The notes below the pieces were generated by a model, which was not told where the DNA came from, did no database searches, and saw only the letters and a program-made list of their open reading frames with translations. Shown here one piece after another: positions 1 to 41,199 of a stretch of 41,199 nt of DNA (positions within the stretch are counted from its first letter, which is position 1; the number at the start of each line of letters is the position of its first letter). The stretch is from a virus, in the IMG/VR virus record IMGVR_UViG_3300006920_000090, positions 1-41,199 of that record; one strand, 5' to 3'. A program made the translations under genes and the position numbers.

Positions 1-1092
1 CGCAAGCCTTGTTTGAACTGAAAGAGTGGCAATCTTGTGTCTGATTTCAGCAGAGAATTGACCATGCTGGAGTCTTGAGGAAACAATTTTCGAGGATGCG
101 TCAATTGCTTTCATGCTTGCATCCAAACCACCCAGCCGCATTTGGTATTGCTGACCGTACAACGTGTGCTGGTTCTGGAGTTTTTCTCTTGAGAGCTTGT
201 CGTTGAGTTCAGCGATAGCTTCGTTTCTTTCGCGGGTGTTCCTAGAAGTTATGTCTGCCATGATTCCTGAAGAATAGAATCCCCTGTCGATCATTGCTTG
301 GCTTTGAGTTGCCAAATCTGCATCAAACTTCTCGTTAATTCTAATAAGCTCTGTGGAGCCAAGATCGTTTAACAAAGCCTTTGCTATGACCTGATGGGCT
401 TCGTAGTCGGCTACAAGAGTCGTACCCAGATCGGCGTATTCATTGTTAAACGCTGTGACTGCAACTGCAAAATCATCAATTGCCCCATCAACTCCGTCAA
501 TGATAGCCCCGATATTTAACCCGCTAGTCATTTCGTCGTATTCGGCTTGAGCAGTGTCAGCCGCGTTTGCCCATGTCGTCTTGAGCTTGGCTAATTCCGT
601 TGCCCTGTCACCTGAATCTTTGCTTTGGTATTCTTCTTTGTAAGAATCGTAGTCGGCGGCAGTTTGATCCACTTGATTAAGCATTATAGTAAGATAGCCG
701 CTTTCACCCCCAGCCTTTTCGTCTACAAATTCCGTCACTTCGGACTGGTGCTTGTCAAGCATGTTTTGCATGTTGAAGATAATATCTTCGTACCTTGCAT
801 CATTTGCCCAGCGACCTTCATTGAACGAATTAGTAAAGTCAACCAAAAGGCTGTAAAGCACATTCCAATGCAGCAGCCTAGTCCTTGCCATTAAGTAGGT
901 TGTTGTCGGAGGCTCTGTACTTTCATCGGTGTTTGCTGCATTAAGCTGCCACCCTTGAGCTAAAAGCCACGGCAATGCCTCCTCGGAAATTCCATCCACA
1001 ACGCTGGTAAAATACCAGCCGTTCATGTTTGGAAGACCTTTCCAAGCAGGCGTTATGTCCTGAAACTGTGGATCAAGTTCTGTATGCGGCAT
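1..1092 (-). CDS. Partial phage virion-associated protein, 3' end cut by window edge
   Basis: An open frame begins with ATG at 1092 and runs to base 1 without a stop, so at least 364 N-terminal residues are present and the C-terminus lies outside. The protein begins MPHTELDPQFQDITPAWKG. Its middle is acidic and alpha-helical, with long Ala/Glu/Asp/Lys-rich stretches typical of a coiled coil, and late segments such as RNTRERNEAIAELNDKLSRE. The start is set by a one-base TAATG overlap with the stop of the gene upstream, implying translational coupling inside the late operon. I do not recognise the family. A tail or internal virion protein is inferred only from position and composition. Confidence 0.75.
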   Translation of the reverse strand, partial: MPHTELDPQFQDITPAWKGLPNMNGWYFTSVVDGISEEALPWLLAQGWQLNAANTDESTEPPTTTYLMARTRLLHWNVLYSLLVDFTNSFNEGRWANDARYEDIIFNMQNMLDKHQSEVTEFVDEKAGGESGYLTIMLNQVDQTAADYDSYKEEYQSKDSGDRATELAKLKTTWANAADTAQAEYDEMTSGLNIGAIIDGVDGAIDDFAVAVTAFNNEYADLGTTLVADYEAHQVIAKALLNDLGSTELIRINEKFDADLATQSQAMIDRGFYSSGIMADITSRNTRERNEAIAELNDKLSREKLQNQHTLYGQQYQMRLGGLDASMKAIDASSKIVSSRLQHGQFSAEIRHKIATLSVQTRLA

Positions 1093-1619
1093 TAGGACAC
1101 CGTGATAGTTGTAGGTTTAGGAAAACTGTGAGTTGTTGAATCTCGCCACAAGTAATAAGTTCCTGCGTCAAGTAAAAACGTAACGACTCCGAAATCATTT
1201 GTGGTAAGCGTACCCGCAACCACGTTAGAGCCTGCTGAGTCTGTAGAAACCCAGCATTCAACTCCCGCTACTGGAGTCCCTGAAGACTTGACGGTTAGCT
1301 CGTAAGTAATTGAACCTGCACCGCCAAGCCCTGAGACATCTACGTTGGTAAATTCGCCAGCCTGAACTATTTCTGTGTCAGTTCCAGTAAATTTAACTTC
1401 GTATGAAGCAACTCCTTGGCCTGCAAGAAATACAACCACTCGATGCTTGCCATCAATTGCAGGCGAACCTGTAAATGTTGCTTTATAAAGCCCACTACTC
1501 GCAGGCAATTCTGCAACAGACGAAGCCGTATGCAAGACAGCATCCCCGCCAATAGCAAACACCTTTGCTGTAAGAGTTTGCCCAGACGTATAAGCAAATT
1601 GTATTTTTTGCGTAGCCAT
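1092..1619 (-). CDS. Small beta-sandwich virion protein (transthyretin/carboxypeptidase-regulatory-like fold)
   Basis: The protein has 175 residues and begins MATQKIQFAYTSGQT. I chose this ATG over a longer frame because AAGGGA lies just upstream and the longer form would overlap the preceding gene. The sequence is beta-rich. Its second half (GTPVAGVECWVSTD, then a threonine/valine stretch and DAGTYYLW) looks like the Ig/transthyretin-like fold used as an adhesive or stalk domain in phage tail proteins. The first half resembles small phage beta-sandwich domains. It lies between tail fibre genes and the next virion gene, and its stop overlaps the next ATG. Function in host attachment or fibre connection is inference. 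Confidence 0.7.
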   Translation of the reverse strand: MATQKIQFAYTSGQTLTAKVFAIGGDAVLHTASSVAELPASSGLYKATFTGSPAIDGKHRVVVFLAGQGVASYEVKFTGTDTEIVQAGEFTNVDVSGLGGAGSITYELTVKSSGTPVAGVECWVSTDSAGSNVVAGTLTTNDFGVVTFLLDAGTYYLWRDSTTHSFPKPTTITVS

Positions 1620-1629
1620 TGAAGTCCCT

Positions 1630-1968
1630 TTAATCGTGATGTTCTGGAGCAGGTGGTAAAGCAGCAAGTGCAGCAGTTCTCTCTGCTTCGCCACCCTCAA
1701 GCCATCTAGAATCTAACTCATCTGTTCGCGCTTGATCGTTCGCTTGCTGCACGATGTAGTTCTCATGCGCCGACTGAATCGTTGCTGTTAACACGGTTAA
1801 ATAACTGGCTTTTAAATCTGCCCAAGGTGTTACAGGTAGCGGATCAGCAGGAGGCTCGTTAAATGCTCGTTTTTCGTTTTCTTTATCAACGATAAACTTA
1901 GCTGCCAACGCCCCGTGTGTTCCTTCATCAAGATCAACTACTGTTACTGTAAAATCTGCGTGACTCAT
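1630..1968 (-). CDS. Small acidic phage protein of unknown function
   Basis: The frame encodes 112 residues starting MSHADFTVTVVDLDEG. The first third looks beta-stranded. The rest is helical and Ala/Glu-rich (SAHENYIVQQANDQ, GGEAERTAALAALPP) and ends in EHHD. AGGAGATGACTA stands before the ATG, with the previous gene's TAA sharing its last base with the start. The place directly after the S74-type spike would suit a fibre assembly protein or minor tail component, but no family motif supports that. Confidence 0.65.
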   Translation of the reverse strand: MSHADFTVTVVDLDEGTHGALAAKFIVDKENEKRAFNEPPADPLPVTPWADLKASYLTVLTATIQSAHENYIVQQANDQARTDELDSRWLEGGEAERTAALAALPPAPEHHD

Positions 1969-2129
1969 TAGTCATCTCCTTTATTGTCTTCTTTTGGTAA
2001 TGTCTTAATTAACAAATCGCGTTTTTGTGAAAGCTCTAAAAATTGCTTTACAGAAGGCAATTGAGCTAATGTTTCCATTTGAATGCCAATAACTTGAATT
2101 GCTTGCTTTGTCTCTTGCGTTTCGTCCAT
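1968..2129 (-). CDS. 53-residue helical phage protein
   Basis: A short frame of 53 codons plus stop fills the space between the tail spike and the next gene. It begins MDETQETKQAIQVIGIQ and ends KEDNKGDD. Both ends use the TAATG junction: its ATG overlaps the stop of the spike gene and its TAA overlaps the start of the following gene. That double coupling and the lack of any gap are the main reasons to believe it is real. It is predicted to be helical and charged. No function can be assigned. Confidence 0.6.
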   Translation of the reverse strand: MDETQETKQAIQVIGIQMETLAQLPSVKQFLELSQKRDLLIKTLPKEDNKGDD

Positions 2130-4642
2130 TAAATTCTTTCTTTTATTTGTTTAATTTCTTCGTAAAGTTCCTGAATTGCACCAACCAAAAGTGGAACAAA
2201 CTTTTCATACTGGACAGTCTTGTAGTCCATGTGTTCGCCTACCAAAGTTGGTTCTGCAATCTCCACCTCTTGAGCTAAAAACCCAAAGTCCTTTCCTTTA
2301 TTACTGTGAACATGTCTGTATCCATCTTTCCAAACAAAACTTCTTGGAAAGATTTTCATAACCCGATCTAATGAGTTTTCCAAATTAAATATGTCAGACT
2401 TCAGCCTCAAGTCGGAAACGCCACCGCCACCACCAGCACCACTGGAAGCAGCCGTCAGCCTGCCTTGAGCGTCCACGGTAATACTGGCGTTAGTGTATGA
2501 TCCGGCGGTTACTGCCGTGTGAGCCAGTTTGTCAGCCGTGACTTGGTTGTCGCCAATGTGAGCCGTGTCGATTGATCCATCGGTGTAATGGTCGCTGTCG
2601 ATCACATTAGCAGGAAGTGTGACTCCACCATCGAATGTGTGGTCGCCTGTCCAAGTATAGTCCTCGCCAGTGTCTACAGTTGCAGCAGGCAGATTTGTTA
2701 AGCCTGATCCATTACCTACAAACGCGGTTGCGGTGCAAGTTCCATCTTTTTTGACTCTAAACTTTTGAACACCGCTTACTTTCAGATTCAGCAAGTTTGA
2801 GTTTACATCGCTTGCTGTGTCGGTTATGTTCGCGTCAAAGCCCTGAAATATTGTTGACGCATTATTCCACGTTCTGTTAATTGTAAAACTTGAGTTGGTT
2901 TGTACGGCTACGTTAAACACTGCTTGGCTTTTGTTCATGTAGCCGCGTGAATTGCCACCAAAATACCAACTGATCGTACCGTTATAATCAACGTCGAATT
3001 TAAAACCTTCATTGGCTGACGATGATAACTGCGAAGTCTGAAAGATAAATCCTCCACCGGCAGTTGTTCCAAGAGAATTAACCTTAAATTTGTAGTTGTC
3101 GCCATTTGGTTCAATCGACAAATAACCATAGTTGCTATTGTCTACATAGCTACCGCGCACCTTTGCCGCACCTTGCCAAACCTCTGACCAAATATGATTG
3201 CTTTGTCCACAAACTTCAGTGCCATCAGGCCAAGGGAATAAATCACTTTGCAGAATTACACCCGAAGAAGTAATTTCTAATTTCGCGGTTCCTCCAGCAG
3301 TAAAAATATAAGCCCCAAAGCTATTCCTAAACCAGATATTGTTTGATGAAGAACCAATTCGCAAATCTCGAACCGTTCCCGATCCGGTCGCTGCACTGTA
3401 GAGATAGTTGACGTTGCTCGTTGAATACAAGCTCATCGACTCAGTGTTCGTCGTGTTTGTGTGGCTATCGCCTAAGTTGTAAAACTTGAACGAGCCACCA
3501 GTCTCGACGTTTAAATTTTCATAACTTCCGGCGACTGCGTGTACTTCTAACCAACGAGCAGTAGAAACCGGCAAGCCAAGTTTAATACTGGATACCTTCG
3601 GAAGAAAAGAATTGTTTCGGAAACTGTAGTATTGAGTGCTGCCCGCAGCGTTCCAGATGTTTAAAAACTGGCTTGCCGATTCGTTAAGTTTTAGTAGTGA
3701 TTCACCGCCTTGAATTAGGTCAGTCGTTAGCGTACCACTAAAAGTGCCGTCAACACTAAAAAGGTCACCCCATTCGTTGCTGCTATTTCCAAGAGTTAAT
3801 CCGGTAGCAAGTGGAATTGAACTTACATAATGGGAAATAGAGGTATTTCCGATTACCAGTTTCGTTACGTTGTTTATGTTAAAGTTAATCGACGAAGAAC
3901 CGCGAAGTTGATTCGTGTCAACAACTGTAAAGTTGCCCGAAGTTGCATAAACGCCATTAAATCGGTCTGTAGTGTATCCAATGTTAATTGATTGACCACT
4001 CTGTGGTCTTAAAAGATTCGCACCAAAGTAAATGTAACCGCCGGATGCTCCATACAAATATGTGAAAGCTGTGTCGCCTCTTAACCTGCGACTACTTCCG
4101 ACACTAATATCAAAAGACCTTAACGAGCCTGATCCTGTTGCTTTGGTCGCAATCGTTGCTACGTTAGAGTCAAAGCTAGTTTCCAGAAACTCAGTGTTAG
4201 TATCGCCAAACTCACCTAGATTAAAAACATTGATGCTAGTTTTTAAATCAAGGTTTACAAAGAAACCCGTCACCCACCTGCGACTTGTTGCACCAAAATC
4301 AATGGTTTCGTCGTAGCGTGGTTTAAATACTTGGTAAGGCTCGAATCCACTGCTGCCCCAACGCAATACATTGGATGCACCGTTGGCATCAGTGAGATAA
4401 CCATAGTTTGCGTCAAACTTTATTCCTTCGGAACCTAAGCTGTTTTGTATTTGATTAACAGTTAGCGTTTGCGTGAAAGTGTTATCGCCTGTCCAAGTGT
4501 TGTCGCTATCCAGCAAGCCATAATCGGAGGTATCAACACCTATCGCTGCGCGTGCGGCTGCTTGGTCGGCAGCAGTAATGAGCGACCGTCCGGTAGCGGT
4601 AGAATCGTAAATCGAGACTGCTGGAAATGAGAATACGCCCAT
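2129..4642 (-). CDS. Tail spike/fibre with C-terminal S74 intramolecular chaperone
   Basis: The protein has 837 residues. Most of it is a long beta-rich shaft with repeating Ser/Asn/Gly/Thr segments (for example SSINFNINNVTKLVIG), expected to form a trimeric beta-structure. A TGDHTF stretch and a poly-Gly linker precede the last ~95 residues. These match the peptidase S74 chaperone: SDLRLKSDI supplies the Ser743/Lys748 pair with the five-residue spacing of the endosialidase family, followed by DFGFLAQEVE and a terminal coiled coil. In that family the C-terminal domain trimerises the fibre and then cuts itself off. The protein is probably the receptor-binding appendage. Ligand unknown. Confidence 0.88.
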   Translation of the reverse strand: MGVFSFPAVSIYDSTATGRSLITAADQAAARAAIGVDTSDYGLLDSDNTWTGDNTFTQTLTVNQIQNSLGSEGIKFDANYGYLTDANGASNVLRWGSSGFEPYQVFKPRYDETIDFGATSRRWVTGFFVNLDLKTSINVFNLGEFGDTNTEFLETSFDSNVATIATKATGSGSLRSFDISVGSSRRLRGDTAFTYLYGASGGYIYFGANLLRPQSGQSINIGYTTDRFNGVYATSGNFTVVDTNQLRGSSSINFNINNVTKLVIGNTSISHYVSSIPLATGLTLGNSSNEWGDLFSVDGTFSGTLTTDLIQGGESLLKLNESASQFLNIWNAAGSTQYYSFRNNSFLPKVSSIKLGLPVSTARWLEVHAVAGSYENLNVETGGSFKFYNLGDSHTNTTNTESMSLYSTSNVNYLYSAATGSGTVRDLRIGSSSNNIWFRNSFGAYIFTAGGTAKLEITSSGVILQSDLFPWPDGTEVCGQSNHIWSEVWQGAAKVRGSYVDNSNYGYLSIEPNGDNYKFKVNSLGTTAGGGFIFQTSQLSSSANEGFKFDVDYNGTISWYFGGNSRGYMNKSQAVFNVAVQTNSSFTINRTWNNASTIFQGFDANITDTASDVNSNLLNLKVSGVQKFRVKKDGTCTATAFVGNGSGLTNLPAATVDTGEDYTWTGDHTFDGGVTLPANVIDSDHYTDGSIDTAHIGDNQVTADKLAHTAVTAGSYTNASITVDAQGRLTAASSGAGGGGGVSDLRLKSDIFNLENSLDRVMKIFPRSFVWKDGYRHVHSNKGKDFGFLAQEVEIAEPTLVGEHMDYKTVQYEKFVPLLVGAIQELYEEIKQIKERI

Positions 4643-4654
4643 GCTGCTTCCCTA

Positions 4655-6688
4655 CTACCAAGCTGCGACAGTTTGGTTTCTTTGGTATTGAATATTAAGA
4701 CCAAACAGCCAAGCATCCTCAGCCATGTCGTCTGTTCCGTCAGTGTTTCTGTAAATCTCAAAAACAATAAGGTTGTTTAAACTAGCTGATCCACCAACGG
4801 TTATTGCTGGTGTCGCCGGAGTGACTTGCATTTTGGTTCCACTGCTTCCCAATAGCGTGTCGCTAACAATTTGCGGAGTTCCTAAAGCCGCATCTATTGC
4901 AGCATTGTCTCCAAGTGCATTTGCTTTCAGCCCCCATTCAACAGTATCCCCAGCCGTTGAGCCACTAGCTGAAGACCAGTAAAACTTTGCTTTAATTGTG
5001 CCTCTGTTCCAATCCTCTGGCATTACTATGCTGAACTGAACACGTTCCTCGGTCGCACCGCCGTCAAATGCAAAATACTGCACGTCAACGTCATTTGTCC
5101 CGTATTCGTTCTTTGCCAATGCAGCAGCCCCGTTTGTGGTGCATGGGTGCATTTTTGACGAATCCACATAGATGTTGGCGTAGTGACCAACGGTTTCTAA
5201 GTAAGTCTTGATTCTGCTTACCTGAGACTTGCGGTTGGTTCCAGAGGCTCCGTCATCAACAATGATTAAATCGGTAGAAGCCAGCCCTGCCCCAATATCT
5301 GCCGTTCCGTCAATATCTAAACCTGCCACATCGCCAGAGCCAATGTACGTCTTTAGGCGAGCCATTGTTGCTTTGCGGTTTGTACCACCAGCCCCGTCAT
5401 CAACGATAAACAGATCGGCATCAACTAATGCGGCTCCAATGTCTGTCGCGCCGTCAATGTCGAGGTTGGTGATGTCCTCAACGGCCTCCGAGACTGCCTG
5501 CTCTGTCGGCAATGCACTATCTGACTCACTGCCCGTAAACCTAACCGTAGTGACGACCGACAGCCCGTCCGTAAGCGTCTTTGCGGCAGAATCCCATTGC
5601 GGGACGTTGTATTGAGTTGTCGCCACAGGCGCGATGACATCACCCGTAGTGACGTTCATAAAAGCCGAAAGAACTGCTGGGGTAACGTATTTTGGAGTTC
5701 CACCCTGAAGACAGTAAATTCTATCAGTAGCAGTCGTTGTGCTGACTGGCGACAAACTGTTGACGTAGGCTGCGTAATCGACCCACAGTTTTGTCTCTAA
5801 GTTTGTAAGGGTGAGTTTCTTAGGAGTCCCAGAGTCATCGACAGTAAACATGTCAGCACCATTAGGACTTGCAGCAGCAAGGCCGGAAAACGTGAGAACC
5901 CCGTCTTGAAGCCCTGATGCTGCAAATGTAACCAACGTGTCAACGTCCAGCTTGTATCTAGTTCCACTCCGTTCCATCAACAGCATGTCACCGGAAGCGG
6001 CAGGGTCAGCTTCAGCCATTCCCCAGCCAAAGTCTTCTACGTCAAGTTCCGCTGCCAGATAAGTGTTTGCCAACACCGTCAACGTCATCTTCTTGGCTGT
6101 TGTCCCTTGAAGAACATACAATGTGTCCGCGTCTACTGGCGAGCTTACCGCAGACAACGCGGCAAGATAAGAGTTGAATTGTGCTTGGACTCTTGCCGAG
6201 AGGTTGGCAAAGGTCACTTTCTTTGCGGTTCCACCTTGGGAAAGAGGATACTCATCTGAATCGGCAAGTGTTGCAGCACTCAACGCCGCAATTTGCGCTC
6301 CCAACGATCCATTTTCCGTGTTGAAATACGCACCCAGCGTATCAATGTCGATGCTGTATTTTGTCCCACCGCGATTAAGTATTAACTTGTCTGCACTTGT
6401 CGCCGGAGTAACCTCACTTGGGTCTGTCCAAAGGTAGGCGTATACATAATCGCACAAAGCATCAAGATCAAAGGTTCCCTCTGTCCCTGAACGCTCCATG
6501 ATTAACGCATCGCCGGTGGTTGGAGTCACCGCGCCGGAAGCTGTCAAAGCCGCAATGATGTACGCTTTGATTAAATCAGGGGTCTGGTATTTTGTAGTTG
6601 ATCCATCAACAACGGCAATCTTTTCACTACCCCCGACCGTATCAGCCGGTAAAGCCGAAACAAAGTTTTTGTAATATACATCAGCCAT
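4655..6688 (-). CDS. Repeat-containing tail fibre / virion protein
   Basis: The protein has 677 residues and starts MADVYYKNFVSALPAD at an ATG that overlaps the preceding stop as TAATG, with AGGCAGG upstream. A longer frame exists but lies inside the upstream gene. About ten degenerate repeats follow, each with a core like ADTLYVLQGTTAKKMTLTVL, spaced about 45-65 residues apart; the last two are nearly identical (IVDDGAGGTNRK, IVDDGASGTNRK). The final ~140 residues form a separate beta-rich domain (RVQFSIVMPEDWNRGTIKAK, then VFEIYRN). Such repeat-plus-cap proteins are common in marine phage fibres. It probably builds a fibre or a connector for the S74 spike next to it. Confidence 0.8.
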   Translation of the reverse strand: MADVYYKNFVSALPADTVGGSEKIAVVDGSTTKYQTPDLIKAYIIAALTASGAVTPTTGDALIMERSGTEGTFDLDALCDYVYAYLWTDPSEVTPATSADKLILNRGGTKYSIDIDTLGAYFNTENGSLGAQIAALSAATLADSDEYPLSQGGTAKKVTFANLSARVQAQFNSYLAALSAVSSPVDADTLYVLQGTTAKKMTLTVLANTYLAAELDVEDFGWGMAEADPAASGDMLLMERSGTRYKLDVDTLVTFAASGLQDGVLTFSGLAAASPNGADMFTVDDSGTPKKLTLTNLETKLWVDYAAYVNSLSPVSTTTATDRIYCLQGGTPKYVTPAVLSAFMNVTTGDVIAPVATTQYNVPQWDSAAKTLTDGLSVVTTVRFTGSESDSALPTEQAVSEAVEDITNLDIDGATDIGAALVDADLFIVDDGAGGTNRKATMARLKTYIGSGDVAGLDIDGTADIGAGLASTDLIIVDDGASGTNRKSQVSRIKTYLETVGHYANIYVDSSKMHPCTTNGAAALAKNEYGTNDVDVQYFAFDGGATEERVQFSIVMPEDWNRGTIKAKFYWSSASGSTAGDTVEWGLKANALGDNAAIDAALGTPQIVSDTLLGSSGTKMQVTPATPAITVGGSASLNNLIVFEIYRNTDGTDDMAEDAWLFGLNIQYQRNQTVAAW

Positions 6689-8265
6689 TATCTGTACCTG
6701 CCTGAAAGTTTTAATTGCATACTTGCTCCCTCGAAGCTCCATCTGTCTGTTGATTGAAGCCAAATGCAGCACCAAAGCGATGAAACTCGCGGGTATTGAG
6801 CTAGAGACCTTCCAGCCGACCATGTATCCGTGTGCTTGACGTAACCGGAGTAATCTCCACCCGCTTGAAAGGCTTCTATAGCCAACTTTGCGTTATCCGA
6901 TGCTTCTTCGGCAGATGCACCAACAACAACTCTCCAAGTTACAGTGCCGCTTCCTGTGCCTAAAGCTCCATGAAGCATGTTGATTATTCCACTTCTATCA
7001 ACTGAACCCAACCTCATTGCTCCCATGATTACATGGCTTTGAATTGCAGTCCCATCGTCGTCGCTCCCCCCAACCTTTCGCACGTAACCATCATTGCCAC
7101 CAAGTATCACTTCACCCTTGTGCTTGCAAACTGCTACAGGTGAATGGTCATTTTGAAGCCGAACTGCCCACCAAGCCTCTGTCTGTAATTCGTAAACCCA
7201 ATGGGTATCATTTCCACCTGCGGTTTTTAAATACACATGTATCATCTTCCGTTCTTGCTCGTACTCCATCAGGACGGTCGTGGTCGAGGTGTTTATGTCA
7301 TCCAATTCGGCGGGAAGTGAATTTTCAGAAACCATAGCAAGTCCCGAACCGTCAGCCCCCACCTTGTAAACGCCACAATCAGATAAGAAGAAAATTGTAT
7401 CGTCCGATTTGCACCATGCTTTAGACGAAACAATCCCAATATTATCAGACACTCTTTGAAGTTGCCCGCTTGCCGGATCACCTCGAAGAACCCAAAGAGT
7501 TGTCTTTGAAGCAATCATCAAAGAACTGTCTTTGTGTGAGATCATTGCAGTCGGAGCCAGCCCAACGTCTGAACTTAAAGCCAACTGCCATACGATTGCT
7601 CTGCTTCCGTCACTTATATCGCGTCCATAATCCCAATTTGAATAATCTCCCATCTTGGAAGCATAGATTGCATTATCGCCTCCTGAAACAATCAGCCTAT
7701 CTCTATAGACAGCCCCAAAGGTCGCTCCAGTTGGAACAGTCCCAGCACTAGCTACGATCAAATCAGTTTGCCCAGTTTTAGGGTTAAAACGAATTACGCT
7801 ACTGGCTGTCACGGCAAGAACAGTTTGTTGCCCGCTGACAAGAAACCCAGACGAAGGAGCAGCCACAGAACTGACAAGAATGTTATTTCCAGCATCGTCA
7901 GTCAGTAAATCTGCCGCATCAGATGGATCGTCGGGAGTTTCACCAAGATATGCAACCGGAGTTGCAAACACCCCGCCAGTCACCGTCTTGATGGATGAAT
8001 CAACCAACGCAAAAAGAACTTCAGTAGAGCCAGATTCACTTGAAAGGTTAATAGAAGCAAGGTCGCTTATTGTTGTTCCCAAATCATTTGCAACAAACTT
8101 AGTTAAGCCAACTCGACTCCCGCCTCTCAATCGTCGCTCTATGTTGTCCTCATTGCATACATTCACCGCCCAAGGGCAGGAATAACTGCCTCGTTTTTGT
8201 TTGGGACGTTCCGGCATTCGCCGGTTAATCCCTTCAATCGGAAAATGAAGTTCAATAGTTCGCAA
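6688..8265 (-). CDS. Beta-propeller-like tail nozzle/hub protein
   Basis: The protein has 525 residues. The start is TTG at 8265: the frame closes upstream before any ATG, and AAGGA lies seven bases before the TTG. The N-terminus (ELHFPIEGINRRMPERPKQK, then WAVNVCNEDNIERRLRGGSR) and the succession of blades such as AVYRDRLIVSGG and ALSSDVGLAPTAMIS look like the propeller proteins that form the nozzle of short-tailed phages. The assignment rests on fold-like pattern and on its place after the adaptor, not on a diagnostic motif. It might alternatively be a tail hub protein of another tail type. Confidence 0.6.
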   Translation of the reverse strand: MRTIELHFPIEGINRRMPERPKQKRGSYSCPWAVNVCNEDNIERRLRGGSRVGLTKFVANDLGTTISDLASINLSSESGSTEVLFALVDSSIKTVTGGVFATPVAYLGETPDDPSDAADLLTDDAGNNILVSSVAAPSSGFLVSGQQTVLAVTASSVIRFNPKTGQTDLIVASAGTVPTGATFGAVYRDRLIVSGGDNAIYASKMGDYSNWDYGRDISDGSRAIVWQLALSSDVGLAPTAMISHKDSSLMIASKTTLWVLRGDPASGQLQRVSDNIGIVSSKAWCKSDDTIFFLSDCGVYKVGADGSGLAMVSENSLPAELDDINTSTTTVLMEYEQERKMIHVYLKTAGGNDTHWVYELQTEAWWAVRLQNDHSPVAVCKHKGEVILGGNDGYVRKVGGSDDDGTAIQSHVIMGAMRLGSVDRSGIINMLHGALGTGSGTVTWRVVVGASAEEASDNAKLAIEAFQAGGDYSGYVKHTDTWSAGRSLAQYPRVSSLWCCIWLQSTDRWSFEGASMQLKLSGRYR

Positions 8266-8275
8266 CTGCTCATCC

Positions 8276-8638
8276 TTACGACAATGCTACGCTTCCGGTA
8301 TTGGTCAAAATTTCCCAACGGAAAGTTCCAGCCGTTGCAGTTTCTACGCTTACCATGTGAAGCAAATCCCCAACGTCTGCAAACACAGCAGTTGTGTTGC
8401 CTGCTACGTTAAGACCATTGGTTGCCGTCACGGTGCAATCACCGCCATCGACTCGCATACGAACAGTAGCCATCAAGCCACCGCCAATTGGATCAGCAAG
8501 AGTTCTTGTTTCCGCTGCTGCTGTTTCCAGTTCAACAATCCCACCAAACCGATCAATGCCAATGATGCTTGCATCGCCACCATCTGTAAGTTGCAAAGGA
8601 GCCTTTGCCATGTCGTGTGCTGCTCTGTGTCCACTCAT
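8276..8638 (-). CDS. Small phage beta-sandwich protein
   Basis: The frame encodes 120 residues (MSGHRAAHDMAKAPLQLTD...). AAGGAAAAAAG precedes the ATG at good spacing. From about residue 15 on it is beta-rich, with VRMRVDGGDCTVTATNGLNV and a C-terminal FRWEILTNTG strand. That layout is often seen in small head or tail decoration-like proteins. It is co-transcribed with the next gene upstream, which is of similar size and composition. The two may be a pair of capsid or tail-surface proteins, but this is inference. Confidence 0.65.
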   Translation of the reverse strand: MSGHRAAHDMAKAPLQLTDGGDASIIGIDRFGGIVELETAAAETRTLADPIGGGLMATVRMRVDGGDCTVTATNGLNVAGNTTAVFADVGDLLHMVSVETATAGTFRWEILTNTGSVALS

Positions 8639-8647
8639 CTTTTTTCC

Positions 8648-8995
8648 TTATCTGCTTTTTAAGCTAACTAAAACAACGCCTGCTGCATTTGCAACAGCCT
8701 TGATACCCACAGCACCAACTAAGTCCTGTGGAATTGGGTACGCCCCATTTGCCGCAACAGTCTGGACAGTTGCAACGTAAGTTAAAGGCGTTAAGCCTGA
8801 ATTTACAGTGTGCTTTGCAGGCTCGTATTCACCGCCAAGTGTATCACAAGCCAGCCAAGTCAATGAAGTAATAGATGAGCCATTAGGAATGTAAACCATT
8901 CCGCAATCAAACTCTCCATACCCAATTGCATCGCTGCTGCTTCCGTCTGCATCTGTGCCTACCGAATACGCTTCTGCTATTGAAAAATTTGTCAT
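8648..8995 (-). CDS. Small phage virion-like protein
   Basis: The protein has 115 residues, begins MTNFSIAEAYSVGTDADG and ends VGIKAVANAAGVVLVSLKSR. It is beta-rich, low in charge and lacks cysteine clusters or catalytic motifs. It starts six bases after the stop of the adaptor gene without a clear Shine-Dalgarno sequence, so it is probably translated by coupling. Position and composition suggest a minor virion component. No family is recognised. Confidence 0.65.
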   Translation of the reverse strand: MTNFSIAEAYSVGTDADGSSSDAIGYGEFDCGMVYIPNGSSITSLTWLACDTLGGEYEPAKHTVNSGLTPLTYVATVQTVAANGAYPIPQDLVGAVGIKAVANAAGVVLVSLKSR

Positions 8996-9000
8996 TATTT

Positions 9001-10023
9001 CTAGTCGTAGTAAACGACCCCTTCGTATGAATGAATTGCATTGCCAACATAACGACTATTGTCATTTAAGCCGCGAGAATCTGAATTGTCCGAATTGTAA
9101 CCTAAGAAATTAGCCGAAAACGCATCAGCATCGTGGTTTATTGCCTGAGCTAAAAGCCGAGAAAATTCTTGTTGATGTATTTTTGAATCTTCCACAAATC
9201 GTTTTTCTGCAACAGCAAGGCATGACTCTAAAAACACTTCTGCCATTGCCACGCCTCCAAGCGGGTACTTAGAACTTCCGTCAATCATCAAAGGGCTAAT
9301 TTTGTAGCGACCATAAAATGTCCAAGAATCGCTTGGCGAAGGGTAAAACGTGATTTCCCATCTTTGCCCTGTTGCTGCAACAAAACTTTTAGGTTGAACT
9401 GAAGCAATTACTGGACGGTCTGAACCATTGTAAGTTTGCTTCCTTCCCCTAACCATTGCTGGCGAAGTAATTTTAATTGAAGGCCACAGCGTGTTGTCTC
9501 CAGTTTTGTAATGAAGATTGCCATCAAAATTTCCGTCAAAACCTTCCGGTAAATCATAAGACGGTCTGTTTAAACTGTGAGTTGTTCCTGCGGCAGCAGT
9601 TGCAGTTAAATCATCTAGCGTGATTTGCGTGTCAGAATCTCTGACATTAACTGTATAAACTTGACTGTTGATATTTAACTCGCCCTGTTCTGCCCAGCTA
9701 GGCCAAGTCCCGCCCGACAAAGTAACAACTCCAGACGAAATTGTTACAGTTCCCGTTGTATACGCTGCGGTAGTAACAATTTGTGCTTCCGGTCGCATGA
9801 ATGACCACTGGTGCGTCATTCCTTCTTTAAAATGTTGCGGGTAATAAACTTGCCGCAAACCTGACCTGATAATTGAATTGACTCGCGTTTCTTCAAGATC
9901 ACTAAATGAATCTCTCCCAATGCCAAGATACTCCCCGACTTCTTCCGATAGCTGGGCGTAGCTAATTGTCATTGCCGAGGCAGAAGCAGCAGAAACCGGC
10001 GTACCGTCATTTAAAATTGGCAT
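9001..10023 (-). CDS. Head-tail adaptor / tail tubular protein A-like
   Basis: The frame encodes 340 residues. After a short variable leader the segment YAQLSEEVGEYLGIGRDSF followed by ETRVNSIIRSGLRQVYYP resembles the N-terminal helix pair of adaptor proteins of T7 gp11 type, which join the portal to the nozzle. A beta insertion (about residues 85-150) and a C-terminal helical half (AEVFLESCLAVAEKRF) follow. AAAGG lies upstream of the ATG. It is the first gene after the terminator at 10045-10090, so its level is probably set below that of the capsid genes. The assignment is by pattern only. Confidence 0.65.
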   Translation of the reverse strand: MPILNDGTPVSAASASAMTISYAQLSEEVGEYLGIGRDSFSDLEETRVNSIIRSGLRQVYYPQHFKEGMTHQWSFMRPEAQIVTTAAYTTGTVTISSGVVTLSGGTWPSWAEQGELNINSQVYTVNVRDSDTQITLDDLTATAAAGTTHSLNRPSYDLPEGFDGNFDGNLHYKTGDNTLWPSIKITSPAMVRGRKQTYNGSDRPVIASVQPKSFVAATGQRWEITFYPSPSDSWTFYGRYKISPLMIDGSSKYPLGGVAMAEVFLESCLAVAEKRFVEDSKIHQQEFSRLLAQAINHDADAFSANFLGYNSDNSDSRGLNDNSRYVGNAIHSYEGVVYYD

Positions 10024-10042
10024 AATTTACCTTTTGTAAAAA

Positions 10043-10092
10043 ACGAGCCTCCCCTTTGGAGATGGAGCAACTAAGGGGAGGCTCTAAAAAAA
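10043..10092 (-). terminator. Strong hairpin terminator below the capsid genes, possibly bidirectional
   Basis: A perfect 12-bp stem pairs 10045-10056 with 10073-10084 around a 16-base loop. On the minus strand it is followed by GTTTTTT, and on the plus strand by TAAAAAAA preceded by an A-tract. It sits between the LamG-like virion gene and the adaptor. A partial stop here would lower expression of adaptor and tail genes relative to capsid, as in many phages. Confidence 0.85.
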
Positions 10093-10105
10093 CGGTAACG
10101 AACCG

Positions 10106-10966
10106 CTAGTCTGCCGCATAGCTCACTTGCGCACAAGCAAGAGATCGAATGTCAAGAGACACGTCATCTGCATGACCACCCTTGATTGCAATTGTCGGAC
10201 AAAGACCTTGGCCGTCTGGAAAGACACCATCGGCAATGTCAGTTGAGATAATTGGATCGGACGACTTAACCAACGGAGTCGAGCGGTCGCCAACACCCCA
10301 ATACAAATCCAACTTCTTCGTATTCGGCAAGTACCGCATACCAAAAATGTACCAAGTGTTGACTGCAATAGTTGCAAAGTCAGCTTTGTGGACAGTAAAC
10401 GCACTACCCGTGTCTTGGTAAATTACATCCACGCCGGTTGTGTCGGCGTGAGTTGACATCAATCCAACCATGTCGCGATCAGCAATGTCAGCACCATTGT
10501 CAGCAATCATATTGCCATCAAGAGTGCCAGCACCGGCTAATCCGATAAAGAACGCAACATCGTTTGCTGTTACCGAGTCAACTCGGAAGCAACATTCAAA
10601 GCATAGCTCTTTAGCATCGGCTGCTGTGTCTGAAATGATAAACGGTTCACCACCGCCACCCCATTGCAATTCAGCAGCTTCGTTATCAACAGATGATGTC
10701 ATTCGGAATCCAGTACCACCGGAATACTGAGCTTGAGTCAGTCCGGCTACGGTTCCAGTTGCATCGGTAAACGCCCGAACACCATTACCTGCAAGGACAG
10801 CCCCCGCACCGGCAGCAGCGTAAGGTGCAGCACCTACGTCAAGTTTGCACCCAACACCTTCACTGGCATCGCCACGAACAAATATTTCGCCTGCGGGAAA
10901 GTTTTTCCACAGGTCATAGGTCAACCCACGCTTGAGTTGATCTTCATGTTTATTTAAAAACTGCAT
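10106..10966 (-). CDS. Virion protein with LamG/concanavalin-like beta-sandwich
   Basis: The protein has 286 residues from the ATG giving MQFLNKHEDQLKRGLTYD. A TTG five codons earlier is in frame, but GAGG lies nine bases before the ATG and would fall inside the TTG form. About residues 60-280 have the alternation of strands seen in LamG/ConA-like jelly rolls (ELCFECCFRVDSV, TWYIFGMRYLPNTKKLDLYW). It lies directly downstream of the major capsid gene and upstream of the terminator, so high expression is expected. It may be a capsid decoration or head-fibre protein. No active-site motif is visible. Confidence 0.7.
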   Translation of the reverse strand: MQFLNKHEDQLKRGLTYDLWKNFPAGEIFVRGDASEGVGCKLDVGAAPYAAAGAGAVLAGNGVRAFTDATGTVAGLTQAQYSGGTGFRMTSSVDNEAAELQWGGGGEPFIISDTAADAKELCFECCFRVDSVTANDVAFFIGLAGAGTLDGNMIADNGADIADRDMVGLMSTHADTTGVDVIYQDTGSAFTVHKADFATIAVNTWYIFGMRYLPNTKKLDLYWGVGDRSTPLVKSSDPIISTDIADGVFPDGQGLCPTIAIKGGHADDVSLDIRSLACAQVSYAAD

Positions 10967-11027
10967 CGCTTTTATCCTCAAAAAAAATTAAGTAAACTCT
11001 GGACACCCCTAACCAAAAACGCCACTA

Positions 11028-12083
11028 CTAGGCAACGTGGAAAACAAAGCCACCTTGTCGTCGGTCGTAACAAACGAAGTTACCCCAGTTGTCCATGTGT
11101 CGCTCGCGAACGGTGTGCTGGTTTGCAGCTTTGACCGGCGCGTGTTTCATCATGTTTCGACCAGTTTTGAAATAGTATTCAAACTTCTTCCAGTTGATTC
11201 CGTAAAATGGAGCCTGCGAATCGTAGGCTTCGGAATCTGAGTTTGAAATTGCAGGACACCAGTCAACTGGGTTTCCTTTAATCAAAACATTTCCAGCCCA
11301 TTTTGCCACATCAGCACCAAGGTTATCGTTGCCAGCTTGCAGCAATCGACGCATGGTAGCCAAAACGGAATGAACAGTCACAAACTCATAATCCGGCTTT
11401 CCACCACCAATTTCAGCGTAGCTTTTTGGAGCCTTGAAATAAGTGAAATCACAAGCATTGACAATTTTTTCAACAAGATCGTCACGGCTTACCTGCTTGT
11501 AGGTTCCGCTGTAGTTTTTCCATCGGTCGTAAACTGTTGAATCAACAGTTCCAGCACCGCTTGACCAACCATCAGGATTGCCACCATTAAAACCAAGCGT
11601 ATCATTCTTTTGAAGCCAGAAAGGAATACCAGCAGGAGGCATTGGGTCAAGAGAACTTGATGATGGCGCAGTCCACATGGCTGTTTCCATCAACTCAAAG
11701 AAATCATTGTAAAGCCCTTGCTCAAGCAATTGCATTTCGCGAATGATTGTCTCCGCTCCACTTTGGAAATTTTCTTCGTCAATGTCATAAATGTAATTGA
11801 CAGTCTGTTTTGACCATTCCTGCTTTCCGTTGGTCATCACGTTTCGACGATTAGTATCGTCTACCGCAAACAAACCAGAATGCTTTGCAGTCCCTTGGTT
11901 TTTAGTTCGCAGTTTCCATTCCAGCCGCGCACCACCACGTTCGGCTTTTTTCTTTGCTTCAAACACACGTCCAGCGAACTTGTATTCTTGCAAAGGAAGT
12001 GAAATGTCAACCCATTCATTTTTCTTGAATCGGTTAAGTGTTAATTCGACAAAATCGTCGATTTGATGATGATATAGTGCCAT
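11028..12083 (-). CDS. Major capsid protein (probable)
   Basis: The protein has 351 residues (MALYHHQIDDFVELTLNRFK...). Features that fit a phage major capsid protein are its length, a helix-rich N-terminal arm, a long E-loop-like basic/glycine region (ERGGARLEWKLRT), a central spine helix (GAETIIREMQLLEQGLYNDF) and a C-terminal beta region ending GGFVFHVA. The order portal, small protein, scaffold-like, this gene is the canonical head module. AAAGG stands nine bases before the ATG. No protease gene is visible nearby, and the scaffold-like gene does not look like a protease fusion. Identity rests mainly on synteny and shape. Confidence 0.8.
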   Translation of the reverse strand: MALYHHQIDDFVELTLNRFKKNEWVDISLPLQEYKFAGRVFEAKKKAERGGARLEWKLRTKNQGTAKHSGLFAVDDTNRRNVMTNGKQEWSKQTVNYIYDIDEENFQSGAETIIREMQLLEQGLYNDFFELMETAMWTAPSSSSLDPMPPAGIPFWLQKNDTLGFNGGNPDGWSSGAGTVDSTVYDRWKNYSGTYKQVSRDDLVEKIVNACDFTYFKAPKSYAEIGGGKPDYEFVTVHSVLATMRRLLQAGNDNLGADVAKWAGNVLIKGNPVDWCPAISNSDSEAYDSQAPFYGINWKKFEYYFKTGRNMMKHAPVKAANQHTVRERHMDNWGNFVCYDRRQGGFVFHVA

Positions 12084-12100
12084 TGTCTCAAACCTTTATG

Positions 12101-13066
12101 TTAGCCATTTTCGGCAACAAATTCATCAAACAATTTATGCAAAACAGGGTCTTTAGTTACATCGCCATCATAATGATCGCTACGCAAACCAGCATTACTG
12201 CCGGTAATCCTTTTTGATTGTTTTTTGACTTTCTTGCTCAATTTTTGGCGGTTACTTTTTTTAATTTCATCCGCGAACTCTAAATTAAAAGCTCGCTTAA
12301 CCATAGTTTCGTTTGTTCGCTTACCAGTTACAGACTTACCTCTTGCTTCCAAGATGTTGTAAATTGTTTTGTATTCCTCAAACAACCTATCTCTCAAACC
12401 TTTATCGGATTCGTTTAGATTGTCTGAATGACCAAACAACTCTGGATAACCCATGTTGTCAACAATAGTGTCAAATTGCTTTAACACTTTGTCGTTACCT
12501 GCGTCATTAAGCCTTGCTTCCAGTTCTGCGATTTTCGCGTCCCTAGCTTCCATCACTTCAATCAGTTGCTCATCAAATTCGTCTGGATCAAGAGTAGGCA
12601 ACGGATCGTCTTTTTTAGCAAATCTGCCATTTTCACGATGTTGTTTATCTGCTCTTTCTTTAAACAAGTCTCTTTGTTCAGATTCGTCGTTTAAATCAAG
12701 TGCAAGCTCTTGTTCCTCAATGCTTTTTCTGTCTACAAGCCTGACATGAGTTTCAAAATCTTCTTGCTTTGAAAAATTTAACGCATCTTCGTTTGTATAT
12801 CCAAGACTTTCTATAAGCTCCTGCATTTCCTCCGTATTTACCCAGTCATCAACGGCAGATTTCTCATTACCATTGGCATCACCACCTTCATCTGGAATTT
12901 TTTCATCAGATGTTGGCTGTGTGTTTTGTTTTAGTATTTCAATATTTTCTTGTTTAGTTTTCTCCATCACTTTATCTATTGCCGCACCAGCCGCTTTTTC
13001 GTCAAGCACTCCGTCTTCGTTAATCAATTGCTCTGTTCTTAGCGGCTGCTCTTTTTCTTCGCCCAT
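12101..13066 (-). CDS. Scaffold-like capsid assembly protein
   Basis: The protein has 321 residues, starting MGEEKEQPLRTEQ. Two in-frame ATGs lie six bases apart. AGGAG abuts the first, so I chose the second, which has six-base spacing. The protein is very acidic and helical with predicted coiled coil at about 165-190 (DEQLIEVMEARDAKIAELEA), a basic segment (KKSNRQKLSKKVKKQSKR) and an acidic end. High charge, coiled coil and a place immediately upstream of the capsid gene are the usual marks of a phage scaffold. Its start carries the GGAGATGGA motif shared with csrA. Confidence 0.78.
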   Translation of the reverse strand: MGEEKEQPLRTEQLINEDGVLDEKAAGAAIDKVMEKTKQENIEILKQNTQPTSDEKIPDEGGDANGNEKSAVDDWVNTEEMQELIESLGYTNEDALNFSKQEDFETHVRLVDRKSIEEQELALDLNDESEQRDLFKERADKQHRENGRFAKKDDPLPTLDPDEFDEQLIEVMEARDAKIAELEARLNDAGNDKVLKQFDTIVDNMGYPELFGHSDNLNESDKGLRDRLFEEYKTIYNILEARGKSVTGKRTNETMVKRAFNLEFADEIKKSNRQKLSKKVKKQSKRITGSNAGLRSDHYDGDVTKDPVLHKLFDEFVAENG

Positions 13067-13075
13067 TTCCATCTC

Positions 13076-13417
13076 CTAGTTATGTTCACCACAGTAATCG
13101 CCGTAACCGGCATCGTTATCTCTACATCCTCGTAGTTTTAGCACTTCATTTCGAGCTTGACGGCTTTCCATCACAAGGTTTCCGTTTTCTTTGTGCATCG
13201 CGCCAACAATCCCAGCGTCCCGATACATCTCGTTAAACTCTTGAACTTGAGAACGGTGTACTCCAATGCTTTGAGATTCCAATGGGTTAGCTTGACTAAT
13301 TGCATTGTTGACATTTGGCACGTTAAAAACGTCACTACGGTTCTTTCTGAAATTCGGCTTAACCTTTGCGAACACAGTCCTGAAACCTTTGCTTGTTTTG
13401 AAAGTTTTTTTGCTCAC
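13076..13417 (-). CDS. Small basic protein in the head module
   Basis: The frame encodes 113 residues and begins with GTG at 13417; AGGAG lies seven bases upstream inside the end of the portal gene. The N-terminus is strongly basic (MSKKTFKTSKGFRTVFAKVK), the middle Asn/Gln-rich, and the C-terminus has RGCRDNDAGYGDYCGEH, two cysteines and a histidine that could bind metal. It lies between portal and scaffold-like genes. A head-assembly or DNA-contacting role is possible, but no family is recognised. Confidence 0.65.
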   Translation of the reverse strand: MSKKTFKTSKGFRTVFAKVKPNFRKNRSDVFNVPNVNNAISQANPLESQSIGVHRSQVQEFNEMYRDAGIVGAMHKENGNLVMESRQARNEVLKLRGCRDNDAGYGDYCGEHN

Positions 13418-13419
13418 AA

Positions 13420-15189
13420 TTATGCTCCTGACTCATTTAGCATGTTTTGCTGATTTTGGCTTTCATTTCCGTACATGCTTTGCTGCAACGCCTGACTTCT
13501 GGCTTGCGGAGTCCCGCCTGTAGGAACATTGCGTCTAACATAATTCCTAGTTGTGTTGCTTGGCATTCTTTGTTCAGAACCGCCACTACCCATTTGATCC
13601 ATTTGATTTAACGATTTGCTAAATGTAATGATGTTTTGAATTTCTGGTATTTCAAGGTATTCAGCGTAAACCCTAGTAAGAGCTTCAACGTCAATTTCGC
13701 CTCCCGCAGCTTGAATCATTGGATACATTTGCTGAAGTTTTTCCATTGCTCTTTCTATTTTGCCAACCTTAGCTTCTGTGGATTCGTAATTTGTAGACCC
13801 AGGAATTATGTCAAAGTTATATTGCCAAAAATCACCTTCTCGATGCTCAGGAGTCCAAGAGGACTCAACCATTATTCCAGAACCGGCAATTGCTTCAGTT
13901 TCTCCAGACAATTCTAAAAACTCATCAGCCCACATCATGTGACCAATTTTACTCATAACGCTTGCGGTGTAAGAATGAACTCTTTGCTGCATTTTTGCTT
14001 CTTTTCGAGAAACGGCAGCGTGGATCAATTCTTCTTGCCCAACGGTTCCAGCCTGTGCGCCCAAGCCAGCCATTGCCGAAAGATTGCCAGCTTGCCGGTC
14101 AAACAAGTCCATGATTCCAATCGAGAACGCCACATTTTCTTGTGCAACGCCCCCTTGTTTGATGACATTAACTCCAGCAGGGTCTTTTACTTTTACCCAT
14201 TCTCCGTCACCAGCTTGCTTAAGTCGTGTTGCATCGTCTTGTGCATCTGGTCGATAAGCAGGGTTTGTTTTTTGGCGTTTAGCTTGACGCGATTGCTTTC
14301 GAATAAGTCCATTGTAAAGATCATGCAAAGCTCTCAGGTTTGACATCGGAGAAGATGGAAGCACGTTGTCTGGAACGTCTGAAAAACTTAGCAAGTCGTA
14401 ACAACCACCTTCGGCTCCATCCCACGGAAGAACTGCTAAAGGTTTAGTTGGATAATTTAAAGGGAATGTTGCAATAGACTTTATCTCTGGAAGCCAAACG
14501 TCAATTAGGTCAACCATTGGCTCATATTCATCGTCATCAGTTAACAAGCCTGCTGAAATGTCATTTGCTTGTTCTATGCTTCTATTTTGTTTTGAAGTAG
14601 CACTCATTTTACTGAGAACATCTTTGTCAAACGCTTCATGGTTTTTGCAAGTTTCCCATGAAACTCGATATTCGTCAGCCATGAACTTACAACGGCGAAC
14701 TTCTTTTGCCGTTAAATCCATTACGAAATCGTCTAAAGAAATTCTTCCAACGTAAATCTTTCCTACATCTGCCCAGACATCATCATCCAATTGAATTGGA
14801 TCGGATTCGGCTAAATGAGTTTTGGAAATACCAAGACCAAACAAAGAGTCCAACACAATACTTTGTAGAGTTTGCGAAAACCTCATTTCCTTTATTTGGT
14901 TGTTGATCCCAACCTTGAAACGATTTGCAAATGGGAGAAGCTCTCTTGAATTTGTAGTGATGTTAACTTTTGGGTTGTTAGCTGCCAGCCCAATCGTGTA
15001 AACATCGGCTGTCTGGGCTATAAGGTTTACAATTACCTCATATGGCGCACCATTCCCATTGTAATGACTGCCAACGTACTCTTTGAGCATTGATGTTCTA
15101 TTTTCCCGAAACGGTTTCATGCCATCTCTGGAAGAATCAATTGCAGCAAATAGACGCTGAATGTGAATTTCTGATGTTAAATCAATCAC
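13420..15189 (-). CDS. Portal protein
   Basis: The protein has 589 residues and probably starts at GTG 15189, four bases after the terminase stop. It shows the mixed helix/beta layout of phage portals: an N-terminal helical part (RENRTSMLKEYVGSHYNGNG), a wing with DLIDVWLPEIKSIATFPLNY, a long stem-like helical segment around residues 290-310, and a crown-like C-terminus rich in Gln/Asn. Size and position directly after the large terminase gene and before the scaffold-like and capsid genes support the call. It would form the dodecameric DNA channel at one capsid vertex. Confidence 0.85.
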   Translation of the reverse strand: MIDLTSEIHIQRLFAAIDSSRDGMKPFRENRTSMLKEYVGSHYNGNGAPYEVIVNLIAQTADVYTIGLAANNPKVNITTNSRELLPFANRFKVGINNQIKEMRFSQTLQSIVLDSLFGLGISKTHLAESDPIQLDDDVWADVGKIYVGRISLDDFVMDLTAKEVRRCKFMADEYRVSWETCKNHEAFDKDVLSKMSATSKQNRSIEQANDISAGLLTDDDEYEPMVDLIDVWLPEIKSIATFPLNYPTKPLAVLPWDGAEGGCYDLLSFSDVPDNVLPSSPMSNLRALHDLYNGLIRKQSRQAKRQKTNPAYRPDAQDDATRLKQAGDGEWVKVKDPAGVNVIKQGGVAQENVAFSIGIMDLFDRQAGNLSAMAGLGAQAGTVGQEELIHAAVSRKEAKMQQRVHSYTASVMSKIGHMMWADEFLELSGETEAIAGSGIMVESSWTPEHREGDFWQYNFDIIPGSTNYESTEAKVGKIERAMEKLQQMYPMIQAAGGEIDVEALTRVYAEYLEIPEIQNIITFSKSLNQMDQMGSGGSEQRMPSNTTRNYVRRNVPTGGTPQARSQALQQSMYGNESQNQQNMLNESGA

Positions 15190-15192
15190 GGT

Positions 15193-17193
15193 TTAATGCC
15201 ATGTATCAACATGCTCCGAGCCTAGTGTACCAAATATGTCAAGTCTTGCCTCTATCCACGGATCGCCTGTAGCATTTTTTGCTCGATCAAAATGAGCTAT
15301 TCGTCTTGCCATGCACCCCTCTGGGGCATCTTCATTGGATATTTCTACAATTTGATCCTGCGAAACTGATTCTCCCATTTCGTAAATTGCCAATGCCGCC
15401 GCAATTACTCGATCTGAGTGAGACTTGCCTTTTGCACCTTCATCATCGCTTTTTGTCGAGCCAACGTGAACTATTTTGCCGTTTTTCCATTCATATTGCC
15501 CACATTCTTCTAGCAATTCTTGCGATCTTGGAATAAACGTCCCCATCGCTATTGCCGCTACCATTCCTTCAAACAAAGCCAGTTTCGTGTCGTCGTTAGT
15601 CATCCAAAAACCATTTTTTTTGGTCAATTTCTTCAATCCACTGATCTGGGTTTCCCTTTGCCACAGTTTTGGATAAGAAAGCTCGTCTTCAACCACCTTC
15701 ATGAATCCACCGCTAAAGTTAGCTTCAGGAATCATAACGGCATCGTAAAACCAACGGCACAAAGCAACTGAGATAATTCCAAACCGGCGCGGCTCTGATA
15801 AATTGCTTGACCATTCAGCAACTTGTTCGCCGGTCATTTTATTTATCACTGAACAAACTGAATTTGCTGTGTAGCTGCCCCCCGTGCCTCCACCAATATC
15901 AATTCCAATTGAATGTGTCCCAAATGGAGGTTTTCCATTTAGGTCTGGCTTAAACCAAAGAGAAAGCTCGCCGCTTTCATCATCAACAAAATAAGGCTCG
16001 ACCGGCATCCCCGTTTCCATGTCAACTAAAAGTCGCCCTTTGAAATCCGGCGGTCGAGCGTGATCGGCTTTTGCTTTGTTAATAATTTCTGCCGAAATTA
16101 CTTTTGAAACCGCTCCTTTTGGGTTTCTATCAAGTTCTTGAGCAACACCTCTAGGAGTGGCTCCGGGTCGCAAGCATTGATGGTTGTACCAAATGTTTCT
16201 TATAACATCAGTGCATTTGTATCCTCGGCGAGACAATTTTGAATGCTGAGTCCGTATCAAAGCAATTTCTTTTTCGGTTAGTTTGCCGCCATACTTTTTC
16301 GGATTAACATCTCTAATCGTTCCATGTTTAAAAACATATTGCTTGCGATTTTGAACTGGATTGTCTTTCCAATCCAAGACCAAATAAACGGCATCACTGT
16401 CGCCTACCTTTGCGTCTTGAGCGGCATCGTAAAACGCGCCCGTATCTCCACCGAACGTCGATACGAGAAACCGGCAATTCGCAACGTGCTGTGTTGAGTT
16501 CATTACCTCTATGTCTTTGCCGCCAGTAATAAACTCTTTGCCCCCAATTTCGTCGATGCAAAACAAGGTTTTTCGACCACCGCGTGCTACGTCTCCAGTT
16601 GCAGCGTAACCAACAATAGATGCTCCATTTTGAGGATTTAACAGACTGTGTTCGGTTACGTTCCTGTGCTTTGACCATATAAATCCTTCCGGCATCATCC
16701 AAGCTGGCAACAGTTTCATTGCCCAGATGATTTTCCACATTAAAGTATCAGGGTCACGGTCTGAATCGACCAGCCGTTCAGTACGAGTCACTAGCCCCGC
16801 CGAAAACATATCATCTCGCAGCCAACGGCGAAGGCAGATCATTAAATACATCCACGTCGCGCCTTGACCACGGCTTTTGTCGAGAACTACGTCAAGGCAG
16901 GTCTGTGTTGTTTCGTAAAGTGTTTCAGCGTCATCAACAGCCGAATCCATTCCAATCATTACGTCTTCTTGGTGCTTCCACGGAATAAATGGAAGAATCT
17001 TAATTGCCGACCGAGGCTCAAACGCCCAGCAAAACGCTGCAAAGAAAAACAAGACATCATCCATCGCCATTTGGCGAAAGTCGCGTTGAAGAATTTTATC
17101 TTTCATCGCGTCTGTTCGCCATTTAGCTCTCCATCTTAGATTGTCTTCGATTTTTTTTGGTACTAAATCGTAATACGGGCTTGTTTTGCTCAT
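15193..17193 (-). CDS. terL: Terminase large subunit (ATPase-nuclease packaging motor)
   Basis: The protein has 666 residues with both expected domains. In the N-terminal ATPase, the Walker A-like loop is DKSRGQGATW at about 105-114 and the Walker B is LFCIDEIGG at about 210-218, with acidic D-E. In the C-terminal RNase H-like nuclease, acidic residues lie in SIGIDIGGGTGG (about 431), MIPEANFSGG (about 486) and HSDRVIAAAL (about 594). The length is at the long end of the family. The ATG overlaps the stop of the upstream lipoprotein gene as ATGA. No small terminase subunit is recognisable next to it. Confidence 0.93.
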   Translation of the reverse strand: MSKTSPYYDLVPKKIEDNLRWRAKWRTDAMKDKILQRDFRQMAMDDVLFFFAAFCWAFEPRSAIKILPFIPWKHQEDVMIGMDSAVDDAETLYETTQTCLDVVLDKSRGQGATWMYLMICLRRWLRDDMFSAGLVTRTERLVDSDRDPDTLMWKIIWAMKLLPAWMMPEGFIWSKHRNVTEHSLLNPQNGASIVGYAATGDVARGGRKTLFCIDEIGGKEFITGGKDIEVMNSTQHVANCRFLVSTFGGDTGAFYDAAQDAKVGDSDAVYLVLDWKDNPVQNRKQYVFKHGTIRDVNPKKYGGKLTEKEIALIRTQHSKLSRRGYKCTDVIRNIWYNHQCLRPGATPRGVAQELDRNPKGAVSKVISAEIINKAKADHARPPDFKGRLLVDMETGMPVEPYFVDDESGELSLWFKPDLNGKPPFGTHSIGIDIGGGTGGSYTANSVCSVINKMTGEQVAEWSSNLSEPRRFGIISVALCRWFYDAVMIPEANFSGGFMKVVEDELSYPKLWQRETQISGLKKLTKKNGFWMTNDDTKLALFEGMVAAIAMGTFIPRSQELLEECGQYEWKNGKIVHVGSTKSDDEGAKGKSHSDRVIAAALAIYEMGESVSQDQIVEISNEDAPEGCMARRIAHFDRAKNATGDPWIEARLDIFGTLGSEHVDTWH

Positions 17194-17480
17194 CGGCGAA
17201 GCAAACGACGAAGTAGAGAACGCACTGGCTTTCGGCGAACACGGCGTTCCCTTGTTACCTGTACGACTTTTTCCATGACTGGACGTTCAAACACAACTCT
17301 GTCAACAACTCGACTGGTAACACCTTGCAAACATGATTCGCAAGAAGTTTGACCAATTTGCGTTTCAACAACCATTGGAACTTCAATTGGCTCTTGGGGA
17401 ACAATTAAGTCACACGCCACTAGCCCAATTGGAACAGCCAGCAAAAACAAAACAACAAACACTAAATTTCTGGTTCTCAT
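17190..17480 (-). CDS. Small lipoprotein upstream of terminase
   Basis: The protein has 96 residues from the ATG giving MRTRNLVFVVLFLLAVPIG. GAGGAA precedes it and it begins two bases after the protease stop, so the longer frame is rejected. The signal peptide ends in a lipobox, LVAC, with Asp at +2 (CDLIVPQ), which in enterobacteria marks inner-membrane retention. The mature part is short, with a CESC pair and an arginine-rich end (RRVRRKPVRSLLRRLLRR). The basic tail could bind nucleic acid or acidic lipid. It may partner the neighbouring protease in lysis or envelope modification. No family is recognised. Confidence 0.7.
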   Translation of the reverse strand: MRTRNLVFVVLFLLAVPIGLVACDLIVPQEPIEVPMVVETQIGQTSCESCLQGVTSRVVDRVVFERPVMEKVVQVTRERRVRRKPVRSLLRRLLRR

Positions 17481-17482
17481 CG

Positions 17483-18625
17483 CTACTTCCTCAGCTTGGT
17501 TAATATTAGTTTTACGAATTGGATAGGCCAATCGTATTTCAACGGTGTAAGAATTGTCGGGGCTACCCAAGCCGCCAACACAGCCATAATAATTGCCGCC
17601 CACATAGCAAAACGGATAAGCGACCGAAAGAAATCAGCAATGCCGCCAAGAATTGACCATTCCCGTATTCGATTCTGGCGATCTGGTTTCTGGCGAATAT
17701 CTTCACCACGAATAGGAAATCGCCACCTTCGTTGTCGGCTGACTTCAAGACGCTTGGGGAGTTCAGTCTCGTCCTGCATAGCAACATGCTTTACTTGATC
17801 GCACGTTACGGCTCCTTCCGGCAAGCTACTGCAAATTGTTGAAAGGGATACTGCACCTTCAGGCAAGTCAAAATTACCAGCAGAGACACGACCAGCCCGA
17901 ATGTCCGCTACTCTATCTGATGTCATTGCAAGCCCTATCCACCTCCCATCAACCTGCATTGCCCATGCAGTTCGCCCTACTACCTCCCAAGCGTCTCGTT
18001 GACTTGAATATTTAAAAACAGCCGACCCTGAATCGCCGGATATGGATTTCGGAATATAGTAAATCAATCCGTCTGAAACTTGCAAGATTGAACCGCACCT
18101 TGCCCGAGGAACGCGACCGTCCGAGCAGCCGACAGTGAAAATCTTTTCACCAGCTTTAAGATCGGCTTCTCCGTAGGGAGCAGAAGGCACAATTGGAACC
18201 GCGCCGCCAAGTGTTTCTAGGGACACAACTATTGTTGCAATATCCTTAGAAATGCCAGATTCAAACCAAGAATCGTCGGTTTGGCAATTTACGCTCGAAA
18301 CCAACTTACCTTCGTACCAAACGTCAACCACATGTCTGGTTCCTCGATCTCCGGCAACATGCCGGTTAGTTTCAAACTCAACATGCGTAGCATCAAGCAC
18401 ACTATCGACTGTCGAAACCGTCGAATCTACGGTTTTAAGGTATTTTACCGCCGAGGCTGAACCAATTGAATTGCGACTGCGAATGCGTACTGATGCGTCA
18501 AAGCAATCCTGAGCCAAGCCATCAAACTCCAGAACTGGAATCGACGGGGCTTCAGTGTCGAGCTTTTCCTCTGAGCAACCTGCAATCGCAACCGACATTA
18601 CTGCAATTAAAACAAAGCGTATCAT
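17483..18625 (-). CDS. Lipoprotein trypsin-like serine protease with C-terminal membrane segment
   Basis: The protein has 380 residues. It begins with a short lipoprotein signal (MIRFVLIAVMSVAIAGCSEE), giving Cys17 as the lipidated residue and Ser at +2, which favours the outer membrane. A trypsin-like domain follows (about 35-260) with an intact triad: His89 in NRHVAGD, Asp128 in SKDIATIVV, Ser199 in SGDSGSAV. Basic, Arg/Pro-rich sequence (RRWRFPIRGEDI) leads to one hydrophobic span (about 339-359, FAMWAAIIMAVLAAW) near the C-terminus. A protein fixed in both membranes has the layout of a unimolecular spanin, but with an enzyme between the anchors. It is the first gene of the late operon. 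Lysis and envelope protection are both possible roles. Confidence 0.8.
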   Translation of the reverse strand: MIRFVLIAVMSVAIAGCSEEKLDTEAPSIPVLEFDGLAQDCFDASVRIRSRNSIGSASAVKYLKTVDSTVSTVDSVLDATHVEFETNRHVAGDRGTRHVVDVWYEGKLVSSVNCQTDDSWFESGISKDIATIVVSLETLGGAVPIVPSAPYGEADLKAGEKIFTVGCSDGRVPRARCGSILQVSDGLIYYIPKSISGDSGSAVFKYSSQRDAWEVVGRTAWAMQVDGRWIGLAMTSDRVADIRAGRVSAGNFDLPEGAVSLSTICSSLPEGAVTCDQVKHVAMQDETELPKRLEVSRQRRWRFPIRGEDIRQKPDRQNRIREWSILGGIADFFRSLIRFAMWAAIIMAVLAAWVAPTILTPLKYDWPIQFVKLILTKLRK

Positions 18626-18655
18626 TGTCTTTCCCTAACCAAGAACTTGGATTTA

Positions 18656-18690
18656 ATCCGAAGTATACAGCAAACACCGAATAAATGAAA
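18656..18690 (-). promoter_or_regulatory. Candidate late promoter for the structural operon
   Basis: On the minus strand TATACT (18662-18667) matches the -10 consensus in five of six positions. TTTCAT lies 17 bases upstream (18685-18690) as a weak -35. The expected start of transcription is about 30 bases before the protease ATG, in the only large gap before the late block. A weak -35 would fit activation by a phage factor. No other evidence supports it. Confidence 0.4.
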
Positions 18691-18923
18691 ACATAAGACT
18701 CCTAAAGAGGAAGTGTAGCTAAAAGCTACACCAAGGGACGCTGCATTTCCATTATCTAATAAATGCAACCTTGCAAAGCCAACGGGCGTGACCCCTGTTC
18801 ATTGTTGGTGCTTTTCGTAGTTCTTTGGGTACGGGATGGTCGTGATGCCTTCCACTGGAGCCGGATACGCTACGTGAATGTCCTTGGATTTGGGTTTGGC
18901 AACTGGGAACAACCAGAATAAGC

Positions 18924-19000
18924 CAAAAAAAGGACGTTTGACGACCTCTCCGGTGGCCTAGTGAGTACCCTTCACTAGCAGAGAGATCATCAAACGTCCT
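18924..19000 (-). terminator. Large branched hairpin terminator for the leftward nuclease operon
   Basis: The arms AGGACGTTTGA (18931-18941) and TCAAACGTCCT (18990-19000) pair perfectly. CCTCTC/GAGAG-type pairs extend the stem, and an internal hairpin CTAGTGA/TCACTAG has a 7-base loop. On the minus strand the stem is followed by a run of seven T (18924-18930). It would stop transcription from 19060-21217 before the late promoter. Confidence 0.85.
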
Positions 19001-19059
19001 TCTTTATCAACTAGGGTACAGTCGGTAAGCCTTTAAACTTACACTTTCTGAGAAACATG

Positions 19060-19818
19060 TCAACGTCCTCCATAAATTGCTGGAGTAAAAACTGAACTGT
19101 CTTTGAGATTATAAACGTAGCTTGCAGAAGACTGCCCGGATGGATAGTAAATCTGCCCGGAACGAATGTATCCATTGGAAGAAATTCCTTTTACAGTGCC
19201 GTCTGGACGGCTCAGACGTGGATCAAAGTCGGCAAGTTTTGTTGCAAACTCCGGCTCCTGACCGTATTTGTACGACCGAGATTGCCGAAACGGAGCTTTA
19301 TACCAGTGTATTTCGGGAGGATTGCTGCCAGTTTGCAAAGCTCTCAGCTTTGAAAAGTTTGTCACCCAAATGCCCTGCATCGGCTTAACCCTGTAAACCT
19401 CATCACGGCAAATCATAACATGGGCTTCCCACCTCACCCAAATGAAAATTAACAGGTCTGTTCCCTCATTCAGGAGACGTGTGTAATTAAAGGAATCCTT
19501 TAAATCCATCGTAAGTGCAAATTGAGGATTAACCCCGTGTTTCTCTGCAAAAAAGAATGGGGAGTTCTTGACCTTAACCTCACCAATTTGCTCAACACCA
19601 TTAACTTTTACCAGCAAATCGGGATGATAAGGATTGGTTTTCTTCTCTGGATGAATTTGAATTTTGTATTTTGAAGCTGTTCTTTTGCAATATTTTACAA
19701 ATGCTTTTTCTTTTTCCTCACCGTGTTTGCACCAAAAAGCCTTGTTATCAAGGTCTTTAAAGGAAATTTCTCGCACTGGAAGATCAACGGGATCGTACTT
19801 GAACAAACGAAATGTCAT
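19060..19818 (-). CDS. Predicted PD-(D/E)XK nuclease
   Basis: The protein has 252 residues from the ATG giving MTFRLFKYDPVDLPVRE. A longer frame would run through a strong hairpin and is not preferred. The segment HPDLLVKV, then about ten residues, then GEVKVKN is a good PD-(D/E)XK core (Asp, Glu, Lys), preceded by a helix (EEKEKAFVKYCKRTASKY) that could carry the early acidic residue. The C-terminal ~90 residues are Tyr/Ser-rich and of unknown fold. It may cut host DNA, resolve replication intermediates or process packaging ends. Which is not visible. It is last in its operon, just before the terminator. Confidence 0.65.
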   Translation of the reverse strand: MTFRLFKYDPVDLPVREISFKDLDNKAFWCKHGEEKEKAFVKYCKRTASKYKIQIHPEKKTNPYHPDLLVKVNGVEQIGEVKVKNSPFFFAEKHGVNPQFALTMDLKDSFNYTRLLNEGTDLLIFIWVRWEAHVMICRDEVYRVKPMQGIWVTNFSKLRALQTGSNPPEIHWYKAPFRQSRSYKYGQEPEFATKLADFDPRLSRPDGTVKGISSNGYIRSGQIYYPSGQSSASYVYNLKDSSVFTPAIYGGR

Positions 19819-19863
19819 GGTAAACTGCTTTCTGCCTAATCGTGAATGGCTTGGGCGACATTG

Positions 19864-19917
19864 CCGCATCGGTACAGTTTAATCCTTTCGACTGTGACCC
19901 AACCCGATGCGGTTTTT
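19864..19917 (+). terminator. Hairpin with U-tract facing the plus strand, in the nuclease leader
   Basis: The arms CCGCATCGG (19864-19872) and CCGATGCGG (19904-19912) are perfect, with a smaller inner stem ACAGT/ACTGT, and are followed on the plus strand by TTTTT. The orientation is opposite to both flanking genes. On the minus strand the same hairpin forms in the leader of the nuclease mRNA, with AAAGGA in its loop. It may end an antisense transcript or control nuclease translation. Confidence 0.55.
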
Positions 19918-19927
19918 CATGCGCTAA

Positions 19928-20257
19928 TTACTTTTTAGATGAAACTTCTTCGTACTTTTTAAGGAGTTTTGTCAATTCTTCAAGAGATTTGCGTTCTTTA
20001 GTGGAAATCTCATCCTCAGAGTCAATGTCCGTCCCTAGAGCCTTCATTACAAAATCCTTGTAAAAAGCCACTTTGTTAGTAAAAGCTAGGTCTAAAAACT
20101 GTTTGCCGCCTTCAGGGGGATTGTCAGTTGCCTTCTCAAAATCCAGAGCAATGGCAATATTGCGTTCATCCCTGACTACGCACCTGTCGTAGTTCAACCA
20201 AGCCCACTCAATAGCTGCGCGAACGTCAGCTTTCTTTTCCTTTTCTTCAGAAACCAT
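19928..20257 (-). CDS. Small charged helical phage protein
   Basis: The frame encodes 109 residues (MVSEEKEKKADVRAAIEWAW...), and ends with lysine-rich LEELTKLLKKYEEVSSKK. It is helical throughout and starts with a TAATG overlap with the stop of the preceding gene. Size and helical content would allow a small terminase subunit or another DNA-binding helper, but it lies apart from terL and no HTH is clear. Function unknown. Confidence 0.65.
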   Translation of the reverse strand: MVSEEKEKKADVRAAIEWAWLNYDRCVVRDERNIAIALDFEKATDNPPEGGKQFLDLAFTNKVAFYKDFVMKALGTDIDSEDEISTKERKSLEELTKLLKKYEEVSSKK

Positions 20258-20781
20258 TAGTACCCCGATTTAGGCTTGCGAGGACTTTTGGGCTTTCTTA
20301 CAGGCTTTCTTACAGGCTTTTTTACGGGTTTCTTAGGACTTTTCATTTGACCAAACTCTACAATCCCTGCTTTCGCAGCTTCAATTTCCTCTGGGGTCGC
20401 AGGTCGATGCTCGACCATTCTCGCCCCAGCCGGTAACTCTGATTTGTCAAAAGGAATGTTGGGAACACCTCCCATTGGGGGTTGGAGAGTTTCAATCATT
20501 CCACTTAATTCCTCTAATGCCTGCGTTTCTGAGTTACGCCGTTCAACACATCTACCACAAAGGCAATCGTCTGCATGTACTTCGGGCGCGGCTTCGCTTA
20601 ACTGGTCAATCCCGATGTTTGTCGGCGGGTTCTGCATGATATTGCCCGTAGGGTCGAATATCGCCAGATTGACACGCTCGTTTTCATAAACGCGAGTTAT
20701 GACCGCTACCAGCTTCATGCCACGGTACTGCATACCGCCAGCAGGCTCGTAAATCACGGTTTTTCCAAGGTAAATCTCCAC
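20257..20781 (-). CDS. Phage protein with SH3-like N-terminus, CxxC motif and basic Lys/Pro tail
   Basis: Start choice: AGGAG abuts ATG 20787 but lies six bases before GTG 20781 (AGGAG-ATGAAC-GTG), so I prefer the GTG, giving 174 residues. The N-terminal ~60 residues (VIYEPAGGMQYRG, VAVITRVYENERVNLAIFDP) look like the small beta-barrel found at the start of many phage proteins that regulate or bind nucleic acid. A CLCGRC motif may bind zinc or iron. The last ~27 residues are repeats of KPV/RKP units, like a histone-H1 tail. A nucleic-acid-binding role is inferred. Confidence 0.6.
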   Translation of the reverse strand: MEIYLGKTVIYEPAGGMQYRGMKLVAVITRVYENERVNLAIFDPTGNIMQNPPTNIGIDQLSEAAPEVHADDCLCGRCVERRNSETQALEELSGMIETLQPPMGGVPNIPFDKSELPAGARMVEHRPATPEEIEAAKAGIVEFGQMKSPKKPVKKPVRKPVRKPKSPRKPKSGY

Positions 20782-20796
20782 GTTCATCTCCTGTCA
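20780..20796 (-). promoter_or_regulatory. GGAGATG-type start motif with ACAGGAGATG
   Basis: The minus strand reads ACAGGAGATGAACGTG across the start. The core ACAGGAGATG is identical to that before csrA. It resembles the CsrA consensus (ACARGGAUG with one inserted base) and also contains the Shine-Dalgarno AGGAG. Confidence 0.4.
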
Positions 20797-20827
20797 TTAT
20801 GAGGTCATTGTGACGTTTGCTATGACG

Positions 20828-21217
20828 CTACACGTCTTCTGGGAAAGTTGAAATTATCAAAGGCATAAGCGGTCGGGTGGTATCTTTGTAAACATCTTCG
20901 CTGTCAACCAACGACCCAGCAATATTGTACTCAAAATGCTCAATAGCTTCTTCTGTCGTCATGTCTTCGCAAAGGCAATCAACTATGCCCTGCATAGAAT
21001 AAACCGCCCTGTATCCTCCCTCGTCGTTCTCGTCTCGCTGCGGGACGTAGTAATAGCCAATCAAAGCTCTGTCGTACTGCTGCATCCCCATCGTCTGCCT
21101 AAGACCCTCGTTATCCTCAACATTGTTGACCCTTTCCGTCAAATCAATGATCCCGTTTAGCCTGTCGTGCCGTGAAATTATCGGTGCTTCTCGATCTTCG
21201 TCGTCCATGTCGTCCAT
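20828..21217 (-). CDS. Acidic phage protein of unknown function, first gene of leftward operon
   Basis: The protein has 129 residues from the ATG giving MDDMDDEDREAPII; GGGG lies five bases before it. An in-frame ATG 15 codons earlier has no ribosome site. The sequence is acidic with a central YDRALIGYYYVPQRDEN segment and helices (TTEEAIEHFEYNIAG). No catalytic motif or known family is seen. It opens the leftward operon next to the 1-kb divergent control region, the usual place for an early protein. Confidence 0.65.
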   Translation of the reverse strand: MDDMDDEDREAPIISRHDRLNGIIDLTERVNNVEDNEGLRQTMGMQQYDRALIGYYYVPQRDENDEGGYRAVYSMQGIVDCLCEDMTTEEAIEHFEYNIAGSLVDSEDVYKDTTRPLMPLIISTFPEDV

Positions 21218-21351
21218 GTCGTCCCCAAATAGAATTGTGCCACTACAAATATGTTGGTGCATCTTTACACATCAAACATACAAAGCAAGTGCCTGCTGGC
21301 AGATAAGGGTCAAATTATTTTTTCGCATATTTTTTTACGGGACTCCTACTT

Positions 21352-21389
21352 TGTTCACCCGTTCACCTTGCTAAGTGAACAAGTGAACA
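21352..21389. repeat. Nested inverted repeat of (T)GTTCAC half-sites
   Basis: TGTTCAC (21352-21358) and GTTCAC (21361-21366) face GTGAAC (21375-21380) and GTGAACA (21383-21389). The four half-sites form two concentric dyads with an 8-base centre. Such geometry fits two dimers of a repressor, for example the XRE protein, or an initiator. Confidence 0.65.
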
Positions 21390-21392
21390 GGC

Positions 21393-21444
21393 TGTCGGTC
21401 GATCCGTCCGGTTGTCGGTCAATCTGTCGGTCGATCTGTCCGTC
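21393..21444 (+). repeat. Tandem 12-bp iterons TGTCGGTCRATC
   Basis: Copies lie at 21393-21404, 21413-21424 and 21425-21436, with a partial copy TGTCCGTC at 21437-21444. An 8-base spacer separates the first two and the others abut. They lie only four bases from the nested dyad. Iterons next to dyads are typical of initiator-binding arrays. Confidence 0.7.
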
Positions 21445-21551
21445 TTACCCAGCTTAACAGTGGATTTTTATGTCTGGTGTTCTGAGGACATATATGAAGT
21501 TACGCGACGAAGCCCGCCCCTCTCGGTTCAGTTTTGGCGGTCGATCCTGCA

Positions 21552-21876
21552 TCCGTCCACCCGTCATCCGTCCACCCTCCATCCGTCCACCGCTGTACGT
21601 CATACGTCCACCAGATCACCGGCTAGCCTGCACGTCCTCACGTCCACCCTGTGAGCCGTTGACGCTCTGGCCTCCCATCCATCAGCACGCCTGCACAACG
21701 GCCATTAGTCCGGGCGATGGGAGCGGACACGGGGATCAGGGATGGCAGGTGGGCGAGCCAAGCCAGCCCGTCGCGCTGCTGACCCCTCGCCCCCCCTTGA
21801 CAATGGCACACTGCATCCAACCGCTTGCGATCCCGTGCCGGTGGTCACCCGTCCACCGCTGTCAACCCGTCCACCT
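21552..21876 (+). repeat. CGTCCACC word cluster with 15-bp tandem repeats
   Basis: CGTCCACC occurs at 21554, 21569, 21584, 21605, 21641, 21850 and 21868, with an eighth copy at 22301 inside the first rightward gene. The first three form a 15-bp tandem series (ATCCGTCCACC plus four variable bases). An 8-base word this frequent in under 800 bases is far beyond chance. Binding sites for a phage protein are likely. Confidence 0.7.
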
Positions 21877-22194
21877 GTTCACCTGTACACCGCTTGTCCG
21901 ATTCGCAACATTTGGCGATTCGGAAAACTTTGGAAATCACCCGCAGGGTGTGCGAAATTTACGACAACCAGGACAAAGCATTGCTCTGGCGATTATCGCA
22001 TAGGCGGTTTTTGTCGGGTGTTCGTGCGGTTGGGCGTGATCTCATGAGCCTGAGAGGGTAGGGCGCGAGCCGCAAACCAGCCAAATCGAGCCGAAACGGG
22101 CAAGGCCGGTCAACGAGCCGCGCCGCCCAGCCGATGGACTGAGGCCGCCCGCTCGGCGATGCTGGCACGCGATGCGAGATTCCAAATTAAACTG

Positions 22195-22223
22195 TTGATT
22201 GATACGACAACCGACGATAGGAT
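22195..22223 (+). promoter_or_regulatory. Candidate rightward early promoter
   Basis: TTGATT (22195-22200) is 17 bases from TAGGAT (22218-22223), a good -35 and a moderate -10. The predicted start is near 22230, giving a leader of about 50 bases with a 9-bp hairpin at 22233-22253 (CGGTTGGCA, CGC loop, TGCCAGCCG with one G-T pair). Confidence 0.5.
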
Positions 22224-22232
22224 ATTGTGGCA

Positions 22233-22253
22233 CGGTTGGCACGCTGCCAGCCG
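22233..22253 (+). other. Leader hairpin before the first rightward gene
   Basis: CGGTTGGCA (22233-22241) pairs with TGCCAGCCG (22245-22253) around a CGC loop, with one G-T wobble. No T-tract follows, so it is not a simple terminator. It may stabilise the early mRNA or act as a DNA operator. Confidence 0.45.
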
Positions 22254-22263
22254 ATTAACCTTT

Positions 22264-22278
22264 TGAGATGGAGACTCA
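22264..22278 (+). promoter_or_regulatory. GAGATGGAG leader hairpin with GGA in loop, overlapping ribosome site
   Basis: TGAG (22264-22267) and CTCA (22275-22278) can pair, presenting ATGGAGA as the loop. GGAG in this loop is the Shine-Dalgarno sequence for the ATG at 22280. A loop GGA blocking the ribosome site is the classic CsrA target layout. Confidence 0.4.
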
Positions 22279-22279
22279 C

Positions 22280-22546
22280 ATGATTACATCACCTGCACTA
22301 CGTCCACCCGTCACCCGCTTGCGTTACTCGCTGCAACGAGTCCCGGACTCTGATCGCTGGCTACTGATCGGAATCCAAGGGGCGTTAACTTGGTACGTCT
22401 CAACCGTCACCGCCGCGACTAATTGGGAAGCTGAATTGATCGCCAACGACATAACCGGCGAGGATCTAACGTGGACTCGCCCCGCTTCTTCGCGGTACAG
22501 CAGCCAACGATCAAACTCGAACGAGATCACGGAAGGGGGCGAGTAA
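22280..22546 (+). CDS. Small protein of unknown function, first rightward gene
   Basis: The frame encodes 88 residues (MITSPALRPPVTRLRYSLQR...). A longer start four codons upstream is inside the GAGATGGAG ribosome site and is rejected. The central part (RWLLIGIQGALTWYVSTVTA) is hydrophobic but too polar for a sure membrane span. The C-terminus is Ser/Arg-rich. The stop overlaps the next ATG as TAATG. No family is recognised. Confidence 0.6.
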   Translation: MITSPALRPPVTRLRYSLQRVPDSDRWLLIGIQGALTWYVSTVTAATNWEAELIANDITGEDLTWTRPASSRYSSQRSNSNEITEGGE

Positions 22547-22821
22547 TGCCACGATTAGCAAATGACGGCGCGGCGGTCAACGAATGGTATCGGCTGGAGG
22601 GCGAGCGAACGGGCAACGGCTCCAGCACCTATGATCTCTGCACAGAGTGCGCGGAAGATCCCGAAACCGCTTTGGAGTCCCTAGAACCATACAACGGCGA
22701 TCCGAAGGGGGACGAACTAACTGACGGCGCACCCGCCCCCTGTTACGAAACCGAGTATGAGGAGGGCAACGGATACCCTTGTGAGGTCTGCGGGGTAATC
22801 CTCCGCAAATGCGATAACTAA
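22546..22821 (+). CDS. Small zinc-ribbon-like protein
   Basis: The frame encodes 91 residues (MPRLANDGAAVNEWYRLEGE...). Two CxxC knuckles (CTEC and CEVC) separated by about 50 acidic residues, plus Cys in PAPCYE and RKCDN, suggest a metal-binding ribbon. It is translated by coupling to the preceding gene (TAATG). Phage proteins of this size with paired CxxC often act as transcription or translation modulators, but there is no direct evidence here. Confidence 0.6.
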   Translation: MPRLANDGAAVNEWYRLEGERTGNGSSTYDLCTECAEDPETALESLEPYNGDPKGDELTDGAPAPCYETEYEEGNGYPCEVCGVILRKCDN

Positions 22822-22845
22822 CCGGCAAGCGAAACAACCGGCGAG

Positions 22846-22880
22846 GGTCGCGAAGGTCGCGACCTAAGCCCGTTTTTTTT
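22846..22880 (+). terminator. Hairpin plus T-tract between zinc-ribbon and GP88-like genes
   Basis: GGTCGCGA (22846-22853) pairs perfectly with TCGCGACC (22857-22864) across an AGG loop. Eight T follow at 22873-22880, eight bases after the stem. The gap weakens it as an intrinsic terminator, so attenuation or mRNA protection is also possible. Confidence 0.5.
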
Positions 22881-22889
22881 CTTTCCTCA

Positions 22890-22902
22890 GAGATGGAGTC
22901 TC
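22890..22902 (+). promoter_or_regulatory. GAGA-TGGAG-TCTC leader hairpin over ribosome site
   Basis: GAGA and TCTC pair to display TGGAG in a five-base loop, four bases before the ATG at 22907. GGAG is the only ribosome site for this gene. This is the second leader where GGA lies in a hairpin loop, as in known CsrA targets. Confidence 0.45.
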
Positions 22903-22906
22903 AAAG

Positions 22907-23623
22907 ATGTCAACAGAAGCACCGGACGGGCTGGATTGCTTGGGATGCGGAAATGAGTTTTCCGCGTCGATTAGTCTCACCATTAGCGGCGGCGATGATT
23001 GCGACGATGGATGTAAAGCCAAGGGTAAATATTGCTATGCGGAAGCAATCGAGAACCAATACCCATTGTTAGCCGCCAAGATGAAACGGCGACAAGCAAA
23101 CCAAGCCCGCGCCCTTAATCAGGCCACCTTAGCCGTCCGCAGAATCCGAAATTATTTCATCCGAATTGCCAAGCTAGGCACGCTCAAGAATCCAGCGGAC
23201 GCGCTTAAGAGTCCGGGCTACATGGACGCGCTTAAGTTATTCGTGATTGAGAATTACAAAGCCAACAACGAGCTACAAATTTTTCTCGAATCACCAACAA
23301 AGGTAAAATTCTACCGCGCTTGGTTCCACCGCTGGGGCGTGCCGTTCATTATCCGCGAATCGCTTCAATCTCTCGCATCGGTTCAGCGTCGAAAAGCAGG
23401 CCAGCAAACGAGCTATATCGTCGGCGAGGAGTTGGACGGTTACCCCGCTCGAATCGCGGCGGCTCATGATCTCGCACGGGCTGAACGGGCGAAAGGTAAG
23501 ACGGTTGTTGTATGTGGCAAAATTAGAGCGGCAAGCGACCCCAGACCCAAACGCAAGTGCGGCGACTGCACCGCGTGCTGTTCGCCCCTAGTTGATCTGG
23601 TTTTACTCCCTAAACATAAATAG
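22907..23623 (+). CDS. GP88-like cysteine-rich phage protein
   Basis: The protein has 238 residues. The N-terminus has Cys pairs (CLGCG, then CDDGCKAKGKYCYAEA). The middle is helical (TLAVRRIRNYFIRIAKLG). The C-terminus reads VVVCGKIRAA, then KCGDCTACCSP and LVLLPKH. The CYA motif near the start and the final CGDC-x-AC-C...PKH arrangement resemble the phage gene-product-88 family, thought to be metal-binding and of unknown function. Alternative: another zinc or Fe-S protein. It follows an attenuator-like hairpin and a GGA-loop leader, so its output may be tightly controlled. Confidence 0.55.
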   Translation: MSTEAPDGLDCLGCGNEFSASISLTISGGDDCDDGCKAKGKYCYAEAIENQYPLLAAKMKRRQANQARALNQATLAVRRIRNYFIRIAKLGTLKNPADALKSPGYMDALKLFVIENYKANNELQIFLESPTKVKFYRAWFHRWGVPFIIRESLQSLASVQRRKAGQQTSYIVGEELDGYPARIAAAHDLARAERAKGKTVVVCGKIRAASDPRPKRKCGDCTACCSPLVDLVLLPKHK

Positions 23624-23634
23624 AAGGCGCAAAA

Positions 23635-23829
23635 ATGACAAACCAAAAACAAAAACAGATTGAAGCAATCCGGAACAAAATAGCCGACGAGGTTCAACGT
23701 CAGGAAGCTATTGAGTTTAGCGCGACAATGAGCGGATTAACGATGTACGACATCACCAACCACCGCGCGAGTCGGCGGGCGGTCGAACGGCTCAATCGAG
23801 AACTACAAATCTTAAGCGAGGACGACTAA
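23635..23829 (+). CDS. Small charged helical protein
   Basis: The frame encodes 64 residues (MTNQKQKQIEAIRNKIADEV...). It is helical with heptad-like spacing and many Gln/Arg/Glu residues, so a small coiled-coil dimer is likely. AAGGCG lies before the ATG. Its TAA overlaps the next ATG. Function unknown. Confidence 0.6.
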   Translation: MTNQKQKQIEAIRNKIADEVQRQEAIEFSATMSGLTMYDITNHRASRRAVERLNRELQILSEDD

Positions 23830-24257
23830 TGCCAATACCAAGCCAACTAATTAAACAGCGAAAATCGTATTTGCGCAAAAACAAGCTCACGAAAATTGAG
23901 AAGCTGGACTGTACTGTGGTCGCCTACGCGATTGTCACGGGCATCAGCTACGCGGAAGCTCACGACGCGCTGAGACGCGCGGGACGTAGGAACGGTCACG
24001 GGTTTTGGCTCCAACATCCCGAGAACCTAGACAAGCTAATGCGAGAGCAAAATTGCAAGGCGGTCGAAATTGGCCTCCACAGCGTGAAGGGAAGGACAAC
24101 CAAAACAATCCAGTTGCCGCGTGACCATCGGTATCTGGTTTTTGTTCGGTCGCACGTTCTCGCCGTTCAATTTGGTTTGGTCAAAGACTGGAGTTACAAA
24201 CGAAATTTGCGGATTCAAGAAGTGTATCGAATAGAAAGAACCGAGGAAAACAAATGA
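23829..24257 (+). CDS. Papain-like-fold cysteine peptidase (phage type)
   Basis: The protein has 142 residues. LDCTVVAYAIVTGISYAEAH (Cys near residue 28) followed by DALRRAGRRNGHGFW, and later YLVFVRSHVLAVQFGLVKDW, give the Cys, His and Asp of a papain-like fold in the order seen in short phage C39-like proteins (DC-x-x-A, then H-x-x-x-V and a D-W). No signal peptide is present, so it would act in the cytoplasm. Substrate unknown. It may process or deubiquitinate-like cleave a host protein. Coupled to the flanking genes by TAATG and ATGA overlaps. Confidence 0.6.
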   Translation: MPIPSQLIKQRKSYLRKNKLTKIEKLDCTVVAYAIVTGISYAEAHDALRRAGRRNGHGFWLQHPENLDKLMREQNCKAVEIGLHSVKGRTTKTIQLPRDHRYLVFVRSHVLAVQFGLVKDWSYKRNLRIQEVYRIERTEENK

Positions 24258-24592
24258 GCATTGAAACAGCAGTGAAACAGTATCTCGCCGGGAAAGCTCC
24301 GCGAGATGATTTTGAATGGGAAAATCAAATGATCGCCAAAAACCTGCCTCTCGACCGGAACGCGCATTGGACGATGCTAGTCCGAATCTACGGCGCGGGC
24401 GCGTGCTTGCAAGAAGTCAAGCGGCAAGCCAAAGTCCGATGGACTTGCAACGGATCGGTGAGAGGGGCATGCGGCATCAATCATCGAACACGGGAAGCGG
24501 CAAGCAAGTGTTGCGAGCGTGATATGAGAGCGTGCAACAAACAAGGCGGCTACTCTGATCGGTATGTGACGGAGGTCAGGAAAGTGTACTAG
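24254..24592 (+). CDS. Small Cys/His-rich phage protein with GGYSDR motif
   Basis: The protein has 112 residues. The first half is helical. The second half, WTCNGSVRGACGINHRTREA, then SKCCERDMRACNKQGG and YSDRYV, has Cys and His spaced as for a zinc finger, with a conserved-looking GGYSDR end that I recall from other phage proteins of unknown role. It overlaps the peptidase stop by four bases (ATGA). Nucleic-acid or protein binding is possible. Confidence 0.6.
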   Translation: MSIETAVKQYLAGKAPRDDFEWENQMIAKNLPLDRNAHWTMLVRIYGAGACLQEVKRQAKVRWTCNGSVRGACGINHRTREAASKCCERDMRACNKQGGYSDRYVTEVRKVY

Positions 24593-24612
24593 GTCAGTAG
24601 ATCGACACGCGC

Positions 24613-24629
24613 CCACCGCTCGCCGGTGG
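24613..24629 (+). terminator. Weak hairpin after the zinc-finger gene
   Basis: CCACCG (24613-24618) pairs with CGGTGG (24624-24629) around CTCGC. A T-rich stretch with TTTTTT begins about 20 bases later. The distance makes intrinsic termination doubtful. Confidence 0.3.
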
Positions 24630-24674
24630 TCGCTCTGTTGTTTACTGGTTTTTTGAAGGGAGATTTAATTTGCG

Positions 24675-24785
24675 ATGTTGATTTTTAAATTGGTTGTTTA
24701 CGCGGCGATGGTTGGAAGTATCGCCGTCATTTTGGTGGACATGGTTAAAATTTTTAAAGGGAGTGATGATGATGAGAAACAATGA
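24675..24785 (+). CDS. 36-residue single-span membrane protein
   Basis: This short frame reads MLIFKLVVYAAMVGSIAVIL followed by VDMVKIFKGSDDDEKQ. It has one clear membrane span (about residues 3-21) and an acidic/basic tail. GGGAG lies 12 bases before the ATG, which is long. The frame overlaps the start of the lipoprotein gene by 14 bases in another frame. Small holin-like or inner-spanin-like roles would fit the pairing with a lipoprotein, but no family match is claimed. Confidence 0.45.
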   Translation: MLIFKLVVYAAMVGSIAVILVDMVKIFKGSDDDEKQ

Positions 24786-24957
24786 TTGCAAGGGATTTAT
24801 TTTGTTTGCTGGTTTGTTGATTTTGCTGCTGACGGTCGGACTGCTGTGCGGCTGCCAAGCGACAAGCCAGCGCGCCGTAATTGAAACGAGTGTCCCGAAC
24901 GTATGGTCTGAGCAGCCAACCCAGACCATCTCAATTAAGTTGGAGTTTGCAAAATAA
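24772..24957 (+). CDS. Small outer-membrane-type lipoprotein
   Basis: Three consecutive ATGs lie at 24766, 24769 and 24772. AGGGAG ends at 24763, so the last has the best spacing, giving 61 residues (MRNNDCKGFILFAGLLILLL...). The lipobox is LCGC with Gln at +2, favouring the outer membrane, and the mature part is about 38 residues with no further span. Size and overlap with a membrane protein gene resemble o-spanin arrangements. It could also be a superinfection-exclusion lipoprotein. The longer frame from 24694 lacks a ribosome site and a signal-peptide-like start. Confidence 0.6.
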   Translation: MRNNDCKGFILFAGLLILLLTVGLLCGCQATSQRAVIETSVPNVWSEQPTQTISIKLEFAK

Positions 24958-25184
24958 TGGGAATGTTAAGCGGTGATGATAGTGACGCTGAACAATTGCG
25001 TGATTCAATCGCGCGAAAAGAACGGCGAATTTACCATCTTCAAACCCACCAAATTCCAAATCTCCGTCAACGTGTTGTTGAGTTGCGAATCGAACTGGGA
25101 TTACTTGAAGATAAAATTCAAAAGAAAAAACAGGTGGCGAAGATTCTTAAATTGATAAAGAAAGCAGGCAACGGAAATGAGTGA
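24957..25184 (+). CDS. Small coiled-coil protein
   Basis: The frame encodes 75 residues (MGMLSGDDSDAEQLRDSIAR...). Residues 10-70 form an uninterrupted, highly charged helix with heptads (LRQRVVELRIELGLLEDKIQ), ending in basic KKKQVAKILKLIKKAG. The ATG overlaps the lipoprotein stop as TAATG and its end overlaps the next gene. Such proteins often make dimers. Function unknown. Confidence 0.6.
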   Translation: MGMLSGDDSDAEQLRDSIARKERRIYHLQTHQIPNLRQRVVELRIELGLLEDKIQKKKQVAKILKLIKKAGNGNE

Positions 25185-25578
25185 TATTCAAAAAGCGTTT
25201 GAACAGGCTTTGCCCGATGCCAAGCCAGTGCAGGATTGGTATTGCACACTGTATTTAACCGAGCGTTGGTACGGTGGAGCAGAGGAAGGCGGCTGGTGGG
25301 GTTCAACGGTGACTGCCGTGGCTCATGTGAGCTATAAGACGGAAGCCGAAGCAGAAGCCGCGCTGGCCGCTGTGAAGCAACTCGCCATTGCAAAGACCAA
25401 AGAGGCGAAGAAGATCCACGGCGATGTTTGCTTGCAGCAACTCGATTACTGCGAACAGCGTGGCATTGACGATGCCAACAGCGTCTTTGGCGAGGTGGAC
25501 GGCGAGGATTCTTATTCTGTGAGAATCGAAAACGAATTGGGCGAGTCGGAATATTCGACAAGCCGTTATTACGAGTAG
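25177..25578 (+). CDS. Acidic phage protein of unknown function
   Basis: The protein has 133 residues. An aromatic segment (WYCTLYLTERWYGGAEEGGW) is followed by an Ala/Glu helix (KTEAEAEAALAAVKQLAIAK) and an acidic C-terminus (GEVDGEDSYSVRIENELGE). It starts inside the end of the coiled-coil gene (8-base overlap). The WYGG...EGGWW pattern looks conserved rather than random, but I cannot name a family. Confidence 0.6.
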   Translation: MSDIQKAFEQALPDAKPVQDWYCTLYLTERWYGGAEEGGWWGSTVTAVAHVSYKTEAEAEAALAAVKQLAIAKTKEAKKIHGDVCLQQLDYCEQRGIDDANSVFGEVDGEDSYSVRIENELGESEYSTSRYYE

Positions 25579-25607
25579 AAATTTAACTTTTATTGGAGAT
25601 GGAAAAG

Positions 25608-26006
25608 ATGAGTAAGAAACAGGAATTAGACTTAGGCCGGATGATTGATGTTTTTTCCGTGAATGATATTTTGGAATTACTTACGGGTGCTTGGGAGGGG
25701 GGAAGTAACTATTGGATCGAATCGGTTGAGATGAAAGGCTCTTACGATTTGGAACAGCGTCCAAACAAATACTATCCGTCATATGCACTCGCGCCGTTCA
25801 TTGGCGGCAAGCTGGCAATTCATTTGACGGAATCTGATGGCGGCGAAGTCCACAACCTTACCGAAAAGAAAATTCGGAACGGTATCAAATTGATTCGAGA
25901 GAAGCACCCAAAGCATTACGCTAACTGGGTTGGGCAAGATGATGACGCTGAAACCTCAGACGTTTTTTTGCAACTCTGCCTGTTTAAAGAAGTGATTTTC
26001 GGTTAG
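25608..26006 (+). CDS. Phage accessory protein of unknown function
   Basis: The protein has 132 residues from the ATG giving MSKKQELDLGRMIDVFSVND. An upstream ATG belongs to the GGAGATGGA ribosome site. The order helix, then WEGGSNYWIESVEMKG, then YPSYALAPFIGGKLAIHLTE, then a DDDAETSDVFLQ end recalls small phage proteins induced early, but no motif is diagnostic. It is followed by a very strong terminator. Confidence 0.6.
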   Translation: MSKKQELDLGRMIDVFSVNDILELLTGAWEGGSNYWIESVEMKGSYDLEQRPNKYYPSYALAPFIGGKLAIHLTESDGGEVHNLTEKKIRNGIKLIREKHPKHYANWVGQDDDAETSDVFLQLCLFKEVIFG

Positions 26007-26023
26007 CAGGCTGCGATTCTGTT

Positions 26024-26087
26024 GGGCTGTTGTCCTGCCGAGCCTCACGAAATGATCGTGAGGGGGTAGGGCGCAGCCCCTTTTTTT
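26024..26087 (+). terminator. Long three-part hairpin terminator
   Basis: Three stems stack: GGGCTG/CAGCCC (26024-26029, 26074-26079), CCTGCC/GGTAGG with a G-T pair (26034-26039, 26065-26070), and CCTCACGA/TCGTGAGG (26043-26050, 26056-26063). Seven T follow at 26081-26087. It separates the early cassette from two further rightward genes. Confidence 0.85.
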
Positions 26088-26102
26088 ACCATTGGAGATG
26101 AA

Positions 26103-26483
26103 ATGACCAAATATTTAACCAACCTGACAGACATTCAAAACGAATCGACTTTGCACAGCATGTTGCAATATTTTCTAGGTCGGCCTCAGTTTCGACATAT
26201 CGCCAGAAACATGTTAATTGCTGGCGACCCTCTTTTCAGTCAAAGACTTTTTGACGAGGGAATTACGATGTCAGACAAATGGCTCAAACTTTATTTTAAA
26301 ACTAGGCTGGCATCGGAACTGTTTTTGACAAAGCACAGCGATGCGAAGCGACTTGACGAACTGGTAGTTGTCATTCCTATTACTTGGACTCATCCGCAAT
26401 ATTTAGAGGTTTTGATTTTGGGATTTGACGTGCAAGACCATGAAACTTTTTATGCAAACGAGGAAGGACATGTAGATGAATAA
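26103..26483 (+). CDS. Phage protein of unknown function
   Basis: The frame encodes 126 residues (MTKYLTNLTDIQNESTLHSM...). It has an N-terminal helical half and a beta-rich half (ELVVVIPITWTHPQYLEVLI), ending acidic. GGAG precedes the ATG by five bases in the GGAGATGAA-ATG form seen at other starts. The last codons overlap the next gene by 8 bases. No motif is recognised. Confidence 0.6.
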   Translation: MTKYLTNLTDIQNESTLHSMLQYFLGRPQFRHIARNMLIAGDPLFSQRLFDEGITMSDKWLKLYFKTRLASELFLTKHSDAKRLDELVVVIPITWTHPQYLEVLILGFDVQDHETFYANEEGHVDE

Positions 26484-26733
26484 AAAAGACCCCCACATTT
26501 ATTATCACGACCGCCCTTACGGTTTAAGGCCAGACCCAAGCGACCGGCTAAAGTCCGTGAAGGACTACGAGGAGATTGCCACCATCGACACGATTAAGCA
26601 ACGGTGGAAGGAAGGCGACAGCTACCGGCAAATCGCAAAGTGGCTTGACGGGGAAAAGATTCCTACGCGAAGCGGAAACAAATGGCATCACCAGCAGGTG
26701 ACTAGAATTCTTAGGCGGGAGGGATTGATCTAA
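26476..26733 (+). CDS. Small protein with serine-recombinase-type helix-turn-helix
   Basis: The protein has 85 residues. From about residue 40, IKQRWKEGDSYRQIAKWLDG, then KIPTRSGNKWHHQQVTRILR, matches the C-terminal recombinase HTH pattern (an RQIA helix, then IPT-x-xG, then a V-xx-IL recognition helix). No catalytic resolvase domain is present, so it is a DNA-binding module only, likely a transcription or replication regulator. It ends the plus-strand cassette and overlaps the convergent nuclease gene by 23 bases. Confidence 0.65.
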   Translation: MNKKDPHIYYHDRPYGLRPDPSDRLKSVKDYEEIATIDTIKQRWKEGDSYRQIAKWLDGEKIPTRSGNKWHHQQVTRILRREGLI

Positions 26734-27067
26734 CACGTTTTACTTTGCAAGCCCAGCGAGGACGGCGCGCTTTTGTGCCGTCCTTTTTTCGTGCAACAAG
26801 CGGTCGCCAACCGATGACAATAATAACGCCCCCAGCGTCAAGAAACTTTTTAGCGTTCGGTTCCTCGTTTATCTTTTTAATTCGAGCAGAAGTGTTGCCG
26901 CCGCTGGTCGCCTGAATTCCAACTATGCGACCTTCTTTTATTGCGAGTATGTCAATGAAACCGAACAGGTCTTTACGCCGTTTACTGAACTGACACCACC
27001 TCTCAACAACTTCACAATGGTAGCCTGCTTCTCGAAACCGTTTCAATGTTCGCTGGGTTGGAGTCAA
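26711..27067 (-). CDS. VRR-NUC / Holliday-junction-nuclease-like protein
   Basis: The protein has 118 residues. DLFGFIDILAIKEGRIVGIQ then ATSGGN gives the Asp and Q-x-T variant of the PD-(D/E)XK core typical of small phage nucleases, preceded by a helical segment and followed by KKFLDAGGVIIVIGW. The basic C-terminus (KVKRVRSIPPA) could bind DNA. Its role would be junction or flap processing in recombination. It is last in the leftward replication operon, and its 3' end hosts the terminator of the opposing cassette. Confidence 0.7.
   Translation of the reverse strand: MTPTQRTLKRFREAGYHCEVVERWCQFSKRRKDLFGFIDILAIKEGRIVGIQATSGGNTSARIKKINEEPNAKKFLDAGGVIIVIGWRPLVARKKDGTKARRPRWACKVKRVRSIPPA
26759..26789 (+). 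terminator. Terminator of the rightward cassette, inside an opposing gene
   Basis: AGGACGGC (26759-26766) pairs with GCCGTCCT (26777-26784), followed by a six-T run. It stops rightward transcription after the HTH gene. It is fully contained in the last codons of the nuclease gene on the other strand. Confidence 0.85.
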
Positions 27068-27312
27068 TCGTAAAGCCTTCCGTGATAAGCTCGGTCAGTC
27101 AACCAAGCCTGCTTGTTCCATGAGCCGCAAGCCAGAAAAGCCGTGTCACGATCTTTGCATTGACTGCAAGCTGGGCTGGCATTACCAAGCTCAATTTTTG
27201 TCACCCTAATGGGGTCAGAGCAAAGGCGGCAAAAGTCGCGAACGTAAACACTGTTTTCGATCTTCGACCCTCGCCGCCCCCATTTGGTTTCATTAGGTTC
27301 AATTGGCCTCAT
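27064..27312 (-). CDS. Small zinc-finger protein
   Basis: The protein has 82 residues with FCRLCSDPIRV and ACSQCKDRD, a CxxC...CxxC pair separated by about 24 residues, plus ACGSW. A zinc ribbon is likely. The stop and the next gene's ATG overlap as ATGA at both ends, so it is translationally coupled to the initiator-like and nuclease genes. A role beside DNA replication or as HNH-like protein lacking the catalytic His was considered; no H-N-H is visible. Confidence 0.6.
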   Translation of the reverse strand: MRPIEPNETKWGRRGSKIENSVYVRDFCRLCSDPIRVTKIELGNASPACSQCKDRDTAFLACGSWNKQAWLTDRAYHGRLYD

Positions 27313-27764
27313 CGACCTAGTTCCTTTTTAACCATTGCCCTAAATTCTTTAGCCTCCCGCTCTCGTTGCTCTTGAGAAATCTCTACTTTGCTGTGAGAAG
27401 CGAGTTGCTTAGTTTGGCGAGCAAGTTGCTTTTGTTTAGACAAGGCTTTTAATTTCCTTTTCTCATAAACTTCCTCGCCAAATTCAATAAAGCGATCTAC
27501 ATTTTCCGACCTCATCGAAACATGAAGACCTAGATACTTTGTTCTCCTTTCGTTTTCGCCAAGATTGTGAGGCGTGTTGTGAATTCCCAAAATTGCCATT
27601 GCTAAATCATCTACCGAATAACCGTCTCGCAACCGATTCCTAATTAAATCGCGTTTTGCCTTGTTAAGTTTTTCGCGAGGATGATATTTAACATGAATGT
27701 CAAAAACTTCAACGATGTGTTCAGCAAGAACAACCCTTGCACGATTTTTTTTGGCATTGGACAT
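27309..27764 (-). CDS. Replication initiator/organiser-like C-terminal domain protein
   Basis: The protein has 151 residues. IVEVFDIHVKYHPREKLNKA, then RDLIRNRLRDGYSVDDLAMA, ILGIHNTPHN and KYLGLHVSMRSENVDRFIEF follow the pattern of the conserved C-terminal domain of phage replication proteins (a structure with RL-x-E/DGYS-x-DDL and ...S-EN-x-x-F). The N-terminal DNA-binding part of such proteins is absent. The C-terminus is basic and helical. It may load a helicase at the origin. Its first 44 bases overlap the previous gene. Confidence 0.55.
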   Translation of the reverse strand: MSNAKKNRARVVLAEHIVEVFDIHVKYHPREKLNKAKRDLIRNRLRDGYSVDDLAMAILGIHNTPHNLGENERRTKYLGLHVSMRSENVDRFIEFGEEVYEKRKLKALSKQKQLARQTKQLASHSKVEISQEQREREAKEFRAMVKKELGR

Positions 27765-27966
27765 CTATTTTAATCCTTTCTAAATCATCCTCCAGACGAA
27801 CTAATGCTTGTCTTATGTAAGTAATGTCCTCCTTCAATGTTTCTTCTGCTGGAGGCAATTTGGCTGGTGCAGATACATCGCATGGATGGTGATATTTTAG
27901 CAAATGCTTGTTCAGTTCCAAAATTTCTTCATGCGAAACGGATTCGCGATCTTCTTCACCTGACAT
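27721..27966 (-). CDS. Small acidic protein with cysteine-rich tail
   Basis: The protein has 81 residues from the ATG giving MSGEEDRESVSHEEILELNK; AGGAG lies seven bases upstream. It is helical (LKEDITYIRQALVRLEDDLE) and ends CQKKSCKGCSC, a likely metal site. Its last 44 bases overlap the initiator-like gene in another frame and include a run of eight A. No family is recognised. Confidence 0.6.
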   Translation of the reverse strand: MSGEEDRESVSHEEILELNKHLLKYHHPCDVSAPAKLPPAEETLKEDITYIRQALVRLEDDLERIKIDVQCQKKSCKGCSC

Positions 27967-27976
27967 TTTTTTGCTC

Positions 27977-28504
27977 CTAAAATGGGATGTTTTCGTCAGC
28001 AACAGGCTTTTTGGTCATTTTGCTGGCAGGGACTGGAGTCTCTTTCATTGCAGAATTAGCAGACAATGAGCGAAGCTGCCCTCCAAGACGGCTGTCAAGA
28101 CTTTTTGCCGAGTCTGCCGAAACACCTTCAGTCTTACTACCACCCGATTCATATGGATTTATGTATTTAGTTTGCAATCCATACTTTTCGTTCATCTCGG
28201 TTTCGACCGCTATCGGCGTTGGATGCCAAGTGCGTTCAACAATTGACGCAAACGAACCTGACCAGCCAGCGTATTCGATAAGATTCTGACAGGCAGTCTT
28301 TTGCAGACCTTTTTTGCCTACCACCCAAACGTCAGCAATAAAGGTCGCAGGTTCAAACGCAAACCATCCTCCAGATTCAAACACCTCAGTAAGTTCAATG
28401 TGAAGTTTGACTACAACTGAACCCGAATCAAATTCCTTTAGTTCATAATCAAAAATTTCGCCTCGGAATTTTCCAACTTCATTTAATGCTTTAGCTTCTG
28501 ACAT
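27977..28504 (-). CDS. Single-stranded DNA-binding protein-like (OB fold, DENIPF tip)
   Basis: The protein has 175 residues. A beta-rich N-terminal domain (about 10-110; KFRGEIFDYELKEFDSGSV, then VVKLHIELTEVF) is followed by a flexible Ser-rich linker and an acidic tip ending DENIPF, closely like the DDDIPF end that SSB uses to recruit partners. The gene is between the Sak4-like ATPase and the initiator-like gene. It is thus the likely phage SSB, unlike the standard bacterial family in its core. Its leader has AGAGATGGAGAG, one of the repeated GGA motifs. Confidence 0.65.
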   Translation of the reverse strand: MSEAKALNEVGKFRGEIFDYELKEFDSGSVVVKLHIELTEVFESGGWFAFEPATFIADVWVVGKKGLQKTACQNLIEYAGWSGSFASIVERTWHPTPIAVETEMNEKYGLQTKYINPYESGGSKTEGVSADSAKSLDSRLGGQLRSLSANSAMKETPVPASKMTKKPVADENIPF

Positions 28505-28511
28505 CTCTTAA

Positions 28512-28523
28512 CTCTCCATCTCT
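28512..28523 (-). promoter_or_regulatory. AGAGATGGAGAG leader motif of the SSB-like gene
   Basis: On the minus strand AGAGATGGAGAG lies eight to nineteen bases before the ATG and supplies GGAG as ribosome site. It is a variant of the motif at csrA and other genes. Confidence 0.4.
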
Positions 28524-28593
28524 AAAAATAAAAACTCTCGACCTTGCCAATCCGTTAGCAACTTTCCTCTTTAATCCATGAGGTAGCCGAGAG
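28524..28593 (-). terminator. Terminator/attenuator between ATPase and SSB-like genes
   Basis: On the minus strand CTCTCG (28588-28593) pairs with CGAGAG (28535-28540), and ACCT pairs with AGGT next to it, followed by TTTTTATTTTT. The loop is about 36 bases. It is expected to reduce readthrough from recombination genes into the SSB-like gene. Confidence 0.6.
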
Positions 28594-28605
28594 AAAAACC
28601 AAAAT

Positions 28606-29502
28606 CTATTCTCCAAACATAACCTTCCAAAGATCAAAACTACCTTTTTTGTATTCAATTGTGTCTGGAATCTCTCTGCCACTTCCTAGCGTTCTGTGTT
28701 TCGCCCATGCAGTCGTGCTTCTAACTGTATGTATTGCACGAGAATCGCCTTTTTCTACTTTACCATCCTCAACATACCTGTCGTGATCGACTCTAAAAAA
28801 GTGATTGCACCATTCAAACACTCTTTCCCTGAGCTTTGCCGTCTTAGAGGGAGACTGCAACCGAGGCTGATACTCAAGATAATCATCTGACTCAGCAGAC
28901 GGTACTTTTTCGGCTGTCTGGTGACAAATTAGAACAACGTGCTTTCCGCTTCGCGCAATGCTGTCTAGGTCAGATAGAATAAGCAAACTTTTTTCAAATA
29001 CATGGACTAATCCTTTTCCAAAACCGTAGTCTTCAAGGGATTTAATTTTCTTGCCCATTTTTTCGTGAGGAACAGTTTCAATCACATGCTTGCCGATCAA
29101 CTCCTCCAGTTTGGTGAATGTGTCAATGACAACTGCATCAAACTGGCTGATTAAATCCTTGTTTTGAAGAACTTCGCGAACTGCTTCAAACGAGCTAATG
29201 AGATTTCCATCACTGTCGGCTACACGACTAACTTCAAGACCAAGCGTTCCTTCGTCAAGATCAATAAACAAAGTCTTAATTCCAACCTTTTCCATGCTTG
29301 CAACAAGCTCGGTCTTTCCAATGCCTCCGCTGCCGTAGACTCCGATTCTTTCGCCTTGGTTACTGACTACTCCTGAAACCAAGCTAATGCCTGACGACCT
29401 GCTTGGCGAGCTTTCACGTTCACGACTTTTTGCGGGTGAACTGCGACTCGTCTTAGGAGGCAAGGGTCTAGCCGATGGAGCAAATTTTTTGGGTACTGAC
29501 AT
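28606..29502 (-). CDS. Sak4/RecA-like ATPase
   Basis: The protein has 298 residues. After a 45-residue Ser/Pro/Arg-rich flexible leader, ERIGVYGSGGIGKTEL gives Walker A at residues 57-64. LFIDLDEGTLG and FDAVVIDTFTKLEEL (about 118) supply Walker B, and HVVLICHQTAEKV is a sensor-like strand. This is the layout of phage Sak4-type single-domain RecA-like recombinases, which work with an SSB to anneal or exchange strands. The neighbouring SSB-like and Cas4/AddB-like genes support the role. AAAGAGAG precedes the ATG. Confidence 0.75.
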   Translation of the reverse strand: MSVPKKFAPSARPLPPKTSRSSPAKSRERESSPSRSSGISLVSGVVSNQGERIGVYGSGGIGKTELVASMEKVGIKTLFIDLDEGTLGLEVSRVADSDGNLISSFEAVREVLQNKDLISQFDAVVIDTFTKLEELIGKHVIETVPHEKMGKKIKSLEDYGFGKGLVHVFEKSLLILSDLDSIARSGKHVVLICHQTAEKVPSAESDDYLEYQPRLQSPSKTAKLRERVFEWCNHFFRVDHDRYVEDGKVEKGDSRAIHTVRSTTAWAKHRTLGSGREIPDTIEYKKGSFDLWKVMFGE

Positions 29503-29521
29503 AACAAACTCTCTTTAAAAA

Positions 29522-30562
29522 CTAACTAAGCTCTGGGTTAACATCACCCAGATGAACAAATCCTTCAGGAACACGATCTTCAAATTTAAACTTTGAGGAA
29601 CACAATCCAAAATAGCTGCAATAGGAACACGATCCCAAATTTACTGTCTTAAAATGGGCGTTGGTTTTTTGGGCTTCCCTAATAGCTTTTTGAATTTCCC
29701 AATTTTCAACCTTCATTTCGGCAATGTCATCATCCAGTCGTGCGATTTCCTGACGCTGGTAATACCAGTCTGGACGCAACTCAATGTCACATTGCAATTT
29801 TTGTGACCATTCTTCAACAAACATAGAACGAGTTTGCAAAACATAGCCCTTTGCTTTGTCTCCGCTTTGACGCGGTTTTCCTTGGGCTGTCATTACGCGC
29901 TTTCCATCTTCACCTAAAACAACCTTGTCTCCATTGTCGTCCAAGACTGGCACGGCTGAGGGCTTAATTGTAGGCTTGCGAATTACATCGTACAAAACGC
30001 TTTCGGGTTCATAACCAAGCTCTCTGGCCGCGTGAGTGTAGATTGTGATCTGCGTGTCTATCTGCAATCTTCGCCAGTAATCCGAATCCGGCGAAATGTC
30101 ATCAGAGATAAACTTATGCTCCAGAATCAAATTTCGATTATCTATTTTAATGATTCCGTCGATCTTACCCGCAAGCTGCCAAATGGTTGACGAACGATTA
30201 GTCGATGGATTTCGCAAAGGAATATTAAACGCCTGCTCAGATTGAAGAACTTCAAATTTAAAGTCCTGCCATCGCCAAACGTAACCTGCGACAAGACACT
30301 CAACGGTTTCCCTTTCGATTTCCCAGTCGTATTGTTCAATGCCTTCAGGAAGCCCTGCGTACATGTCCGAAACAGCATGTATTGCAGCTTCGAGACTCCC
30401 AGTCTTTTTGTAAGCGTCCAGACCTTCGTGACCTGCCGATCCCATTCTAAGTGCCTTGGCATCAACCACGCGACGCAAGCCAAGCTCGTAAGCCCAGTAG
30501 TGTTTCTTTCTACAAAGTTTAAACGCCTGCATTCTACTGTGCGTCAAAAGTTGCTTAGTCAT
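29522..30562 (-). CDS. Cas4/AddB-like Fe-S PD-(D/E)XK exonuclease
   Basis: The protein has 346 residues from the ATG giving MTKQLLTHSRMQAFKLCRKK. AAAGG lies seven bases upstream and the start lies within the end of csrA. The nuclease core is GKIDGIIKID, then LILEHKF (about 137-150), with an earlier GHEGLD. Four Cys, one near residue 17 (KLCRKK) and CSYCSYFGLC (C-x2-C-x5-C) near the end, match the iron-sulphur frame of Cas4 and AddB. It would resect DNA ends for the Sak4-type recombinase. No Cas1 or array is present, so a CRISPR role is unlikely. Confidence 0.8.
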   Translation of the reverse strand: MTKQLLTHSRMQAFKLCRKKHYWAYELGLRRVVDAKALRMGSAGHEGLDAYKKTGSLEAAIHAVSDMYAGLPEGIEQYDWEIERETVECLVAGYVWRWQDFKFEVLQSEQAFNIPLRNPSTNRSSTIWQLAGKIDGIIKIDNRNLILEHKFISDDISPDSDYWRRLQIDTQITIYTHAARELGYEPESVLYDVIRKPTIKPSAVPVLDDNGDKVVLGEDGKRVMTAQGKPRQSGDKAKGYVLQTRSMFVEEWSQKLQCDIELRPDWYYQRQEIARLDDDIAEMKVENWEIQKAIREAQKTNAHFKTVNLGSCSYCSYFGLCSSKFKFEDRVPEGFVHLGDVNPELS

Positions 30563-30752
30563 GGCACAACCTTTCACTTACTTCTGCTTCATATCTGGCT
30601 TTTGCTTTAACGATTTCCTGACGATCAACATTTACATCGTTTGGAGCATTAACGCCGAGCAAAACTGACTTCCCCTTGTTTCTTAAAACCGTGACCTCAA
30701 TATTTCCATTAAGCACGATTGTCTCGCCAATCCTTCTTCTCAAAACAAGCAT
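30555..30752 (-). CDS. csrA: Phage-encoded carbon storage regulator CsrA
   Basis: The protein has 65 residues (MLVLRRRIGETIVLNGNIEV...). LVLRRRIGETI and LLGVNAPNDVNVDRQEI are near-exact CsrA blocks. The RNA-contact Arg equivalent to E. coli Arg44 is kept, while the usual preceding His is Asp. CsrA dimers bind GGA in mRNA leader hairpins and block or stabilise translation. The start is the second ATG; AGGAG lies six bases before it. A longer frame upstream is rejected. It overlaps the Cas4/AddB-like gene by 8 bases and follows the XRE gene and a terminator-like hairpin. It may remodel host mRNA use or run a phage regulon. Confidence 0.93.
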   Translation of the reverse strand: MLVLRRRIGETIVLNGNIEVTVLRNKGKSVLLGVNAPNDVNVDRQEIVKAKARYEAEVSERLCHD

Positions 30753-30767
30753 TTCCATCTCCTGTTG
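30752..30767 (-). promoter_or_regulatory. csrA start motif ACAGGAGATGGA, possible autoregulatory CsrA site
   Basis: On the minus strand ACAGGAGATGGA (30754-30765) ends one base before the ATG. It is close to the CsrA consensus ACARGGAUG and contains two GGA triplets five bases apart. The Shine-Dalgarno AGGAG is within it, so bound CsrA would block ribosomes. Confidence 0.45.
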
Positions 30768-30772
30768 GGTAC

Positions 30773-30839
30773 AAAAAAAATGGGGATATTTTCTGAGGTC
30801 GTCACTTCCTTGCTTCGCGGCACGACTTACCGCGTCCCC
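30773..30839 (-). terminator. Attenuator-like hairpin between XRE gene and csrA
   Basis: On the minus strand GGGGA (30835-30839) and TCCCC (30782-30786) pair around an inner CGCGG/CCGCG stem (30830-30834, 30816-30820). After one A the strand has eight T (30773-30780). It would stop part of the transcription from the XRE promoter before csrA. Confidence 0.55.
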
Positions 30840-30885
30840 TTGGACAAACCAGCTTACACGAAAACAATACAGCAATCAATCTGGC

Positions 30886-31116
30886 TTAAACTTTGCTAGC
30901 GGGCATAAGCAGGTCAGAGGCTGAACATGACAAAGCAATGGCAAAACGCTCGACTGTTGCAAGCGTTGGGTTTCTTCTTCCCTTTTCGTAATCGCAAACA
31001 AATCCCGGCGAGGTGTCCATTTTGTTCGCCAATTGCGTTTGCGTAAGGCTTTGGTCAGTTCGCAAATTAAAGACATTGGTTGAAAATGTCACATATATCG
31101 AATTTGGATTGTTCAT
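30886..31116 (-). CDS. XRE-family (Cro/CI-type) HTH regulator
   Basis: The protein has 76 residues: LRTDQSLTQTQLANKMDTSP, then GFVCDYEKGRRNPTLATVER and FAIALSCSASDLLMPA. This is a complete single-domain XRE helix-turn-helix without a dimerisation or RecA-cleavage domain, so it is Cro-like in size. It probably binds the palindrome over its own promoter and may bind the dyads at 21352-21389. The predicted start of transcription falls on its ATG and no ribosome site is present. Confidence 0.85.
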   Translation of the reverse strand: MNNPNSIYVTFSTNVFNLRTDQSLTQTQLANKMDTSPGFVCDYEKGRRNPTLATVERFAIALSCSASDLLMPASKV

Positions 31117-31121
31117 GCCAG

Positions 31122-31150
31122 CAATATACCACGTTAGTGTATTGCCTCAA
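31122..31150 (-). promoter_or_regulatory. XRE promoter with overlapping operator palindrome, leaderless start
   Basis: On the minus strand TTGAGG (31145-31150) and TATATT (31123-31128) are spaced 16 bases apart. The -10 ends six bases before the A of the ATG at 31116. The 23-bp span 31122-31144 is an imperfect palindrome with CAATA and TATTG ends (8 of 11 pairs match), covering the spacer and -10. Confidence 0.65.
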
Positions 31151-31153
31151 CCT

Positions 31154-34100
31154 TTAATCGCGATAAACCTTACTCATAAGCCATTTCCTGCCTTCTTCAA
31201 ATTCTGGAATATCTCGCACAACTCCCATACCAAACATAGGCGTACCGTCATCTTTTACGCCTTTTTTGTATAGATAATGTTCGGCTAGCAACTGAACAGC
31301 GTCATTTACATCGGGAACTGCCTGCTTAACCTTGTCGTAAGCTGCTTTTCTACTTTGCTCGTAAGCCTGTTTTCTTGCGTTAAATTGCTTTTGCGTTTCA
31401 TTTCTCTTTGGTTTTCGAGGTCTGGCTGCTGCCGAGTAAACTATTTTGCGTTTCTGTTTGGCAATTGACTCTATTAAACTTGCTGGAGGATCTTGCAGCA
31501 AATCGAGATTAGCTCCAACTGCGTTCACGTCCTGTTGCAGGCTTTTAATGCTTTTCCCAGCCGCTTTCATTTCATCCATCATTTCCCTCGCGGGATCAGC
31601 CACTCCTCCAATAAACAACGCTGCTTCGTTGTAGGCTTTAATTTGCTCCTTGCTTGCTGTTCCGTTTTGCACCTTTTCGTGCAAACTATCCTTAATTCGG
31701 CGAATTTGTTTAGCAGTTTTTCCAACATCTATTCTTTTTTGCGCATCGGCTCTCTTTTTTCTTTTCTTGTCGCCGTACTCTTTTTCGCGGATTCCAGTGT
31801 CACTCCATCTAAAATAGGAGCTTAGTCCAGTCACCGCCCCCAACGCTTTAAGTTCAGACATTCCACCGCCCATCCCGCCCGCTTCCCCTTTTTCATTTAA
31901 AATTGGAGTAGCCCCGTATTTTGCAATCGCGCCCATAACGCCAAATTGGTCAAACGTCCATTCAAGCATGTCGGCTGCTGCGTAACTGCCTCCCATTTCA
32001 TAATGATCGTCGTCAATAATTCGCCCACCGAGGAACGGCGATTCAGGATTATTGCCAACGGCGTAATCGCCATAGGCATACGCAATTTGAAGCGGAGGTG
32101 CTAAGTCAGGAATTGCGGCTCCAACAATGTCTCCAAGCACATTGCCAACCGCATCAGACATGCTGCTTCCGTCTTTTACCTCTTTGCCTCTGGCGATAAT
32201 CATCATGTCAGTGACGTTCCACCAGAGCTTTGAAATGGTTGCACCTAAATCATCTCGCGGAATGCTTAACCAAATCAACTCCCATTTGCCCTCACGTTTT
32301 CTTAATCCCAACGGAATGCTGTCATATGATGTAAAGAAGTATGTTGAAATGTTACCTCTATATCGTTCAAGGGTTTCGCTTATTTTTTCTTCACCTTCCT
32401 CGTCGCCGTAACCCATCAACTGCCCTAGCCCATCGAATACCCCAAACGCACCATAAGCACAAAGTTTTGAAAAACTTGTCGGCAAAATAGAATTCAGCGT
32501 TTGCCTCCACCACCAGCGAGAAGCTATTTCTTTGTCAGTTGCTAAAGACAGATCAGCCTGAAGTCCGTTCCATCGAACTTTAGAATACATCATGATTCCG
32601 TTGGTAACTCCTGTATACATTCCAGCTTGTTTGTAATCAGGTGTTCCAACAAACTTTTTAACCCTGTAAGCTCTTTCTGCATCCGTAAGATTGCGGTCAG
32701 CCAAAACTTTCCAGCCAGCTACTTTCATTGCAACTTCTGTCGTCTCTCCAAGTTTCTTTGCAAAGTCAAGGTAGTGTCCAAGACCTGTATATTTTTTTGC
32801 TGTGTCAATTCCTTTGGCAGCAATCTCCCTGCCCTGCTTTCCAGCCTTTTTAAGTTGTCTTCCTCGCTTGTTTCGGATAAAGGACGATCTCTTAACAAAT
32901 TCATCGGCTAGGTAACCGCCCAATTCAATTGGACTGGCAAGATTTTCTCCCATAGTTGAATCTGGCTTACCTTCCATGATTCCCATTTTGACAAACGTCT
33001 CGTCAAGTAAAAGAATATCTTTGTCTGCTTTAAATCTTTCTCTGCGAGTAAACGGCACGTCCATTGCGCCTGCATCAATCATGTCTTCAGCAAGTTGCAC
33101 AGGATCACCAGATGCAAAATCCCACCCTTCTTTCAACGATCCAACGTAAGCTGGCACAAGCTCTGTCCAAAACTTAACTCCGTCTGTCGCGCCCAGATTG
33201 ACTCCGGCTCTCCTTATGTCGCGAAGCGGATTCTTGAGTGCAAACGCCATTGAATACGTCACAAACAATGGATGGAACACGTTATAGACCGCCGAATTCA
33301 ACAATCTCTCAACGGTAGCTAATGTTCGCTCCATTGCTGGAATTTGAAAGGCTTCAGCAATGTTGTCGGCAACTAAATATTTTACTAACTTGCCGTCTTC
33401 GAATTGATAAATAATTCCTTTCCCGTCCATTTCCATTTGGCGTTTATTGATTATTTCATTTCGTTTTAGCTTTCGAATTTCTTTGCTAAAATCCTGTTTT
33501 AATAACGCTGTTGTTGCCTTTGCCGCGCGTTGTTTGATTATCAACCGATTAAGGTTCATGTATTTAAGCATCGTGGCTTCAAATGGATTTGCCACCAAAC
33601 TAAAAGTTCCAACCTGCTCTTTTATCATTGGGGTAACGTCAGTGTAAAACAGAGCATGGTGCATAACACGAAACGCTGCGTAGTTGTCCTTGTTTGGTTC
33701 AATTTCACTGTCCATCAACTTCTGGCTGTAAATCCCAATATCAACAGCATCCTCTGCAATCTCAAAAATTAAATCGTTAAATATTCCAGCCGATTTATTT
33801 AGCGATCTCCAAACATCTTTGCCAAGGCTTTTTTTCAGCCAGTCCATATACATTGGAACTTGAGCAGGTTCGATTCCAAGCGGGTTAATCAAATCATATG
33901 TTGCATCTACATCGTCTGGATCGTTTAACGATCTTGTTCGACCGCCATTCTGGATTCTTCGATATAGCATGTATTCGCCGAGGCTGTTTCTTGCAGCAAT
34001 TCGAGCATCTTTTTCACTCATCCCGCCTTCGACAAATGTTTGAACCAATGGTTGGAACACTTCGTCATCAACCCTTCTAAAGAATTTGTAATTAAGGGTG

Positions 34101-37100
34101 TCTTTAGTATTAAGGTCGTCTAAAGCATAGCGAGCGGCTTCAGCTTTGGCGTTCGTAATGTTTCCAAATTGCTTTTTGCCTGTTTTCTTTTTTGCGGCAG
34201 CACTTGTGTCAATGATTGCGTTTTGCCAGTCACCAAGAAAACTTTTAACGCTCTTTGAAATGCTACCCATGCGAGCATCTTCGTCCTCTCGAAGCTGCAT
34301 AGCCATGTCTTGAGTTTCTTCAAACATGGCTTGAACATTGGCGGTTCTCGCTTTTGCTAACTCAATCGGATCACCGTTCAACAATTGCTGTATTTCAAGA
34401 TATGCAGTTTGCACACTAGGCTTGTTGTTTAATTGCTTGTGCCACGTTTCATAAAACATTGGAGCGCGGTTTTCAAGCTCTTTTGGACTTACCAACAAAA
34501 CGGAAATAGCTTCAGCGTAAAGTTCCTCTGCGCTTTCTCGGTATCTAATGTACTTCTTATTGGCATTTCCATAATCGCCAGACCACCATTTTGTAAGCGC
34601 AATAAGCTCTTGTTTAATTGCGTCATTTGCAATTATGCCCTCGGCCTTAACAAGTTCCGTGTACTCAACAATGATCTGTGCTTCAGTAGCAGTGCCGCCA
34701 TGCTTCCTCTCTGCAATTCTTTTTGCTTTACTTCGCAGTCGTTTTTGGTCTTTGCTAGTCAAATCTGCGGTTAGCTTTTTTCTGTAGTTAATCAGCGAAA
34801 ACAAACGACCAAGTATGTTTCCTCGACCCATAGTTTCTTCGTCGAGAAAATCTTTTAGGTGACCTAGTTCGTGAGCAAGTGTTTGCAGAAGGGCTTGTGG
34901 GTCTAAAGCTAGTCTTGGATTGATATTTATCTGTTTATTATTTGGATTAAAATTGCCAGCCGTCCTCCATTGCAAGCGGTGGTTAAGTTTCGGCAACTTA
35001 CCGCCAGAAAGCTGCCTTACCAAGTCAACCAATTCAGGCAACTCCACTGGCATAATTGCCTTGATCCAGTTCTTAGGATACCCACGCGACTGTACCGCCG
35101 CAGCCTCCTGCTCAGGTGTCCTTGTGTCCATCCCTTGCGGCACTGAACCCGGCCTTTGGTTTATTGGCGGTCTTCCCGATGGCTTGGAGGCGTATTTCCC
35201 GCCGGACTGTCCACCACCGGACTTTTTTGACTTGCCTTTGGACTTGGGCTTTGACCCTTGTCCAATAAACGTCATTTTGCTTTCAGTTTTTTTGGTGTAC
35301 TCGTCTAACTTGCCTGATAAAAATGCTTTCCCAATTGCTTTTGAGTCTTTTGCAATCGAATTTGACTCAAACCCTGCAATTGTTCCAACGTATGCCGGTA
35401 ATCCTAAATACGAACCCTTAACATAGCCACGAAACACAACCACGTTTTCTTGTTCCTTGTGCTTGTAAGCAATGGCAGACGGGTAACGTGTCATAATTGT
35501 GTCGTAATATTTTTTATCAACCTCAATAAACTTTTCAAATTCTTTACCTGAATGAGATTTTAATCCCAACAAAACCCTTTTGTCGTTTATTACACTTGAA
35601 CCCCTATAACCTAAAACAACCATTTCTCCCCCAACATCAGGGTCTACCATATCTTTGACAACTTTCTCTGGCAGAGGTTTTTTGTCTTTTGCTTTCCGCT
35701 TGGTTTCGTTTGCTCGCGCTAAAATTTGCTTTGCGTCTTTTTTTGGCACAACAACTATAAATCGCCCGTTGGTAACAATTGGTCGTTCAAATCTCAATCC
35801 CGAAAACATGTCATAGACACCCTTGTAATCCAACTCTGAATTAAGAACAGCAGCCAATCCGGCATTTGTAATATGATCTTTGCTTTTTGGCTTAACCCTG
35901 TAAGTGCTTTCTTCTTCTGGAGCAAACTTGCCTTGAATGTATAGCTTTGCAACTTTCTTGGCTTTAGCTAAATCAAAACGAACATCAACAATAACTTTAT
36001 TTGGTTTCTTTTTAGGTTGCCGCTTTGGGTCTTGAAAAGTTGGCTGAACAGTTGCTTCGGAGATTCTAAAATATTTTGAATATTTAACTTCTCCTTCTTC
36101 AATCACCAATCGACGATCTCCTAGAGAAACTCTAAATCTTCTCATCTTTTTGCCATCTATTTTGACCGAGGCTGTTTCAACTATTGTCGGTTCGCCTGAC
36201 AAATCTACTTCCTCAGCAACTGTCGGCTCGACAACTGGAGCCTTCTTCTTGCCTTTGCTTTTCTTCTTTAACTCTTTTGTTAAATCGGCTCCTCTTTTCT
36301 TTTGATCTTCTCTCCATTGGCTTTTTCGATTTCCCTGATTTCTCATTTCTGTTGCCGCATCGCCAGTCACGACAACATCAACCCCAGCATCATTTAATCG
36401 CTTTTGCAAGTTGTTTGTTTTTGCTGACCCCCCCCCAAGCAAGTGCAATCTCCACTTCGAGCCTGCCATCGCTTTGCTGATTAATGAGTTAAACAATTCA
36501 TCTTCACTCCAAGCTGCGTCATTAAATGGTGCGCCTAAAACCACGCCATCTGTTGGAGAAAAGTCAACTACGTCTGTTGTTTCTGCAACCACTTGAGAAA
36601 AATCACTAAAGATTCCATCGCCCTTTTGCATTGGAATAATTACATTAACGCCCTGTTCTTGCAGATACCAAATAATATTAGAGTTTTCCGCTAGGAGCTT
36701 TAAAGTTTTTTCTGGATTGCCTTTGAATAGATTTCTTCCGGTTTCGTCTTTCCCTAAAAGCTCAAGAACATCAGGAGCAACTACATACACATTTCTTCTC
36801 ATCTTCTTGTTGATGTCGCTTATCATTTCCATATAGGTAGCCAAAACCTCTTTATGGTTTGGACTCAAGCCCTTGTGGGCTAGGCTTGCAACACCTGAAT
36901 CAATAAATATTTGTTTCCCATTGTTAGCAGCTTGAACAAACGCTTTTTGTACTCGACCTGAAATTTTTGCTATTTTGCCTTGTTGCGGGTAATAAACGGA
37001 AACTCCTACTCCTCTTTCGTTAACCTCTCCAGACGAACCAGTTGACCATGCTTCAATATCTGTAGGACTTTTTTGACCACCTGAAACAAAATTGTCGTAA

Positions 37101-40100
37101 CCACGCTCAATTGAATCTATTGACGAAGGGGAGTCGATTCCCTTTGCTGGCTTAACAGGCGGGAATGGCTTTAGCGGGGCTTTCTTAGGCGGCTTAGTTG
37201 CCTCGCCGTCAATTTCCTCCTGCATAAGCGTGTCGGACATTTGCATTACTTCTTGCAACGCCGTAATGGATCTGTTGCTAAGTCCAAGTGCGTCTTTAAT
37301 GAAATCCATAAACGCATCAAGAAGGTTTTTGCTCCGCAACTCGGCTTTGGCTTTTACGCCTGCAACTTTTACTCCAGATAAGTATTTCCTAAACTTTGGA
37401 CGGCTAAGTGCATAAGCGATAAGCTCATTTTCATTTAACTGTTGAGAGGGAAGACCAGCTAGTCGCTTAGACTCAGCGTATTCTTCTCCAATAAAGGAGT
37501 TTTCTACTTCCTTTGCAATTACAGTTAGCCGGTTATAAATCCTTTTACTTTTTTGCGTTATTGGATCGCCTTCAAAAGCGAGTTCACCAATTTTTAACCC
37601 TTGAGATACATGAATCTTAACTGCTTGCCGTGTCGCCGCGTGGACAAGCTCATGCAAAAGCACTTCTGGCAAATAACCAGTTGCTTGTTGTTTATTAATC
37701 TGAACTGTATGGTTTTTTGGATCGTAACCTCCGTGTGCTTTAAAGACTTTTCCCTTGCTGTTAATAATTTCATTTACGATTTCTAGCTTTGGAAAACCTA
37801 ACTTTTGCTGAGAAACTGCATTTTTTAAATCATCCCAAAGTGCTTGCTGGTCTGGAGTAAGCTCCATGTTGTCGAGCATTCCAACGTAATCGCGTTCGCC
37901 AAGTTGCAAAGGTTCTGGCAATGGCTCTGTCGGCTTCGCTTGTTTTTGTTTTTTAGCTTTAAATTCTTCTTGCAGTTTTGCTTCTCTTAGCTTGTCGGAA
38001 AAATCCGCAAGTCCGTCTTCAAACGAATCAATGTCTTTAAATTGACTTTCTACAACGTCTTGGTTTGCTTTAAAAATTGATTCAACAGATGACCGAGGGT
38101 TTTCTTCAATTATTTTTCGAGCAGACTCAAGAATTTCTTCTTTGGTTGCAACTTTTTCGAGTTTGTCAGTTTGATCTTTCTTAATTTCTGGTTTGCCCAA
38201 CTTTGCCGTGTTGGATAAAGCAACAACAACGTACATTTTGCCAGCGAGTGTTTCTCTTATTGAAACTGCGGAATCAAAGCCTTGGTTTTTAAGAGCTTGC
38301 AATGCTCTGCCGGTTTGCCGACCCAACTCAGATTCGCGAGACATCTGCGTGTCATAATCTCCCCATTCCTGATCTGTAACTATCTTTGGGTTTTTAAGTT
38401 GCAAATTAAATTCGGCAACGTCTCCGTAAGTTTTTGCAAACATTTCGTTTGATATAAAATAAGAAAATTCCTCCGCAAGTTGCTCTGGTTCGTTTGACCT
38501 TGAACCCCGATACATCGAAATATTTGCAATGTCTTTTGCAACCTCCTGAGCTTTTGTGAGCTTCGGAGCTTTCGGCAATGCAGGTGTCTTTTTAGCTGAA
38601 GGTTGATAGACTGGAATTTGCTTGCCAAATAAAGCCCCTAAATGAGAATCAATTTTCCAAACTCTTTCAGCTTTAATCGGAACTTGGGATTTAACGTATC
38701 CATCTCTGGTTTCTTTTAAGTCACCACGCGAAGCCTCAACGATATAGGTAGGTTTTCCAGTTTTATTTGGATTGTCCCGTCCCGTGTTAACATACGACTC
38801 CGCATCGTGCATTCGTTCAGAAAAACTTGTACCTTCCCCTTTTACGGAGTAATCTTGCCTGCTTTTTATCATTCCATCGACCGCCACAGTTTTTACATAC
38901 TCTGTTTCGGTCATCCCGCGATATATCTTGCCTTCTTTTTGGAGTTTTTCGTATAATCCTTCTTCACCAACACTGCTGTCTCGGTCGCGAAATCTATAAA
39001 TAGTTTGCGGCAATGCAGGTGGAGTTGCCGGTTTGATCGGCGGCGGCACTGCGGCAAGAGGGTCTTTAACTGGGAACGGTATAGTTGCCTTGCCTTCTTT
39101 TCTCTTGCCTGTTTTTAGATCGTCATAATTTTGTTCAACCAAAACTTTAGGCCACATTCCTCTAATCCGATCAAAATTGCCTGCATCAGCCTGCTCGCTC
39201 CACCTAATTGTTTCTCCTGCTACTGATTTTAAAACAACTGGAATAGTTTTTACTCCACGCTTTTTTAATGCTCTTGCTCTGTGCCTTCCTTCGTGACCCA
39301 CAATTTTTGCGTTGCCTTTTTGGTCATTATTAAATTCCAAAAATGGTATGTCGTTGAATTGAACTCCCTCATCAAGAAGTTTTTCAACATCCTTTACTTT
39401 GCTTTGGATTGGCTCGGCTGTTTCTGCCATTTTTATAAAATCACCAACTGGCATGTCAATCAAAATTTCCCTTGACAGTACTCCAGTATTCAAACGCTCA
39501 TACGCGCTGTCAGAAAAGTTTGGATGCCTACCTTTTTTGCGCTTCCCCTTGCTTTTGCCTTTTGGCTTGATCGCCGGTGCTGCTGGCTTTTTAGCTGTCG
39601 GCTTTGCAGGTGCTTTAGCAGGAGCCTCGACAAACGCTTTCATCTCGTCAATAAGCGATTTAAACTTGTCGGTTTTTGCTTGGTCTATTTTGATTTTTTT
39701 TGCTTCACCCCAGCCAGTTCCAAAAGTAATATGATTTTTTAGTTTTTTGTAATCAATTTTGCCCGAAACCATGTTTCTGTAAATTTCAAACGCAAGTTGA
39801 TTATCCGGCATTGGCACGTCACGATTTTCCTCTATAGGCGACCTGCCAATGCCTCCATCCAATATTCCATTTTTTGTTCTGACAAACGAGTCAGAAAGAC
39901 CTCCAATAGTAAAAACTTCAGCTTTCTTTTCAGAGACTTGCTCGTTGTATCTAGGAAGCAAAGGCACAATTTTTTCTTGAATAAACTGAATTCGTTTGAC
40001 GTGTTCTTCTGCTTCTTTCAAAATGTTTGTTTTTTGATTTTTTCTAAACCTTGCTACATCTTCTGGCTTTTTACCGTTAACTTTATTTTGTAGCCAATAA

Positions 40101-41199
40101 TCGACCTGCTCAACGCTAGGCTGCAAGCCAAACTCGCTGGCAGGAAACTCAGTCCTCTTTTTGCTAGTCCACGGCTCTGTTGGCTCTGTAGCTGGCTCTG
40201 TTGGCTGAACAGGTTCCACGTCCAACTCCCCGTTTGCCTCCCTTGCTGCATCGTCGCCGTTGTACTTGTCAAAATCACTTTCCAGCTTGTCAAGCATTTG
40301 CTGTTTGGTCATTTTGGTGATGAACGGGTGGCCTTCATCTCCACGAAACGCATCTCTTAGGTCTGGATTTGTTTTGTAGAACACGGCAGCAGCTTTGGCG
40401 ATGTCTGCCTTTTTTAATCTTTGGAATTCACTCAGGGCTTTGTCGTAATCGCCGTCTTTGCCAGCCTGTTCAATTTCAGGCATAGCCTCCTCAAACGAAC
40501 GACCCTTCTTGCCCTTGCTTTTGGGGGGAATAGTCGGATTGGTAGTCGGATTGGTCACCGCAATTTGACCGTCAGATGATTGCCAATTTGGTTCTGACTC
40601 TAAAACAGACTCAGTGCGAACAACACCCTGTTTGGATGCTTTAGTTAACAACTCTATTATTCGTTTGTTTTTTGCCTCGCCAGCTTCAGTAAAGTAAAAC
40701 GTACCCGTTGCATCTCTTGGTTGTTCCAATCCATAAGTCTGAAGTTCAGCAAGTTCTTGCATTTCTTCATCAGTTAACTTTGATCTATCAAGCCCATTTT
40801 CGTTAAGAATTCCAGTTCCATCTTTGTGAGTAAACCTAACAATTTTATCACCAATAGCTGCTTTTTTCTCAATGTCGGACGCAGGTTCAGTTGTTGCCTT
40901 TGATTCCCCTGCCAAAAATTTAAGAATGTTTTCTTTAGTTTCACCAATAAAATATTTTGGACTGACTTTGTTTTGCAACTGTATTACAAAATCTCTTGGA
41001 CTTACAAAATCCTTGACTTTGTTCCAAGCCTGACCATGAATATCTTTTGTGTTGTCAGGAAAGGAATTCCTGTCAGACTTTATTTGTTCAAACAACTCAG
41101 AATGAAATTCATCAATCTTAACTCCTGTTGGCTTAGTCGGATTGACAACAGGTTTCTTAGGTTTTTTAGTTGACGGCACAACCGTTGGCTCAACAACAA
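31154..41199 (-). CDS. Giant phage polyvalent protein, 5' end cut by window edge
   Basis: At least 3,341 residues; the first in-frame start in the window is GTG 41179 (residue 1 below), but the frame is open to the edge with the same Pro/Thr linker, so the true start lies outside. Regions seen: ParB-like about 565-650 (GHEGRHRARAL); ADP-ribosyltransferase-like about 725-850 (IYRGMTE, GTSFSE) and about 885-1000 (MYRGSRSNE, LKNP); zincin about 1115-1260 (HELVHA with later NENEL); TGT/DpdA-like about 1370-1625 (FIDSGVAS, VAPDVLELL); second zincin about 2010-2250 (HELGH, ESAEELYAEA); LPD38-like C-terminal third with hydrophobic stretches. Lys/Pro linkers join them. Phage polyvalent proteins are thought to be injected with DNA and protect it. 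Single enzymes are inferred from motifs. Confidence 0.85.
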   Translation of the reverse strand, partial: VVEPTVVPSTKKPKKPVVNPTKPTGVKIDEFHSELFEQIKSDRNSFPDNTKDIHGQAWNKVKDFVSPRDFVIQLQNKVSPKYFIGETKENILKFLAGESKATTEPASDIEKKAAIGDKIVRFTHKDGTGILNENGLDRSKLTDEEMQELAELQTYGLEQPRDATGTFYFTEAGEAKNKRIIELLTKASKQGVVRTESVLESEPNWQSSDGQIAVTNPTTNPTIPPKSKGKKGRSFEEAMPEIEQAGKDGDYDKALSEFQRLKKADIAKAAAVFYKTNPDLRDAFRGDEGHPFITKMTKQQMLDKLESDFDKYNGDDAAREANGELDVEPVQPTEPATEPTEPWTSKKRTEFPASEFGLQPSVEQVDYWLQNKVNGKKPEDVARFRKNQKTNILKEAEEHVKRIQFIQEKIVPLLPRYNEQVSEKKAEVFTIGGLSDSFVRTKNGILDGGIGRSPIEENRDVPMPDNQLAFEIYRNMVSGKIDYKKLKNHITFGTGWGEAKKIKIDQAKTDKFKSLIDEMKAFVEAPAKAPAKPTAKKPAAPAIKPKGKSKGKRKKGRHPNFSDSAYERLNTGVLSREILIDMPVGDFIKMAETAEPIQSKVKDVEKLLDEGVQFNDIPFLEFNNDQKGNAKIVGHEGRHRARALKKRGVKTIPVVLKSVAGETIRWSEQADAGNFDRIRGMWPKVLVEQNYDDLKTGKRKEGKATIPFPVKDPLAAVPPPIKPATPPALPQTIYRFRDRDSSVGEEGLYEKLQKEGKIYRGMTETEYVKTVAVDGMIKSRQDYSVKGEGTSFSERMHDAESYVNTGRDNPNKTGKPTYIVEASRGDLKETRDGYVKSQVPIKAERVWKIDSHLGALFGKQIPVYQPSAKKTPALPKAPKLTKAQEVAKDIANISMYRGSRSNEPEQLAEEFSYFISNEMFAKTYGDVAEFNLQLKNPKIVTDQEWGDYDTQMSRESELGRQTGRALQALKNQGFDSAVSIRETLAGKMYVVVALSNTAKLGKPEIKKDQTDKLEKVATKEEILESARKIIEENPRSSVESIFKANQDVVESQFKDIDSFEDGLADFSDKLREAKLQEEFKAKKQKQAKPTEPLPEPLQLGERDYVGMLDNMELTPDQQALWDDLKNAVSQQKLGFPKLEIVNEIINSKGKVFKAHGGYDPKNHTVQINKQQATGYLPEVLLHELVHAATRQAVKIHVSQGLKIGELAFEGDPITQKSKRIYNRLTVIAKEVENSFIGEEYAESKRLAGLPSQQLNENELIAYALSRPKFRKYLSGVKVAGVKAKAELRSKNLLDAFMDFIKDALGLSNRSITALQEVMQMSDTLMQEEIDGEATKPPKKAPLKPFPPVKPAKGIDSPSSIDSIERGYDNFVSGGQKSPTDIEAWSTGSSGEVNERGVGVSVYYPQQGKIAKISGRVQKAFVQAANNGKQIFIDSGVASLAHKGLSPNHKEVLATYMEMISDINKKMRRNVYVVAPDVLELLGKDETGRNLFKGNPEKTLKLLAENSNIIWYLQEQGVNVIIPMQKGDGIFSDFSQVVAETTDVVDFSPTDGVVLGAPFNDAAWSEDELFNSLISKAMAGSKWRLHLLGGGSAKTNNLQKRLNDAGVDVVVTGDAATEMRNQGNRKSQWREDQKKRGADLTKELKKKSKGKKKAPVVEPTVAEEVDLSGEPTIVETASVKIDGKKMRRFRVSLGDRRLVIEEGEVKYSKYFRISEATVQPTFQDPKRQPKKKPNKVIVDVRFDLAKAKKVAKLYIQGKFAPEEESTYRVKPKSKDHITNAGLAAVLNSELDYKGVYDMFSGLRFERPIVTNGRFIVVVPKKDAKQILARANETKRKAKDKKPLPEKVVKDMVDPDVGGEMVVLGYRGSSVINDKRVLLGLKSHSGKEFEKFIEVDKKYYDTIMTRYPSAIAYKHKEQENVVVFRGYVKGSYLGLPAYVGTIAGFESNSIAKDSKAIGKAFLSGKLDEYTKKTESKMTFIGQGSKPKSKGKSKKSGGGQSGGKYASKPSGRPPINQRPGSVPQGMDTRTPEQEAAAVQSRGYPKNWIKAIMPVELPELVDLVRQLSGGKLPKLNHRLQWRTAGNFNPNNKQININPRLALDPQALLQTLAHELGHLKDFLDEETMGRGNILGRLFSLINYRKKLTADLTSKDQKRLRSKAKRIAERKHGGTATEAQIIVEYTELVKAEGIIANDAIKQELIALTKWWSGDYGNANKKYIRYRESAEELYAEAISVLLVSPKELENRAPMFYETWHKQLNNKPSVQTAYLEIQQLLNGDPIELAKARTANVQAMFEETQDMAMQLREDEDARMGSISKSVKSFLGDWQNAIIDTSAAAKKKTGKKQFGNITNAKAEAARYALDDLNTKDTLNYKFFRRVDDEVFQPLVQTFVEGGMSEKDARIAARNSLGEYMLYRRIQNGGRTRSLNDPDDVDATYDLINPLGIEPAQVPMYMDWLKKSLGKDVWRSLNKSAGIFNDLIFEIAEDAVDIGIYSQKLMDSEIEPNKDNYAAFRVMHHALFYTDVTPMIKEQVGTFSLVANPFEATMLKYMNLNRLIIKQRAAKATTALLKQDFSKEIRKLKRNEIINKRQMEMDGKGIIYQFEDGKLVKYLVADNIAEAFQIPAMERTLATVERLLNSAVYNVFHPLFVTYSMAFALKNPLRDIRRAGVNLGATDGVKFWTELVPAYVGSLKEGWDFASGDPVQLAEDMIDAGAMDVPFTRRERFKADKDILLLDETFVKMGIMEGKPDSTMGENLASPIELGGYLADEFVKRSSFIRNKRGRQLKKAGKQGREIAAKGIDTAKKYTGLGHYLDFAKKLGETTEVAMKVAGWKVLADRNLTDAERAYRVKKFVGTPDYKQAGMYTGVTNGIMMYSKVRWNGLQADLSLATDKEIASRWWWRQTLNSILPTSFSKLCAYGAFGVFDGLGQLMGYGDEEGEEKISETLERYRGNISTYFFTSYDSIPLGLRKREGKWELIWLSIPRDDLGATISKLWWNVTDMMIIARGKEVKDGSSMSDAVGNVLGDIVGAAIPDLAPPLQIAYAYGDYAVGNNPESPFLGGRIIDDDHYEMGGSYAAADMLEWTFDQFGVMGAIAKYGATPILNEKGEAGGMGGGMSELKALGAVTGLSSYFRWSDTGIREKEYGDKKRKKRADAQKRIDVGKTAKQIRRIKDSLHEKVQNGTASKEQIKAYNEAALFIGGVADPAREMMDEMKAAGKSIKSLQQDVNAVGANLDLLQDPPASLIESIAKQKRKIVYSAAARPRKPKRNETQKQFNARKQAYEQSRKAAYDKVKQAVPDVNDAVQLLAEHYLYKKGVKDDGTPMFGMGVVRDIPEFEEGRKWLMSKVYRD

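Follow-up and report, generated by a model that had tools for sequence, protein, structure and literature searches.

A candidate membrane-tethered serine protease and its small cationic partner encoded among the virion genes of different phages

Relation to spanins, disruptins and chymotrypsin-fold peptidases

Among the tailed phages that infect Gram-negative hosts, about 13% have no identifiable spanin, and how they manage without one is an open question (PMC12819732). Unimolecular spanins (u-spanins) of the phage T1 gp11 type are built of an N-terminal lipobox, a beta-rich middle domain and a C-terminal membrane span; none of the 58 u-spanins in a published survey has a periplasmic cysteine (PMC6139136). 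Disruptins are cationic phage peptides that disrupt the outer membrane (PMC12819732). Here we describe a pair of genes found in a 41,199-nucleotide stretch of viral DNA (IMG/VR record IMGVR_UViG_3300006920_000090, hereafter the window). The product of gene 1 has the lipobox, the beta-rich middle domain and the C-terminal span of u-spanins. Unlike u-spanins, it contains six cysteines in addition to that of the lipobox, has a conserved catalytic triad, is accompanied by a constant partner gene (gene 2) and has no lysis-cassette neighbours. Nor does it show sequence similarity to known spanins, with no match to a PHROGs spanin family or in INPHARED. Thus, the topology on which a preliminary description of this gene based its u-spanin reading stands, but the cysteines, the enzyme domain and the lack of lysis-cassette neighbours set the protein apart from the u-spanins and speak against classing it with them, even if the barrier at which it acts may be the same.

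The protease shares its fold, the order of its His-Asp-Ser triad and the GDSG motif with Trypsin_2 peptidases (PF13365), including HtrA and DegS. It differs from HtrA and DegS in lacking a PDZ domain and in having a lipobox and a C-terminal span, and within the chymotrypsin-fold peptidases it counts as divergent. In the viral structure library, the top match is A0A6J5RC96, a trypsin-like peptidase of an uncultured Caudovirales phage (16% identity over the aligned part). The short Arg-rich and possibly amphipathic end of the partner resembles disruptins (PMC12819732); however, the partner differs from them in being exported, in its length of about 92-105 aa and in usually having a lipobox. No phage protein combining a lipobox, a protease triad and a C-terminal span was found in INPHARED or in the literature searched, in line with the preliminary description, which knew of none with this exact layout. 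That description did not include the minus-strand location, the partner gene at 17190-17480 or the occurrence of the pair in different types of phages.

Table 1. Features of the gene pair, its surroundings and the other small membrane-protein candidates in the window
Feature	Position	Strand	Basis or remark
Gene 1, candidate tethered serine protease, 380 aa	17483..18625, stop included	minus	ATG start
Signal sequence and lipobox IAG-C17, residues 1-17	18575..18625	minus	Cys invariant where the N-terminus is reached
Predicted chymotrypsin-fold protease domain, about residues 41-243	17897..18505	minus	Pfam Trypsin_2 and Foldseek
Catalytic His89 codon (putative)	18359..18361	minus	invariant; position confirmed
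Catalytic Asp128 codon (putative)	18242..18244	minus	invariant; position confirmed
Catalytic Ser199 codon (putative), in GDSGS motif	18029..18031	minus	invariant; motif located
Linker, low-confidence, partly basic, residues 244-324	17654..17896	minus	low pLDDT and charges
Predicted C-terminal membrane span, about residues 336-358	17552..17620	minus	hydropathy and predicted helix; in all relatives
Predicted tail helix after the span, residues 366-379	17489..17530	minus	AlphaFold model
Gene 2, predicted exported partner, 96 aa	17190..17480 (likely extent)	minus	lipobox-like Cys, CxxC, Arg-rich C-terminus
Terminase large subunit gene	15193..17193	minus	PHROGs; overlaps the end of gene 2 by 4 bases
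Terminator-like dyad upstream of gene 1	18915..19015	minus	fold energy -50.9 kcal/mol, z -7.6
Single-span protein, 36 aa	24675-24785	plus	scan of short ORFs
Lipoprotein-like ORF, LLCGC lipobox, after the 36-aa protein	ends 24957	plus	scan of short ORFs

Architecture of the protease and its partner

The product of gene 1 is very probably an exported protease with two candidate anchors (Table 1). Its N-terminus, MIRFVLIAVMSVAIAG-C17, consists of a signal sequence and a textbook lipobox, IAG-C17, with Ser at position +2. In E. coli, Asp at position +2 of a lipoprotein causes retention in the inner membrane, and other residues permit sorting to the outer membrane. The +2 residue among the relatives is Ser, Lys, Arg, Gln or Val and never Asp; placement of the lipid end in the outer membrane would be allowed if lipoprotein sorting in the host follows the E. 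coli rule. At the opposite end, the last 56 residues are predicted to form a long helix (residues 325-358), which holds the single span (hydropathy peak 2.14), and a short tail helix. Both signals had been named in the preliminary description and are borne out here. The net charge of the span flanks is +3 to +6 on the N side and +3 to +4 on the C side. Since the N side is as positive as the C side, the positive-inside rule lends no support to the assumed orientation. The linkers on either side of the protease domain, 24 and 85 residues long, could extend over at most about 9 and 31 nm, respectively. The signals fit one anchor in each membrane no better than two anchors in the inner membrane, and a tie across the envelope is presumed. 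A GlyGly-CTERM/rhombosortase anchor was ruled out, because a tail of about 20 residues follows the span.

The middle domain belongs to a known fold. Pfam Trypsin_2 matches the window protease weakly, at 18.7 bits, which is under the cut-off of 27.6, and matches the relative in contig L034 at 29.2 bits, over the cut-off. Foldseek searches with the AlphaFold model returned the chymotrypsin/HtrA fold: 443 PDB structures matched at E<=0.001, the best of them at 1.4e-7, and thrombin, HtrA and DegS were among the matches. The two models are of modest confidence, with mean pLDDT of 56 and 60; nevertheless, with hundreds of chymotrypsin-fold matches, the predicted fold is secure. No close sequence relative was detectable in the PDB. 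Pfam scans found no PDZ domain after the protease domain, and beyond about residue 250 the model consists largely of linker predicted with low confidence. The triad His89-Asp128-Ser199 is intact, at the positions given in the preliminary description, and invariant in 11 sequences; together with the fold, it suggests that the protein is catalytically active. Cleavage after Arg or Lys is not predicted, since the position six residues before Ser199 is occupied by Lys193 (Gln in L013) and not by Asp. The cysteines other than Cys17 are at positions 41, 114, 167, 177, 265 and 275. Conserved disulfides were considered and rejected, as several of these cysteines are missing in L034.

Gene 2 encodes a small protein with predicted export, a lipobox-like Cys, a QEPIEVP motif, a CxxC motif and a strongly basic C-terminus, its last 22 residues having a net charge of +10. 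The amphipathicity of the Arg-rich tail is not clearly above that of shuffled tails. The partner in L034 has kept the signal sequence and the basic tail and has no lipobox Cys. A GTG start that would extend the product of gene 2 to 137 aa was discarded, since stop codons block the frame upstream of gene 2 in L012, L013 and L015. The stop of gene 1 and the start of gene 2 overlap or almost adjoin in every backbone, which suggests that the two genes are translationally coupled. When used as the sole query, gene 2 returned only contigs of the same set, and it adjoins the protease gene wherever the contig reaches the latter.

Conservation and genomic setting of the pair

Scans of viral contigs with several queries converged on the same small set of contigs and yielded ten relatives of the protease, with identities of 50-100% over the protein. 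The search for the triad and both anchors in homologues, together with structure prediction, had been put forward in the preliminary description; the fold was found and all these features are conserved. All nine relatives whose sequence extends to the N-terminus retain the lipobox Cys. The same description had raised the possibility that homologues might lack the C-terminal span, which turned out to be present in all ten. Codon comparisons with L012 and L013 gave dN/dS of about 0.04-0.06 for the protease region, with dS near saturation, and indicate that this region is under strong purifying selection. The stretch right behind the lipobox drifts almost freely, as is usual in lipoproteins. Given the conserved triad, Cys, span and fold and the low dN/dS, the architecture is not a product of chance. 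Searches of GenBank phages (INPHARED), plasmids and GTDB genomes returned no relative of the protease, and searches of GTDB genomes and plasmids with the terminase of the window likewise returned none. One contig of the set, L016, matches the window at about 17650-17410 and is a natural hybrid of window-like and L012-like segments: the window-like parts are the protease span and the partner's signal segment, and the remainder of both genes is L012-like.

The location of the pair differs between phages. In the window and its near relatives it precedes the terminase gene. G003, which has almost nothing else in common with the window type, carries it after the tail genes, and in L034 it is found before a tail-fibre gene. 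In these three different backbones, the pair is co-directional with virion genes. The comparison of contigs thus identifies the pair as a two-gene unit among virion genes of different phages, and its surroundings suggest that it is most likely expressed late, with the late genes. The proposal of the preliminary description that gene 1 stands at the head of a late operon fits the setting in the window, where the very stable terminator-like dyad, with T-rich ends on both strands, divides the pair from the upstream gene and the terminase gene comes next after gene 2. The distant relative G006 has no pair. Nor is there one in L041, which is distant as well (41% terminase identity) and in which a gene weakly similar to the 109-aa gene of the window abuts the terminase gene.

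Possible roles of the pair

The explanation we tentatively prefer is that the membrane-tethered protease and its cationic partner breach or remodel the host envelope late in infection, although we would call it possible rather than probable. Gene 1 would provide an exported serine endopeptidase, held at the envelope by its N-terminal lipid and its C-terminal span and co-produced with the small exported cationic partner. Most likely expressed with the late genes, the pair would breach or weaken the envelope at the end of infection. Positioned outside the cytoplasm beside the membranes, the protease would cut envelope proteins, and the Arg-rich end of the partner would position the protease or disturb the membrane. 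In this scheme we infer the catalytic activity, the lipid attachment, the anchor membranes, the substrate, the late timing and the lysis-type role. Consistent with it are the conservation of the triad, Cys17 and span, the chymotrypsin fold, the low dN/dS, the adjoining of gene 2 to gene 1 in every backbone, the co-directionality with virion genes, and linkers long enough for crossing the periplasm. Furthermore, no holin, endolysin or spanin was recognised in family scans of the window, G001, G003 and L034, in which the PHROGs tables cover the first 25 families, although such scans easily miss divergent lysis genes in such divergent phages and this absence is weak evidence. Beside the protease, the neighbours are the terminase gene and genes without lysis families. 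Against a lysis-type role speak the L034 partner without a lipobox, the absence of the pair from G006 and the rival candidates at 24675-24957. The latter form a small holin- or o-spanin-like tandem on the plus strand (Table 1). They compete for lysis roles and make it harder to argue that lysis has to be the task of the protease pair; they also rule out that the pair encodes the only membrane proteins of the genome. Relatives of the 36-aa span protein are encoded in G001 (48458-48706, minus strand) and, as judged by eye, in G004 (874-1119, minus strand). If the lysis role is true, the tethered protease would offer spanin-less phages one definite solution that can be put to the test, and it would be a lysis enzyme whose targets are proteins of the envelope and not the peptidoglycan. 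It is unlikely, on present evidence, that the pair represents an undescribed envelope-breaching system in the full sense, namely, a catalytically active protease that is tethered at both ends across the envelope, replaces the spanin or disruptin together with its exported cationic partner, and is swapped with it as a two-gene unit between unrelated phages.

The same features can be read in other ways. The tethered protease might trim surface or periplasmic entry proteins and thereby shield the infected cell or the released progeny, that is, act in superinfection exclusion or receptor shaving. The lipoprotein export signal and the extracytoplasmic protease agree with this role, as does the cargo-like behaviour of the pair, which some phages have at the TerS-TerL junction and others lack there, and which recurs in different backbones. 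However, the position within or beside blocks of virion genes points to late and not to early expression, and simple shaving would need neither the conserved C-terminal span nor the cationic partner. We regard exclusion or shaving as rather unlikely. Even in this case, the architecture and its constant partner would be new to the collections and the literature searched. Close fold matches to HtrA and DegS raise a different prospect, in which a single membrane carries the two anchors and the protein is an inner-membrane regulatory or quality-control protease, with the partner or stressed envelope proteins as its substrates while virions are being made. The partner gene adjoins the protease gene in all cases, the charges on the two sides of the span do not speak for a layout across the envelope, and the +2 Asp of the window-type partner would, under the E. 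coli rule, keep the partner in the inner membrane. Yet the +2 residue of the protease is never Asp, the PDZ domain is absent, and the residue six positions before the catalytic Ser (Lys193, or Gln in L013) does not predict partner cleavage after Arg or Lys; such a use seems unlikely.

Least probable is a true u-spanin, in which the protease fold would serve mainly as a collapsing or linking domain and the two membranes would be fused once the wall has been cut. The lipobox, the C-terminal span and the beta-rich middle domain match T1 gp11. On the other hand, a mere linker would not need an invariant and strongly constrained triad, and the six cysteines besides Cys17 contrast with the absence of periplasmic cysteines from all 58 surveyed u-spanins (PMC6139136). 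The lack of lysis-cassette neighbours and of a spanin family match also counts against this role, which we consider improbable.

Several other features of these genomes were recorded. A weak DUF2272 match was detected in G001. A CsrA homologue (Pfam CsrA, 2.4e-17) is encoded at 30555-30875 on the minus strand of the window, and homologues are found in G001 and the distant relative G006. The CsrA genes, along with the style of the basic tails, led us to consider a planctomycete-like host, which we do not put forward as a claim. A temperate lifestyle was considered as well; the recombinase-like ORF of the window (26476-26733, plus strand) is only 85 aa long, matches a serine recombinase only in part (Pfam Recombinase, 9.4e-10) and is possibly a remnant. 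Finally, a giant ORF of 3341 aa with weak metallopeptidase matches (Peptidase_M91, SprT-like) occupies 31154-41179 on the minus strand, and G001 contains a 3993-aa ORF in a similar position.
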